From: Luscinia megarhynchos | Lineage: Eukaryota; Chordata; Aves; Passeriformes; Turdidae | Direction of reading: 5' to 3' | Length of the DNA stretch: 64,000 nucleotides | Assembly: GCA_034336665.1 (NCBI GenBank) | Contig: JAPFBE010000074.1 | Span: 62,001-126,000 of the forward strand | Shown here: piece by piece, positions 1-64,000 of the stretch | Layout: each line of letters starts with the position of its first letter | How positions within the stretch are numbered: position 1 is the stretch's first letter | Translations under genes and position numbers: made by a program | The notes under the pieces: generated by a model | What the model saw: only the letters and a program-made list of their open reading frames with translations | What the model was told of the DNA's origin: nothing | Database searches by the model: none

Positions 1-603
1 GGCTGACTGATTACATCACACTGAAGCAAACTTGCCAAGGCAAGCACTACGTACTTACAATGGTGGAAACAACCACTGGATGGTTGGACACATACCTGTG
101 CCTCACATCACTGCCTGGAACACCATCTTGGGCCTTGAAATGCAAGTCCTGTGGTGACACAACACCTCAGAATTGAGTAGGACAACAATACTAATTTCAA
201 AAACATCCTGATAGACATCTGGGCCAGAAAGCACAGTATTGAGTGGGTGTATCATATTATCTGTTGTGCACCAGCCTCTGGGAAAATTCAACGGTACAAT
301 AAACTGTTAAAAACCACATTGAACGCAATGGGTGGTGGACCTTCAAACATCGATATCTACATTTAGCAAAGGCTATCTGGTTCGTTAGCACTCGAGGCTC
401 TACCAATTAAGTTGGCCCTGCCCAATCAAGACCTCCATGTCTCTTAGACAGTCCCACTGGCACATACGAGAGATGTATTAGGGAAGACAGTTTGGATTAG
501 CCGTGCCTCAAGCAAAGGCAAACCCATCCATAGGATTATTTTTGCTCATGAACCTGGGTGCACTTGGTGAGTAATGCAGAGGGATGGCAAACACGATGTA
601 TAC
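1..603 (+). pseudogene. E1: ERVL-type integrase C-terminal remnant
   Basis: Decayed end of a class III (ERVL-like) pol. Its conceptual translation follows, residue block by residue block, the integrase of E8 (53800-54376): the TLxQTxQGK stretch, the TTGWL stretch, HAPASGKIQRYN and KGKPIHRIIF. Several stops and frameshifts interrupt it, so it cannot encode a product. The position of the third catalytic acid of the integrase core reads Gln (CAA near 290), as in E8. The fragment stops exactly where provirus E2 enters and resumes at 4478. The start of the element lies left of the window. The family call is sure; activity is excluded. Confidence 0.85.
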
Positions 604-1023
604 TGTTTCATCTGGTGTTGTTTGGGGTGAAACAAGTAAGAAGCAGGAAGGGCCTTTGCAGGGGTTTCACAGAGATTTTATTTCAGCCACGCATGTGCAC
701 CATCCATGGTTCAGAGAACAAAGGCCAAGGGGCTTTTAGAAGGTCCAGGTAAGTACATGGGATCAGCAGGCGGGGAGAGCATCAGGGACCAATTACCAGG
801 GGACATGGGGGTGTCACAAGGGTGGGGTTAGGGCAAAAGGGCCAAAAGGGAAACAGGGTGGGAGTGACCGAAAGGCTGACTGACAGGGAGAGGGCACAGG
901 GCTGACCAGAAAACAGAACAGGGCTTGCTTTGGCCGGATAAAACAGGATCTGCTATCAAGAGAAGGCAGCTAAAAGAGGCCTCTCATTTTCCCTAATTGG
1001 GAATGCCTTTCTCGGTGTCCACA
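604..1023 (-). repeat. E2 3' LTR
   Basis: 420-bp direct repeat of 4057-4477, with only scattered mismatches. It starts TGTT and ends CACA on the plus strand, so it has TG...CA termini in both orientations. Read on the minus strand it carries an AATAAA signal (complement of TTTATTTCAG near 687). A diverged relative lies at 12045-12350. Confidence 0.9.
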
Positions 1024-1382
1024 ACACCATTTTTTGAGTCCCCAATGTCTGAACAGGTTTCTGAAGCCTCTTGGAACTGGTAGGAAGGGAGGTGAGGTTT
1101 TCTTGGCATGGCTTGTCAGGAAACTGAGTCAGGAAAGGAATTCTTCAGCAGGGACTGACACTCTGGTGGCAGTTAGCAATGTGGTCGCCTGTGATTGAGC
1201 CTGTAAGAGGTAGAATGGGGGTGCTGTACCTGTTGGAACTTTAAATAGAAATCGTTAATTTTGAAGAAAAATCAAAGGTTGTTACCTTGTGAGATTTTTC
1301 TTTCTTCCCCCCCCACCCCCCCACCCCCCATATCATCTCCCCCTTTGTATTAAAAAGGAACTTTGAGAAAAGGGATTGGCAT
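1024..1382 (-). other. E2 3' non-coding stretch with purine-rich tract
   Basis: No reading frame is supported. On the minus strand, 1333-1350 reads as an A-rich then G-rich run (AAAGGGGGAGATGA) that looks like a polypurine tract, followed by a G/T homopolymer-rich stretch (1305-1332). The tract lies about 310 bp from the LTR, so it is either a displaced tract or a relic of template switching. The bases next to the LTR are not a clear polypurine tract. Confidence 0.4.
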
Positions 1383-1699
1383 CTAGGGAGCAAAGGTAGG
1401 GAGAATTATGGCTGTGGGAGGGAGACCATGGAGGGGAAAGGGGGTAGGAATTTGAGGGAACATAGAGAAAGGGTAATAGGATTTAAGGAAATATTGAAAG
1501 CACTTATTTTGTGGATGAAAAAAGGGGAAAGTGGCAGGGAGGTAGGGAGGCAATAGGGAATGGGGGAAGGCACTTGGAAGATTGTGACTTATCCTTTTGG
1601 CAGGTTTTGGAAATAGAGGAATGGACTTTTGGTTGCAGGACTGCTGATTGGTGTTTTGTGCTGTCTTTGCTTTTGGATTGCTGCTGTGACTTGATGGCT
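1383..1699 (-). other. Open but unrecognised extension after the Y-box fragment
   Basis: On the minus strand the frame that holds the VTGPG block stays open from 1901 down to 1383. Beyond about 1700 it becomes Gln/Ser/Asn- then Pro/Phe-rich and no longer resembles a Y-box protein. It may be degenerate Y-box coding sequence, retroviral proline-rich gag sequence, or chance. I cannot assign it. Confidence 0.3.
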
Positions 1700-2041
1700 G
1701 TTGGCTTTGGGCTTTATCTCTTTGGTTGATGTGTGAGGGACAACGCTTTTTAGGATGTGGATAGTTGTTGCAGTTTGTTGTGTGAATGCTTCCTTGCACT
1801 GGGACCTTACCAGGCCCTGTAACATTGGCTGCCGGGGGCCTTATCTTCCTTGTACTATGTCCAATTGCACTGTTTCTCCATGTCCTACACTGCGGAGACA
1901 TTTCCTGGGGTTATTTTTTTTGATTGCAGTTTGATGGACAAACACATTTTCCTTGGTATCATTTCGGGTGATGAATCCATATCTATTTTTCACATTGAAC
2001 CATTTGACAGTTCCCAAAACTTTTGCAGCAATGACCTTTTT
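1700..2041 (-). pseudogene. YBX1-like: Y-box protein cold-shock domain retrocopy inside E2
   Basis: Read on the minus strand from 2041, the frame gives [17 protein letters not shown], then RYGFITRND and [17 protein letters not shown]. These are the RNP1 and RNP2 blocks and flanks of the vertebrate Y-box cold-shock domain, an mRNA- and DNA-binding fold. After TAA at 1841-1843 the match continues one frame over with AANVTGPGKVPVQGS and then a Tyr/Pro/basic run, as expected just C-terminal of the domain in YBX1. The match is continuous with no intron, so it derives from spliced mRNA. It lacks an ATG and the N-terminal region, and is broken by the frameshift. It lies between the two LTRs, in the same orientation as the provirus. 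YBX3 or YBX2 as source is possible; the VTGPG...VPVQGS part favours YBX1. Confidence 0.9.
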
Positions 2042-2469
2042 AGGTTGGAGTCAGTGAGTCAGGGGTCTCTCTGAATTCTTCAGAGGGAAATCAGAGTGCA
2101 GGGATTGAATTAAAGCCTTTGGATAGATTGAAGTATATTAAGCCACTCACACATAAAGTAAACATTTAAGTAGGAGTAAGTCAGTAATTTTAGGGTGAGT
2201 TCTAATGCTTTTAGTAAGTGAAAGGTTTCAAATGCCAGAGTAGCAGAGAGAGTTTTAGTGAAGGTTGAAACATACTGATATCTTCAATAGAGGCTCCAGG
2301 TCCACAGTTGTAGACAGGACTTAGACATAATAGAGCTATAGTAAGAATATTGCTTACATTTTTTAGATAGAAGAAGGTGGATTGCATGAGTAGTATTATA
2401 CATAACCTGGTGTGCTAAGAAACTAGAATTCTAATAGGTTAAGGAGTGGCGGTCAGAGTTTGCATCTTA

Positions 2470-2690
2470 TCTTCTTGGAAAAATCCTATATAAGAGTTTG
2501 TATTGGGGAGAGTTGTTGCTTTTAGCCATTCTGGCTGCTAGCCATTTGCTTATTGCTATTGCTTTGCTATTGCTTTGCCATTGCTTTTTGTCATTGCCTT
2601 TTGAGACTGATGTCCTTTGTAATAAGATGTGCTTTGTAATAAATAACCTTTTTAACTATTAGCTGCTTTGCTTATTTAAGATTACCCGAC
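2470..2690 (+). repeat. LTR-like 3' half inside E2
   Basis: A plus-strand CTATATAAG box (about 2487), an AATAAA (about 2639) some 150 bp on, and an ending in CCCGACA (2690) look like the R/U5 half of a solo LTR inserted against the direction of E2. A short tandem run of TTGCTATTGC units occupies 2545-2600. I found no convincing 5' end or target duplication, so the call is tentative. 2042-2469 contains nothing else I can name. Confidence 0.35.
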
Positions 2691-2781
2691 AAAGTAGGAG
2701 CCTAAGAGCTCTGGAGTTGGTGCTTAGAGCACTGGAGGTCCAAGAACCTCCACATTTTTACTTTTGCCAGTGAGTTTGTGC

Positions 2782-3960
2782 TCACGGCTGTGTTGCTGGA
2801 CGTGCTGGTATTGGCAAAGCTGTTGCTGGTGTTACTGTTGCTGGCGTTGTTGTTGCGGGCAGGAAGCGGCAGACCCCGAGAGTGGGGCTGGGTGTGCGGG
2901 CGGCCCACAGTGGGCGACTTCTCCCTCTCTTCCAGCGGCGCAGGCGAGGGGGCAGCACGCTGGCGGTGCAGCTCGCACTGCTGCTGGTGGCGTGGTTTCT
3001 GGCGCGGGACTTCCAAGGCCAGACCGCTGCTCCTGGCTCCCGTTCCACCGTTTGGCTTGGAGCTGGTGAGGCTACCGAGAGCGGCTCCGCGGCGGGGGCG
3101 GCCCCGGCGGCGGCGGTGGGGTGGCCGCAGGTTCTCTGTGGCGGCGGCTGCTCGGCACGGCAGCCTGGGGGGTGGAGTGTGGCAACACTCGCCGTCCGCG
3201 CCGCGTCTGGTGGTGCCATGGCAACTGAGGCGAGCGCGTTTGCTCCGTAGGACGCAGTCTTCGGTATTACAGAGCTCCCCAAGCTGCGCGACCACAGCGG
3301 GCTTTGCTGGTGCAGCTGTACCTGGCGAGTTAGGGGCTGCGCCTCCAACTCCTCCACCCTTATTCTGGGACCTGGCCCGTGGAAGCTGGGAGGGGTGGCG
3401 GCTTGGGACCCGGAGGGCGGGGTGTCCCTGGGGACAGGGACCCGAACAGGAAGGGAGGGACCCGACTCGGAAAGAGGAGCAAAGGGAGACCCCGTGCCTC
3501 CACTCATGCGGTCTGAGCCATTTTGTGGAGCAGGGCTAAGGGGAAAACGTGGAAAAGAAAACTTTTCTTGCGACAGGAGAGGGGAACACGGAGGAGAGGT
3601 TTTTGGCAGGGATTCAGCATTTTCTGAACATTCATTAGAAAGCTGAACACCTAAAGCAATTAAAATAAACAAACGTAAATTTTTCATCACAGGCAAGTCT
3701 TCATTTTGCAACTTGCCGGCAGCCTCATTCAAAACATCATTGTTTAGAAATGAGTTTTGTGAAACGTCAGGATAATGTTCACACAACCAGTGTACTAAAA
3801 GCTTCAAATCTCCCTTTAAAAACTCAGAATTGCTGCGATGAAGAATGTTTTTAAATTCGAGGTAGATTTCCCGCTGTGAGTAGCTGTATCTTCCTGGAGT
3901 TTTACCCCAAGTCTCTTCCCAACACCAGAGAGTAAAAGCAGGAAAAGCGAAGAGTGCCCT
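2782..3960 (-). pseudogene. gag: E2 gag: matrix domain and Ala/Pro-rich region
   Basis: On the minus strand the frame from about 3960 to 2782 starts with a matrix-like helical segment (YLEFKNILHR, LVHWLCEHYPDVS, then a hydrophobic LRLFILIALGV), the arrangement seen at the N terminus of alpha/betaretroviral Gag. From about 3560 it becomes a long Pro/Ala/Ser-rich linker in GC-rich DNA. No capsid major homology region and no zinc knuckle follow. The first ATG in frame is internal (3807), so the initiator is lost. The protein would have bound membrane and assembled particles; here it is a truncated relic. Plus-strand frames over the same GC-rich DNA are shadows. Confidence 0.65.
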
Positions 3961-4036
3961 AAAGTTTCAAACTCACCACAGTAAGATCAAAAAACACTCT
4001 CAGGGTGGTCCATCCAGATGCATTCACAAAGAGATA

Positions 4037-4054
4037 TTCCTGTTCAATGCACCA
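4037..4054 (-). other. E2 candidate primer binding site
   Basis: Two bases inside the 5' LTR, the minus strand reads TGGTGCATTGAACAGGAA. Its position and TGG start fit a tRNA primer binding site. I could not assign the tRNA. Confidence 0.5.
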
Positions 4055-4056
4055 TT

Positions 4057-4477
4057 TGTTGCATCTGGTGTTATTTGGGGTGAAACAAGTAAGAAGCAGG
4101 AAGAGCCTTTGCAGGGGTTTCACAGAGATCTTTATTTCAGCCATGCGTGTACACCGTCCATGGTTCAGAGAACAAAGGCCAAGGGGCTTTTAGAAGGTCC
4201 AGGTAAGTACATGGGATCAGCAGGCGGGGAGCGCATCAGGGACCAATTACCAGGGGACATGGGGGTGTCACAAGGGTGGGGTTAGGGCAAAAGGGCCAAA
4301 AGGGAAACAGGGTGGGAGTGACCGAAAGGCTGACTGACAGGGAGAGGGCACAGGGCTGACCAGAAAACAGAACAGGGCTTGCTTTGGCCGGATAAAACAG
4401 GATCTGCTATCAAGAGAAGGCAGCTAAAAGAGGCCTCTCATTTTCCCTAATTGGGAATGCCTTTCTCGGTCTGCACA
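4057..4477 (-). repeat. E2 5' LTR
   Basis: 421-bp partner of 604-1023 with the same TG...CA termini. The adjoining GTGTAC at 4478-4483 is the second copy of the target duplication, and the interrupted ERVL sequence continues directly after it. Confidence 0.9.
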
Positions 4478-4686
4478 GTGTACCTCAGGGGCATTTGATT
4501 TTTGGGTGAGAACAGTCTGTAATGTTGAATTGTATATTGATTGCTGAATGATACTGTCACTGTATGCCATAATTACCACGGACAACGGTATGGACTGCTC
4601 CAAATATCAGTCATGACGTCCTGATGCAACTTTCAACCAACTGACAGCACACCAGCCCTGGAATACATCTAGGACAGCTAGAATCC
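4478..4686 (+). pseudogene. E1 continuation: 3' tail of the old ERVL
   Basis: This picks up the E1 sequence at the TGTACCTCAGGG block that follows integrase in E8 (about 54403) and E4 (about 19943). It then degenerates into AT-rich non-coding sequence. It ends at AATCC (4682-4686), the target duplication of the next LTR. Confidence 0.6.
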
Positions 4687-6492
4687 TGTGTTGGTTTCAC
4701 GTGATAAGGGGGAGGGCTGGATTCACTTCAGGGATGGCTCCATGAGGCTGGGGAGTGGGAGGGACTCTCCAGTCTCTGGGAGCTTCCCCTGTGAGCTGCT
4801 GGCACCAATCAGAGAGCTGATTTGGTGATGGACAGCTCGGGAAACCAATTAGAGGTTGTTTAGCTTTCACAAATCACAGTGGATCGAGTTTGTTGGGGAA
4901 GTAATATCAAAATCATATGAATGCCTAGCAAGTAGTTTTGGAACAATAAATGAAATAGAGATGTTAGCAGTATTTGACATAGACACTGAAAATAGTTATG
5001 TTAAAGTTTGAGTTTTCTTCCTTTGTTTAGATAATACCAAATGCCACAAATACCAAAGAGCCAACAGACATCCTGCTTTATGTCTGTCAGGAAAAGTCTC
5101 AAGATAAGGGTTACAGATAAGAAAGCCATAAAACATGGTAATTTAGGGAATTCTATAGGTTGCATGCAAATATTAAGAAATTAGTATATTGTATTAGATT
5201 GGTTATTAAAAATTGTAATATTCATTAGCAAAAAATACTTATTGTGTTGTAAAACGAAAAATCTCTCTCCTCCTCTCCTCCTCTCCTCTCCTCTCTTCTC
5301 TTTTCCTCTTCTCCTCTCTTCTCTCCCTTGCTCTAACCTCTCTTATACTCACGTCCTATAATAAAATACTACCCTGAACAACATAATATATTAAGCTTTG
5401 AGTCTGTCCTGCGACCGTCCAATAACAAAAACCCCACAGAGTTAACTGCTCTCTTTCGGCTTGGGGCCTCTGGAGGTGCGGTGGCCTCCGGCCGGGGGCA
5501 CTAGCCCCCCAGTCTGGCTCCGGGCTCAGCAGGGGACCCGGCCCGGCACCGGCTCTGCGGGGAGCCACTGGCTTGGGGGGGCCCCCCGGCTCCGCACGGC
5601 CCCAGCACCAACCGCATGGCTCCAACACCAGCCACATGGCCCCGGCCCTGCTGGCTCGGCTCGACTCGCCTTTCCACGTGGCAGAAGAGGCCTCCAGCTG
5701 CCCACATTTGTTTCTTCGCGATCTGGATACAATTGTAACTTCTTTATGCCTGGATGGGATCCTGGATCTCCTAAGTTCCCCTGAATGAAAAGAAATGAAG
5801 CATGGAGACTACAGAAGTCAGTGGGATGAAGATAAAGTTCCTGGTGGGAAGAGATTGAAAAGATGCAAGTAGCTGAAAACCTTTTTTGTGGGCTGTGGAG
5901 ATTGTGACTTCACTAAAGTTCCTTTAAACTGTGGAAAATACATGGGGGGTTGAAATATTTGAGAAAAGGATCCTTTGCCCCAAGGGAATGGGGGTCTCTG
6001 TTCTGGAACTGGAATATGAACAGAGACATTTGATAGAGAAGACAATGAAGAGAATTTTGTTTTTTAGCAGCCTGCCTTTAGAGGTGGTGCCCCATGTTTG
6101 CATCGTAACCCATAACATGGCTCTGGAAGGACTGTGTAAATGGAAGGAAAATTCATAGTTCTGTGGGTCTCGGGCAGACACAGACTGTGAAGGTGAAGAC
6201 ATCCCCTAAGCCATAACCAGAAAAGGGACTTTTCTCTCTGAAGTGAACTGAACTGATTATTTGAGTGTATAACTGACTGAAGTATTCTCTCTGTATGTTG
6301 TTGGTAAGAAATGTGGAATGAAGGGGAGGAGGGAACAATCTAGGAATCTTATTCTGAATTCTTTTTGTATTATTAATAAATTTCTTCTTGTACCTTTTTA
6401 AGTTTTGAGCCTGCCTTGTCTCTACTCCTGGGTCCCGTCTCTAAAAGAAATTAAATATATTAAAGTTGGCAAACCCAAGTAACACCGTGACA
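4687..6492 (+). repeat. L1 solo LTR, copy 1, with L2 nested inside
   Basis: This starts TGTGTTGGTTTC and ends CCGTGACA. AATCC flanks it on both sides (4682-4686, 6493-6497), a 5-bp duplication. Without the nested L2 (4891-5438 plus its duplication) it is about 1.26 kb, matching copies at 9475-10728 (minus) and 38518-39781. It has a GC-rich centre (5455-5700) and an AATAAA near its 3' end (about 6375). No internal retroviral sequence follows, so it is a solo LTR left by LTR-LTR recombination. The short frames in the GC-rich part are not genes. Confidence 0.9.
4891..5438 (+). repeat. L2 solo LTR nested in L1 copy 1
   Basis: 548-bp LTR, TGTTGGGG...CCCACA, with GAGTT at 4886-4890 and 5439-5443. 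It carries a CT-rich microsatellite (5268-5330) and an AATAAA in CTATAATAAAATAC near 5357. The reverse-oriented relative at 33837-34405 confirms the extent. The L1 sequence reads through the target (GAGTTAAC) when L2 is removed, which shows L2 arrived later. Confidence 0.9.
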
Positions 6493-6595
6493 AATCCAAA
6501 GTCATGGACTAAATGAACTCAACAGAAAACTTGGAGGGATGGCCATTGAGTATGGAAATTATACCCATGCTTCTGTATATATGTACAAATATGTA

Positions 6596-6919
6596 TATAG
6601 GGAATAAAACAGAGAGTACAATGGAACTAATAAAGGGGTCTGATATCTTAGGCCTCATCAAGCAGAAGCCATGGGAGACAAAGACAGAGATAAATGCTCC
6701 CTGGGCAAGAAGTGACCAAGAAACATAATGCGAAGCTTTGTGATAAGGTTACTAGGTGACGTGATGTCATGAAGAATGTGTAATAAATGGAAAATTGTTA
6801 CCAAAAATAGAACCCTATATAAGTGCCATACAAGTAAACTCCTATGTAAGCGCCTTGTATACTCAATAAAATTGACTTCTGATCCAAACTCGGATGTCCC
6901 CATCTCTCCATCGCTGATA
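6596..6919 (+). repeat. E3 5' LTR
   Basis: 324-bp repeat of 10831-11155. It contains a TATATAAG box (about 6817) and AATAAA (about 6864) 45-50 bp later. The bounds suggested by the target duplication give termini TATAGGG...GATA rather than TG...CA, so they may be off by a few bases. PBS-like TGGTACTCCATGCGAGAA follows at 6922-6939. Confidence 0.8.
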
Positions 6920-7060
6920 ATTGGTACTCCATGCGAGAAGCAAGAATCAGCCTATCTGCACTGCAGTCGGTGGTCCCCCCGGAACTTGAACTGCTGTTGC
7001 GAGAACCAGGAGTAGGCCCTAAATAATCCCTCCATAGAGAAGGAGGTGAGCTGGGCGAAA

Positions 7061-7348
7061 ATGGGACAAAGTATATCTAATGAAGAGAGAGGCATTTTAG
7101 AACTAATGCTTGCTTTGCTTGCAAAACATGGCAAATCCTTGCCAAAGCTGGACTTGAACCTTATTCTTAAATGGGTGGCTGTTAAGTGTCCTGACATCAC
7201 TGCCTCCTCTATTTTTGTAACTGCTGTTTGGGATGATGTGGGGGTTAGGCTCTGTGATTTAGCTACTACGGGACACAAGCCAGCAATGAGTATCCTTCCA
7301 TCTTGGAGGGCGATTTTTGAAACATTGAAAAAGCAAGAGCAGTCTTAG
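7061..7348 (+). pseudogene. gag: E3 gag N-terminus (matrix)
   Basis: Starts MGQSISNEER, with Gly2 suited to myristoylation and membrane targeting, followed by about 90 residues of matrix-like helical sequence (LILKWVAVKCPDI, PSWRAIFETLKK). A TAG ends it at 7346-7348. The ATG at 7061 is preferred over 7046 because a Gly-2 start is typical of Gag. Capsid sequence is missing; 7349-7615 is a decayed linker with no domain I can identify. Confidence 0.7.
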
Positions 7349-7615
7349 GTTGTATCCTCTGCGGATGTCGTCGGCCCTCTACTCAGCTCTGATTCTCCCT
7401 GCCCACTTGAGACTGGCATCTCTGATACTGAAAAGCAGTAGCAGCCATCAACCTCCCCTCTACCCAGTCAAAGGAGGGGAAGGCATCCTGTCTGGCAGTC
7501 GTTAGCAGCCTATATTGCTAACTGCAGCTCTAGCAGCGAACAGGAGGGGGACCCCTTCGATCCAGGACCAATAGATCCAGATGCTGAGCTTGACCTTTTC
7601 CCTCCTGATAACTGG

Positions 7616-7900
7616 GTGCGATTAAATAAAAAAGACTGTTTTGGGAAGGAGGAGGCTAGATCCAAAGTTCCCGGTATTTGCCCTCGGTGCCATAAAGGGA
7701 GGCATTATGCCAATCAATGTCATTCCAAGTATGATTTTGAAGGGCTTCTGATATCAGGAAACCAGAGCTGGGCGCAGACACAAATGCCTCAACTGATGTC
7801 TCAGAGCAGACTGGGGCAAACCTCAGCCCAGCGACCACAAGCAGTCTTCGCCGGACCGTTGCCAATTTATAACCTGCCACAACAGGGAGCACTGGACTGA
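7616..7900 (+). pseudogene. gag: E3 nucleocapsid fragment
   Basis: The frame contains CPRCHKGRHYANQC, one CCHC zinc knuckle (C-X2-C-X4-H-X4-C), the RNA-packaging motif of Gag nucleocapsid. The same knuckle type occurs as the second knuckle of E10 (CPRCRRGRHLASEC). The rest is Gln/Ser-rich. It is separated from the matrix frame by stops. Confidence 0.7.
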
Positions 7901-7909
7901 ACTTGGCAA

Positions 7910-8541
7910 CCTCCAACAGTATAACGTTACTTAATTCATCTGTTCATTTGCTTCCCACAGGAGTTTTTGGACCACCAGGGCAGCGTATGCATGCATTGCT
8001 TTTAGGTCAGTCATCCACCTCTTTGATGGGACTGTTATCCCTGGGGTTATAGACTCTGACTGACAATGAGATTATGATCATGGCCTGGACACCTCGACCA
8101 CCTTGCACTGCTCCCAAAGGAACTCGAATAACTCAATTGATTTTACTTCCCCAAACCATGAACGTACCTTTCACACGTGTAATGTGAAAAGGGGGGCTTG
8201 GGTCTACTGGAACACCCCAAATATGCTGGGTTCAGTCTATATTAGAACAAGGCCCCATGCATCAATATACCCTGACATTAAAAGGACAAAAGATAACATT
8301 TGTCGTTACAGTTATCTCTCAAGCCAAATGAGCCCCACAATGGCCCCTTGCTGAAGTGCCCCAGATACTTCCAGGCATTGGAGAAAGCAGCGGTAGCTAT
8401 CAAAGCAGCCACTTAACACAGATCAAAGGCCCCGAGAGACACCTCGCCTCAGTCAAACCGTTTGTATTACCAGTGCCGATGGTACTATGGGGAAGGGATG
8501 TTCTCTCCCAAGAGGGCTTTAGAATTCAATCAGATTTATAA
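7910..8541 (+). pseudogene. pro: E3 dUTPase-like and protease remnant
   Basis: The first part reads TGVFGPPGQRMHALLLGQSS and, after a stop, TRITQLILLP, matching dUTPase motifs upstream of protease in betaretroviruses. The catalytic DTG of the aspartic protease is gone through an internal deletion. The C-terminal protease end survives (ILPGIGESSG and VLWGRDVLSQ), stopping at 8539-8541 after TCA GAT TTA, close in form to a GATTTA slip site. Not functional. Confidence 0.7.
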
Positions 8542-8565
8542 TGAGGGCCATTGAAGTGCTAAATT

Positions 8566-9474
8566 AAACTGAAACTAACCTGAAACTCACCTGGAAAACA
8601 GAAAATCCAGTTTGGGTGGATCATGGGACCCCTTATCTTTTCCCGGCGTCCCTTGAGCCTCAAGACTTAGAACTTCTGGGCTTGGTGAAAATGGATCTTT
8701 GTGTAAGGTTTAATTATTCTGGGAAAAATCAGTCTAAGGCTTGGGATGCTTCCCCTCATCACCCTGTGTAGAAAAATGCGAGCGCTTGGGATAATTATAC
8801 ATCTGGGATAATTTCTCACTCAACCAATGCTCCATTGCTTTTACCTCCTGGGGGATTTTTAATTTGTGGGGATAGGGCTTGGCCTGCCATCCCATCGCAT
8901 ATTAAGGGAGGACCATACAGCCTTGAGCGATTATCCTTTTTAACCCCAAACATGTCTATGATTTTTTAACATAAATATCCCTCTAGAATTAAACAAACCT
9001 TACATGCTTTTGACAAAGTTTGTGATGACCAATTTGATTTTTGGTCTAAAGGACAGCAATGGGAAGCATTGTTTTTTACCCCCGGTGTAGCAGGAGGAAA
9101 AGCTTTAGGATTACTTAATAAATTAGGTTGTTGACTAGCTAAACAAACTAATGCTACATCCTTAGGATTAACAGGACTTCTAACTGATGTTGATTCTATT
9201 AGACATGCTACTCTGCAAAATAGGGCAGCGATAGATTTTTTGCTTTTGGCACAGAGATATGGATGTGAAGAATTCAATGGAATGTGTTTTATGAATTTGT
9301 CTGACCACTCCCAGTCAATCCATGGAAGCATTCAAGCCCTGAAAGAGGGTGTAAACAAACTGCAAGTAGATGATGGACTTGATTGGCTAGGTCAACTTCT
9401 GGGGGATTGGGGACTTGGTGGACGGATAAGAAATTTAGTTAAAATAGGCTTATCTGTATTAGGCATTATATTAT
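8566..9474 (+). pseudogene. env: E3 env remnant: surface end and transmembrane ectodomain
   Basis: The translation holds the C-terminal part of a surface subunit with stops, then a transmembrane subunit: a coiled-coil-like stretch, the LQNRAAIDFLL block and a disulfide loop C-X6-C (Cys codons 9264 and 9285). The next residue is Phe, so this is C-X6-C and not C-X6-CC. This part of Env mediates membrane fusion. TAA and TAG codons at several places make it non-functional. The frame is cut by the L1 LTR at 9475 and the membrane anchor continues at 10734. Confidence 0.75.
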
Positions 9475-10728
9475 TGTCACGGTGTGACTTGGGTTTTGCC
9501 AATTTTAATATATTTAATTCCTTTTAGAGATAGGATTTAGGAATAGAGACAAGGCAGGCTCAAAACTTAAAAAGGTACAGGAAGAAATTTATTAATAGCA
9601 CAAAAAAAATTCAGAATAAGATTCCTAGATTGTTCCCTCTCCCTTCATTCCACATTTCTTACCAACAACATACAGAGAGAATACTTCAGTCAGTTATACA
9701 CTCAAATAATCAGTTCAGTTCACTTCAGAGAGAAAAGTCCCTTTTCTGGTTATGGCTTAGAGGGTGTCTTCACTTTTACAATCTACATCCGCCCAGGAAA
9801 ATATTGCAGATTACGACTCTCCTCCCATTTTTTCACAGTCCTTCCAGAGCTGTGCTATGGGTTATGTTACATACTTGGGGTACCACTTTTAAAGGCAGGC
9901 TGCTGAGAAACAAAATTCTCTTCATCTCCTTCTCTATCAAATGTCTCTCTTCATATTCCAGTCCCAGAACAGAGAGAGCTCCATTTCCCCGAGGCAAAAA
10001 GTCTTCTACTCAAGCATCCAAACCTCCCCAAGTATATTTCACAGTTTAAAGGAATTTTAGTGTAGTCGCAGTCCCCTTAGCCCACAAAAAAGGTTTTCAG
10101 CTACTTATCAGTTGCATCTTTTCAATCTCTTCCAATCAGGAACTTTATCTGCATTCCGCTGACCTCTGTAGTCTCCATGCTTCATTTCTTTTCATTCAGG
10201 GGAGCTCGGCAGATCGAGAATCTTATCCAGGCATTAAGAAGTTAAAATTATATCCAGATCGTGAAGAAAACCACATGGGCAGCTGAAGGCCTTTTCTGCC
10301 ACATGGGGAGGCGAGCCAAGCCAACCCGGCATGGCTGGGGACATGCGGCCGGGGCCACACGGCCGGTGCCAGGGCCATGGGGAGCCGGGGGCCACCAGGC
10401 CAGGGCCGGGGCTGCCCAGAGCCAGGCGGTCAGGGGAGAGCCGGGACCATGCGGCCGGGCCGTGCTGGGCCGGACTCCCCCCCCCCGATCCCGGAGCCAG
10501 GCCAGGGCCGGTGCCCCGGCCAGGGGCCACCTCACCCCCCGGCAGCCGGAAACCAAAAGACACAGCTGTTAACTTGATCCACCGTGATTTGTGAAAGCGA
10601 AATAACTTTTCATTGGTTTCCCAAGCTGTCCATCACCAAATCAGCTCCTCAATTTTTGCCAGCAGCCCACAGGGGAAGCTCCCAGAAACGAGAGTCCCTC
10701 CCACTCCCCAGCACTTGAAACCAACACA
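9475..10728 (-). repeat. L1 solo LTR, copy 2, inside E3 env
   Basis: 1254-bp minus-oriented copy: plus-strand TGTCACGG...CCAACACA. ATTAT flanks it (9470-9474, 10729-10733). The E3 env frame resumes after the right duplication, so L1 inserted after E3. The open frames over its GC-rich centre (10234-10594) are compositional. Confidence 0.9.
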
Positions 10729-10733
10729 ATTAT

Positions 10734-10830
10734 GTATTTTTATGGTTATTCCTTTTATTTTACAGTGTGTGCAAAAATTAATAGACAAGTCACTTAAGAG
10801 TGTATTTTTGGTTGAACAGAGCAGGAGAGG
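10734..10830 (+). pseudogene. env: E3 env membrane anchor and tail
   Basis: Continues the env frame after L1: a hydrophobic segment (IFMVIPFILQC) and VQKLIDKSLK, the usual anchor and start of the cytoplasmic tail. AGGAGAGG just before the 3' LTR may be the polypurine tract. Confidence 0.65.
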
Positions 10831-11155
10831 TATAGGGAATAAAACAGAGTGTACAATGGAGCTAATAGAGGGGTCTGATATTTTAGGCCTGATCTAGCAG
10901 AAACCATGGGAGGCACAGACAGAGATAAATGCTCCCTCGGACAAGAAGTGACCAAGAAACATGTTTTAAAATTTTGTGATAAGGTTACCAGGTGACGTGA
11001 TGTCATGAAGAATGTGTAACCAATGGGAAATTGTTACCAAAAATATAACCTTATATAAGTGCCATACAAGTAAAACCCAGTATAAATGCCTTGTATACTC
11101 AATAAAATCGGCTTTTGATCCAAACTCGAATGTCCCTCCCTCTCCATTGCCAATA
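10831..11155 (+). repeat. E3 3' LTR
   Basis: 325-bp partner of 6596-6919 with the same TATATAAG and AATAAA spacing. TATGTA follows at 11156-11161. Confidence 0.8.
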
Positions 11156-11217
11156 TATGTATATAGTTGGAAGGTGTAGTATCTGGGCATGAGGAGATGG
11201 TATAGAATAAAGGCTGG

Positions 11218-11600
11218 ATACTGTCCTGGTTCCAGCCAGGACTGGCATTTTTTTGCAGTAACCAGGAGAGGGCATGGCTAGGACCTGGAGATTATTTTAT
11301 ACCACCTTACATCATTTTCCAAGAAGGGGAAAGGACTCCTTTTCTGGTTGGTAGCATGGTGGAGGGTCGGGTACTATCCAGGGTTTCTGCAGGGTGAGCA
11401 ATCACTGTGAGTTGTTCACCTCTTTTTCTTGTACACTCGGTCATTAGTATTGTTGCTCTTACTGTTCATTGTCTTATTTCATTGTTGTTTGCAGTAAATT
11501 GTTCCATCTCAATTAGTGATCTTTACCTTAGGTGCTTCCAATTCTCCTCTTCAGCCAGATGCAGGGGGAGGGAGAGGAGGAAGGATTAGTGAGCAAGCAA
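11218..11600 (+). repeat. Degraded ERVL-type LTR fragment
   Basis: Starts CTGTCCTGGTTCCAGCCAGG, the termini-like opening common to avian ERVL LTRs, and ends in a purine-rich GGGGGAGGGAGAGGAGG block followed by GTGAGC. No matching second LTR or target duplication was found. Confidence 0.45.
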
Positions 11601-12044
11601 TGCCTGATTTGAAGTGTTTCGGTGGGAACACTAAATTTGGGAATACCATTCCTAAACCATTACACATGTGGTTATTTCACCTCCTAAATTGCTCAAGAGT
11701 TTGTAGAAACTGTACCACATTTTTAACAAAGATGCATCCTAGATCACTGGCACATTTAGGGAATGCACAAGGCAGACTAATTTTCTTTAATAGGAGCTAC
11801 TGGAGAAAAAGTCTTTCCAGGCTGACTTCTATGACACATTTGAGGGCCATTCAAGAACTACTAGGAAAACTAAAATTTGTCTTGGTCAGGAAAATTAATC
11901 CACAAACATGAGAGGTTTATGTCCCAAAAGGAGACAGAGGAGTCCTTTTACTTTATTTGAATAAAGGGAGAGGCCATGGGGCATTCCCCTGGGATGTCTC
12001 AGATTTTTGGAGGATGTGGAGATCCAAAATAAGTTTTCCCAGCT
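11601..12044. other. Unassigned stretch
   Basis: A frame to 11911 is open but matches no domain I recognise. The region may be retroviral, because it lies between two LTR scraps, but I see no motif in it. Confidence 0.3.
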
Positions 12045-12350
12045 AAGAATTGTAACCACTGTTCGGTTCCCTAAGCCTTCTCACTGTCCGTTAACCCTTA
12101 GGTCACTCCCACCCTAATTCCCTGTTGGTCTTTTACTCTAGCCCATCCCTGTAGCACCCTGTGTTATTTAGTAATTGGTCCCTGGGGCTTTCCCCGCCCT
12201 GCTTATCCCATGTATTTTAGCCTGGACCCTCGGAGCTCCGGGGCCTTTGTTCCCTGAAACCCAAACTATGCGTGGCTAAAATAAACATCTTTGAAAACCC
12301 TGCAAAGGCCTTCCTGCTCTTTCACCCCAAGCAACATCATAAAAGCAACA
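12045..12350 (+). repeat. Diverged LTR related to the E2 LTR
   Basis: The stretch GGTCACTCCCACCC, GTAATTGGTCCCTG, CTGAAACCCAAA, AAATAAACATC, CCTGCAAAGGCC and TTCACCCCAA follows the minus-strand order of 604-1023, ending in GCAACA like that LTR. The 5' part is lost or too diverged. It is plus-oriented and contains an AATAAA (about 12282). Confidence 0.65.
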
Positions 12351-12928
12351 GGAGGATTCCGCCTCCATTTTATCTTATTTTTCTGGCTGCATTTCCCTCT
12401 CTATTTCCCCATTGGCTGAGGTCCTTGAGAGGTACAGACTTCCCAGAACGCCTGATACCTAAGATTCCCCTCTAATGTATAACCCTCCCTTTTAATTTTT
12501 AATTCTTAGAGAATTCATGGGTTTTCCCCATTACTTCTTTCATATTTCAATATCCAATCTCATTTATCAGCAAACCTACAGTTTGTGAAGGCAAATATCT
12601 TTTTCCATGCATCAATCAGTGGAATCCATCTCATTGTTCCTTTTATCTCTTAGTGCTAGCCTTATCTACCAGCAGATCCACAGCTTGTTTCTAAAGACAA
12701 ATCCAATATTCCTCTCATCTCCAACAAGCTACAGACAAAGTTTCACGATCAATTCTGACTTCTCTGGTATATAAAATCAGTTAACTTCTACTAGAAGCTA
12801 TATACCCTCTGGGGTTTATATAGAATATGTCGCAATTAATGATTTACTTTCTTTTTCTCCACAGTTTAATACCTGGATGCAGAGCAGCATTATCCCTTTT
12901 ACACCTTGTTTTCTTTCTTCCTCAGTGA
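12351..12928. other. Unassigned AT-rich stretch
   Basis: No coding frame, RNA gene, long repeat or LTR end was recognised. Confidence 0.3.
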
Positions 12929-13344
12929 GTGACCTGCATTGTCCCACAAAGGATGGCACACTTGGGTGTGCTCAAGGTATCAAGACTGTCAGTGAACTTT
13001 GTCATGTCAGAGACGGTGCCGTGGTTTAGGGCAAATTTGGGAGGAAACCTCCAAAGGGGTCCCTCTAGAAAGCAAATTCAAGCGACCCCCTCCCCCAACC
13101 TGTTTGGGAGATAAACGTCCTTTGAGAAAAGTGGAAAAAACTGTTTATTTAGCAAAGTACTCACAAACACGAAAAAATGAATAATATTAAACAATGGAAC
13201 CTCTCATTCTGAAGAGATGGAAAATTCAGAGTCCTTTTCGTGGGATGTAGCTCAGCTTGCTCAGTCTCTTATCAGTCCCTCCTGCACTGGAAAATGCCAT
13301 GTCACAGACCCCAGTGGGGCATTATTTAGTAACTAAGGCTTCCC
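12929..13344 (-). repeat. Possible minus-strand LTR fragment
   Basis: The minus strand contains GCTAAATAAACAG (AATAAA signal, about 13152-13160) preceded by a compact GC-mixed block, which resembles the R/U5 part of an avian LTR. The termini are not defined and I found no second copy. The short plus-strand frames here carry no domain. Confidence 0.3.
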
Positions 13345-14102
13345 TGTTACATCTCCCTCAACAACATCCAATCTTTTTTAAACATATCCAGGTATGGTGA
13401 CGTCACCACCTCCTCAGGCAGACAATTCCAGTACTTTACCACCCTTTCCATAAAAAACTTTTTCCTAACATCCAACCTAAATTTCCCTTGGCACAGCTTG
13501 AGACTGTGTCCTCTGGTTCTGTCAGTTGCTGCCTGGAAATAGAGATCAACCCCCACCTGACTATAATCATCTTTCAAAAGGGAAGTTGTAGAGAGTGATA
13601 AGGCCACCTCTGAGTCTTCTTTTCTCCAGGCTGAACAACCGCAACTCCCTCAGTCATTCCTCATAGGACTTGTCTTCCAAGGCCCTCACTAGCCTTGTTG
13701 CCCTCCTCTGGACGCACTCAAGCGTCTCAATGTCTTTCCTAAACTGAGGGGCCCAGAACTGGACATAGTACTCAAGGTGCAGCCTCACCAGTGCAAATTA
13801 CAGGGGAAGAATGACTTCCCTGGTCCTGCTGGCCACACAATTTCTGATATAGGCCAGGATGTTGTTTGACTTCTTGACCACCAAGGCACACTGCTGGCTC
13901 ATGTTCAGTCAGCTGTCAACCAGTATCCCCGGGTCCCTTTCTGCCTGGGCACTGTCCACCCACACCATCCCCAGCCTGTAGCATTGCAGGGGGTTATTGT
14001 GGCCAAAATGCAGGACTCGGCACTTGGACTTATTAAACTGCATCTTATTGGACTCTGCCCATCTATCCAACCATTCCAGGTCTCTCTGCCGAGCCCTCCT
14101 AC
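13345..14102 (-). pseudogene. CR1 LINE piece 4: C-terminal reverse transcriptase ORF
   Basis: The minus-strand translation gives the end of CR1 ORF2: LEWLDRWAESNKMQFNKSKC, FGHNNPLQCYRLG and, with frame breaks, RTRGHSLKLCQGKFRLDVRK and FFMERVVKYWNCLPEEVV. This is the region after the polymerase core of the CR1 reverse transcriptase. It continues across the E4 insertion into 20737-21450. The typical ATTCTATG tail repeats are not seen at 13345, so the 3' end is eroded or cut. Confidence 0.9.
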
Positions 14103-14742
14103 TGTCCTGGGTTAGTGTTATGACTACTCCTCTCCCTGCCACCCCCCCCGCCCCGCCACCTTTCTGTCTGCACGGAGCTGCTGCCTCCGTGGCCGTTCCT
14201 CCCCCGCCCCGGCAGGCGCCCGGCTGCTGGGCTGCTGCTGGCTTGCTGCTTTTGCTGCTGCTGCTGCTGGCCTGCTGCTGCTGCTTTTGCTGCTGCTTTT
14301 GCCGCTTTGGCTGCCACTCTTCCCCTAGCTTTTGCCCCAGCTTCTCCTGCCCCCAGCTGCTCCCTCTTTCTCTCTCCCTTCTTTCCCTCATCCTGAAAAT
14401 CTGCACCGGCTCCGGACGGAGGGATCTGAACATTAGAGACTGCCTCTGGAAGCCTGCCAAAGAAGCTTTGCACTCTTCCCAGAAGGGACTGACCGAGCTC
14501 GTCCATCCTCACTCACCTTGGTAAAAACGTTTTGTGTCATCTGGGAATTGTCCTTTCCTAGTGCTGGGAAGTGGTTTTTTTCTGTGTGTTTGTTAAAATA
14601 AACAAGTTTTTTCCACTTTTTTCCCTCGAAAAAAGTTCTTTCCAAACCCGGTAGTGGGAGGGGGAAGGAATTCTGGGGGTTTATTTTCCTAGGAAGAATC
14701 CTTTGCGAAATATTTCCCGTAAATTTGTCCAAAACCAGGACA
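14103..14742 (+). repeat. E4 5' LTR
   Basis: 640-bp LTR, TGTCCTGGG...CCAGGACA with inverted ends. It has a CTG/Leu-codon-like repeat region (14220-14310), an AATAAA (about 14598) and a 3' part close to the E8 LTRs. It shares some A-for-G changes with the 3' LTR (for example the GAAAAAAG block at 14628) but lacks most of the edits seen there. Long frames over the CTG repeats are artefacts. Confidence 0.9.
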
Positions 14743-14747
14743 AATCT

Positions 14748-14765
14748 TGGCGCTCAACATTAGGG
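14748..14765 (+). other. E4 primer binding site
   Basis: TGGCGCTCAACATTAGGG lies five bases inside the 5' LTR. E8 has TGGCGCCCAACATTAGGG at the same place. The first ten bases of the E8 site resemble a tRNA-Lys type site; the rest diverges, so the primer is uncertain. Confidence 0.6.
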
Positions 14766-14837
14766 GCACGAGGAAGTGGAAAAAACTTTATTACCTTGTA
14801 ACTGTGTATTGGTATAGATTTATAATGTTTTTTGGGA

Positions 14838-16795
14838 TGGAAGCTGGTATGTGGTTTTGAATACTAGGGTTTTTTGAGGTTTTAATACCTCTCTGGTCTC
14901 TGGGGTTATTTTCCTATCCGGAAATAGCTCCAGTAGTGTCCCTTATTTGTAGTTTTTATAATAGAGAAATAATAACCAAAATATTTATCGGACTGGGCTT
15001 AGTTGCGATGGCTTGTAAGAGGTTTATAAAGATGATGGAATCGGTTCCAGGGATATCTTCTGAATCCTGGTTATGGATATGCACTCAGTTTGTTAGAGGA
15101 GAAGAGGGGGAGGAGGCTTTTCAGCCTTTGCTTTCCTTTGTCTCCTCTGAATTTTTTACCTCTTTATTAGAAAATGTGCAGGTTTCCCTGAATACTAAAG
15201 AGATTATCTTTCTGATGTTTAATTTAGTAAGCTTTTTATACACTGTTTTCAGTTTATATAAAATGAGAGCTGAGATTTCTAGAAGGGCTGGTGTAACTCC
15301 TGATTTAGGAGCAAAGCAAAATGTGAAGAGTCCTGAATGGTGTAAAAAATGGCAGGACCTGGGCCAAATGTTAAAAGAATTTTCTGATCCTATAGTTTGG
15401 AACTTTCCACAGGAGAAAATTCAAAACCCAGCTGAGGTGGTAAAATATTTGAAAAAAAAGTGCCATGATAACCCTAAAGAAAAAAAGATCACTGCAGTGA
15501 GCTGGGCCCTGGTGTGTGCTTATCGTAGCCTTTTAGATAGTGTAGGACCACAGACAGCACACAGGGAACACGGAGATAGATTAGTTACCATCCCAGTGAC
15601 TCAGGATGTAGTAAACACTCCAGACTTGAAGACAGAGGTGAAATTAGATAATAAGCTTCAACCAATAGCCGTGGCTACTAGCACCAGAAGTGGAAAGTGC
15701 ACAAAGAAGACCGATCGGCCTGTAAATGATGATGATGAGGATGCAGGAAAATGACCCTCAACGCCTCCTGATATAAAATCAAAAGTAAAAACAACTAGTG
15801 TGAAATCAGAGACTAATAATGAGTCCCTTTCCCTAAAGGATCTTCGTGGTCTCAGGAAGGATTATACAAGATGACCCGATGAGTCCATAATTAGTTGGCT
15901 GGTCTGGCTTTGGAATGCGGCAGGCAAGGCTACCATCCTGAATGGCACTGAAGCAAGACACCTGGAATCCCTGTCACATGATCCTGTCATCAATCAGAGA
16001 ATGATGAGGGAGACTAACCCTCAAAGCCTCTGGGCACGGGTTTTAGACAGTGTGGCACAAAGATATCTGTGTGCCGATGACCTATATATGCAACAAACCT
16101 GATAGAAAACCATGGAGCAAGGGATCCAACAATTAAAGGAAATGGCAGTAGCAGAGATCATTTTTTCAGAGGATATAACAACTAGAAATCTGGACCTGGT
16201 CCCATGCACACCGGTAATGTGGAAAAAACTTGTGAGACTCGGGCCATCTGAATACGCCTCTGCCTTAGCAATAATAAACCGGGAAGAGGTACATGAGACA
16301 GTTCTTGATATGGCTAAGAAGCTTCGAGCCTATGCGAATGCTGTGCATGGCCCAACACATGCCAAAATCGCAGCCGTGAAAACACGCTTGCAGAACTTAG
16401 AGGACAAGATAAAGGAAAATCATAAGAGGCTCAGGGAGGAAATTAAAAAGGACCTCCTCCAAATTTCAGCTGTGCAAATTAGACGTCCTAGTATCTAACG
16501 CAGACATTTCCCCGATGGGGAGAGGAGGTATACTCCTCGAGCCGAGTTGTGGTTTTTCTTACAGGATTCTGGAGAGAACATGAGGAGATGGGATGGGAAG
16601 CCTACGGCTGCTCTGGCACAACAGGTGCGTGATCTAAAAAAAGGCAAGATTAAAAGAGGAAGTTCCGCCAAAATGAGAGCCGCTCCTGTTTCCCGTAGTC
16701 AAAATGCCAAACATGATAATGATAATAACATGTCTAACCCTCTTGAGAGAACTTCTAAAACCTATGCCCCGGAAAAGAAGAATAATCAGGCTTAA
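14838..16795 (+). pseudogene. gag: E4 gag
   Basis: The longest open part (14936-15754) has hydrophobic N-terminal segments, a mixed helical region and an acidic end (NDDDEDAGK). A second open part (16112-16498) holds a capsid-like helical block (LGPSEYASALAIINREEV, VHGPTHAKIAAVKTRLQ) and a coiled-coil-like LQNLEDKIKENHKRL. A basic stretch follows (16547-16795). No CCHC knuckle was seen. Stops between the parts are largely at edited codons. ERVL-type Gag would form the particle core; this copy is dead. Confidence 0.75.
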
Positions 16796-16849
16796 AGGGG
16801 CCCTGCCTCTAGCCAGGGTGAGGCGAGGGAGAACCGTGTTTTTTGGACT

Positions 16850-17038
16850 GTGTGGATTCGGTGGCCTGGCACATCAAAACCACTGAAGTATAAAGCTTTA
16901 GTGAATACAGGAGCACAGTGTACGATAATTCCATCAAGATATGTGGAGAAAGAATCCGTTTTTATTGCTGGTGTGACAAGTGAATCGCAGGAGTTTACCA
17001 TAGTAAAAGCTGAAGTGAGTTTAACTGAAAAAGAGTAG
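16850..17038 (+). pseudogene. pro: E4 protease
   Basis: The aspartic protease core reads LVNTGAQCTIIPSRY. The catalytic Asp of the usual D-T/S-G triad is Asn (AAT at 16904-16906), as expected from a G-to-A change. It stops at 17036-17038. It would have processed Gag-Pol. Confidence 0.8.
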
Positions 17039-17053
17039 AAGAAACATCTTATT

Positions 17054-18062
17054 GTGACTGGTCCAGGGGCCCCATGTATTTTGAAAATAAATTACCTCAA
17101 AAGTGAGTATTTTAAGGACCCAAAAAGACTTAAGTGGGCATTTAAAATAGCTGCTGTAATGTCAAAGCACATTCGGCAACTGAATACCTTGCCTAGACTA
17201 TCTAAAAATCCAATTACTGTAAGACTTCTGAAAAGGGAAGAGCAAAGAGTACCAATTGCCACTTCAGTAGTACATCGCCGGCAATATAGGACAACTCGAG
17301 ATGCTGTGATCCCCATCCATAAGTTGATTCGGGAGCTGGAGAGCCAAGGGGTGGTTAGCAAAACCCACTCACCCTTCAACAGCCCCATCTGGCCTGTGCA
17401 CAAGCCTGACGGAGAATGGAGACTGACTGTGGACTACCGCGCATTAAATAAAGTCACCCCACCGCTGAGCGCTGCCGTGCCGGACATGCTGGAACTCCAG
17501 TACGAGCTAGAGTCCAAGGCAGCAAGGTGGTATGCCACCATTAACATTGCCAATGCGTTTTTCTCCATTCCTTTAGCTGCAAAGTGCAGGCCTCAATTTG
17601 CTTTCACCTAGAGGGGCGTGCAGTACACCTGGAACCGACTGCCCCAGGGGTGGAAACACAGTCCCACCATCTGCAATGAGCTAATCCAGGCTGCACTAGA
17701 AAAGGGTGAGGCTCCAGAACATTTGCAGTACATCGATAACATCATTGTGTGGGGAAATACAGCAGAAAAAGTGTTTAAAAAAAAAAAAAATTATCCAAAT
17801 CCTCCCGGAATCCGGTTTTGCCATTAAAAAGAGTAAAGTTAAAAAACCTGCTCGTGAGTTCCAGTTCCTAAAAGTAATGTGGCAAAATGAAAAACGTCAA
17901 ATTCCCACTAATGTTATTAACAAAATCACAGCTATGTCTCCACCCACTAACAAAAAAAACCCCACAAGCTTTCTTAGGTGCTATAGGCTTTTAAAAAATT
18001 CACATCCCGGAGTACAGTCAGATTGTGAGCCCTCTTTACCAGGTCACTCGGAAGAAGAATGA
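17054..18062 (+). pseudogene. pol: E4 reverse transcriptase
   Basis: Fingers and palm: LIRELESQGVVSKTHSPFNS, WPVHKPDGEWRLTVDYRALN, the first catalytic block as TINIANAFF, then LPQGWKHSPTICNELI. The YxDD box reads YIDN (AAC at 17738-17740), so the second metal-binding Asp is lost by a G-to-A change. A stop at 17609-17611 and an A-run (17778-17790) with a frameshift also interrupt it. The thumb/connection part continues to about 18060. Confidence 0.88.
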
Positions 18063-18099
18063 TTTCCATTAGGGCCCTGAACAACAGCAAGCCGTCGCC

Positions 18100-19090
18100 C
18101 AAATTAAACAAAAAATCGCCCATGCAGTAGCTCTTGGCCCAGTTAGGAAGGGGCCAAATGTGAAGAATGTGCTCTACTCTGCAGCCGGGAACCACGGTTT
18201 GTCTTGGAGTCTGTGGCAGAAGGTGCCTGGTGAGACCCGAGGCCGACCCCTGGGATTTTGGAGCAGAAGTTACAGAGGATCGGAAGGCAACTATACCCCA
18301 ACAGAGAAGGAAATCTTGGCCGCCTATGAGGGAGTCCAAGCTGCTTCAGAAGTGATCGGCACAGAAGCACAACTCCTCTTGGCACCCCGAATGCCAGTGC
18401 TGAGGTAAATGTTCAGCGGAAAGGTTCCCTCCACCCACCATGCCACCAGTGCCACATAAAGCAAGTGAATTGCCCTCATCACTCAGCGCGCCCAAATTGA
18501 AAAACTCAATCGCCCCGGGATTTTAGAAATAATTACAAACTGGCCAGAAAGTGAAAAATTCAGTGTCACGGATAAAAAAGAAAAACCAGTAACCCGGGCT
18601 GAAGAAGCTCCACCATACAGCCAGCTACCGGCAGAAAAAGCACGTCAAGCTCTATTCACCAACGGTTCTTGTCGCATCGTAAAAATAAAACGGAGGTGAA
18701 AAGCAGCTGTATAAAGCCCGACACGACGGGTCGCAGAAGCCACTAAAAGAGAAGGCGAATCAAGTCAGCTTGCTAAACTTAAAGCTATTCAACTGGCCCT
18801 AAACATTGCAAAAAGAGAAAAATGGCCGAAACTCTATGTGTACACTGATTCCTAAATGGTGGCCAATGCTCTGTGAAAATGGTTATAAAAATAGAAAAAG
18901 GCGAACTGGCAGCGCAGAGAAAAACCAATTTAAGCTGCTGAAAAATGAAAAAACATCGCTACTCGGTTAAAAAAACTACCTGTAAAAGTTCGCCATGTAG
19001 ATGCCCATGTCCCCAGAAGTAGAGCAAATGAAGAGCAACAAAACAATCAGCAGGTAAATCAGGCTGCAAAAATAAGGGTGTCTAAGATAA
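18100..19090 (+). pseudogene. pol: E4 RNase H domain
   Basis: The frame 18160-18408 carries LGFWSRSYRGSEGNYTPTEKE, the start of an ERVL RNase H region. Further on, the TDS block is followed by TAA (18853-18855) where E8 has TGG (53327-53329). HVDAHVPRSRAN (about 18990-19025) is preserved as in E8. Dense G-to-A stops make it non-functional. Confidence 0.8.
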
Positions 19091-19099
19091 ATCTTGACT

Positions 19100-19925
19100 G
19101 GGAGCACAAGGGAGAGTTGTTCCTAGCACGATGGGCCCATAATGCCTCAGGCCAGCAGGGTAGAGATGCCACCTATAAGTGAGCACGAAACCGAGAAGTA
19201 AATCTTACCATGAACAGCATAACACAAGTTATTCATGACTGTGACACGTGCGCTGCCATCAAGCAGGCCAAGCAAGTGAAGCCCCTCTGGTATGGTGGAC
19301 GTTGGTCCAAGTACAAGTACGGAAAGGCTTGGCAAAATGATGACATCACACTGCCTCAAACTCGCCAGGGTAAACGTTATGTGCTGACCATAGTGAAAGC
19401 CACCACCGGCTAGTTAAAAACCTACCCTGGGTCCCATGCTACTGCTCGAAACACCATCTTAGGCCTGAAAAAGCAGGTCCTTTAGAGGCATGGTACCCCT
19501 GAAAAGATTAAGTCAGACAATAAGACTCATTTTAAAAATAACCTCTTCAACACCTGAGCTAGGAAACACGATATTAAGTGAGTGTACCACATCCCTTACC
19601 ATGCACCAGCTGCGGGTAAAGTGAAAAAATACAATAGATTGTTAAAAACCACCTTGAAAGCATTAAGTAAAGAGTCTTTTAAAAACTAAGAACAACATCT
19701 AGCAAAGGCTACTTGGTTAGTTAACACCAGAGGTTCCATCAACCGAGCAGGTCCTGCCCAGTCTAACTTCCTTAATATAGTGAATAAAAATAAAGTCCCA
19801 GTGGCCCAAGTTAAAAGTTTGTTAAAAAAGGCAGCATGAGTTAATCCTGCCTCAAGTACAAGCAAACCCATTCGTGGAATTGTCTTTGCTCAAAAACCAG
19901 AATGTACGTGGTAAGTAATGCAAAA
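19100..19925 (+). pseudogene. pol: E4 integrase
   Basis: Aligns codon by codon with E8 53590-54376. The zinc-binding His/Cys block is recognisable (DCDTCAAIKQAKQ at about 19240). The position after GKV, Gln in E8, is Lys (AAA AAA) here, which suggests an ancestral GAG (Glu) followed by editing. Several TGG codons are TAG or TAA. Integrase would insert the viral DNA; this copy cannot. Confidence 0.82.
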
Positions 19926-20137
19926 AAATAAAACAACACGATGTGTACCTCAGAGAAATCTAATTGTGAAGTAAGACAAAAAAATTAAAGTCAGTGTTAA
20001 AGGCCTAAGTAAGTAAAATGAAAAGAAACGTCTAAGTATTAAAGGTTTAAGCAAGTAAATAAAAGCTTTTACATTGTATAGTAGAGTATATATCCCAATC
20101 GTGTGTCCATGTTCACAATGTAAAATAAGGGGTGAAA

Positions 20138-20736
20138 TGTCCTGGGTTAGTGTTATGACTACTCCTCTCCCTGCCACCCCCCTCACCTCTCTGTCTGCAC
20201 GGAGCTGCTGCCGCCGTAGCCGTTCCTCCCCTGCCCCGGCGGGCCCCAGGCTGCTGCTGCTGGCCTGCTGCTGCTGCTTTTGCTGCTGCTTTTGCCGCTT
20301 TGGCTGCCACTTCTTCCCCTAGCTTTTGCCCCAGCTTCTCCTGCCTCCAGCTGCTCCCTCTTTCTTTCTCCCTTCTTTCCCTCATCCCGAAAAACTGCAC
20401 CGGCTCCGGACGGAAGGATCTAAACATCAAAAACTGCCTCTAAAAGCCTGCCAAAAAAGCTTTGCACCCTTCCCAGCAGGGACTGACCGAGGTAGTCCAT
20501 CCTCACTCACCTTGGTAAAAACGTTTTGTGTCATCTGAAAATTGTTGTTTCCTAGTGCTGAGAAGTGGTTTTTTTCTGTGTGTTTGTTAAAATAAACAAG
20601 TTTTTTCCACTTTTTTCCCTCGAAAAAAGTTCTTCCCAAACCCGGTAGTAGAAGAGGAAAGAAATTCTAAAAGTTTATTTTCCTAAAAAAACTCCTTTGC
20701 AAAATATTTCCCATAAATTTGTCCAAAACCAGAACA
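20138..20736 (+). repeat. E4 3' LTR, heavily edited
   Basis: 599-bp partner of 14103-14742. Where the 5' LTR and both E8 LTRs agree on G, this copy often has A, for instance in the block at 20409-20462 and again at 20535-20545 and 20645-20735. It is shorter than the 5' LTR mostly through loss of CTG units. Confidence 0.9.
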
Positions 20737-21450
20737 CTACCTTCCAACAGATCAACACACGCTCCCAGCTTAGTGTCATCTGCAAATTTACTAATGATAG
20801 ACTCAATACTCTCATCCATGTCATCAATAAAAATATTGAATCAGACTGGCCCCAGCACAGACCTCTGGGGGATATCACTAGTGACTGGCTGCCAGCTGGA
20901 TGCAGCACTATTCACCACCACTCTCTGGGCCCAGCCATCCAGCCAGTTCTTAACCCAGCAAAGAGTGTTCTTGTCCAAGACACGGGCTGCCAGCTTTTCC
21001 AGGAGTATGCTGTGGGAGACAGTGTCAAAGGCCTTGCTGGAGTCCAAATAGACAACATCCACAGCCTTTCCCGCATCCACCAGGCCGGTCACCTGGTCAT
21101 AAAAGGACATCAGGTTGGTCAAACACGACCTACCCCTTTTAAACCCATGCTGTCTAGGTCTGATACCCTGGCCATCCTGTAAGTGCTGTGTGATGACACA
21201 AAATATAAACTGTTCCATTACCTTACTGGGTACCGAGGTCAGACTAACTGGCCTATAATTTCCGGGGTCCTCCTTCCTACCCTTTTTGTGAATGGGTGCC
21301 ACATTGACCAGCTTCTAGACATCTGGAACCTCACCAGTGAATCAAGACTGTTGGTAAATGATGGAGAGCAGCTTCACAAGTTCATCTGCCAGCTCCCTCA
21401 GCACCCTGAGACGGATCCCATCTGGTCCCATAGATTTATGAATATACAAG
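20737..21450 (-). pseudogene. CR1 LINE piece 3: reverse transcriptase core
   Basis: Minus-strand frame 20841-21302 reads PIHKKGRKEDPGNYRPVSLT, FDTVSHSILLEKL and LDGWAQRVVVN, the fingers/palm of the CR1 reverse transcriptase with the first catalytic Asp in KAFDTV. The FADDTK-type block lies at 20740-20790, partly decayed. It joins 13345-14102 across E4 and 21836-22224 across the small solo LTR. Confidence 0.9.
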
Positions 21451-21835
21451 TGTGGACACCACTGAAGGCCCAGGCATGGCTTGCCAGGCCTTTTTCAGGT
21501 TCTGAGCTCTTTTTCTCTTTCTTAGGCTGGGAAGCTTTTTCCCAGGCTGAGACACTTTTCAGCTCTGGCCTGAGCCTTTCCCAGGGTGATAACTTTCTGG
21601 TAAACAGAAAGGAATTAATAAACAGAGATTAACACCTGTTGTTGACTGAGAAACAGTTCTCATGTATACGTGACAGAAGATGTTTTATCCTATTCTCCAA
21701 TGAATTACTGTCCTGTTTGAGACTTGCGAACCACAGTATAAATATGGTTTGGTTTTTTAATAAAGTGCTTCTTTAGCTTCTCACACTCAAGAAGTCATTG
21801 TCGTTATTACACGCCACTCTCTGCGTATTGCGACA
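21451..21835 (+). repeat. 385-bp solo LTR in CR1
   Basis: TGTGGACACC...TTGCGACA. TACAAG (21445-21450) and AACAAG (21836-21841) form a 6-bp duplication with one mismatch. TATAAATA lies at about 21741 and AATAAA at about 21762. The CR1 frame resumes beyond it. Confidence 0.8.
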
Positions 21836-22224
21836 AACAAGCATCTCAGCAGTTCTCTGACTGCCTCCTCCTGGATAACAGGGGGACCATTCTGCTCCCT
21901 GGCACCATCTACCAACCCAGGAGGAGAATTGTCCTGAGGACAAGCCTTCTTTCCACTAAAGACAGAGGCAAAGAAGGCACTAAACACCTCCACCTTCTCC
22001 CCATCTGAAGTTACTAAATTCCCTCCTGCATCCAGTAGAGAACTGAGGTTGGTCTTACCCTTCCTTTTGCTGTTAATATATCTGTAAAAACATTTTTTAT
22101 TCTCCTTCACAAAAGTTGCCAAATTAAGTTCAAACTGAGCTTTGGCCTGTTTAATTTTTTTCCTACATGCCCTAGCAACCCCCTTAAATATTTCCTGAGA
22201 TACCTGACCCTCCTTCTAAAGATG
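21836..22224 (-). pseudogene. CR1 LINE piece 2: linker between endonuclease and RT
   Basis: Minus-strand residues GQVSQEIFKGVARACRKKIK, FVKENKKCFYRYINSKRKGK and the acidic FSAFFASVFSG block belong to CR1 ORF2 between the endonuclease and reverse transcriptase domains. AGATG at 22220-22224 is the target duplication of the following LTR. Confidence 0.88.
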
Positions 22225-22324
22225 GGTTTGGGGTTGGGGTTTGGTCTCTTACTTTTTTTCTTCTTTCTCGCTGGAGAATTTTTTCCATTATTATGCTAAG
22301 GAAGCCTGCCAGGCTGCCCCTCAG
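22225..22324 (+). repeat. ERVL-type solo LTR, left part
   Basis: GGTTTGGGG... followed by a C/T-rich TTTTTTTCTTCTTTC run and GCTAAGGAAGCC. It is the left end of the LTR that continues at 29389-29860; E5 entered at CCTCAG (22319-22324). The outermost bases of the LTR (expected TGTCCT) seem trimmed. Confidence 0.6.
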
Positions 22325-22704
22325 TGCTAAAATGATGCTTTGTCTTTTCCTAATTACTTAAGATAAGACAATGTATCTTTTAGCATGGATGGAAAAGGAT
22401 TACAAAAGAGGCTCTTCCTTATGTCAGCTTTATTCTATGGCGATGGCGTGGCCCGATGGAGTAAGGAGGAAAGAGGAAGATCCCTCCTGGGACCTCCGTC
22501 TTCAGGAGAGGGAATGGGGAGTGGCTTTGGCTAGCAGCCAATGGGATAAGGATACAGGGGGATAGGGTCAGGATACAGGAACTCCCGGTAGGGTGCAATG
22601 TCACAGGGAAAGGTGACAGGAAGGGGGACATGAACCGGGAGCTAGCCGGAAGATGGCCAGGTTTGTTGATTCATTCCTTCTACCTCATTTATTGAATTAC
22701 AACA
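22325..22704 (-). repeat. E5 3' LTR
   Basis: Plus-strand TGCTAAAA...TTACAACA; on the minus strand TGTTGTAATTC...TTAGCA. The polypurine tract (AAAAAACGGGGAGA on the minus strand) is at 22705-22718, directly upstream of the LTR. Confidence 0.93.
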
Positions 22705-22765
22705 TCTCCCCGTTTTTTGTTTTTTATGTAGGGGGTGATATTAAACTAATTCCAGTCCGAATTTA

Positions 22766-22990
22766 TTATTTTGACCACCATTTGTGACAAATGGGAGAAT
22801 CAGATTGTTTTATATTTGTCATTTCTATATGATTGTTCCCTGAGGTAGAAGGAATGATACTATTAATGGCCTTAAACATTAAATGACGTATGATTTCAAA
22901 TGCCATTGCTACAAAGAAAAGAATAACAATGAACATAATGGTTTTGACTCTGGAAGCCCCCACCCAGAAAATCCCCAGCCCTTAGACAGT
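22766..22990 (-). pseudogene. env: E5 env remnant: membrane anchor and tail
   Basis: The minus-strand frame has IMFIVILFFVAMAF, a membrane-spanning segment, then a tail ending KWWSK. It matches the tail after E7 env (47914-48080). The surface subunit and the fusion ectodomain are absent, leaving about 150 bp between the pol stop and this piece. It cannot mediate entry. Confidence 0.75.
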
Positions 22991-23121
22991 TTATTAAACC
23001 AGTCTTCTGATTCTTGTTTCACTTGTTAAGGCTAACAAGAAGACAACTTGGATGGGGTTCCACACAGGGTTAACTGGAGGGTAGCTTTTTCTAAAAAGAA
23101 AAACAAACATTTTAAAACATG

Positions 23122-24807
23122 TTATAAGTCTCTGTTTGAGGGTATTCCTTTTCCTTTGTGGCATCTTCTTTTTGAAGCAATGCTTACTTGCTTCTCATCT
23201 TCTTCTGCTGTAGCTGGGGTTTTAGGGAGAAAAGGTTTTACCCACTTTTGGGGAATCCATCGAGGTCCTGAGGGAGTTGAGACACATGCATAACCTCTTC
23301 CCCAGGTTACTAGCTCATAGGGACCTTTGGTTTTCCATGTTTCTGGGTCCCTAATCAAAACTGGTGGATGCTGAGATAATTTGAACTGTTTACTGCTGTT
23401 AAAATGACGAACCACTGGAGGACTCATATTTTCAAATGAACAATTTAAGAAATTGATTGTAAACAAAGCTTTACAGAGCTTTTGTTGGGGAGACATCCAC
23501 ACAGTTGAACTGCTTTGTCTGGCTAAAACTTGTTTGAGTGTCTGGTGTGTGCGCTCAATCACAGCTTGGCCTGTAGGGGAGTGTGGGATGCCTGTCTTAA
23601 GATTCACTCCCCACTGCTGGATGAATTCCAGGAACTCCTTGGATGTGTATGCTGGGCCATTGTCTGTTTTTATTTCTCTAGGGATCCTCAAAACTGAGAA
23701 GGCTTGTACTAGGTGTTGTTTTGCATGTACAGCCTTTTCCCCTGCATGAGCGGAGGCATAAACTGCACCTGAATATGTGTCTATACTCACATGGACATAT
23801 TTGAGGGGTCCAAAACTAGGAATGTGTGTGATATCTGTTTGCCACACCTCACAGCTGCCAAGGCCCCGGGGGTTAACCCCAATACCTAGCGATGGCATGG
23901 CCTGGAGCTGGCAGCTGGGACAGGTGGCTACTATAGCCCTGGCCTGACTCCGTGTTAGCTGGAACTGACGGACAAAACCTGGTACATTCTGGTGGCTCAG
24001 CTTTGCCTGTTGGAAGATGTCAGGAAGGCATGCCTTTTCTGCTGGAGCTGCAAGGGTGTCTGCCATACGGTTCCCTTCTGTGATCTCACCTGGCAAATCC
24101 ATGTGTGACCTCACATGCATTACATAGAAGGGATGTTCTCTGTGCGAAACCAAATAGATTAGTTTGGACAGCAGCCTAAAGAGATGCTCATTATCAATGT
24201 CTTTGAGCACTGCCTGCTCCGCTCTGGACACTACCCCAGCAACATAAGCCGAATCTGTTACCAGGTTAAGAGGCTCTGAGAACTTTTCGAAGGCCCTCAC
24301 AACTGCAGCCAGTTCTGCAATCTGGGGTGACCCCTTCACAAACTCAACATCAGCTTCCCAATGCTGAGTCTGGGGATTTCTCCAAGTCATCACCGACTTA
24401 TGGGAGGCCCCCGATGCATCTGTGAACACTGTGAATGCCTCGAGCGGTCTCCTGCTCCTCCTTTCACGAGGTATGAGGTGAAATTCCTCATTGAACAACT
24501 TATGAGCTGGGCTGTGAACAGATATCTGTCCACTGTAGCTGTCCAGAGATATCTGGAGGCTGGCATTGCTCTGCAGCAAATGCTCAAACATCTCTTTTGT
24601 TAACCTTTCAGGAGAATTCTTTCCCTCCCCAGAAAGTTTAACTGGCAGGTGTATGCATGTGAAATCAGACCCAGACAGCTCACGCAGCCTCATCCTTGCT
24701 TTTTGAATCAGCTGAGCCATCAGCTCCTGAGGTTGTGTAATAGTTTTGGATCTTTGGTGGGAGAGGAAGACCCATTCTATGATTAAGAGTGAGTCTCTGC
24801 CCCTCAA
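23122..24807 (-). pseudogene. pol: E5 pol: RNase H and integrase
   Basis: Open minus-strand frame. RNase H carries its acidic residues in FTDASGASHK, IAELAAVV, LVTDSAYVAG and GNRMADTLAA. Integrase follows with the zinc site (LSHQNVP, then ATCPSCQ) and the core acids in WQTDITH, KTDNGPAYTS and GQAVIERTHQ, i.e. an intact D,D,E set. The frame differs from the RT frame by a 2-nt deletion near 24808 compared with E7, where RT and RNase H are in one frame. Without that shift this pol would be complete. Confidence 0.9.
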
Positions 24808-25819
24808 TCCACTGGAATATTAAACCATGTAAGTGTGGCAGTTTCCCTAAAACAATAAATTTGAAAGGCAGTTCAGGGTGATAGCGGTGTGCCTGCCTTT
24901 CAGACAGAGCTTTCTGTACCTTTTCAATTGCAGCTTTTGCCTCAGATGTCAGTTCCCTAGCAGAAACCAGCTCTCTCTCCCCTTTCAATAAATTGAAAAG
25001 GGGTTCTAAGTCCTCATTAGTGAGACCTAACCAAGGTCTTACCCAATTCAGAGATCCACACAGGGAGTGGAGATCTGCTAAAGTTTTAGGATTGCAATTA
25101 ATTTCTAATTTCTGTGGAACAATGGTCCTGGCAGTGATCTCTAGGCCCAGATACTTCCAAGGTGGCATCCTTTGAACCTTGTCATCCTGTAATTGAAATC
25201 CAGCAGAGGTTAAAACTTTAACTACTAGGTCAAGCGTGTCTTGGAGGGTGGAGTTATCAGGAGCACACACCAGCACATCATCGATGTAATGCAAAATTAT
25301 TGCTTCCTTTCTCTGTGCCCGCACCGGAGACAACAATGAAGCTACATACCACTGGCAGATAGCAGGACTACACTTCATGCCCTGTGGAAGCACTTTCCAG
25401 TGGTATCTCTTCATTGGAGCCTCTCTGTTCAATGATGGTACTGAGAATGCAAACCTGGGAGCATCTTCAGGGTGTAATGGGATATGGAAAAAACAATCTT
25501 TGATATCTATAACTGCCAATTGCCAATCTCTAGGTAACATAGTTGGAGAAGGCATCCCAGGTTGAGGAGATCCCATGTCTTGAATTACTTTATTTATTCC
25601 CCTAAGATCATGTAATAATCTCCATTTGTCTGTTTTTGGTTTTTTTATTGCAAAAATTGGAGAATTCCAGGGGCTTGTTGTTTCTACTATATGACCTCTT
25701 GCCAATTGTTCATCCACAAGTTTTTGAAGTGCCTGTAACTTTTCCTTTCTTAACGGCCACTGTGTAGTCCAGATAGGTGTGTCACTTAGCCATGTCAGCT
25801 TCTGGACCCGGCACTCCAC
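24680..25819 (-). pseudogene. pol: E5 pol: reverse transcriptase
   Basis: Frame entered by -1 shift from protease. Motifs in order: [68 protein letters not shown] and HYIDDVLV (both catalytic Asp present). The last 40 residues before the stop at 24680 are out of frame with RNase H because of the 2-nt deletion. It would copy the RNA genome into DNA. Confidence 0.92.
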
Positions 25820-25830
25820 GGTGGCCGCTT

Positions 25831-26684
25831 CTAAAAATCCTGGGGAGTTTTTGGAATTATCATTTTAACTCCCCATTGTGACATGGAATCTCTTCCCCAT
25901 AGGGGACACTTATAATCTATTACAAACGGACGAACACTGGCCAATTTGCCGTCCGGTCCCTCAATTTGTACAATGCGTTTTGATATTTGCGCTAATTTAA
26001 CACCCCCTATACCCTGAATTTGCCCTGCAACAGGTTGCAATTCCCAATGTGAAGGCCACATCTTTTCAGGTATTATGGTTACATCAGAACCTGTATCCAA
26101 AACACCCTTCACATGTAGATGGTCTGTTCCATGTGTCATGTTGCATGCTAGAGAAGGCTTTTCCTCCTTCACTGTCTCTGCCCAGTAAACCTCTGGTGAT
26201 TTATTATCTGCTGTGATATTTGCTGGAATAGGAAAAGCTTGGGCCAGTACTTGCCCCTCACCCAAATAGAAAGGTGCTTGTGGACAACGAGCTAATATGA
26301 TAACACCAGATATTTTCCCCTTAATGATCATAGGAGCTATTTCAATTTCTGAAGGTGTGTGTGCTGTGTCTCCCACAACAAAATACTCACTCTCCATGTG
26401 GCAAACCGTCATATCAATTAAAGGACTTGAGATGTCCACTGTAATGATGGTCCACTCAGCAGATCTGAAATGAAAACCTTTGGTAGTTTGTAGCCTAATA
26501 CGGCCACAGAACTGCCTGACTTTGTTAGGAGAACATTTAACATTTGCATTATCTGTTATACCCACATTGTCCATCCCATGCTCCCCCCTTGCCTTTAAGA
26601 GAGAGGCTTTTGCTACAGTATAGCCTGCAGAATTTATATCCTGGCACGCTATGGTGTTTAATACAGGCCCGCGCCTCAGTTCTA
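25831..26684 (-). CDS. pro: E5 dUTPase-like/protease, open
   Basis: Expressed in the -1 frame from gag at 26685-26691. The N-terminal part (FRSAEWTIITV, GEGQVLAQAFPIP) has the outline of a retroviral dUTPase fold without its catalytic motifs. The protease carries VLDTGSDVTIIP (active-site DTG), then GIGGVKL and PLWGRDSMSQW. It ends GAT TTT TAG at the pro-pol slip site. The frame is uninterrupted. The first ATG (26574) is internal and not the true start. Confidence 0.85.
25834..25840 (-). promoter_or_regulatory. E5 pro-pol -1 frameshift site
   Basis: The minus strand reads G GAT TTT directly before TAG, in phase with protease. Shifting -1 opens the pol frame. MMTV uses the near-identical GGATTTA at this junction. 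Confidence 0.75.
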
Positions 26685-28391
26685 GTTTTTTTGTTTGCTG
26701 ATTTTGTTCTGTTTCCTGCTTTGAGGACAGTCCCTAGCAAAATGTCCTTGCTGCTGACACTGGAAACAGGTGATCTTCTTCAGCTGCTGCGATGATAACT
26801 GCGGCTTTTTCATCCGTGGTGGATCAGGTCCCGGAGGCTCAGGAGGTGTTGGACTTGTGATCCTCTCTGGAACACTGAACAATTCTGCTATTCGGGTGCA
26901 GGCTTCAATCATCTGTGCTAGCGTTGGTTCTGGGTACAGGGGCAGGCTTAGAATGACTCTGCGACAGGCGTCATTGGCGTTTTTCTCTGCTAATTCCTTA
27001 ATCAGTTCTGCCTGCATGGCTGGATTCTGTACCTGGCGTTCCACCTGTGTCTTCAAACGATCTATAAAGCTCAAAAAATTCTCAGAAGGATATTGTTTAA
27101 TATTTACATAACTAGAAGTTACTTCAACAGTTGGCAATTTGATAAAAGCCTGTTCAGCTACCTCACAAACCTTATCCAAAATAAATTTAGACAATAACCG
27201 AGTTTGCTTTTCTGGGCAATGTATTTCCCCCTCCCCACATAAATGATCTAATGTAATTTCATTATTCTCAGAATCTTTGGAATGTTCAGGGTTTTTGTGA
27301 AGCTCTGTTAAAAGACTGCTTAAAGAACGTTTCCAAACATTAAACCATAATTCATATTCAGCAGGGGTTAGCAAACACCTGAAAAGGTCTTTTAAATCAT
27401 GTGGAACTAGTTCATTTGATGTAAAAGTTGCTCTCATCATTCCCTTAAATATGGCACTTTGCCTTCCAAACTCCCTTTGTACCTTGCAAATTTCTTTTTT
27501 ATCTTGGTATGGTAGTGGTTGGTAGCTTCTTTTACCGTTCCTTTTACCTAAATAAACAACTGGTGCTGCTTCAAAAACCTGGTGAGATTCAGGGTTAGTC
27601 AGTGAGTTAGGGGTTAATTGTTTCTGTGCCTCTGCGGATGGTGTCTGTGTACTTGAGACACGTGCTTCCCCTCCCCCTCCCTCTGCGGCTGCACTCCCGG
27701 GGCTCCCATTGTTCTGTGTCCCGGTGTTAGAAAAAGCGTTAGAAAGCGGTATAGCTTGGAAAGATGGGTTACAATAACCAGGAAGGTATAGAGCAGAAAC
27801 TGGAGGTGGATGCAGGAACAGATTATTGGAAGAAAAAGGCATAGTATTAGAATTTACTACAGGTTTTTCCCCTTGCACTAGAGAAGGGCGATTTTCTAAA
27901 CTAGGTTGCTGAGAGGGCAATAGCGACAGAGGAGGATACAATGGTAAGTTTGTAGCAAATTGTTCAGGAGATTCGAATTCTGTGTATTTTGGAGGAACAT
28001 TAGTATTAGTAGTTTCTGGAGATATGTCTAATTTCTCTTTTAATTCAGGGACAGGAGGTTTCGAATTAGGTAAAGAGGGTTGTAAAGAATTTTCCTGTGG
28101 TTGATTTTTGTTCTCCAATTGTGATAATTGTTTGTGAATATTTAAAAATATAGGCAAAAATAAAGCAACAGTGGTATCGCCTTTCTGTATTTTAGAAGTT
28201 AATAAATCTCCGACACTGTCCCAAAATAAAATAGATTTGATATTTTGCTTTTCAAATTCCATAACTTCTCGATACAACCACCTAACAAACTTTCTAATTT
28301 GTTTCTTAGAAATTACAACATGCTGTGCATCTAACATTTCTTTAAGCTGAGAAATAATACTCTTTTGTTGTGCTGAAACATTCGCCCCCAT
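26682..28391 (-). CDS. gag: E5 gag, open, 569 codons
   Basis: Starts MGANVSAQQKS with Gly2 for myristoylation. Residues 1-100 are a matrix domain, 100-300 a Pro/Ser/Gln-rich linker, and about 310-470 the capsid (YQDKKEICKVQREFGRQ, NELVPHDLKDLFRCLLTP). The homology region follows around YVNIKQYPSENFLSFIDRLK. One zinc knuckle, CFQCQQQGHFARDC, lies near the C terminus. The protein ends QKN just before the stop, inside the frameshift heptamer. E7 and E9 are diverged copies. Gag builds the particle and packages RNA. Confidence 0.92.
   Translation of the reverse strand: MGANVSAQQKSIISQLKEMLDAQHVVISKKQIRKFVRWLYREVMEFEKQNIKSILFWDSVGDLLTSKIQKGDTTVALFLPIFLNIHKQLSQLENKNQPQENSLQPSLPNSKPPVPELKEKLDISPETTNTNVPPKYTEFESPEQFATNLPLYPPLSLLPSQQPSLENRPSLVQGEKPVVNSNTMPFSSNNLFLHPPPVSALYLPGYCNPSFQAIPLSNAFSNTGTQNNGSPGSAAAEGGGGEARVSSTQTPSAEAQKQLTPNSLTNPESHQVFEAAPVVYLGKRNGKRSYQPLPYQDKKEICKVQREFGRQSAIFKGMMRATFTSNELVPHDLKDLFRCLLTPAEYELWFNVWKRSLSSLLTELHKNPEHSKDSENNEITLDHLCGEGEIHCPEKQTRLLSKFILDKVCEVAEQAFIKLPTVEVTSSYVNIKQYPSENFLSFIDRLKTQVERQVQNPAMQAELIKELAEKNANDACRRVILSLPLYPEPTLAQMIEACTRIAELFSVPERITSPTPPEPPGPDPPRMKKPQLSSQQLKKITCFQCQQQGHFARDCPQSRKQNKISKQKN
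26685..26691 (-). promoter_or_regulatory. E5 gag-pro -1 frameshift site
   Basis: A AAA AAC in phase, immediately before the gag TAG. The -1 frame leads directly into the open protease frame. The same heptamer serves gag-pro in MMTV. Confidence 0.8.
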
Positions 28392-28989
28392 TTCGATGTT
28401 ATAAAAACAAAATGCACGATTCCCTGTCTTTTACAGAAAAGTTACACAATAGCAGTCCGTTTGCAAAACCCAGGTGGGGGTGCTGGGCTTTATTACTACA
28501 CGTGGTTGCCGGTAATGGCCACACAAGGCGGTCCCGGGGGAATCCCACTTCAGGGAAAGCTCCGGTGCCCGTGCGTACGCCAATGCCGCAACACACGCCA
28601 GGCAGAGCCGGCTGAGCACGTGTACTGCCGGGCGGGATTGCGACACCGCCCACGCGCTCCCGCTCCACGCTGGGACTGCCGCCACTGCTCACCAGTGGGG
28701 TACCAACCTCCCCCCACGAGTCTGAGCTAATCCGCCCGAAAAACCCCCTCCCCTGTCCCTCGGGGTTACCGTGGGGTTACCTTTCTCAGACGGAGCGCAT
28801 TCTCGCCAGTAACTCTGCAAAAGTTCCGATCCACACACGGCTGCTTTGAGTCCACGAAGAAGTTGCCCATCTCACCCTCCGGCGTTCGGGGCTGGTAAAC
28901 AGCTCCAACCACGGAGGTAGTTGATCAACCTAACCGGCCTTTAAAGTCCTAAAACTGGGACTTCAGGCAAAATGGGGTCTAAAATTAAG
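28392..28989 (-). other. E5 leader
   Basis: About 600 bp of GC-rich sequence between PBS and gag start, expected to hold packaging signals and the splice donor. Short frames in it carry no domain. Confidence 0.6.
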
Positions 28990-29007
28990 CCCCACGGTCG
29001 GGTGCCA
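28990..29007 (-). other. E5 primer binding site
   Basis: Minus strand TGGCACCCGACCGTGGGG, two bases inside the 5' LTR. E7 has TGGTGCCCAACGCGGGGC in the same place. The tRNA is not assigned with confidence. Confidence 0.7.
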
Positions 29008-29009
29008 AC

Positions 29010-29388
29010 TGCTAAAACGATGCTTTGTCTTTTCCTAATTACTTAAGATAAGACAATGTATCTTTTAGCATGGATGGAAAAGGATTACAAAAGAGGCTCT
29101 TCCTTATGTCAGCTTTATTCTATGGCGATGGCGTGGCCCGATGGAGAAAGAGGAAAGAGGAAGATCCCTCCTGGGACCTCCGTCTTCAGGAGAGGGAATG
29201 GGGAGTGGATTTGGCTAGCAGCCAATGAGATAAGGACACAGGGGGATAGGGTCAGGATACAGGAACTCCCGGTAGGGTGCAATGTCACAGGGAAAGGTCA
29301 CAGGAAGGGGGACATGAACCGGGAGCTAGCCGGAAGATGGCCAGGTTTGTTGGTTCATTCCTTATATCTCATTTATTGAATTACAACA
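29010..29388 (-). repeat. E5 5' LTR
   Basis: 379-bp partner of 22325-22704. CCTCAG follows at 29389-29394. Confidence 0.93.
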
Positions 29389-29394
29389 CCTCAG

Positions 29395-29860
29395 CTCTTG
29401 ATAGCTCGAGATCTGAGGGGGAGTCTGGGGGCTGCTTGTTTCCAGCCTGTGCGCCATCCCAACACCAGGAGCCAGGTTTTCTGCTGTGGGACACTGCCCT
29501 GCCATTTTCTCCCCTCCAGCCTGCTGCCGCCTCCCCACTCCCACCTGCTACCTCCGCAGCTGTGCAGGCCCTGCCTCGCTCTCCACCACTGGGACTGAAT
29601 GCAGGCAGAGAGTGTCTGTGGCCGAAAAGGGACTGGAACTAAGTTATTGTTTTCTTTGTTGTTAATTTTCATAGCTGCTGTTGTTTCTGTTTACCTGGTT
29701 CGATATATTAGTAAAGAGCTGTTATTCATACCCCCATATCTCTGCATGAGAATCCCGGATTCAAAAATTATAATAATCGGGAGGGAGAAGGCTTACATTC
29801 TCCATCTCGGGAAGAGCTCCTGCCTTTCTTGGCAAAATACCTGCCCTTCAAACCAGGACA
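29395..29860 (+). repeat. ERVL-type solo LTR, right part
   Basis: Continuation of 22225-22324 after E5, ending CAAACCAGGACA. AGATG at 29861-29865 matches 22220-22224, so the LTR has a 5-bp duplication within CR1. Frames across 29391-29672 are not supported as genes. Confidence 0.65.
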
Positions 29861-31060
29861 AGATGATACATCCACTTTTTTTTTCCTAAGTTCTTTCAAA
29901 ACCTCTTTGCATATCCAGGCTGGACATTTGCCTCATCGACCCATCTTTTGGCACATGGGGACAGTCTGTTCTTGTGCCCTCAAGATCGCTGTTTTGAAGC
30001 ATGCCCACCTTTCCTGAACTCCTTTGTTTTTTAAATGCTGCTTACCAAGGAACTCTCTGAATAAGCCTCTTGAATAGGCCAAAGTCTGTTCTCCGGAAGT
30101 CCAGTGTGAAATTTTTATTGCTACTCCTCCTTATTTCACCAAATATCGAGAGCTCTACAATTTCATGATCACTATGCCCCAAATGGCCTCCAACCACCAC
30201 ATCTCCCACCAGCCCGTCTCTATTAGTAAACAACACGTTTAGCATAGTCCCTCCCCTGGTGGGCTCACTCACCAGCTGTTGCAAAAAGTTATCCTCCACA
30301 CACTCTAAGAATCTCCTGGACTGCTTCTTTTATGCTGTTTTAAGTTTTCAGCAGATGTTTGGCAGGTTGAAGTCACCTACAAGAACAAGGGCTGATGATT
30401 CTGAAGCATTCTCCAGCTGCTTATAGAATAAATAGTCCACCTCTTCTTCCTGGTTGGGTGGATGATAACACTTTCCCAGTAGGATGTCAGCCTTATTGGC
30501 CTTCCCCTTAATTCTTACCCATAGGCATTCAACTTCATCGCCATTAGTTTCAATACCCATGGCCTCAAAACCTCCCTAATATAAAGAGCCACTCCTCCAC
30601 CTCTTTTCCCTATCCTCTCTCTTCTGAAGAGCTTGTAGCCATCCAGTGCAGTGCTCCAGTTGTGTGAGTCATCCCACCACATTTCCGTGATGGTGACTAC
30701 ATCATAGCTTTGCTGTTCTGCCATGGCTTCGAGCTCTTCTTGCTTTTTACCCATGCTGCGTGCATTAGTATACACACACTTCAGCTGAGCTTCTGATTTC
30801 ACCCCTGACTCTGGCTTACCACCCTTAGACTTGCTTCTGGACAGCCCAGTTGCATCCTCTTCACCCTTAAACCCTAGCTTAAAGTCCTCTCAATGTGTTC
30901 CAACAGTTCATGGGCTAAAATCCTTTTGCCCTTAACAGATAGAGCCTATCTGGCTCCAGCAGGCCAGGTGCCGCAAAAGTTGCCCCGTGATCAAAGAACC
31001 CAAAATTCTGCCAATGACACCAACCCTTGAGCCACAGGGGAACATTATGTTTAGGGACCA
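29861..31060 (-). pseudogene. CR1 LINE piece 1: endonuclease domain and 5' part
   Basis: Minus-strand frames: NARSMGKKQEELEAMAEQQS and VVTITEMWWDD (endonuclease start), SSALVLVGDFNLP (catalytic DFN block), LFTNRDGLVGDVVVGGHLGH and SDHEIVELSIF (catalytic SDH). These define the APE-type endonuclease of CR1 ORF2, which nicks target DNA. Stops and shifts break it. Beyond 30802 the CR1 match fades into its 5' region, ending around 31060. It joins 21836-22224 across the nested LTR and E5. Confidence 0.9.
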
Positions 31061-32054
31061 TCCATTTAGCCTCCCAGCTGGTCACTGGCAGCTGACTGGT
31101 GACTGTCTTTAATTAAAACTAAATGGTTAATAGGAAACTGAGAAAAAGCCTCTCACCTGACTCCTGATGCAGGTGCCAATGTAAATTGTGCGAAGGACTG
31201 AAGTGCTCAGTCTTGTAACACCCAGCCTCTGCCATGTCTCTTTGCCAGGCCATTGACGTCACTGTGAAATCTTTCTCCCAAATATTGCTTCCCTGGTGCA
31301 GATTAACCTATGCCACTGAGGTGAGAAATCCCCATGGGCATCCCTCCATACATGGACCCCTTTCTAAAATGGTCTATTGTCTCTGACTTGTAGTTTTGGT
31401 AGGAAATATTTGTTTAAGCCTGGGTCAAGTTATATTTTGACTATTGCCCATTTGTGAACAAACAAATAAAAAGGAATTACCCAATACAGAGCAGTTTCCA
31501 AGGCTGAGAAGGTCGAGGATGGAAATAATTGGAAATAATTAATCAGCAGTGGCCGGCAGGGGCTTTACTCACTTAAAACAACTTTGTCTAAGGGTCACTT
31601 CACAAAGGTACTTGCAACTTAGAAAAAAAAAAGATCTTGGCTTGGGTTGAGGGAGGGAGAAAGAGGGAAAAAAGAGGTGGAAGATGAAGCAAGGAGTGAC
31701 AAAGGCACCAGGATCCCACACGAAATTTCATGCCTCCTTCCCAGCCCTTTGCTCCCCATATTCCCTCTCCATTTCCTTAATGCCAGAGCATCTTCTTCCT
31801 CTCAAGTAATAGCCTCACAGGACACAACTAAGTATCTCAGATGTCCAAACTCTCCCAGGAGCCACCCCTTCCCAGATCCGACATGTTGGAACATGAGAGC
31901 AGGGCTTTGAGGGAAATGCACTGTTCTGCCCATCATTAGTGGGGGTGTCTCAACTTCAGAATTATGTCTACTGCATGGACACCTCACCTCCTCCCACCTC
32001 TTTAAATAACTGCTGCCTTTAAACTGACCCTCAGAAAGTTGGATTAAGGATCAT
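31061..32054. other. Unassigned intergenic DNA
   Basis: No gene, RNA or repeat end recognised. A direct GGAAATAATT doubling lies near 31520 and an A-run near 31623. Confidence 0.4.
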
Positions 32055-32287
32055 TTAGAATTTAGATATTGAGAAGAAAATCTTTCTTGAGAAGGTGGTG
32101 AGGCATTGGCATGGGTTGTCCAGAGAAGCTGTGGCTGCCCCATCTCTGGACGTATTCCAAGACAGGTTGGATGGGGCTCTAAGCAGCCTGGTCTAGTGGA
32201 AGGTGTCCCTGCCCATGGCAGGGGGGTTGGAACTAGATGATTTTTACGGTTCCCTCCAACCCAAACCATTCTGTGATTCCATGATCA
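32055..32287 (+). repeat. CR1 3' end fragment
   Basis: The plus strand runs through GGTTGTCCAGAGAAGCTGTG, GGACGTATTCCAAGACAGG, GCAGCCTGGTCTAGTGG and GGTTGGAACTAGATGATTTT to CCATTCTGTGATTCCATGAT, the standard CR1 3' UTR with its 8-bp tail repeats. It is heavily 5'-truncated, as usual for CR1. Confidence 0.92.
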
Positions 32288-33836
32288 TCACCCTTGATGG
32301 AGCTGACATAATTAAATGGTAGTGAAGACAAAATTATTTTAGCATGCATTAGTCTCAAATGACCCAAATTAAAATCTGCAGGAGAGTAAATGGGGCTCTT
32401 TGACCAAAATCTCATATCTATATGCCGACATCTCCACCAAAAACATAGTTTTCAAGCAGAGGAAAAAAATGCATTGTGTTGTTTTTGCATTCAAAATATC
32501 CTTCAGCAGATATGCAGTGCATGCACAGCAATTTGATGCTTTATGGTACAGATCCCAGGCGAGGTCTTCAACTAGGAAAAATATTTCTAGCTGCATATGT
32601 TTGGGTAGAGCTGGACATTTTTATTCTTGTGGGAAAGTCTGATGTCCTCCATCTGAAATGGAAACCCACTGTGCACTGATGGATGTTGCTTATCTCATTG
32701 ATGATGCTGTTTCTGCAGTTGCAGGGTCGTTGTCTTCAGAGGAGTCAGCTGTATGCAAAGAGCTAATTGTAATAAATAAAACTAAATATATTTTCTCATC
32801 AAAATATCTTTGTGGAGAAAAGCATCATTTCAAAAAGGATAAAAACATGGTGGTTTTGTCCATTTTCAGTTAATGCCTGTCCAGGCTGCTGTGTTTTTCC
32901 TCACCCAGCACATATCTGGAGACTTTACCCTGATTTTCTGTAGGACCCTGCAAGTTGGAACTGGATCAGTCCAGAGACATCCCAAAACCATGTAGACCTC
33001 AGAGGAACCACTAATTTTTGCTGCGGGTGTCATATCTCTTTGGGAATGGTGTCCTCAAGCATGTCTTAGACATAGTTGGGAAGTCTGGGAACTGCTGATC
33101 TGGTTCTCATTAAACCCAAGCTCCCTATGGTCCTATTGCAATTTGGTGCTGAGAATACCTGCTCTTAACACACCCATCCCTCACTTCTGCAAAGCCATAA
33201 AGAGTTGGCAGATGGTTGGACAGCAGCTATTATTTTATATAATAATGAAATGAATAAAGATATAATAAATAGCATTTACCTGAATAAGTCATGGTTAATA
33301 AATGCTGGATAATTTAGTAATAAAGGTGATGAACAAGTAGTAGAGGGAGTCACGTCTCCCCAGGGCTGCTTTGCTCTTTCTATATAAAATAAAGCAATCT
33401 AAATTTTGCTGAATATCGAGACATTTTGTTCCTCATTTATAACAAAACGAATCCAACAAAGACAAAGAAGTAACAATCCATATCACCACTGAAACGAGCT
33501 GGAGGGAGAGTTTAAACAAAATCCTCACCAAGGTTCCCAGGCTCCGGCCCCCCCCCTTGATCATATTAAAGCTACAGCAGGCATTTCTGGGCATACAGCA
33601 GACAATTAAGGAATAAAATATCATGATAAAATCACCCCAAGACACTGAGTCAAACGACCCTGGCTAGAGGAAGGGCTGAGTATCCCCAGGATGGAAGATG
33701 CTCTGTGTGTGCTGACGGGGCGCTGAGGATGTTATATCCTCTTTGATGTCTCCTAGCATGGAGGTTCTACAAACACAGGCAATGGCAGTGGCAGTGATGG
33801 CACTAATGTGACTGCTGCAAGTACCTTCCTATTGTA
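32288..33836. other. Unassigned intergenic DNA
   Basis: AT-rich single-copy-looking sequence with no supported frame. ATTGT at 33831-33835 is the left duplication of the next LTR. Confidence 0.4.
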
Positions 33837-34405
33837 TGTGGGGGTTGGGTTGCTGATCTGTGGGGGTTGGGTTGTTGGACGGTCACTGGACAGACTCAGG
33901 AGCTTACTATTTTCTGTTCTTCAGGTTTGTATTTTATTGTAAGGCGTGGGTGTAAGAGAGAGGTGATAAGAGAGAGCTTAGAGAGAGAGGTAAGAGAAGG
34001 CAAGAGATAAGAGAGGGCAAGAGGCAAGAGAGCGATTTTCCATTTACAATCCAATAAGTATTTTTCCATTATGAATATTCTAATTTCCAATAACCAATCT
34101 AATACAATGTGCTAATTTCCTAATATTTGCATGCAACCTATAGGAATCACTAAATTACCATGTTTTATGGCTTTCTGATCTGTAACCCTTATCTTCAGAC
34201 CTTTCCTGCCAGGCTTGGGACAGGATGTCTGTTGGTTCTTTGGTATTTGTGGCATATGGTATTATCTAAACAAAGGAAGAGGCCTCAAACCTTAACATAA
34301 CTATTTTCAGCATCTATGTCAAACACTGCTAACATCTCTATTTCATCTATTGTTTCAGAACTACTTGCTAGGCACTCATAAGATTTTGCTATTGCCTCCC
34401 CAACA
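33837..34405 (-). repeat. L2 solo LTR, copy 2
   Basis: Minus-oriented relative of 4891-5438: plus-strand TGTGGGGG...CCCAACA. ATTGT flanks it (33831-33835, 34406-34410). Its edge contains a direct doubling of TGTGGGGGTTGGGTTG at 33837 and 33859. The CT microsatellite of copy 1 appears here as a GA-rich run (33955-34035). Confidence 0.85.
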
Positions 34406-34410
34406 ATTGT

Positions 34411-36034
34411 GCATTCTCCTTCAGGAAGGCATGCAGCTTTCATCTCCAGCATTTAGTTTGGCAACAGGTGTATAAATAGAGAAGCCAGCACCAGCCTTCA
34501 AAATAAACAGCTTCTGCTGGTGGAGGAAAGTCATCCCAGATGCTGTCAAACTAGGATGAAGGAAAAGCTGAGGCAGAATCAGTTTATCTGAGATCGTTCA
34601 CAGCGTTTCTGTGATATGAAAAGCTCAGGGATGCATCCAAGAGGCTGCAGCAGTGGGAGGAAATGGCAGAGAAAGGCTACCATGGGCCACTGAGGAACTG
34701 AGAGATGCAAGGGAGAGATGGGCCAGATATCAAAAGTCAAGCTTAAAGTCCAGATTTTAGGGTTCTGGGACAGACCCTGAGATACAACCAGTAAAGCAAA
34801 CCCACAGAGGGGCAGAAAGTTATTGCTTCAGGAGATGATGGAAGGAGACAAGAACAATTAGTCATGGCACAGCTTGACCTGCCTGCTGCAGGGCAACTGC
34901 TACTTCATGTCTTCTCCCACCACCTAACAATTTTCATTTCTGAAAGTGGGAAGTGAATTCACCCTCAGATTTCCATCAGAGTTGATTGACATTGTCACAA
35001 GGTTCAGGAGTTATTTGATGGACAGCTGACAGCCAGACGGGCATGTAAACATTGGAGCCTCTTGGCTTTCAGAAACAAGTGTTTAAAAAAAGCCAAGAGG
35101 GTAGTCAGATTCATCACCAGGAGCAATTTGACAGTTTAAGATGCTGGTCCAGTAGCATGGCAAAGAGGAAATGTCCTGGGCTTTTCCACTAAAGCTGGTG
35201 TCAGGGACCTTGTCTGGTTATTGTGACACAGCAGTGACTTCCCTGTTAACCACAAGAGCTACACAAGCCTCTCAAGTGTTTCATTTTTTGTTTCATTTCA
35301 CCTTTATGCCACACAAAAATGTTTACAATGACTCACTGCAGTGCTCAGGGATGTCCCTCTGGCTCTGCTGTGCAAGACTGGGCAGGGACATCCTCCTGTC
35401 AAAGCCTGGTGACACGATGGGGTGACAGGGAGTGGACTGCTCCAACCATGGGCTGGGGGTTCAGGTCAAATCCCAGCTTTGCTGTCATCCCCAGCACAAC
35501 ACCACTCATTGCCACTTGTGCATAGGCTGCTTGGGGCAAGGTCTTTCTCTTTATAATGTCTGGCCCAAAAAGGTTCAGGACCCCATGTGAATCCATACTA
35601 CTGTACAAATAAATGGCACAGGAGAAGCTCCATCCATCTCTTCTTGCTGTGAACATTTCTCCCAGTCAGTTGTCCCAGCCCATATTCATCTCCTCCCTTA
35701 AGGTACCAGTGATCTGTCCCCACCTTGACATCTTATCTCCGAACTGTGTGCCCAGTAAACCAGGTTGTATTTTTAAACACATGTAGACAACACAAAGCAA
35801 ATGCTGTTTCCATGTGTCAGTGATTGTTATTAATTTATCTTAAGCCAGGTCTTCACCACTTTGCCTCTAGAAGCCCTTTCAGAAAAGGACATGCATCTAT
35901 ATATGTAGACCCAACTGAGTTACCATTTTCTACCTGAGTTAAGCTCCACTGGAACAACTTTAAACCAGTACACAGCGAGAGCAAAGTACAAGCAGCATAA
36001 AATAAATACTGTTCCAAGGACTCTCTCTTTGAAT
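34411..36034. other. Unassigned intergenic DNA
   Basis: No gene or repeat recognised. Short frames (for example 35171-35425) lack domains and start context. Confidence 0.4.
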
Positions 36035-36570
36035 TGTCTGGAGCCGCCAACCCATAACCACCACATTGTCCTCAGGCCCGAAATCCCAAGAAACTGCCTG
36101 TTGGGATGGATGTTAGAACATTGGAAGGAGTGTCCCGAGAGAAGAGGGAGGTGTAAGGAAAAAATGATTCATTATTGTATAGAGGTGCGGGGAGAGAAGG
36201 AAATAAGGGAACATCTAGTTTGGCCCATCTTTGGTACATTTGAGAGACGGGCTTGCCAAGATTTGCTTGGTCACGTAAATGGTAAGTATCCACCAGATAA
36301 GGAGGAAAGGGACTATGCCAAACTCTGGAAATACACTAGTACGGGACTTTCCCCCATAAAAACATGCAAAGGTGCTGCAACCTCAGGTGAAGCATGGGAA
36401 CCATTAGATAGCCTCCAACCCCTGTATCTCAATCCTCTACCTCAGCCCATGCAAGCTCATCTCCCGGTGCCCTTATCTGTGGGTCCCCCACATCAATCCG
36501 CACAAGCCCAGGCAACCCCGCTGTTTAGACAGCCTCCAGAAGCATCGCTCCTATAAGGGCAGGCTTCAGC
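36035..36570 (+). pseudogene. gag: E6 gag: matrix and proline-rich linker
   Basis: The frame to 36556 shows a matrix-like N-terminal part (LGWMLEHWKECPERRGRCKE, ending RDYAKLWKYT) followed by a Pro/Gln-rich linker (LPQPMQAHLPVPLSVGPPHQ). The matrix start and 5' LTR are missing, so the ATG at 36029 is fortuitous. Confidence 0.7.
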
Positions 36571-36682
36571 AGCACCCTAACCCCCACCCCCTTCACAACT
36601 GGTAGGACAAAAGGAAAGAACCCCTCCCACCGGGGAAACTGGTTCTCCTCCAGCTAGTAGAACCCGGCACAAAACAAGGAGG

Positions 36683-37380
36683 GTGAACAATGACGATAGT
36701 GAGGACGAGGGAGATAGGCACAATCTCCTCCCTTTAAGAGAAGTACCAACCGCCCCTGGAATCATCGGATTTGTAAATGTACCTATTAACACTGGGGATG
36801 TAAGAGCTTTTAAGAAAGAAATGGGTAGCATGATGGACGATCCATTGGGGGTAGCAGATAGATTAGACGAATTCCTAGGAACTAGGGTATACACGTATGA
36901 TGATAGTAACGCCATATTGAGGTCACTATTCAACATCAAAGAACGAGAAATGATAAGGTAAGCCGAGATTCGGGACTGGGAGCAAAGACACCCCCAAGGA
37001 GTGCAAGGTGACCAGAGATGGCCCAGCCAGAGACCATAGTGGGACGCACAAACAGAAGACGGCAGGAATAGAATGATAGAACTAAGGAATATGATACTAC
37101 AAGGCCTGTGGGAAGCGGTACCAAAGGGTCAGTACATGAGTAAGGCATTGGGGGAATGTCAAAGGAAAGAGAAGACACCCACAGAATGGTTAGAGAGGCT
37201 GAGAAGAAGTCTCCAAATGTATTTGAGAACAGACCTCGATTCCACAGTCGGGGAGGTCTTCTTAAAGACACAGTTTGTGGCAAAATCATGGGAAGATATA
37301 TGGAGAAAACTAGAGAAAATAGAATGATGGCAGGACAAAGGGTTAAAGGACCTGCTCAGGGAAGCGCTGTGGGTTTTCAT
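36683..37380 (+). pseudogene. gag: E6 gag: capsid
   Basis: LPLREVP, FVNVPINTGDVRAFKKEM and YTYDDSNAILRSLFNIKERE are typical of gammaretroviral capsid N-terminal domains. After a stop (36961) and another near 37037, the C-terminal part includes GQYMSKALGECQRKEKTP and EWLERLRRSLQMY, the major homology-like block. No CCHC knuckle follows. Confidence 0.8.
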
Positions 37381-37399
37381 GAGGAGGGAGGAAGAGCAG

Positions 37400-38517
37400 C
37401 TCCTAAAATGGGATAACCCCCAAATCTCAAAAACAATCCAAAAACCTGAGGGTTGGGTCCTGGATAAAAGGGTAATTGGATCAATTTGTGATAGTCGAGA
37501 AGGAGAAGAATACACCGAACTAGTAGGATACACTCCATGCATATCTACTCTGACAGTAAATTCAAATAATAAAAGCAAGGTCTGGCAACCAGAACCCCCT
37601 GCTGGGTATTGGAGTCTTGAAAGACAAATGTGAATGGAGTGATAAAATTTGACTTTGTAGGAATAAAGGCTCTGGAGCTAACCCTTACCAATCCTTGGGA
37701 GAACTGAGTATTTATTGGGCCTAACCAGAAAATACAGATATCACATGGAAAGCCCCGGACGGAATATACTGGGTATGTGGGAAGAAAGCGCATAGTGAGC
37801 TACCAGGAAAATGGAAGGGGTCCTGCACTTTAGGAATGATGCAACCTGTTTTCTTTACTTTACCCAGATTGGAAAGTGGTCTATTAGGAGCACCCTTATA
37901 CGAGACCTTGAACAGAGAAAAGAGAGAATTAACAAGGAAATTGCCTACTGTAGGTGGCAGTCAGACTTGGGAGGGTGAAGAATGGCCTGCTGAAAGAATA
38001 ATAGAATATTATGGCCCTGCTACCTGGGCCCAGGATGGAAGTTGGGGGTACAGAACTCCCATTTACTTATTAAATAGATTAATCAGACTACAGGCAGTAG
38101 TGGAAATTGTATCAAATCATACTGAAGATGCTCTCGAATAATTAGCCAAACAGCATTCTCAAATGGGGGCTTTTGTATATCAAAATAGAATAGCCATAGA
38201 TTACTTGTTAGCCGAAGAAGGGGGAGTCTGTGGAAAGTTCAACAAATCAGTGTTGTATAGAAATTGATGACTATGGAGAAACTACAGAAGGCTTAGCTGC
38301 AGAAATAAAAAAGGTAGCACATGTTCCAGTTCAAAAATGGAAGTCCATCCTAAAGGCATCTTGGTGGGATCAGCTAATCGAAGGAGCCTGGTGGAAAAAG
38401 GTGGTATTCTTTGTATTATGCTCAGTAGTTGGAGTTATATTTCTACCTTGTTTAATACCATGTTTCATCAGGTTAATACATTCAGTCGTACAGGGTATGC
38501 AAAGGGCAGCTATGCCT
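37400..38517 (+). pseudogene. env: E6 env: surface end and transmembrane ectodomain
   Basis: Env begins directly after the capsid remnant. Open parts: 37379-37633, then 37836-38141 with an ectodomain helix region (LNRLIRLQAVVEIV). Next comes [16 protein letters not shown] with the loop cysteine, then a one-base shift, after which [10 protein letters not shown] continues in the frame of 38230-38682. Allowing for that shift the loop is C-X6-CC, the covalent-type Env of gammaretroviruses. The anchor VVFFVLCSVVGVIFLPCLIP ends just before L1. The stops mean it is not functional. Confidence 0.8.
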
Positions 38518-39781
38518 TGTGTTGGTTTCACGTGCTGGGAAGGAGGGGTGGATTCGCCTCAGGGACAGCTCCATGAGGCTAGGGAGTGGGAGGGACTCTC
38601 TCGTCTCTGGGAGCTTCCCCTGTGGGTTGCTGGCACCAGTCGGGGAGCTGATTTGGTGGTGGACAGCTTGGGAAACCAATGAAAAGTTATTTCGCTTTCA
38701 CAAATCACAGTGCATCGGGTTGGCTGCTCTGTCTTTTGGTTTCCGGCTCCCAGGGGGTGAGGTGGCCTCTGGCCAGGGCACCGGCCCTGGCCTGGCTCCG
38801 GGCTCGGCCGGGGGAGCCCAACCCAGTCGCATGGTCCCGGCCCCCTGGCCCCCCCAACCGCATGGCTCCGGGTGGCCCTGGCCCTGGCCTGGTGGCCCCG
38901 GCACCGGCCGCGTGGCTCTGGCACTGCCAGCTTGGCTGGGCTCGCCCCTCCACGTGATAGAAGAGGCCTCCAGATGCCCATGTGGTTTTCTTCACGATCT
39001 GGATATAATTTTAACTTCTTAATGCCTGGATAAGATTCTCGATCTGCCGAGCTCCCCGGAATGAGAAGAAATGAAGCATGGAGACTACACAGGTCAGCAG
39101 AATGAAGATAAAGGTCCTGGTTGGAAGAGATTGAAAAGATGCAACTGATAAGTAGCTGAAAACCTTTTTTGTGGGCTAAGGGGATTGCGACTGCACTAAA
39201 ATTCCTTTAAACTGTGAAATATACTTGGGGAGGTTTGGATGCTTGAGTAGAAGACTTTTTGCCTCGGGGAAATTGAGCTCTCTCTGTTCTGGGACTGCAA
39301 TATGAAGAGAGACATTTGATAGAGAAGGAGATGAAGAGAATTTTGTTTCTCAGCAGCCTGCCTTTAAAAGTAGTACCCCAAGTATGTAACATAACCCATA
39401 GCACAGCTCTGGAAGGACTGTGAAAAAATGGGAGGAGAGTCGTAATCTGCAATATTTTCGCGGGTGGATGCAGACTGTGAAGGTGAAGACACCCCCTAAG
39501 CCATAACTAGAAAAGTAACTTTTCTCTCTTAAGTGAACTGAAATGATTATTTAGGTGGATAACTGACTGAAGTGTTCTCTGTATGTTGTTGGTAAGAAAT
39601 GTGGAATGAAGGGAGAAGGAACAATCTAGGAATCTTATTCAGAATTTTTTTTTTGTGTTATTAATAAATTTCTTCTTGTAACTTTTTAAGTTTTGAGCCT
39701 GCCTTGTCTCTATTCCTAAATTCTATCTCTAAAAGAAATTAAATATATTAAAATTGGCAAAACCCAAGTCACACCGTGACA
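38518..39781 (+). repeat. L1 solo LTR, copy 3, inside E6 env
   Basis: 1264 bp, TGTGTTGG...CCGTGACA, with TGCCT at 38513-38517 and 39782-39786. The env tail frame resumes after the right duplication. Long frames across 38519-39022 run over its GC-rich middle and are not genes. Confidence 0.93.
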
Positions 39782-39786
39782 TGCCT

Positions 39787-39990
39787 GTAGACCCAGAACG
39801 AGCTCCAAGAATGCTAAGTAACAAGACATCCCAGATAATGAAATTAGGAGAAGGCGAGATAAACACTAAGGCAGTAGAAGCACTGGCTAGGTTTGAAGAG
39901 CAAGTAGAGAAAGATAGGTTTGTTTACGGGGATTATCAGGAAAAATCATTAGTAGAGTGGGACAGCAGTAAAGAATTTGAGAAGGACTAA
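39787..39990 (+). pseudogene. env: E6 env cytoplasmic tail
   Basis: After the L1 LTR the frame continues with VDPERAPRMLSNKTSQIM and an acidic end, and stops at 39988-39990. This length of tail after the anchor fits gamma-type Env. The apparent ATG at 39754 lies in the LTR. Confidence 0.6.
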
Positions 39991-40043
39991 GAAAAGAAAG
40001 AAATAGAACATGAACTACTGTGTTTATATAGAAGGGGAGGGAT

Positions 40044-40714
40044 TGTAATATATGTTATGATGTAATTCGTGTTAGTTTGTAAATTAATGTGGAATAAATG
40101 ATGTTTGTATGAATAAAATAATAAAGAAACTTGAAAACAAAAAACTGCTGAGGGAGGAACAGGGATTGCTTCATCGCAACATTGCAACTGCCAACAAAAG
40201 CTGAAGAACTCGGATTAGCAAGTTAATAGATGTAGCCCCAGCAGAGATAACTCTTTCGGAAACTGTCCAGGAAACACCCAAGCGATAAACGTGCATCAAG
40301 TATCAATGATTAAGATAACCAGAGCCATCAGGAAAAGTACATCTCAATGCCTGCTTCCCGTAAGTCAAGATCTGCATTCACCAAAATTTATCATTTCCCA
40401 GACATGGTTTTGTCCAGTCCAACGCAGAGAAAGAAAACAACATGAATATGCGAAACAACTAAAAGAAAGAAAGACCTCTGCTCCAGGCTAGGAAAAACTG
40501 TGTAAAAACTGGACTGACCAAGACGGCTTTGTGAACATTGGGGGATCGGATGCGCTAGAGATCGGATTCAGAGCATGTTCACCCGTCGCCGATCCCAAGC
40601 TCGGCATTGTCCTTTGCGATTGTGGCTATCGAGGACCGTATTTCAGTCGTGAAATAAATTATCGCTTATTCTGATTATATTTAATTTGGATTAATCTCTT
40701 TATTATCTATAACA
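40044..40714 (+). repeat. E6 3' LTR
   Basis: The polypurine tract AGAAGGGGAGGGAT (40030-40043) is followed by TGTAATATATG...CTATAACA. AATAAA lies at about 40651. No second copy is present, so the right border rests on the ACA ending alone. Confidence 0.65.
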
Positions 40715-41140
40715 GACTGATTTCAGATATCCCTAATTTCCAGAGAAAACCTTCTCTAAGTAAGAGAGGAGTGAAACATGTCCCGCTTTCCACTGGGAAA
40801 TTTGTACTTCGGACTGTCTCAACCAGCTAATATCTGAGCCTCTTAAATTAATAAGATTTCTCTTAAGTGATTTCCAAGGAGGGAAGAGTGGAAACCACTG
40901 CTAAGACGTGCAGAGCCTGATGATATGTGAGGTCCCAGGGCCACCGCTGCTGTGTTAGATGTCCATGAATGTCCATGGAACTGGGGACTGCTCATAACTG
41001 GGAAGGTGCCAGAATTTAGGTCCTGGGGACATGGCGCAAAAAGGACATCATGTTACTGGCCAGGAGTAATCTGGAGGATGGATATCTGTGTTTTCATTTG
41101 GGAAGGAGCCGGGTCTGCCCTTGCCCACAGATCCTCCGTC
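40715..41140. other. Unassigned target DNA of E7
   Basis: No feature recognised. CAAGGG at 41141-41146 is the left duplication of E7. Confidence 0.4.
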
Positions 41141-41146
41141 CAAGGG

Positions 41147-41519
41147 TGTTGTAATTTGATAAGATGAGATAAAAGGAATGAATGAACTTACCCCCGGTCC
41201 CCTGTCTTCCTGCCTGTCCTCCTTCCTGTCCCGTGACCTGTCCCTGTGACCTCCCTGTACCCTTCACCTTCATGTCCACCTGAAGTTCCGGTGTTCGAAC
41301 CCTAAGCCAAATATCCTCATCCCATTGGCTGCCAGCCAAATCCCCTCCCACTCCCTTCTCCTGAATACCTGAGCCCCGGGAGAGGGGCTTCCTCTTTCGC
41401 CACAACACCGCCATGGAATAAACTGGGACCTGAAAGAGCGTCTTTTGTTTCTCTTCCTATTCTTGCTAATACCGTGTCTAATCTTAAGTAATTAGGAAAG
41501 GGACACAGTGTATTTAGCA
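41147..41519 (+). repeat. E7 5' LTR
   Basis: TGTTGTAATTTG...TTTAGCA. Differs from the 3' LTR by C/T near 41321 and T/A near 41467. AATAAA occurs in GGAATAAACTGG (about 41416). Confidence 0.95.
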
Positions 41520-41521
41520 GT

Positions 41522-41539
41522 TGGTGCCCAACGCGGGGC
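41522..41539 (+). other. E7 primer binding site
   Basis: TGGTGCCCAACGCGGGGC, two bases inside the LTR. The leader to 42206 follows, GC-rich and containing a (CA)n run at 42108-42122. Confidence 0.75.
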
Positions 41540-42206
41540 TTGATTTTAAAGAGCCCACTTTAGCTAAAGTTCCAGTTTTAGGACTTTATAAGGCTGGTTG
41601 AGCTGTTCAACTACCTCTATGCTTTGGAGCTGCTTTTAACAGCCCCAAGCACAGGAGGACAGAGCTGGATAGCTCCTCCTGGACTCGGAGGAGCCGTCTC
41701 GGAATAGGACTTCACACAGACACATCCTGACCGCAACTCGTCTAAGGAAGGTAACAAACCCCTCAGGGGAGGCGCGAACCCCAAATTAACCCCCAAGTTC
41801 AGGGGAGGGGGGTTTTTGGACGGGCTAGCCACGCGTGGGGGGAGGGTGTACCTTGCGGCATGGCAGCGGAGCGGCAGTTACGGTGCAGGGCAGCCCCACG
41901 TGGAGTGCGAGTATTATGCAATCCCGCTGAAACCCGGCTGGCTTCTGCGGCGCGGGGAGGCCCCACGTGGTACGGCTCGCTCGGCCTGGCGTGCGCTCTC
42001 GTTACCGGCAGAGGCACGGCTGCGGGGATTCCCTGAAAGGAGGATTTCCCCAGCAACGACTGTGCCGCCATAACGCTAGCCACGTGTGTTAACAAGGACC
42101 CAAAACCCCACACACACACACACCCTGGGTCGGCAAACTAACTGCTATTGTGTAACTTTTGTGTGAAAGCAAGAGATATTGTGCAAATTGCTTTTATAAC
42201 ATCAGA

Positions 42207-44048
42207 ATGGGGGGGCATTTGTTTGCACAACAAAAGAGTATTGTTTCTCAGCTTAAAGAAATCTTAAATGCAGAGGATGTGGAAATTTCTAAAAAACAGA
42301 TTGCAAAGTTTGTTAGCTGGCTGTCTCGAGAAGTTACAGATTTTGAAAAACAAAATATTAATTCGATTTTATTTTGGGACAGTGTTGGAGATTTATTAAT
42401 TTCTAAAATAGAGAAAGGTGATACCACTGCTGCCTTATTCTTACCTATATTTTTGAATATTCGCAAACAATTATCACAATTAGAAAACAAAGATCAGCCA
42501 CAAAAAAATTCTTTAAAACCCTCTTTACCTAATTCTGATCCCTCTGTCCCTGAATTAAAGGAAAAATTACAAATACCTCAAGAAACTACTAAATCCAAAG
42601 ATCCACCAATATATAAAGACTTAGAAACTTCTGAGCAGCCTGCTACAAATACTCTACTTTATCCCTCTCTCTCAACCTTACCTCCTGAGCATACTAATTT
42701 AGAAAATAACCTTTCTCTAGACCAGGGGAAAAAACATGTAGCACCTTCTTACAATATGCCTTTTTCTCCATATAATCCATTTTTGACTTCACCACCTTTT
42801 TCTGCCCAGTATTTCCCTGGCTCCTTTAACCCATTCTTTCCATCTTGTAACCTGACACCAACAAACCCTTTCAGCCACACCGGGAGAGAGAACAATGGAA
42901 GCCCCGGGGGAGGAGGAGGAGGGGGAGGGGAAGGATGCAGCTTGGGTACACAGGACAAGCCTGCAGAGACAGAGAACACATTAACCCCTAAGCTAATGAT
43001 TAACCCTGAACCTGACAGTATTATAGATGCAGCTCCAGTTGTTTATTTAGGTAGGAAAAATGGCAAGAGAAGCTACCAACCATTATCATACCAGGATAAG
43101 AAAGAAATTTGTAAGGTACAAAGGGAATTCGGAAGACAGAGTGAAATATTTAAGGGAATTATGAGAGCAACCTTTACATCAAATGAATTAGTCCCTCATG
43201 ATTTAAAGGACCTTTTCAGGTGTTTGCTAACTCCAGCTGAGTATGAATTATGGTTTAATTTTTGGAAACGCTCCTTAAGCACTCTTTTAACAGAACTTCA
43301 TCAAAATCCTGAACATTCCAAAGATTCAGATGATAATGAAATTACATTAGATCACTTATGTGGGGAAGGGGAAATACACTGCCCTGAAAAGTAAACTCGG
43401 TTATTGCCTACATTTATTTTAGACAAAGTTTGTGATATAGCTGAAAAAGCCTTTATCAAATTGCCAACAGTTGAAGTAACTGGTAGTTATGTTAATGTTA
43501 AACAGTATTCTTCTGAGAATTTTTTAAGCTTTGTAGATCGGTTAAAGTCATAGGTGGAGAAACAAGTGCACAATCCAGCCATGCAGGCAGAACTGATTAA
43601 GGAATTAGCACAGAAGAACGCCAATCAAGCCTGTCGGAGAGTTATCCTGAGTCTTCCACTGTATCCAGAACCAACCTTAGCACAAATGATAGAAGCCTGC
43701 ACCAGCAAAGCAGAGCTGTTCAGTGCACCAGAGAGGACCCCGAGCCCGGCACCACCTAAGCCTTCAGCACCTGAACCACCACAGATGAAGAAGCCGCAGA
43801 TGTCATCGGAGCAGCTGCACAGCATCACCTGTTTTCAGTGCAAGCAGCAAGGACATTTTGCTAGAGACTGTCCTCAGAACAGGAAACAGAAGAAATTCAA
43901 CAAACAAAAAACTAGAATTGAGGCGCGGGCCTGCCATAAACACCATAAAGCGCCAGGATATAAATTCTGCAGGCTATACTCTGGCAAAAGCCTCTCTCTT
44001 AAAAACAAAGGGGGAGGATGGGATGAACTGTGTGGGTATACCAGATAA
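42207..44048 (+). pseudogene. gag: E7 gag with two stops
   Basis: Starts at MGGHLFAQQKS (42207), chosen over 42159 because Gly2 follows Met and E5 starts the same way. Matrix, Pro-rich linker with a Gly run (about residues 232-240), capsid and one CCHC knuckle (CFQCKQQGHFARDC) are in order. TAA at 43392-43394 (CAA in E5) and TAG at 43551-43553 interrupt the capsid. Only 6 A remain in the A-run at 43906-43911, so the slip heptamer is out of phase and gag runs on to 44048. Confidence 0.92.
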
Positions 44049-44762
44049 TGCAAATGTCAAATGTTCTATTAACCAAGTCAGTCTTGTGGCCGTGTTAGGC
44101 TCGAGACTACCAAAGGTTTATATTTCAGATCTACTGAGTGGAACGTTATTACTGTGGACCTGGCCAGCCCTTTTATTGATATGACAGTTTGCCACATGGA
44201 GAGTGAGTATTTTGTTGTGGGACACACAGCACACACACCTTTAGAAATTGAAATAGCTCCTATGATCATAAAGGGAAAAATATCCTGTGTTATAATATTA
44301 GTACGTTGTTCTCAACCACCATTCTACTTATGTGCAGGGCAAGTCCTGGCCCAGACCTTTCCCATTCCAAGAGATGTCACAGCAAATGATAAGTCACAAG
44401 AGGTTTACTGGGTGGAGACGGTGGGTGAGAACAAACCCTCTCTAGCATGCAACCTGACAAATGGGTCAGACCATCTACATGTGCAGGGTGTTCTGGACAT
44501 GGGCGCAGATGTAACAATTATACCTGAAAGGATGTGGCCTTCACACTGGGAATTGCAACCTGTGGCTGGGAAAATTCAGGGTATAGGAGGCATTAAATTA
44601 GCTAAAATATCAAAGAGCATTGTACAAATTGAGGGGCCGGAAGGCAGATTGGCCAGTATTCGTCCATTTGTAATAGATTACAAGTGTCCCTTGTGGGGGC
44701 GAGACTCCATGTCCCAGTGGGGAATTAAAATTATTATTCCAAAAACTCCTCAGGATTTTTAA
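44049..44762 (+). pseudogene. pro: E7 dUTPase-like/protease
   Basis: Aligns with E5 pro. A 4-nt deletion near 44085 splits it into two frames; the second (44154-44762) is open. The protease active site reads VLDMGADVTII, Met in place of the Thr of DTG, so activity is doubtful. The end PLWGRDSMSQW is intact and stops as GAT TTT TAA. Confidence 0.88.
44753..44759 (+). promoter_or_regulatory. E7 pro-pol -1 frameshift site
   Basis: G GAT TTT before TAA, in phase with protease and leading into the pol frame by -1. Confidence 0.7.
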
Positions 44763-44764
44763 AA

Positions 44765-45840
44765 GTGGGTACTGTCGAATGCCTGGTCCAGAAGCTAATA
44801 TGGCTAAGTGACACACCTATCTGGTCAGCACAGTGGCCATTAAAAAAGGAAAAGTTAAAGGTACTTGAAGAACTTGTAGAGGAACAATTGGCAAAAAATC
44901 ACATAGAAGAAACAAGCCCCTGGAATTCTCCAATTTTTGTAATAAAAAAACCAGGGAAAGACAAGTGGAGATTATTACATGACCTTAGGGGAATAAATAA
45001 AGTAATTCAAGACATGGGGTCTCCTCAACCTGGGATGCCTTCTCCAACTATGTTACCTAGAGATTGGCAATTGGCAGTATTAGACATCAAAGATTGTTTT
45101 TTCCAAATACCATTACACCCTGAAGACGCTCCCAGGTTAACATTCTCTATACCCTCAATAAACAGAGAAGCTCCAATGAAGAGGTACCACTGGAAGGTGC
45201 TTCCACAGGGCATGAAGTGCAGTCCTACTATCTGCCAGTGGTATGTAGCTTCACTGTTGTCTCCTGCGCGTGCTCAGAAAAAGAAAGCCATAATATTACA
45301 TTATATGGATGATGTGCTTGTATGTGCTCCTGATAACTTAATACTCCAACACACGCTTGACCTAGTAGATAAAGTTTTAACCTCTGCTGGATTTCAATTG
45401 CAGGAAGACAAAGTTCAAAGGATGCCACCTTGGAAGTATCTTGTCACTGCACGGACCATTGTCCCACAAAAACTAGAGATTAATTGTAATCCTAAAACCC
45501 TTGCAGATCTCCACTCCCTGTGTGGGTCTTTGAATTAGGTAAGACCTTGGTTAGGCCTCACTAATGAGGACCTACAACCCATTTTTAATTTATTCAAAGG
45601 GGAGACAGAGTTGGTTTCTCCCAGGAAACTGACTCAAGAGGCAAAAGCTGCAATTGGAAAGGTACAGAAAACTCTGTCTGAGAGGCAGGCTCACCGCTAT
45701 CACCCTGAACTGCCTTTCAAATAAATTGTTTTGGGAAAGCTGACACACTTACACGGTTTAATATTTCAGTGAATTCAGGGGAAGAGAGACTCAAACTTAA
45801 TCATAGAATGGGTTTTCCTCTCCCATCAAAGATCCAAGAC
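44765..45840 (+). pseudogene. pol: E7 pol: reverse transcriptase
   Basis: Motifs WPLKKEKLKVLEELVEEQLA, LHDLRGIN, AVLDIKDCFF, LPQGMKCSPTICQWY and HYMDDVLV are all present, including both catalytic Asp. A 9-nt in-frame deletion removes part of the KYLGLEI stretch seen in E5. Stops: TAG 45536-45538 (TGG in E5), TAA 45722-45724 and TGA 45770-45772. Apart from these the frame runs straight into RNase H. Confidence 0.92.
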
Positions 45841-45862
45841 TATTACTCAACCACAACAGCTG

Positions 45863-47494
45863 ATGGCTCAGCTGATTCAAAAAGCAAGGATGAGGCTGCG
45901 TAAGCTGGCTGGGTCTGATTTCACATGCATACACCTGCCAGTTAAACTTTCTGGGGAGAGAAAGAATTCTCCTGAAAGGTTAACAAAGGAGATGATTGAG
46001 CATTTGCTGCAGAGCAATGCCAGCCTCCAGATATCTCTGGACAGCTACAGTGGACAGATATCTGTCCACAGCCCAGCTCATAAGTTGTTCAATAAGGAAT
46101 TCCACCTCATTCCTCGTGAGAAGAGGAGCAGGAGACCATTCGAGGCACTCACAGTGTTCACAGATGCATCGGGGGCCTCTCATAAGTCGGTGGTGACTTG
46201 GAGAAATCCCCAGACTCAGCATTGGGAAGCTGATGTTGAGTTTGTGGAGGGGTCACCCCAGATAGCAGAACTGGCTGCAGTTGTGAGAGCCTTTGAGAAG
46301 TTCTCAGAGCCTTTTAACTTGGTAACAGATTCATCTTATGTTGCTGGGGTGGTATCCAGAGCGGAGCAGGCAGTGCTCAAAGACATTGATAATGAGCATC
46401 TCTTTAGGCTGCTGTCAAAACTAATCTATCTGGTTTCACAAAGAGAGCATCCTTTCTATGTAATGCATGTGAGCTCACACACCGAATTGCCAGGTGAGAT
46501 CACAGAAGGGAATCGTATAGCAGACACTCTTGCAGCTCCAGCTAAAAAAGCACGCCTCCCTGATATCTTCCAACAGGCAAAGTTGAGCCACCAGCAATAC
46601 CACCAAAATGCACCAGGTCTGGCCTGTCAGTTCCAGCTCACACGGAGTCAGGCTCGGGCTATTGTGGCCACCTGTCCCAGCTGCCTGCTCCAGGCCATGC
46701 CATCGCTAGGTATGGGGGTTAATCCCTGGGGCCTAGGCAGCTTTGAAGTGTGGCAGACAGACATCACACACATTCTTAGTTTTGGATGCCTAAAATATGC
46801 TCATGTGAGTATTGACACATATTCAGGTGCAGTTTATGCCTCCGCTCACGCAGGGGAAAAGGCTGTACATGCAAAACAACACCTAGTACAAGCCTTTTCA
46901 GTGTTGGGGATCCCTAGGGAAATAAAAACAGATAATGGCCCAGCATACACATCCAAGGAGTTCCTGGAATTTACTCAGCAGTGGGGAGTTGAACATAAGA
47001 CAGGCATCCCACACTCCCCTACAGGCCAAGCTGTGATTGAGCATACACACCAGACTCTCAAACAGGTTCTCGCTAGGCAGAACAGTTCAACTGTGTGGAT
47101 GTCTCCAAAACAAAAGCTCTGTAAAGCTCTGTTTACAATCAATTTTTTGAATTGTTCATTTAAAAATATGACTCCTCCTGTGGTCCGTCATTTTAAAAAC
47201 AGTAAACAGTTTAAATTGTCTCAGCATCCACCAGTTTTGATTAGGGATCCAGAAACATGGGAAACCAAAGATCCCTATGAGCTGGTAACCTTGGGAAGGG
47301 GTTATGCGTGCGTATCCACTCCCTCAGCCCCTCGATGGATTCCCCAGAAATGGGTTAAACCTTTTGTTCCCAGAACTCCAGCTCCAGCAGAAGATGAGAA
47401 GCAAGTAAGCATTGGTTCGAAAAGAAGACGCCACAGAAAAAGAGAAAAAAAAAACTTCATAAAGGGATTCCCTCCAGCAAACAGAGACTCATAA
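45863..47494 (+). pseudogene. pol: E7 pol: RNase H and integrase, open
   Basis: 543 open codons in the RT frame. RNase H acids: FTDASGASHK, IAELAAVV, LVTDSSYVAG, GNRIADTLAA. Integrase: LSHQQYH and ATCPSC for zinc, then WQTDITH, KTDNGPAYTS and GQAVIEHTHQ for the D,D,E core. The C-terminal tail is basic. The three RT stops upstream prevent normal synthesis, so this is the intact half of a broken pol. Confidence 0.92.
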
Positions 47495-47505
47495 CATGTT
47501 TTAAA

Positions 47506-48081
47506 ATGTTTGTTTTTCCTTTTAGAAAAAAGCTATCCTCCACTCAACCCTGTGAAGAACCCCATCCAAGTTGTCTTCTTGTTAACAATGAACAGTTTGG
47601 CAGCTGCATGGATCGTCCCACAGCCACGTCAAAACATCTGGGTAACCCTGGCACAGACGCTACATCTGCCTGTCCACTGCAGCAGCAACAGATAGATTTC
47701 CTCCTGCTACTGCATGGACATGAATGCCAGGAATTTGAAGGACTTTGCTGTATGAACCTGACTTCTAAAGCTCCCAATGTCCAGGCTGCTCTTCGAAATA
47801 TGAACCACCTGATTGGACAAGTGCAACAAGAATCAGAAGATTGGTTTAATGAACTGTTCAAGGGCTGGGGGTTTTCTGGGTGGTGGACTTCTATGGTTAA
47901 AACACTTCTGTAGTTCATTGTTATTCTTTTCCTTGTAGTAATGGCATTTGGGATCCTACGTCATTTAATTTTTAAGGCCGTTAATGGTATCATTCCTTCT
48001 ACCTCCGTAGACAATCATATAAAGATGACAAATATAAAACAATCTAACTCTCCCACTTATTACAAATGGTGGACAAAATAA
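47506..48081 (+). pseudogene. env: E7 env: deleted surface subunit, TM with C-X6-CC
   Basis: The first 135 codons hold a short leader-like stretch, then LQQQQIDFLLLLHGHE and the loop CQEFEGLCC (C-X6-CC). TAG at 47911-47913 ends it. The anchor FIVILFLVVMAF and a tail to TAA continue in frame to 48081. Almost the whole surface subunit is missing, with only 12 bp between the pol stop and the env start. No receptor binding is possible. Confidence 0.82.
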
Positions 48082-48143
48082 TAATTCGGATTAGAATTAG
48101 TTTAATATCATCCCCCTACTTAAAAAAACAAAAAATGAGGAGA

Positions 48144-48516
48144 TGTTGTAATTTGATAAGATGAGATAAAAGGAATGAATGAACTTACCCCCGGTCCCCT
48201 GTCTTCCTGCCTGTCCTCCTTCCTGTCCCGTGACCTGTCCCTGTGACCTCCCTGTACCCTTCACCTTCATGTCCACCTGAAGTTCCGGTGTTCGAACCCT
48301 AAGCCAAATATCCTCATCTCATTGGCTGCCAGCCAAATCCCCTCCCACTCCCTTCTCCTGAATACCTGAGCCCCGGGAGAGGGGCTTCCTCTTTCGCCAC
48401 AACACCGCCATGGAATAAACTGGGACCTGAAAGAGCGTCTTTTGTTTCTCTTCCTATTCTTGCAAATACCGTGTCTAATCTTAAGTAATTAGGAAAGGGA
48501 CACAGTGTATTTAGCA
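48144..48516 (+). repeat. E7 3' LTR
   Basis: Partner of 41147-41519. The purine-rich ATGAGGAGA just upstream (48135-48143) with the A-run before it is the polypurine region. Confidence 0.95.
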
Positions 48517-48522
48517 CAAGGG

Positions 48523-49455
48523 TGGGTCAGGTCTATGGTTCTGCCCTTTAATCCAGGTATTACTGGATCATCCAAGTTTGACCAGATCAAAAGTGGCCAT
48601 ATAATTGCATTTCTGACAAATTACTTCCAGCTCTCTGGGTTTATGTGAGCTGCAGAGGGACTCACATAGGGTGAGAATGGTACAAGACCAAGTCTCCAGC
48701 CGGACACCACAATGCCAGCAGGACCACATCAGACCAGATTTATACCAGGTCTGCACTTTGCTTTATGTGGCTGCAGCTTTTCTGAGCCCTAAAGATGGAT
48801 TTACAACATCAGCAAACCCTAGCCAAGAGGAAATTCTACATTGCTTAACCCCCAATTTCTGTTTTTACTTTCTGACTGCTTCCCACCCTGTATCTACCAG
48901 TCCTAGAGCTGAACAAGCTCTGGGTGGATGGAGCCACATATGAGCTGGTGCTCAGCATCCTTCTGTCACATTCTTTTTTTTTCTTTCAATTTTTTTTTTT
49001 TTTTATTGAATGAGGGCTAAAATTAGTTCAGCAGGAGGTGAAGGTTGGAACATTTTAGCTAAAGCTGATGTAGTATTGGAAAGCCATAGTTTTGCTGACT
49101 ATTTTTCAGCTTTCTTACTGCAAAGAGCATTGCATGATCTTTTATTTTGACAAATGAATGCAAGCAAAGATCCCATAAAATAAAGTGTTTCAGCTCATCC
49201 TCCAGACTGTCACTTTAACATTTCACCTGGAAAGCCATGTCCAGATGAAGGTCCAGCGAGATCAGTGTGTCTCCAGCCATGACCACAGATAGTCATGTGG
49301 GACAAAGTGTAAAATGGTGTGTGGGGAGGATATCCCAGACCCTCACTACACCCTGCAAGGGATACAACAGACCACTAGCACTCTGCCCATCATGGGGACA
49401 CTTCAACAGCCAGCCTCTTGGTTTTCTTGGATCATTTTTCCTCTTTGCATTATCA
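48523..49455. other. Unassigned intergenic DNA
   Basis: No supported gene. A T-rich run at 48970-49005 is low complexity. Confidence 0.4.
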
Positions 49456-49980
49456 TATAACCATAGAATGGTTTGGGTTGGAAAGGACTTTTAAAGGCCA
49501 TCTAGTCCGACTCCCCTGCCATGGGCAGGGACATCTTCAACTAGATCAGGTTGCTCAGAGCACTGTCCAACCTGAACTCGAATATTTACAGGGATGGGGC
49601 ATCTACCACCTCTCTAGGCAACCTGTGCCAGTGCTTCACTACTCTCGTAAAAAAAAATCATTTCCTTATATCTAGTCTGAATCTCCCCTCTCTCAGTTTA
49701 AAATCATTACCCCTTGTCCTGTCACTACAGGCCCTGCTAAAAACTCTGTCCCCATCTTTCTCCTAAGCTCCATTTAAGTATTGAAAGGTGTAATGGTTTT
49801 AAGACCAGATGGAGATGAAATGCCATGCAACCACTTGCTCAAAACCACCCCTCCATCCCCCCCACCCCACAATGAAGTCTCCCTGGAATCTCCTCCAGGC
49901 TGAACAAACCCAACTCTTTCAGCCTGTCTTCATAGGACAGATGCTCCAGCCCTCTGACCATTTTTTGTGGTCCTATGTAT
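49456..49980 (-). repeat. CR1 3' end fragment with small insertion
   Basis: The plus strand begins TATAACCATAGAATGGTTTG (complement of the CR1 tail) and runs through TTGGAAAGGACTTTTAAAGG, CACCTCTCTAGGCAACCTGT and TCCAGGCTGAACAAACCCAA. About 75 bp (49788-49862, starting TGTAATGGTTTTAAGACC) do not belong to CR1 and look like a short inserted LTR scrap. The rest is an ordinary truncated CR1. Confidence 0.88.
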
Positions 49981-50414
49981 ATTGAAAAGCTGCTGTGAAA
50001 AGGGTTCATTCCGGGTACAGTATTCCCATCTTCTGCTTTCAGCGTTCATGAAGAGCAACAATTTGTAGCCTCTCTATCTCACAAGTGGAAATCCTGTGAA
50101 ACAGCAAGATTAAATTATTTGGTCACATCTCATGGAACAATAAGCAGGGACAAGAACCCAGATCTCAATTTGAAGAACAGTCGTCTATGCTACAAATTGG
50201 TTTCAGGGCTTTAACCACCAGGATATGGTACATACCTCATGGAACAAGGTGAAAACATCTGCAAAACATCTCTGAAACAGTCCTGAGGTGTGTCCACATG
50301 GCTTGTTACTACTTTGGTGTCATACATCAGGGACAAAATTTTAATCTCATCTCTTTGGGGTTAAGACCCATTGTTGTAATCCATTATCCTAGATGTATTA
50401 GGAATGGCTTATCC
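49981..50414. other. Unassigned intergenic DNA
   Basis: Nothing recognised. Confidence 0.35.
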
Positions 50415-51404
50415 TAAGACCCCTGTTATGAATAAATCCTTCTGAGAAGTTTTGCTCTACTCCTGGCTTGCGCGGGGCGGCAGCCGTTCCCCCCACTCCT
50501 GTTTGCGCAGGACGGCTGCCACGCCCCCACTCCCGTTTGCGCGGGACGGCTGCCCCGCCCCCGCTCCTGTTTGCGCGGGACAGCTGCCCCACCCCCGCTC
50601 CTGTTTGCGCTGGGCAGCTGCCCCCAATCCTGATCCCGCTTCCCTTCCTGTCCCTGGTGCCGATTCGGTTCCCGTTCCCCTTCCTGTCCCTGGTCCCGGT
50701 CCCGACCCCATTCCCGTTCCCACGGGAAGTGGGGGGGTGCTGCCCGTGGCTCTGGCCCCGGGAAGGGGTCCCGGGCAGGCCAAGTGGTATCACGGGGACA
50801 TTCCCCAGAGAAAGTTCTACAGCGTTAAAGTTGTGTGTTTTTATAAATGTTTCCAGTTGTCTGTAATGTTAATTGTTAAAGTTAAGTTCTTGGCCTCACC
50901 CTGTTTTCGGCCCCAATTGTCCCTTTCCCTCCCGTCGGGTTAATGCCCTCGCTGCCTCCCCAAAATGGCGCCTGTGACAGAGGAGGAGGAGTGACATGCA
51001 AATGAAAGACGTAGAGAATGCAGGGACACCATTCAGAGCTGAAACCCCTAAAACAACGAACCCAAATAATAGCTAAGACTGAGAAGAGTGTTCCAGAGCT
51101 GGGAGAAAAAATAACGGAGAAGGCAAAGTCACCATCCGAAGCTGCACCGTGACCTGAATAGCATCCTACCATCAGGACCTCCCCTTGCAATAATGAGCCA
51201 CAGCAGTCTTTCTAGGGACCCATGAGGACGAAAGACCCAGCTCTGCCTGTGAAGACAGAACTGAACAACTTCTCCTCTTCGGTGTCACCTTTTGGGAGCA
51301 GCAGCGGTGTGAACAGCCGTTCGGGTCCCCCACCCAGAGCTGATCTGTAATAAAGGCCTTATAAAGGAGCTGGACTCCTGGCCCATTTATTTCACCCCTG
51401 TAAA
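50415..51404 (+). repeat. Possible long solo LTR containing the minisatellite
   Basis: A GC-rich 5' half is followed by AATAAAGG (about 51350) and a pyrimidine-rich end at TTTCACCCCTG, an LTR-like layout. Termini and duplication were not identified, so this is a weak call. Confidence 0.3.
50464..50634. repeat. GC-rich 34-bp minisatellite
   Basis: Five head-to-tail units of about 34 bp, each with TTTGCGCGGGACGGCTGCC or a close variant followed by a C-rich half. A shorter tandem pair built on CTTCCTGTCCCTGGT follows at 50643-50720. The open frames over this block on both strands result from the repeat and are not proposed as genes. Confidence 0.85.
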
Positions 51405-51690
51405 TGTCCCATGGTTTAACCCTTTCCCTGTTTTTTTATCCTATTGGCAGAATGCCAATCCTCTCCCCCGCCCCTCTCCTACAAAAGACCCCTATCTGAT
51501 AACCTCGCTCTCTTTGCTCCAGGATCCATCATGAAATAAATGTCGAATCCCCAGAAAGGGCAAAGGGCCTCATTTGTAATCTTTTGTTCTGTCCTTGCAG
51601 AGCCCAGGCTGCTTCTTAGAAACTGATAATAGTCTGTAGCCAGGAAGTAGCTTTAGCAACCCTGCAGTCTCTCGCTCTCGATCTGGGACA
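51405..51690 (+). repeat. Possible short LTR
   Basis: TGTCCCATGG...ATCTGGGACA, imperfect inverted ends, with AATAAA (about 51535) in GAAATAAATGTCG. No clear target duplication. It could be the 5' LTR region of E9. Confidence 0.4.
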
Positions 51691-51970
51691 CTTTCAGAAT
51701 CTCACACATAACTTAGAATCCAATTAGCATGGATCCTAGAAAGCACTGAGGTCTGTTCGACTACCCTGTAAAATAAAGCTACTTTGAGCTGTTTTAGGTA
51801 CAGGGAATGACCAGTAGCCTGTCTCTAGCCCATAGCACAGGTCGGTTGAGGACAGAAACTTATTCCACAGCAAAAACCCAGCTGCCTGTGATCGTTGAAG
51901 AAGGGTGAGTGGAAAATGGGAACCCCGGGGGGCCTTTATTTAAGGCGGGCAGAGCTCCTGGAGCCCATGC

Positions 51971-52578
51971 TGTCCTGGGTTAGTGTTATGACTACTCCTC
52001 TCCCTGTCCCCCCACCCCTGTCTGCACAGAGCTGTTGCCGCCCTGGCCGTTCCTCCCCCGCCCCGGCGGGCCACCGGCTGCTGGGCTGCTGCTGCCTGCT
52101 GCTTTGGCTGCTGCTGCTGGCCTGCTGCTGCTGCTTTTGCTGCTGCTTTTGCCGCCTTGGCTGCAGCTTCTACCCCTAGCTTTTGCCCCAGCTTCTCCTG
52201 CCCCCAGCTGCTCTCTCTTTCTCTCTCCCTTCTTCCCCTCATCCCGAAGATCTGCACCGGCTCCGGACGGAGGGATCTGAACATCAGAGACTGCCTCTGG
52301 AAGCCTGCCAAAGAAGCTTTGCACCCTTCCCAGCAGGGACTGACCGAGCTCGTCCATCCTCACTCACCTTGGTGAAAACGTTTTGTGTCATCTGGGGATT
52401 GTTCTATCCTGGTGCTGGGAAGTGTTTGTTAAAATAAACAAGTTTTTTCCACTTTTTTCCCTCGGAGGAAGTTCTTCCCGAATCCGGTAGTGGGAGGGGG
52501 AAGGAGTTCTGGGGGTTTATTTTCCTAGGGGGACTCCTTTGCGAGATATCTCCCGTACATTTGTCCTAAACCAGGACA
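51971..52578 (+). repeat. E8 5' LTR
   Basis: 608 bp, TGTCCTGGG...CCAGGACA. Same family as E4. AATAAA about 52433. CTG-repeat region 52078-52160. PBS TGGCGCCCAACATTAGGG at 52584-52601. Confidence 0.93.
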
Positions 52579-52660
52579 AATCTTGGCGCCCAACATTAGG
52601 GGCACGAGGAAGTTGAAAAAACTTTATTACCTTGTAACTGTGTATTGGTATAGATCTATA

Positions 52661-54376
52661 ATGTTTTTTGGGATGGAAGCTGATATGTGGTTTTGGATAC
52701 TAGGGTTTTTTGAGGTTTTAGTACCTCTCTGGTCTCTGGGGTTATTTTCCTATCCAGAAATAGCTCCAGTACTGTCCCTTATTTGTAGTTTTTATACTAG
52801 AGGGATAATGACCAAAATATTTATCGGACTGGGCTTGGTTGCGATGGCTTGTAAGAGGTTTATAAAGATGCTGGAATCGGTTCCAGGGATATCTTCTGGA
52901 TCCTGGTTATGCATATGCACTCAGTTTGTTAGAGGAGAAGAGGGGGAGGAGGCTTTTCAGCCTTTGCTTTCCTTTGTCTCCTCTGAATTTTTTACATCTT
53001 TATTAGAAAATGTGCAGGTTTCCCTGAATACTAAAGAGATTATCTTTCTGATGTTTAATTTAGTAAGCCTTTTATACACTGTTTACAGTTTATATAAAAT
53101 GAGAGCTGAGATTTCTAGAGGGGCTGGTGTAACTCCTGATTTAGGTGCAAAGCAAAATGTGAAGAGTCCTGAATGGTGTGGGAAATGGCTAGACCTGGGC
53201 CAAATGTTAAAGGAATTTTCTGATCCTATAGTTTGGGACTTTCCACAGGAGAAAATTCAAAACCCAGCTGAGGTGGTAAAATATTTGAAAGAGAAATGGC
53301 CGAAACCCTATGTGTACACTGATTCCTGGATGGTGGCCAATGCTCTGTGGGGATGGTTGAAGAAATGGAAAGAGGCGAACGGGCAGTGCAGAGGAAAACC
53401 AATTTGGGCTGCTGAAGTATGGAAAAACATCGCTACTCGGTTAGAGAAACTACCTGTGAAAGTTCGCCATGTAGATGCCCATGTCCCCAGAAGTAGAGCC
53501 AATGAAGAGCAGAAAAACAATCAGCAGGTAGATCAGGCTGCAAAGATAGGGGTGTCTAAGATAGATCTTGACTGGGAGCACAAGGGAGAGTTGTTCCTAG
53601 CACGATGGGCCCATGACGCCTCAGGCCACCAGGGTAGAGATGCCACCTATAAGTGGGCACGAGACCGAGGGGTGGATCTTACCATGGACAGCATTACACA
53701 AGTTATTCATGACTGTGACACCTGCGCTGCCATCAAGCAGGCCAAGCGAGTGAAGCCCCTCTGGTATGGTGGACGTTGGTCCAAGTACAAGTACGGGGAG
53801 GCTTGGCAGATTGATTACATCACACTGCCTCAGACTCGCCAGGGTAAACGTTATGTGCTGACCATGGTGGAAGCCACCACCGGCTGGTTGGAGACCTACC
53901 CTGTGTCCCATGCTACTGCCCGCAACACCATCTTGGGCCTGGAAAAGCAGGTCCTTTGGAGGCATGGTACCCCTGAGAGAATTGAGTCAGACAATGGGAC
54001 TCATTTTAAAAATAACCTCGTCAACACCTGGGCTAGGGAACACGGTATTGAGTGGGTGTACCACATCCCTTACCATGCACCAGCTGCGGGTAAAGTGCAG
54101 AGGTACGATGGATTGCTGAAGACCACCTTAAAAGCATTGGGTGGAGGGTCTTTTAAAAACTGGGAACAACATCTAGCAAAGGCTACTTGGTTAGTTAACA
54201 CCAGAGGTTCCATCAACCGAGCAGGTCCTGCCCAGTCTGACTCCCTTAATATAGTGGATGGAGATAAAGTCCCAGTGGCCCAAGTTAAAGGTTTGTTAGG
54301 AAAGGCAGTATGGGTTAATCCTGCCTCGAGTACAGGCAAACCCATTCGTGGGATTGTCTTTGTACGTGGTGGGTAA
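52661..54376 (+). CDS. E8 fused gag-RNase H-integrase ORF, 571 codons
   Basis: First ATG 52661 (MFFGMEADMWFW); the frame is also open upstream to the PBS. Residues 1-211 are the hydrophobic-start N-terminal ERVL gag, as in E4 14838-15450. From about residue 212 (WPKPYVYTDSWMVANALWG) it is the second half of RNase H, followed by integrase with its zinc site (HDCDTC) and core (WQIDYITL, IESDNGTHF). The third core acid, 35 residues after the second Asp, is Gln (GKVQRY). The junction lies at GAGAAATGGCC (53291-53301); similar AGARAAATG is present at both parental places in E4, so a microhomology-mediated deletion is likely. Polymerase and protease are absent. Integrase activity is doubtful because of the Gln. 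Confidence 0.88.
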   Translation: MFFGMEADMWFWILGFFEVLVPLWSLGLFSYPEIAPVLSLICSFYTRGIMTKIFIGLGLVAMACKRFIKMLESVPGISSGSWLCICTQFVRGEEGEEAFQPLLSFVSSEFFTSLLENVQVSLNTKEIIFLMFNLVSLLYTVYSLYKMRAEISRGAGVTPDLGAKQNVKSPEWCGKWLDLGQMLKEFSDPIVWDFPQEKIQNPAEVVKYLKEKWPKPYVYTDSWMVANALWGWLKKWKEANGQCRGKPIWAAEVWKNIATRLEKLPVKVRHVDAHVPRSRANEEQKNNQQVDQAAKIGVSKIDLDWEHKGELFLARWAHDASGHQGRDATYKWARDRGVDLTMDSITQVIHDCDTCAAIKQAKRVKPLWYGGRWSKYKYGEAWQIDYITLPQTRQGKRYVLTMVEATTGWLETYPVSHATARNTILGLEKQVLWRHGTPERIESDNGTHFKNNLVNTWAREHGIEWVYHIPYHAPAAGKVQRYDGLLKTTLKALGGGSFKNWEQHLAKATWLVNTRGSINRAGPAQSDSLNIVDGDKVPVAQVKGLLGKAVWVNPASSTGKPIRGIVFVRGG

Positions 54377-54595
54377 TGCAGAAAGATGGAACAACACGAT
54401 GTGTACCTCAGGGAGATCTGATTGTGGGGTGAGACAGAAGGAATAACGTAAGTGTTGAAGGCCTGAGTAAGTAAAATGAGAGGAAACGTGTAAGTGTTGA
54501 AGGTTTGAGCAAGTAGATGAAAGCTTTTACATTGTATAGTGGTGTATATATCCCAATCGTGTGTCAATGTTCACGATGTGGGATAAGGGGTGGAA
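54377..54595 (+). other. E8 3' untranslated tail and polypurine tract
   Basis: 220 bp between the ORF and the LTR, without env. GGGATAAGGGGTGGAA (54580-54595) next to the LTR is the polypurine tract; E4 has the edited form at 20122-20137. Confidence 0.75.
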
Positions 54596-55207
54596 TGTCC
54601 TGGGTCAGTGTTATGACTACTCCTCTCCCTGCCCCCCCCACCCCTGTCTGCACAGAGCTTCTGCCGCCGTGGCCGTTCCTCCCCCGCCCCGGCGGGCCCC
54701 CGGCTGCTGGGCTGCTGCTGCCTGATGCTTTGGCTGCTGCTGCTGCTGGCCTGCTGCTGCTGCTTTTGCCGCTGCTTTTGCCGCCTTGGCTGCAGCTTCT
54801 ATCCCTAGCTTTTGCCCCAGCTTCTCCTGCCCCCAGCTGCTCCCTCTTTCTCTCTCCCTTCTTCCCCTCATCCCGAAGATCTGCACCGGCTCCGGACGGA
54901 GGGATCTGAACATCAGAGACTGCCTCTGGAAGCCTGCCAAAGAAGCTTTGCACCCTTCCCAGCAGGGACTGACCGAGCCCCTCCATCCTCACTCACCTTG
55001 GTGAAAACGTTTTGTGTCATCTGGGGATTGTTCTTTCCTGGTGCTGGGAAGTGTTTGTTAAAATAAACAAGTTTTTTCCACTTTTTTCCCTCGGAGGAAG
55101 TTCTTCCCGAATCCGGTAGTGGGAGGGGGAAGGAGTTCTGGGGGTTTATTTTCCTAGGGGGACTCCTTTGCGAGATATCTCCCGTAAATTTGTCCAAAAC
55201 CAGGACA
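54596..55207 (+). repeat. E8 3' LTR
   Basis: 612-bp partner of 51971-52578, with one extra CTG unit and about 16 substitutions. Followed by CATGC. Confidence 0.93.
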
Positions 55208-55445
55208 CATGCGGACACAGGCAGGCGTGCCCGGCGGCGGCGTCCGCAGCGGTGGCCCCGGACGGCGTGCGTGTGCAGCGGTGCCACCGCAGCAGGCGCA
55301 GTAGCGGCGGAGAGAAGGGGAGAAAAAGAGGCGAGAGAAAGCTTCCTGGCTGCATACGCTAGATAAAACAACAAATAACCACCACTTTTTTCTGTGTTTT
55401 TGCTCTGAATTAAGGTAGATAAAGAGCAGATTGCTTTAAAGCAAC

Positions 55446-55724
55446 ATGGGCGCTCAGCTTTCTGCTCAACAAAACAGTATAATTTCCCAGCTTAAGGAAA
55501 TTTTAAGTGCAGAAGAAATTACAGTCTCAAAAAAACGATTAGAACACTTTGTCTGCTGGCTGTCTTTTGAAATTCCAGATTTTGAATTGCAAGATATAAA
55601 TTTGGTTTTATTTTGGGATAAAATAGGAGATTTATTAACGTTAAAAGTGGAAAAAGGGGATAATACCGCCTCTGTGTTTCTCCCAATTTTTTTACAAATT
55701 CGCAAACAATTGCTACAAACATAG
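55446..55724 (+). pseudogene. gag: E9 gag: matrix
   Basis: MGAQLSAQQNSIISQLKEIL, like E5 and E7 matrix including Gly2. TAG at 55722-55724 follows FLQIRKQLLQT. The linker (55725-56460) continues with frame changes as a Pro/Ser-rich region with no domain. Confidence 0.85.
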
Positions 55725-56469
55725 TACAACAGACAGCCACAGATAAGCCCCCTAAATTCCCCTCCCCTTCTTCACAATCCTTCTGCCCCTGAATTGGAGG
55801 GGACACGAGAGCCACCCTGGGAAGCTGCCAAGTCTCCAGGTTCTCGCATATACCCAGGATCTGAAAATTCTGAGCAGCTTGACAGAAAATCTTTCCTGTA
55901 TCCTTCCCTCCCACCCGTATTACCTCAAGAACACTGTGATAATAGTTCTAAAAGTAATTTTTCTCTCTCTCAGAAAATTGACCACGTGGTAGAATGTAGT
56001 CCTCCCTATGGCAGCAGTCATTTCGCAGCTTCTTCATCCCATAATCCCTTTTACCTTCCCGTCCCCACTTCCCTTCGCTTCCCTGCCCCTTTCCCTTTCC
56101 CCTCTCATAACCCATTCCTGCCCTCGGCTGCCCCGCCCCCTCCCTCCTCTAAGAGCATGCCCTGCCTGACATCACCCTGGAACCCCGTCCTCACGTGTTC
56201 CCATGGTAACCCCTCTCCGTCTCTGGTAATATCTGCCTGCCCTCCTAGCTATAGCAGGAGCAGGGGGGAGGGTGAAACCCCAGCAGCGTTCAGTGCCGCA
56301 GGGTATGGGAGTGGGGAGGGCTCAGCTCACAGCCTCTGTGAAACACATGCTGTCCCCTAGGTGGGGAAGGGTGGACAGCCTCCCGGGCCAGGGTATGGGG
56401 GGATGCCCAGCCCTGGAGCTCAAAACCTGGGAGAAGAATATATACCATAAGCTGTTCCCATAATTTATC

Positions 56470-57338
56470 TTCGCAGAAGGAATGGCAAGAGAAGTTATCA
56501 GCCTTTGTCCTATCAAGATAAAAAGGAAATTTGTAAAGTACAAAGAGAATTTGGCAGAAGCAGTGAAATTTTTAAGGGTATGATGAGAGCCACTTTTACT
56601 TCAAATTAGATGGTATCTAATGATATAAAAGATTTTTTCAGGTGTTAGCTGACGCCTTCAGAATATGATTTATGGTTGAATATTTAGGAACATTCCTTAC
56701 TGGTCCTTCTAAAAGAGCTTCAGCAAAGCTCTGAAGATTCAAAAGATTCTGATGATAATGATATTACACATGATCATCTGTGTGGTGAAGGAAATTTGCA
56801 TTGCCCTGAAAATCAAAATAGAGTATTATCTAAATCTATTTTAGAAAAAATGCGCAATCTAGCAGAAAAGGCCTTTAACCAATTACCAACAGTTGAAGTC
56901 ACAGGCAGCTCTATTAATGTAAAACAATATGCTTCTGAGAATTTTTTACTGTTTGTTGATTGCCTCCGAACACAGGTTGAAAGAAAAGTGCTCGACCCAG
57001 CAATCCAAGAAGAACTGATAAAGGACATGGCACAGAGAAATTCTAATGAAGCCTGCCGCAGGGTTGTTCTTAGCCTTCCCCTCTACCCAGCACTGACCCT
57101 AGCACAAATGATAGAAGCCTGCACCAGTAAAGCAGAACTGTTCAGTGCACCAGAGAGGAATCCAAAACCTGCACAAGCAAAGTCTGCAGCAGCTGAAACA
57201 CCACAAGCAAGGAAGAAACCGATGCCACCTGAGCAGTTGCAGCATATCACCTGCTTCCAGTGCAAGAAGCAAGGACGCTTCGCCAGAGACTGCCCTCAAA
57301 ACCAGAAACAGAAGAAGTCCAATAAACAAAAAAACTAG
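56470..57338 (+). pseudogene. gag: E9 gag: capsid and nucleocapsid
   Basis: Capsid begins as RRNGKRSYQPLSYQDKKE-like sequence with stops (56608, 56646, 56683). From 56796 it is open: CPENQNRVLSK, SINVKQYASENFLLFVDCL, and one knuckle CFQCKKQGRFARDC in which the usual Gly-His reads Gly-Arg, so zinc binding is impaired. It ends in the A AAA AAC slip heptamer (57329-57335) plus TAG. Confidence 0.85.
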
Positions 57339-58184
57339 AGAGTGTACCCGCTATTAACACTATAACGCGCAAAGATATAAATACTGCGGACTCTACATTG
57401 GCAAAAGCCTCTCTCTTAAAACCAAAGGGGGAGGATGGGATAAAGGGTGTTGGTATCCAAGACAAATGTCAAATGTTGGATTAACAAGGTTTGGCAGCCT
57501 TGCGGCCTTTCCAGGCTTGAGAATACCAAAGGTTTTAATTTCAGATCTACTGACTGGACAGTCATTACAGTGGACCTGTCAAGCAGCTTATTGGATGGGA
57601 CAATATATGACACGGAATTAGACAGTGAGTATTTTGTTGTTGGGGACACAGCACACACAACCTTAGAGACTGAGGTGGCTCCCATGATCATGAAGGGAAA
57701 AGTAACCTGCCTCATATTATTAGCGCACTGTCCTCAACCACCATTCTACCTGGGTGAGTGGCAAATCTTAGACCAGGCCATTCCCATTCCAGTGGAGGTC
57801 ACAGCAGATGGAAAATCACCTGAAGCATACTGGGTACAAACGGTGGGTGAGGAAAAACCCTCTTTGGCATGCAAACTAACCAGTGGATCAGACCATCGCC
57901 ATGTGGAAGGGGTGCTTGATACTGGGGCAGATGTGACGATCATACCCTAAAGGATATGGCCGTCACATTGGGAATTGCAACCTGTGGCTGGCAAAATTCA
58001 AGGTATAGAAGCAATTAAATTGGCAAAGATATTGATAAGCATTGTGCAAATTGACGGGCTGAATGGAAGATTGGCTAGTGTCCATCAGTTTGTTATAGAT
58101 TAAACGTGCCCCTTATGGGGGAGAGACACCATGTCCCAGTGGGGAATTAAAATGATTATCCCTAAAACTCCCCAGAATTTTTAG
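57339..58184 (+). pseudogene. pro: E9 dUTPase-like/protease
   Basis: A frameshift near 57400 separates the start from 57447-57950. The protease active site is LDTGADVTIIP, then TAA at 57948-57950 (GAA in E7). The end MSQWGIKMIIPKTPQNF stops at 58182-58184. The slip site reads G AAT TTT (58175-58181), one base off the E5 form. Confidence 0.82.
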
Positions 58185-58186
58185 AG

Positions 58187-58407
58187 ATGGCCACTGTGGA
58201 GTGCCCTACCCAGAAATTAATGTGGCTGGATGACACCCCTAAATGGGTAGCACAGTGGCCATTGAGAAAAGAAAAGCTTAAGGAGCTCAAGGAGCTTGTG
58301 GACGAGAAATTTGCAAAAAAAAACATATTGAAGAGACAACGAGCCCTTGGAATTCCCCAATCTTTGTAATAAAGGAACCAGGGAAGGACAAGTGGAAATT
58401 GTTACAT
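58187..58407 (+). pseudogene. pol: E9 pol N-terminal stub
   Basis: [34 protein letters not shown] and, after a one-base slip in an A-run (58314-58322), [16 protein letters not shown]. It ends at E10. Confidence 0.82.
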
Positions 58408-59041
58408 TGTGGGGGTCCTGGACCTTCCAGGAGAGCGGAGACCCCCCTGTCCAACCCCTGAGAGACCCCCGAGTGAGGCCAGGGGGGTCAGAGAGCTGGA
58501 TTTAGCTCCTCAGGGACATTTGCTTTCCTGCAGAGGAGAAATGCGACCTTTGAGAGTAACTAGGGTCTGAATTATATATTTAACATATAGAAAATGTGGT
58601 TTTTAGGATTGTTTATATTATCAGTCACAAAGCCAAGATGGAGAATTTGGGGTGTGGTGTCTTTTTTCTTCTTCTTCTTCTTACCCTCCATGTTGATGTG
58701 GGATGCTGGGAATCACAGATTGGTTGGGGACAAAACTAGACATAGTAATAAAACTTTGTAGTATTGGAATATTATTGTAAACATAGAATACGTAGCATAG
58801 AGTATAAAAGATAAGTTCAGCCCTCTTTGGGCAGACTTTCGTCCTGGACACGGTGGTGACCAGACTGCTGCTCGCGAGCAAAGAACACTTTATAGATAAC
58901 AAATAATAAACAGACCTTGAGCCCGGACGACTGTCTCCTGCGGTTTCTCTTCGGTTGCTTCAAGGACCTCCTGCGCCCTGAACCACCTTCCTATGTCCAT
59001 CTGAGTGGTCTCGGCCACAAAGAGACCCCCAGACAGTGACA
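58408..59041 (+). repeat. E10 5' LTR
   Basis: TGTGGGGGTCC...CAGTGACA. TATAAAA at 58803-58809, AATAAA at 58905-58910, so R begins between about 58830 and 58890. A (CTT)n run lies at 58666-58682. The family is not shared with other LTRs in this window. Confidence 0.85.
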
Positions 59042-59043
59042 TC

Positions 59044-59061
59044 TGGGGTCCCTGGGTGGGC
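59044..59061 (+). other. E10 primer binding site
   Basis: TGGGGTCCCTGGGTGGGC, two bases after the LTR. The tRNA is not assigned. The leader to 59397 has no supported frame. Confidence 0.65.
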
Positions 59062-59397
59062 TCGGTGGGCTCCACCTTGGCCGGGGCATCAGCTTGGCCG
59101 TGGTGGGCACCAGCTTCAGCTGCTGTGATCTACAAAGGTAGATACAGAAGAGCTCCGATCCAGAAAAACTCCCTGACAGAAGAAGCCACCTGAAGAGAGA
59201 AAACTGCAGAGAAGAGACCTTGAACAGTTGCCAGAAACCAGCTACCAGGCTCAAGAGTGGAGGAGAGGAACCGCGGATCCCTCTCCCTGTGCATCTGCTG
59301 GCCAGACGCCCAGGACAGCTCCAGTTTGATCCCGGCACCTCAGTTTTGGTAAGACTGTTGAGATCTCAGATACACATAGGAACACACACTCAGCATT

Positions 59398-62300
59398 ATG
59401 GGTGGTGCTTTTAGCCACGAACAGGCAAAGATATTATCAACAATGAAGTATATAGTTTCTACACATCCTATCACTATATCAGAGAATGAGCTCAGAGATT
59501 TATTAGTATGGGTAAGACTCAGGTACCCTCACACAGAAACAAGTAAGATATATACACCAGAATTCTGGGAACAGGTAAATAAGGATATGTATCAGGCAGC
59601 AAAAAGAAAGGACCCAAAGGCTAAGGATCTTTTGATAGCAGCTAGAGTAATGCTGGAGGTTTTATCTTCGGGAACATTGCAAATATCCAGTCCTCTGAAA
59701 GCTATAGAGGGGCAATCAGGGACTGGGGAAGAGATATCTAGTCAACAAGTAATAGTGAAACAAAGCAGTTCATCTTCAGATACTACGGATTCCTCAGATA
59801 TACCAAAATATTTAGAGTTACCTACATCAACACCAACATCGGGAAAACCTAAGGTAGAAGTTTTTCCAAAGAATTTTGATGACCTGGATTTTTATTTCTA
59901 TAGTCCTTCAAAGACAGCTTCACCATCGGAGGGAAAGCAATTGCATTCTACTCCAGGAATGATGGGGAAGCCAGGGAGGAATGGGAATGATGAGACAGGT
60001 CACACTTTATTATACAGTCCTGGAATGGCAGAACAGACAATAGCTCCAATTAAAAGTGCTGCAGGCATGGAAAGGGCAACATCTACATCTGCGGGGTTTA
60101 AGATGGCTGAATTAGTGCCTGTCACATTATCTCAAGCTTCGGAAGGGCGCATCGTGTTCACAAGGGAAATGCAGGGGAGGGATTTAGCAACCCCAGTTGG
60201 TGTTCTTGTGCGCGGGTCAGTTTCGAGATATAGCGCGACCCTGCCAATGACCAGAGAGGCGGGTGAGGAAGAATCCATCCCGGGGCGAGGGGAGGAGACA
60301 ACCTTACCCATCCGCGGCGCAAGTGCAGTGTCCGGGGCATCGGAAACGGCGGTTTTTAGAGATAGCAGTGTTCGCGCGGGGGTTAGTGCTTCAGAGGCGG
60401 CAGCCGCGGCCCCGCCGCCTGCGGCGAAAAAACAGAAGGGGGCGGCGGGTGCGGCCGGGATGGCGGCGGCTCTGCCGCCCGCGTCGGGAGAGGCGGGGGC
60501 GGCGGGTGCAGCCGGGGCGGTGGCGGCCCCCACTGCCGGGGAAAGTAAGAGGGATCCGGGCCGTGGATTTGCGGGCTGGTCTGACCCGAAAGTGCCCGAC
60601 GACGCATGCGTGGTGCGGCCAAAGCGCAGAGAGCGTGCTCAGGCAGTGTCATGTGACACGCCGCCAGCTGCGAACCCGGAAGTGTCAGAAATACAGCAGA
60701 GGGATTTATCAAAGAGTTCAGCTAGGCGGGCCGTGGGGCGCGGGGTCGGCCCGGACGGAGGAAAGTCTGGCTCGGAGGGACGGAGATTGAGCGGGGGTGA
60801 CAGCAATCCTGAAAGCGAGGGAGGTACAGAGAGCAGGGGCGGGTTCGTCCGCGTCAGTCAGGGGCGTGGCCAAGAGACGAGTGACCGCGCCTTCAGTGGG
60901 CGTGCTCGGACACCGGAGCCCAGGCCGTCTCCAAGACAACGACCACAACAAAGCGAGACGTCTCAAGATAGAGCAACAGCGCCACCTAGCGACAGAACAA
61001 AAACATTGAAAGATAATTTCCCAATCAAGTGCAGAAAACAAACGGGTGCTGGAAGAGGAGTTCCGTCATCTCAAGAAATGCAGCAGGAAGAAAATACGAT
61101 ATATATTACAGCTTCAGAAGGCATTCCAACATACACAATAGATACGGGAGATACCCAAAGTCCTATGGTGTTGGTTCCCAGGGATCTTGTGGATGTTTTT
61201 ATACAGCATTTAAAAAGAACAGAATTTCCACAAGCTTCTCAAAAGACTTCTGAAAAGCAAATGCCCATTCCTCAGCCTGCACCCATGGATCAAAGAGTGG
61301 ATGAAGCAACATCTTGGTCTTCATCACAACAAGTGATTTCTTATGATAATCAAAGCCCCGGGGAAATGCAATTTTCTACAGCACGAGAAACTGAGGTCGA
61401 TTGGTCAAATATTAGAATGGAATTATCCAGAAGCAGAGAATGTCCTGCAATTGGAACAGGTGATATTGCAATGCCGGTCAATTATGACCCACAGGGACGG
61501 AATCCGAGATGGCAAAGACTGAATCATAATATAGTAAAAGATTTAATCAAAGCAATCAGAGACTATGGTTTGGGATCTTCATATTTCAAACAACTTTTAA
61601 AAGGTGTTTTTACAGAATATGACTTGACTCCATATGATGTGAGATCACTCGTGTCATTGATTCTTACAGACACACAAGTACTTATATGGGACAACAGATG
61701 GAGGAGAGCTTTACAAGAGCTGCGAAACAGATATCAGGGAGGACCACATGCAAACCTCACGATAGCAGAGTTGACAGGGGATCCTCCACATGACAATCCA
61801 AGAGAGCAAGCCACCAGACTCCCAAGAAATGTATTGGCAGATATCAAGGATGCAGCACGTAAAGCAATCCTGCAGGTAGCCCCAGCAGGCACACAAGATG
61901 TTGTTTTTACAGAAATAAAACAAGGAATGTCTGAGCCTTTTTCAGCATTTATAGACAGACTCACACAGGCTGTGGACAGACAGGTTATGGAGGAAGCAGT
62001 TAGACCATTCTTGCTGAAAAGTCTCGCATTTGCAAACGCAAATCCAGAATGCAAGAAAATCATCAATGCCCTTCCTGGTCAACCAACACTAACAGAAATG
62101 GTTGAAGCATGCAGCAAGATTGGGACTTCGCAACATATTGTATCAATAGTCAAAGAACAAATGGCTGAAGCCTTTCAAGCACAAAATGAAAACCTTGAGA
62201 AAGTTTTTGCAAATTTCAAGAAGAAAGATAAGTCAGCTGAAGGACAATGTTATAATTGTGGAGGAACTGGACATTTCAAGAAAGATTGTCCACATCCAAA

Positions 62301-62544
62301 AGGTGCTCACAAGTCGAGAGAGGTTTGCCCAAGGTGTCGGAGGGGAAGACATCTGGCAAGCGAATGTTATTCTCGGACAGATATTGACGGAAAGCCATTG
62401 CCGATTCCAAAAAACCCGAAGACGAGCGCGACCACACCCCATCGCGCTGGGACAGAAATGATGGCGGTGACACAAGGAACGACACCGACTCAAGCACTAC
62501 AGTTGTCGGGGAGCGTCAATCTGACGCCCTCAGCAGGTCACTAG
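59398..62544 (+). CDS. gag: E10 gag, open, 1048 codons, unusually long
   Basis: MGGAFSHEQAK (Gly2 for myristoylation) starts a matrix domain to about residue 95. A Ser/Thr/Pro-rich region (100-330) and an Ala/Pro/Gly-rich then Arg/Ser-rich GC-rich insert (about 330-540) follow. Next is a less biased linker (540-690), capsid (about 695-930, with the homology region at QGMSEPFSAFIDRL) and nucleocapsid with two knuckles (CYNCGGTGHFKKDC, CPRCRRGRHLASEC). Betaretroviral Gag is usually about 600-700 residues, so the 330-690 segment is the extra part. No stop in the whole frame. Opposite-strand frames over the GC-rich insert are shadows. Confidence 0.93.
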   Translation: MGGAFSHEQAKILSTMKYIVSTHPITISENELRDLLVWVRLRYPHTETSKIYTPEFWEQVNKDMYQAAKRKDPKAKDLLIAARVMLEVLSSGTLQISSPLKAIEGQSGTGEEISSQQVIVKQSSSSSDTTDSSDIPKYLELPTSTPTSGKPKVEVFPKNFDDLDFYFYSPSKTASPSEGKQLHSTPGMMGKPGRNGNDETGHTLLYSPGMAEQTIAPIKSAAGMERATSTSAGFKMAELVPVTLSQASEGRIVFTREMQGRDLATPVGVLVRGSVSRYSATLPMTREAGEEESIPGRGEETTLPIRGASAVSGASETAVFRDSSVRAGVSASEAAAAAPPPAAKKQKGAAGAAGMAAALPPASGEAGAAGAAGAVAAPTAGESKRDPGRGFAGWSDPKVPDDACVVRPKRRERAQAVSCDTPPAANPEVSEIQQRDLSKSSARRAVGRGVGPDGGKSGSEGRRLSGGDSNPESEGGTESRGGFVRVSQGRGQETSDRAFSGRARTPEPRPSPRQRPQQSETSQDRATAPPSDRTKTLKDNFPIKCRKQTGAGRGVPSSQEMQQEENTIYITASEGIPTYTIDTGDTQSPMVLVPRDLVDVFIQHLKRTEFPQASQKTSEKQMPIPQPAPMDQRVDEATSWSSSQQVISYDNQSPGEMQFSTARETEVDWSNIRMELSRSRECPAIGTGDIAMPVNYDPQGRNPRWQRLNHNIVKDLIKAIRDYGLGSSYFKQLLKGVFTEYDLTPYDVRSLVSLILTDTQVLIWDNRWRRALQELRNRYQGGPHANLTIAELTGDPPHDNPREQATRLPRNVLADIKDAARKAILQVAPAGTQDVVFTEIKQGMSEPFSAFIDRLTQAVDRQVMEEAVRPFLLKSLAFANANPECKKIINALPGQPTLTEMVEACSKIGTSQHIVSIVKEQMAEAFQAQNENLEKVFANFKKKDKSAEGQCYNCGGTGHFKKDCPHPKGAHKSREVCPRCRRGRHLASECYSRTDIDGKPLPIPKNPKTSATTPHRAGTEMMAVTQGTTPTQALQLSGSVNLTPSAGH
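62409..62415 (+). promoter_or_regulatory. E10 gag-pro -1 frameshift site
   Basis: A AAA AAC in gag phase (codons AAA 62410, AAC 62413). The -1 frame from here is open without a stop through the overlap and into protease (stop 63270-63272). That makes this the likely entry point. Confidence 0.82.
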
Positions 62545-63272
62545 GGGACATCCCTTGTGACAGAGAATTATTGACGCCAGGAACACAATTCATTTTGGCA
62601 GCCTCAAAAATAACATGTTTCTTAAATGAAGAATCAGCATCAATACCCACAGGATTTAAAGCACCTTGTCGGAAGAGACAAGATTTCTTAATTATAGGCA
62701 GAGATCGATGTAGCATCTTCGGTTTGATAATATTTCCAACTGTTGTTTCTGCAGATTGTTTCGAAGAGCTGACAATCTTAGCAAGGGCTCTTCGACCACC
62801 GTTGACAATTCCACAAAATACCCAATTGGCCAAGGCAATTGCTTTGCCTTCTCATCCATTGGAACATCAAGTTATGTCAGCGATGGGTGAAGGTCATCCG
62901 TTTTTTGACGATCATGTACAGGTGCATGCCCTGTGGTTGAGACAAATAACTAGAGAAAAGCCAATCGTCACTTGCGAACTGTCACACAAAGACAGAAAAA
63001 TATTTATTTCAGGCATGTTGGACACTGGAGCGGATGTCACGCTCATTTCATACATTTACTGGCCAAGAGATTGGAATTTAATAGTACCTCTGGGCAGGAT
63101 CACAGGCATCGGAGGAAGTTCAATATGTCTGCAAAGTGAAGACGCAGTCACCGTCGCGGGACCCGGAGGAAAGATAGCTCTTACTCGTCCATTTATAGTG
63201 CAAAAGCCATTTACGGTATGGGGAAGAGACCTTCTTTCTCAATGGAACATGTCCATACAAGTGGATTTTTAG
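62415..63272 (+). CDS. pro: E10 dUTPase-like/protease, open
   Basis: Read in the -1 frame after 62415, overlapping the gag end by 130 bp. The first half (ASIPTGFKAPCR, IIGRDRCSIFGLIIFPTVV, NTQLAKAIALPS) keeps the outline of dUTPase motifs but not the catalytic residues, so it is probably a structural relic. The protease has MLDTGADVTLIS (Asp at 63021), GIGGSSICL and VWGRDLLSQW. It stops directly after the G GAT TTT heptamer. The ATG at 62571 is not needed for expression. Confidence 0.9.
   Translation, partial: PEDERDHTPSRWDRNDGGDTRNDTDSSTTVVGERQSDALSRSLGDIPCDRELLTPGTQFILAASKITCFLNEESASIPTGFKAPCRKRQDFLIIGRDRCSIFGLIIFPTVVSADCFEELTILARALRPPLTIPQNTQLAKAIALPSHPLEHQVMSAMGEGHPFFDDHVQVHALWLRQITREKPIVTCELSHKDRKIFISGMLDTGADVTLISYIYWPRDWNLIVPLGRITGIGGSSICLQSEDAVTVAGPGGKIALTRPFIVQKPFTVWGRDLLSQWNMSIQVDF
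63263..63269 (+). promoter_or_regulatory. E10 pro-pol -1 frameshift site
   Basis: G GAT TTT in phase before TAG. The -1 frame continues into reverse transcriptase. Confidence 0.75.
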
Positions 63273-64000
63273 TGGGGCTCACTGCGGCACTCACCACTCC
63301 AAAAATGACATGGAAGACTGACACACCTCTTTAGGTGGATCAGTGGGCCTTGAAGAAGAAGAAATTGAGTGCTTTGAAAAAATTAGTAAAAAATCAATTA
63401 CAAAAAAAACACATCAAGCCAACAAATAGTCCCTGGAATTTTCCAGTGTTTGTCATTCGAAAAAAGACTTCTGGATCGTGGAGACTACTTCATGATCTCA
63501 GGAAGTTGAATGAAATTCTGGAAGAAATAGAACCTCTTCAGCAAGGACTTCCATCACTCACGATGATTCCCAGAGAATGGCCTCTTGTGATCATCGATCT
63601 CAAGGATTGTTTCTTCACAATACCACTTCATCAAGATGATGCCTATCGGATGGCATTCTCTGTTCCAAGTTTGAATAGAGAAGAGCCGATGAAAAGGTAT
63701 CATTGGACTGTTTTACCGCAAGGTTTGAAGAATTCACCAACAATCTGTCAGTGGTATGTGGCGCAAGTTTTGGCTCCAGCAAGAAACACATATCCTGAAG
63801 CAAAAATAATCCATTATATGGATGATCTGCTCATTGCAGCGTCAACAAAAGAAGAATTACAAAAGGTCCGTGCTTGTGTAACTGAAAAAGTGGAAAAAGC
63901 AGGACTTGAAATTAGTATCTCAAAAATTCAGGAAATTGCGCCTTGGAAATACCTTGGATGGAAGATCACAGAACAAACCATCAGGCCGCAAAAACTAGAA
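63269..64000 (+). pseudogene. pol: E10 pol: reverse transcriptase, one stop, runs off the window
   Basis: After the slip site the frame reads through LTTPKMTWKTDTPL to TAG at 63332-63334, at the position where relatives have Trp (TGG). From 63335 it is open to the end: WALKKKKLSALKKLV, SPWNFPVFVIRKK, LLHDLRKLNEI, VIIDLKDCFF, LPQGLKNSPTICQWY, and HYMDDLLI with both catalytic Asp. RNase H and integrase would lie downstream, outside the window. Apart from the one stop the enzyme looks intact. Confidence 0.9.

Follow-up and report, generated by a model that had tools for sequence, protein, structure and literature searches.

A graded, one-way G-to-A imprint on the songbird provirus E4 appears to record the copying order of its DNA strands

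The provirus E4, bounded by two LTRs at 14103-20736 of the window (the whole stretch of 64,000 nucleotides analysed here), carries more than 300 one-directional G-to-A scars, which confirms an earlier note on this DNA and exceeds what it had reported. The changes lie on the coding strand, are absent from 15 little-edited relatives, occur almost only at G followed by a purine (GR) and are graded along the element. Very probably a cytidine deaminase attacked the E4 cDNA in the reverse-transcription event that produced this provirus, and the scars still appear to record the copying order of the DNA strands. Deamination of minus-strand cDNA, as the earlier note had suggested, is supported by the strand bias, the context, the gradient, a drop in U3 and edits confined to the 3' LTR, and is the only explanation tried that covers all five jointly.

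Compared singly with three related copies, the whole of E4 shows 328-337 G>A changes against 16-20 A>G and 35-38 C>T, where 335 G>A over 6555 aligned positions correspond to ∼51 per kb. The earlier note had described one-way change relative to the copy E8 over about 900 bp of RNase H/integrase. From E8 to E4, the 1306 columns of this region contain 111 G>A, but only 2 A>G, 5 C>T, 2 T>C and 20 transversions. The direction was thus borne out, while the extent had been understated, as the whole element is affected. The quoted examples are correct: CCTGGATGG and TGTGGGGATGG are found in E8 at 53325 and 53346 and TGTGAAAATGG in E4 at 18872, while CCTAAATGG was read directly close to 18852 in E4. 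CCTGGATGG was also found at 5749, and about one chance occurrence of it is expected. Polarising the region by the 15 little-edited copies (those showing at most three A>G against E4) gave 109.8 G>A, 0.3 A>G and 2.6 C>T. Over the whole element, C>T is not equal to G>A but about one tenth of it, nor do most family members share the A residues of E4, since the 15 copies have G at these sites. Among 19 repeat pairs of the window (at least 250 columns, E4 excluded) no comparable one-way excess was observed; the strongest G>A:A>G skews were 13:37 (1-603, 69% identity), 13:4 and 15:5 (613-901 and 4066-4355, 72-73%) and 4:12 (4890-5440, 84%).

Table 1. Features of E4 and its relative E8, in window positions; GR values are edited sites
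Feature	Position	Strand	Remarks
E4 5' LTR	14103..14742	+	light editing, GR 11/72 against copy L032
E4 leader	14743..15200	+	GR 6/71 (8%), minimum of internal editing
E4 gag to reverse transcriptase	15201..18200	+	GR editing climbs unevenly from 17% to 39%
E4 RNase H/integrase to 3' LTR border	18201..20137	+	GR editing rises from 26% to 67%
Putative polypurine tract (plus-strand DNA primer)	20125..20137	+	purine-rich run
E4 3' LTR	20138..20736	+	
U3 part of E4 3' LTR	20138..20415	+	almost unedited, GR 2/19
End of U3 and R, E4 3' LTR	20416..20615	+	GR 6/14, next 6/9
U5 of E4 3' LTR	20616..20736	+	GR 20/28 (71%), peak of editing, mostly 3'-LTR-only
E8	51971..55210	+	relative with an internal deletion, also in the window; slight editing, polarised G>A 3.2

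E4 is probably an endogenous retrovirus (ERV) of the ERV3/ERVL type, the label ERVL being taken over from the earlier note. Pfam matches comprise RVT_1, in an open reading frame piece at 17054-17611, and rve, with Integrase_H2C2 and RNase_H under their cut-offs. The gag assignment follows from position alone, the RNase H/integrase domains were placed via the little-edited relative L032, the polypurine tract by eye and by the fall in editing, and the R/U5 border by eye. An AATAAA at 20591 in the 3' LTR was likewise read by eye. Between 18816 and 20137, 14-15 of the 22-24 codons that specify Trp in the reference copy are stops in E4. The 4 bp CTAC stands on either flank of E4, while an exact target-site duplication of 5 bp, the length found for ERV3 (PMC6523648), accompanies 10 of 18 genome copies whose LTR ends we set ourselves (L019, L028, L039, L032, L016, L010, L017, L008, L025, L007). 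The LTR pair of E8 shows neither G>A nor A>G differences.

The proposed rise in density from 5' to 3' was borne out by a rank test on 903-913 GR sites (p about 1e-18). It leads from 8% of GR sites past the 5' LTR to 67% ahead of the 3' LTR, but is interrupted by a sharp fall where U3 begins (0/10), from where editing climbs again up to 71% in U5. The difference between the U3 part (2/19) and the sequence immediately upstream (29/43) is significant (Fisher p 6e-5). In 11 of 11 copies the rank AUC exceeds 0.5, with p<0.05 in nine against the reference L032 and in eight against L028; for L002 and L008 neither reference gave a significant gradient and for L027 only one did, and in L017 and L030 editing dips at about 3500-4500 of the element. 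Along the 3' LTR, the trinucleotide-corrected ratio of observed to expected GR edits, pooled over 11 copies, is 0.08, 0.37, 0.75 and 0.82. In E4 as well as in the pooled copies, density tracks single-strand exposure, as in a hypermutated provirus. The E4 row lacks bin 4000-4500 in the rank AUC and the pooled profile, and also in the per-copy G>A totals and the heterogeneity and hazard-ratio tests given below; L019 was kept out of the profile references because its 5' part contains a divergent segment.

Both GG and GA contexts are struck, as had been claimed. In RNase H/integrase of E4, 59/101 GA and 49/122 GG sites are edited, compared to 1/63 GC and 3/93 GT, hence 108/223 GR vs 4/156 GY, the neighbour preference of a hypermutated provirus. 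GR lies well above GY in the remaining heavily edited copies too, and in 15 pooled copies standalone GG edits amount to 325/1377 vs 54/2297 at GY. With respect to the preceding base, E4 is least edited where G follows C (0.11), which does not hold for every copy.

E4 is not exceptional among its relatives, since 19 of 39 sequences, taken from a ranking by similarity to an edited query, are edited. In the RNase H/integrase set, which omits L015 and L029 (coverage <80%), L001 being E4 itself, three copies (L012, L002, L010) are edited more heavily than E4; L012 is changed at 99/101 GA and 105/117 GG sites, and over its 4876 aligned bases carries 660 G>A, about 135 per kb. Edited copies carry changes at their own sites, and E4 has about as many sites in common with each of 12 other edited copies as chance would give once context is allowed for (z -1.0 to 2.7). 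Descent from an edited master copy is accordingly unsupported, the highest overlaps being those of L003 (z 2.7) and L005 (z 2.3).

That two editors of differing context marked different copies is unlikely, although two APOBEC1-like loci are present and L022 and L024 are nearly GA-only in RNase H/integrase (heterogeneity p 0.002, 19 copies). The standalone measure over the whole element also differs between copies (p 5e-9, 11 copies), but it conditions on an unedited neighbour and would therefore shift with the editing level. Over the whole element GG edits do exist in both copies (22/530 in L022, 33/533 in L024), and the unconditioned GA:GG hazard ratio of 1.3 to 2.6 showed no significant heterogeneity (p 0.13 and 0.23; 13 copies, two references), which leaves the two-editor idea unsupported.

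The two LTRs of E4 share 10 GR edits, while 23 are found in the 3' LTR only and 1 in the 5' LTR only; comparing the 5' with the 3' LTR gives 26 G>A and 1 A>G. Over 11 edited copies, the LTR GR edits comprise 63 3'-only, 9 5'-only and 87 shared; the corresponding numbers for 9 little-edited copies are 6, 3 and 3. The 3'-only edits are not universal, as E4, L002, L008 and L017 account for 54 of the 63, and none were seen in L010, L007 and L009 in the 11-copy comparison. The 5'-only GR edits include four in L007 and two in L022 (against one 3'-only), and L017 has 3-4 5'-only changes at GY too. Pairs from L023 (3' end misplaced), L012 (5' LTR truncated), and L030 and L031 (search found no 5' LTR) were left out. 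One might ask whether the asymmetry is a conversion artefact, with an unedited copy having overwritten the 5' LTR and leader, which apart from the start of U3 are indeed the least edited parts of E4. We regard this as very unlikely: the 5' LTR has 11 G>A (all contexts) in common with the 3' LTR and one of its own, editing climbs in many steps with no single border, and the 3'-only edits accumulate toward the LTR end in L002, L017 and L008 as well.

In deamination of minus-strand cDNA, the enzyme would have converted C to U at TC and CC while that strand was single-stranded, and synthesis of the plus strand would have fixed each U as A. The gradient would be set by the exposure time of the minus strand. 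Next to the polypurine tract this strand is synthesised early but is the last to be copied, and would therefore be edited most, while the neighbouring U3 is copied at once and would be spared. The 5' LTR was presumably templated by plus-strand strong-stop DNA predating the later edits. Upon displacement, the minus-strand 3' LTR would be single-stranded again, U5 for longest, and further edits on it would survive in the 3' LTR only. The pattern fits two deamination episodes, the second on the displaced 3'-LTR strand.

The earlier note had considered a deaminase of AID/APOBEC1 type. Genome searches with APOBEC_N and APOBEC1 gave five and four matches, all in four loci, namely an APOBEC2-like gene, AID and two APOBEC1-like genes (L063, L064) whose exons adjoin AID; genome-wide, no APOBEC3 candidate was seen among the matches to these two models. 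Both L063 and L064 have the HxE and PCxxC of the APOBEC1 zinc site. The best solved-structure match of L063 is APOBEC-1 (6x91, E 4.2e-33), and its APOBEC_N match crosses one TGA, perhaps beyond the exon end; L064 matches A3G (2.6e-19) and A1 (6.6e-18). The APOBEC1 model is the best Pfam match of neither, L063 scoring 159.9 bits with APOBEC4_like and 154.6 with APOBEC1, and L064, whose class is uncertain, 119.1 with SNAD4, 107.2 with APOBEC4_like, 97.6 with NAD1, 79.9 with APOBEC2 and 77.5 with APOBEC1.

AID prefers WRC, which reads GYW on the plus strand. The GA/GG preference of the plus strand is TC and CC on the minus strand, not WRC. There is only a slight chance that AID was the editor instead; an AID exon lies within the cluster (L062, best solved-structure matches AID, E 7.6e-37 and 7.8e-35), but GYW sites are nearly unedited in E4 with 4/86 (GTA 2/27, GTT 1/21, GCA 1/22, GCT 0/16), against 58% of GA and 40% of GG. 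Since AID is disfavoured by context, the APOBEC1-like genes remain the best candidates, and one or both of the encoded proteins are likely to be the editor of E4. With somewhat less assurance, we propose that the APOBEC1-like enzymes of this lineage do the antiretroviral work of mammalian APOBEC3, in two episodes that would give saw-tooth editing that climbs as far as the polypurine tract, falls, and climbs a second time over the displaced 3' LTR to U5.

Imbalance of dNTPs is an older account of G>A hypermutation, in which reverse-transcriptase error under dCTP shortage requires no enzyme. It would produce one-way G>A, with GA favoured by slippage, but is highly improbable here, given that standalone GG edits are common and the U3 drop is left unexplained. 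Misinsertion into the minus strand should moreover reach both LTRs, whereas the 23 to 1 asymmetry of E4 suggests a minus-strand lesion after templating of the 5' LTR, and the asymmetry at GR over 11 copies already points the same way. Slow mutation of the integrated provirus, by CpG decay or otherwise, has next to no probability, for although E4 is old enough for some (3.2% LTR divergence without G/A changes), the strand asymmetry of the G>A and C>T counts already refutes it, G after C is edited least in E4, and L008 carries 284 G>A at a non-G/A LTR divergence of 0.17%.

Editing also affects dating. LTR divergence with G/A changes included is 7.7% for E4 and 1.7% for L008, so raw LTR dating of edited elements is off by as much as tenfold, as in L008; it overstates age, and raw-distance ERV ages therefore need correction where editing occurs. 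Since the non-G/A LTR divergence of nine edited copies spans about 0.2% to 4.3%, editing was no single burst. The scars let one read, from sequence alone, how long the strand regions of a dead retrovirus were exposed relative to one another.

Edited avian LTR elements had already been reported (PMC6523648; PMC12548423), as the earlier note stated, and so had edits confined to the 3' LTR in mouse (2025); E4 is an unusually clear new case, for which two candidate editors can be named. Zebra finch has ultra-edited copies of ERVL and ERVK (Knisbacher and Levanon 2016, as cited in PMC6523648), and E4 is likewise a songbird LTR element with dense one-way G>A. Its density falls inside the range of Table 3 of PMC12548423, where zebra finch TguERVL1_I has 392 G>A (71.5 per kb). 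L012 exceeds all densities listed there, including the 120.8 of Mtv21, but is not strictly comparable because it lacks the greater part of the 5' end, where E4 is less edited. Lizard APOBEC1 is described as a DNA mutator, with edited anole retroelements and an A1 homologue noted in zebra finch (PMC3880073); L063 and L064, known here from sequence alone, are less clear in Pfam class. Endogenous MLV shows a 5'-to-3' G>A gradient from primer site to polypurine tract (PMC2041998) and HIV-1 twin gradients (Suspene 2006, as cited in PMC2041998). E4 resembles both in its rise from primer site to polypurine tract, but has a single internal rise and a separate one within the 3' LTR, while the MLV analysis spanned the region between these two landmarks. 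In endogenous mouse mammary tumour viruses (Mtv), some edits are common to the two LTRs and additional G>A changes occur in the 3' LTR, and one MLV with four 3'-LTR-only G>A changes is mentioned as well (PMC12548423). That case, as described there, involves APOBEC3 and four Mtvs, and just two of the 3'-only sites lay outside U3. E4 belongs to another ERV class, in a genome where the APOBEC_N and APOBEC1 searches showed no APOBEC3 candidate, and its 3'-only edits rise gradually and are concentrated in U5. E4 provides an apparently non-mammalian example of late-displacement editing, which was put forward in 2025 for mouse Mtv.

The G-to-A editing of the provirus E4 is real and well explained, and represents a strikingly clear case of a known phenomenon. 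The earlier note had deduced a one-way change from comparison with E8, an internally deleted, little-edited relative, and the counts bear this out: from E8 to E4, RNase H/integrase shows 111 G>A versus 2 A>G, 5 C>T and 2 T>C. Another 39 copies were fetched from the genome assembly (1.09 Gb, 1235 contigs), 37 of which cover RNase H/integrase, as does E8, and 105 pairs from 15 little-edited copies (at most three A>G versus E4) served for polarisation. Over ∼1288 sites of this region, the polarised changes of E4 amount to 109.8 G>A, 0.3 A>G, 2.6 C>T, 2.3 T>C and 15.1 transversions. Compared with three single copies, the whole of E4 carries 335, 337 and 328 G>A, 20, 16 and 18 A>G, 38, 35 and 35 C>T, and 29, 25 and 33 T>C, respectively, C>T on the same strand thus being far rarer than G>A. 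A one-way excess comparable to that of E4 was absent from 19 other repeat pairs of the window that served as control. Due to the editing, 14-15 of the 22-24 Trp codons of the reference in RNase H/integrase are read as stops in E4 and none in E8, in a frame that itself contains 4 to 14 stops in the reference copies.

An exact 5-bp duplication, the length given for ERV3/ERVL (PMC6523648), flanks 10 of 18 other genome copies; the flanks of E4 itself are listed in the table. In Pfam searches one ORF piece of E4 matched RVT_1, while those of the little-edited relative L032/L046 matched both RVT_1 and rve and, slightly under the cut-offs, also RNase_H and Integrase_H2C2. A related integrase fragment with ∼67-69% identity to E4 and E8 lies at 1-603 of the window. 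Another ERV (41147-48516), whose LTRs are 99.5% identical and differ by neither G>A nor A>G, is young, and its interior differs from 23033-29390, the sole interior comparison, by balanced substitutions.

Features of the provirus and deaminase-like loci of the genome
Feature	Position	Strand	Basis
Provirus E4, two LTRs	14103-20736	+	Sequence comparison within window
E4 5' LTR	14103-14742	+	CTAC flanking E4 on both sides
E4 3' LTR	20138-20736	+	CTAC flanking E4 on both sides
APOBEC2-like locus	C29		Pfam, 188 bits
AID exon	C2		Solved-structure matches, E 7.6e-37 and 7.8e-35
L063, L064, diverged APOBEC1-like exons	G000:C2:84.89-84.91 Mb	-	APOBEC_N/APOBEC1 search

As proposed earlier, both GA and GG are edited in RNase H/integrase of E4 (59/101 and 49/122 sites), versus GC 1/63 and GT 3/93; the corresponding values for copy L012 are 99/101, 105/117, 1/63 and 13/92. 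The GG edits are not merely sequels of adjacent edits, since 325/1377 occurred with the following G kept, versus 54/2297 for G before C or T. The pooled trinucleotide order of 12 copies is GAA, GGA, GAT, GAG, GAC, GGT, GGG, GGC. While the GA:GG hazard ratio (∼1.7) showed no significant heterogeneity over 13 copies, a GA/GG measure conditioned on neighbours was heterogeneous. On the minus strand the preference for GA and GG equals TC > CC, with AC and GC nearly ignored. AID has WRC as its hotspot, and such sites are almost untouched in E4. Of the suggested AID/APOBEC1-type editor, it is therefore the APOBEC1 part that finds support, in two APOBEC1-like exons next to AID. When the genome was searched with APOBEC_N and APOBEC1, matches fell at only four loci (Table), of which the AID exon, L063 (∼10 kb from it) and L064 (∼20 kb) span at most 21 kb. 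Among solved structures L063 matches APOBEC-1 6x91 best (E 4.2e-33; next 9.5e-23), with APOBEC4_like marginally above APOBEC1 in Pfam. The class of L064 is uncertain, because A3G (2.6e-19) and A1 (6.6e-18) structures match about equally and SNAD4 is best in Pfam. Both exons keep the zinc-site motif. Lizard APOBEC1 is described as a DNA mutator, with an A1 homologue in zebra finch (PMC3880073). Judged from sequence, an A1-like enzyme would be the best, if unproven, candidate editor of E4.

Among 39 sequences (E4, E8 and 37 others), 19 carry at least 11.7 polarised G>A and the remaining 20 at most 6.6, a proportion that is no family census, since the copies come from a list sorted by similarity to E4. 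L012 (213), L002 (142) and L010 (122) exceed E4 (110). Edited sites common to E4 and each of 12 others are about as frequent as chance predicts given context (z -1.0 to 2.7), so these copies look edited independently of E4. Without G/A changes the LTR distance drops from 7.7% to 3.2% in E4 and from 1.7% to 0.17% in L008; as this value is low in the heavily edited L008 and L002 (0.67%), editing was recently active.

Relative to L032, editing of G before A or G (GR) in E4 is 8% in the leader and then 17, 20, 17, 29, 20, 39, 26, 40, 41, 57 and 67%, the last bin being the final 237 bases upstream of the 3' LTR. The 5' to 3' rise claimed earlier thus holds for the interior (p ∼1e-18; GA and GG sites each show it separately), but is interrupted at the 3' LTR border, where GR editing drops from 29/43 to 2/19 (p 6e-5). 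Across the 3' LTR it rises again (0/10, 2/9, 6/14, 6/9, 20/28). The AUC of the interior rise exceeded 0.5 in all 11 edited copies, with p<0.05 in 9 versus L032 and 8 versus L028, a second reference. Pooled, trinucleotide-corrected observed/expected values across the 3' LTR, from U3 to U5, are 0.08, 0.37, 0.75 and 0.82. A mid-element fall to the 5'-end level was not seen in the E4 GR profile. In copies L017 and L030, GR editing dips at element positions ∼3500-4500, possible causes being additional priming of the plus strand, a switch of template or mere chance.

From the 5' to the 3' LTR of E4 we counted 26 G>A, 1 A>G, 5 C>T and 5 T>C. Compared with the LTRs of six little-edited copies, 11 G>A are shared (10 at GR), 24 are 3'-only (23) and 1 is 5'-only (1). 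The 11 edited copies with both LTRs hold 87 shared, 63 3'-only and 9 5'-only GR edits, versus 3, 6 and 3 in nine little-edited copies; E4, L002, L008 and L017 supply 54 of the 63, and L010, L009 and L007, unexpectedly, have none. The shared edits suggest that both LTRs derive from one cDNA. The 3'-only edits would need a minus-strand lesion after templating of the 5' LTR. If the 3' LTR minus strand were displaced, its U5 side would be exposed first and reached last by plus-strand synthesis, which fits the rise towards U5. Contrary to this model, the LTR pair of L007 (L059, L007) has four 5'-only GR edits, at LTR positions 542 and 574-576.

Edited LTR elements in birds, as the earlier note stated, are on record, with strong APOBEC-type editing in zebra finch (Knisbacher and Levanon 2016, cited in PMC6523648 and PMC12548423). 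L012 (G000:C33:1064686-1068589, together with L051) carries 660 G>A over 4876 aligned bases (∼135 per kb), a higher density than any value tabulated for comparison in PMC12548423. An editing gradient in ERVs is on record for MLV (PMC2041998). Asymmetric LTRs of HIV are described as mainly 3'-LTR deletions, and one HIV provirus has a transition and three transversions confined to the 3' LTR (PMC9278108). Searches of an open-licence library brought up no description of 3'-LTR-only G>A beyond mouse, or of an increase of such edits towards U5. The 3'-LTR-only G>A itself, as seen in E4 and some of its relatives, is reported for mouse Mtv, where displacement of the 3' LTR minus strand was offered as explanation (PMC12548423).
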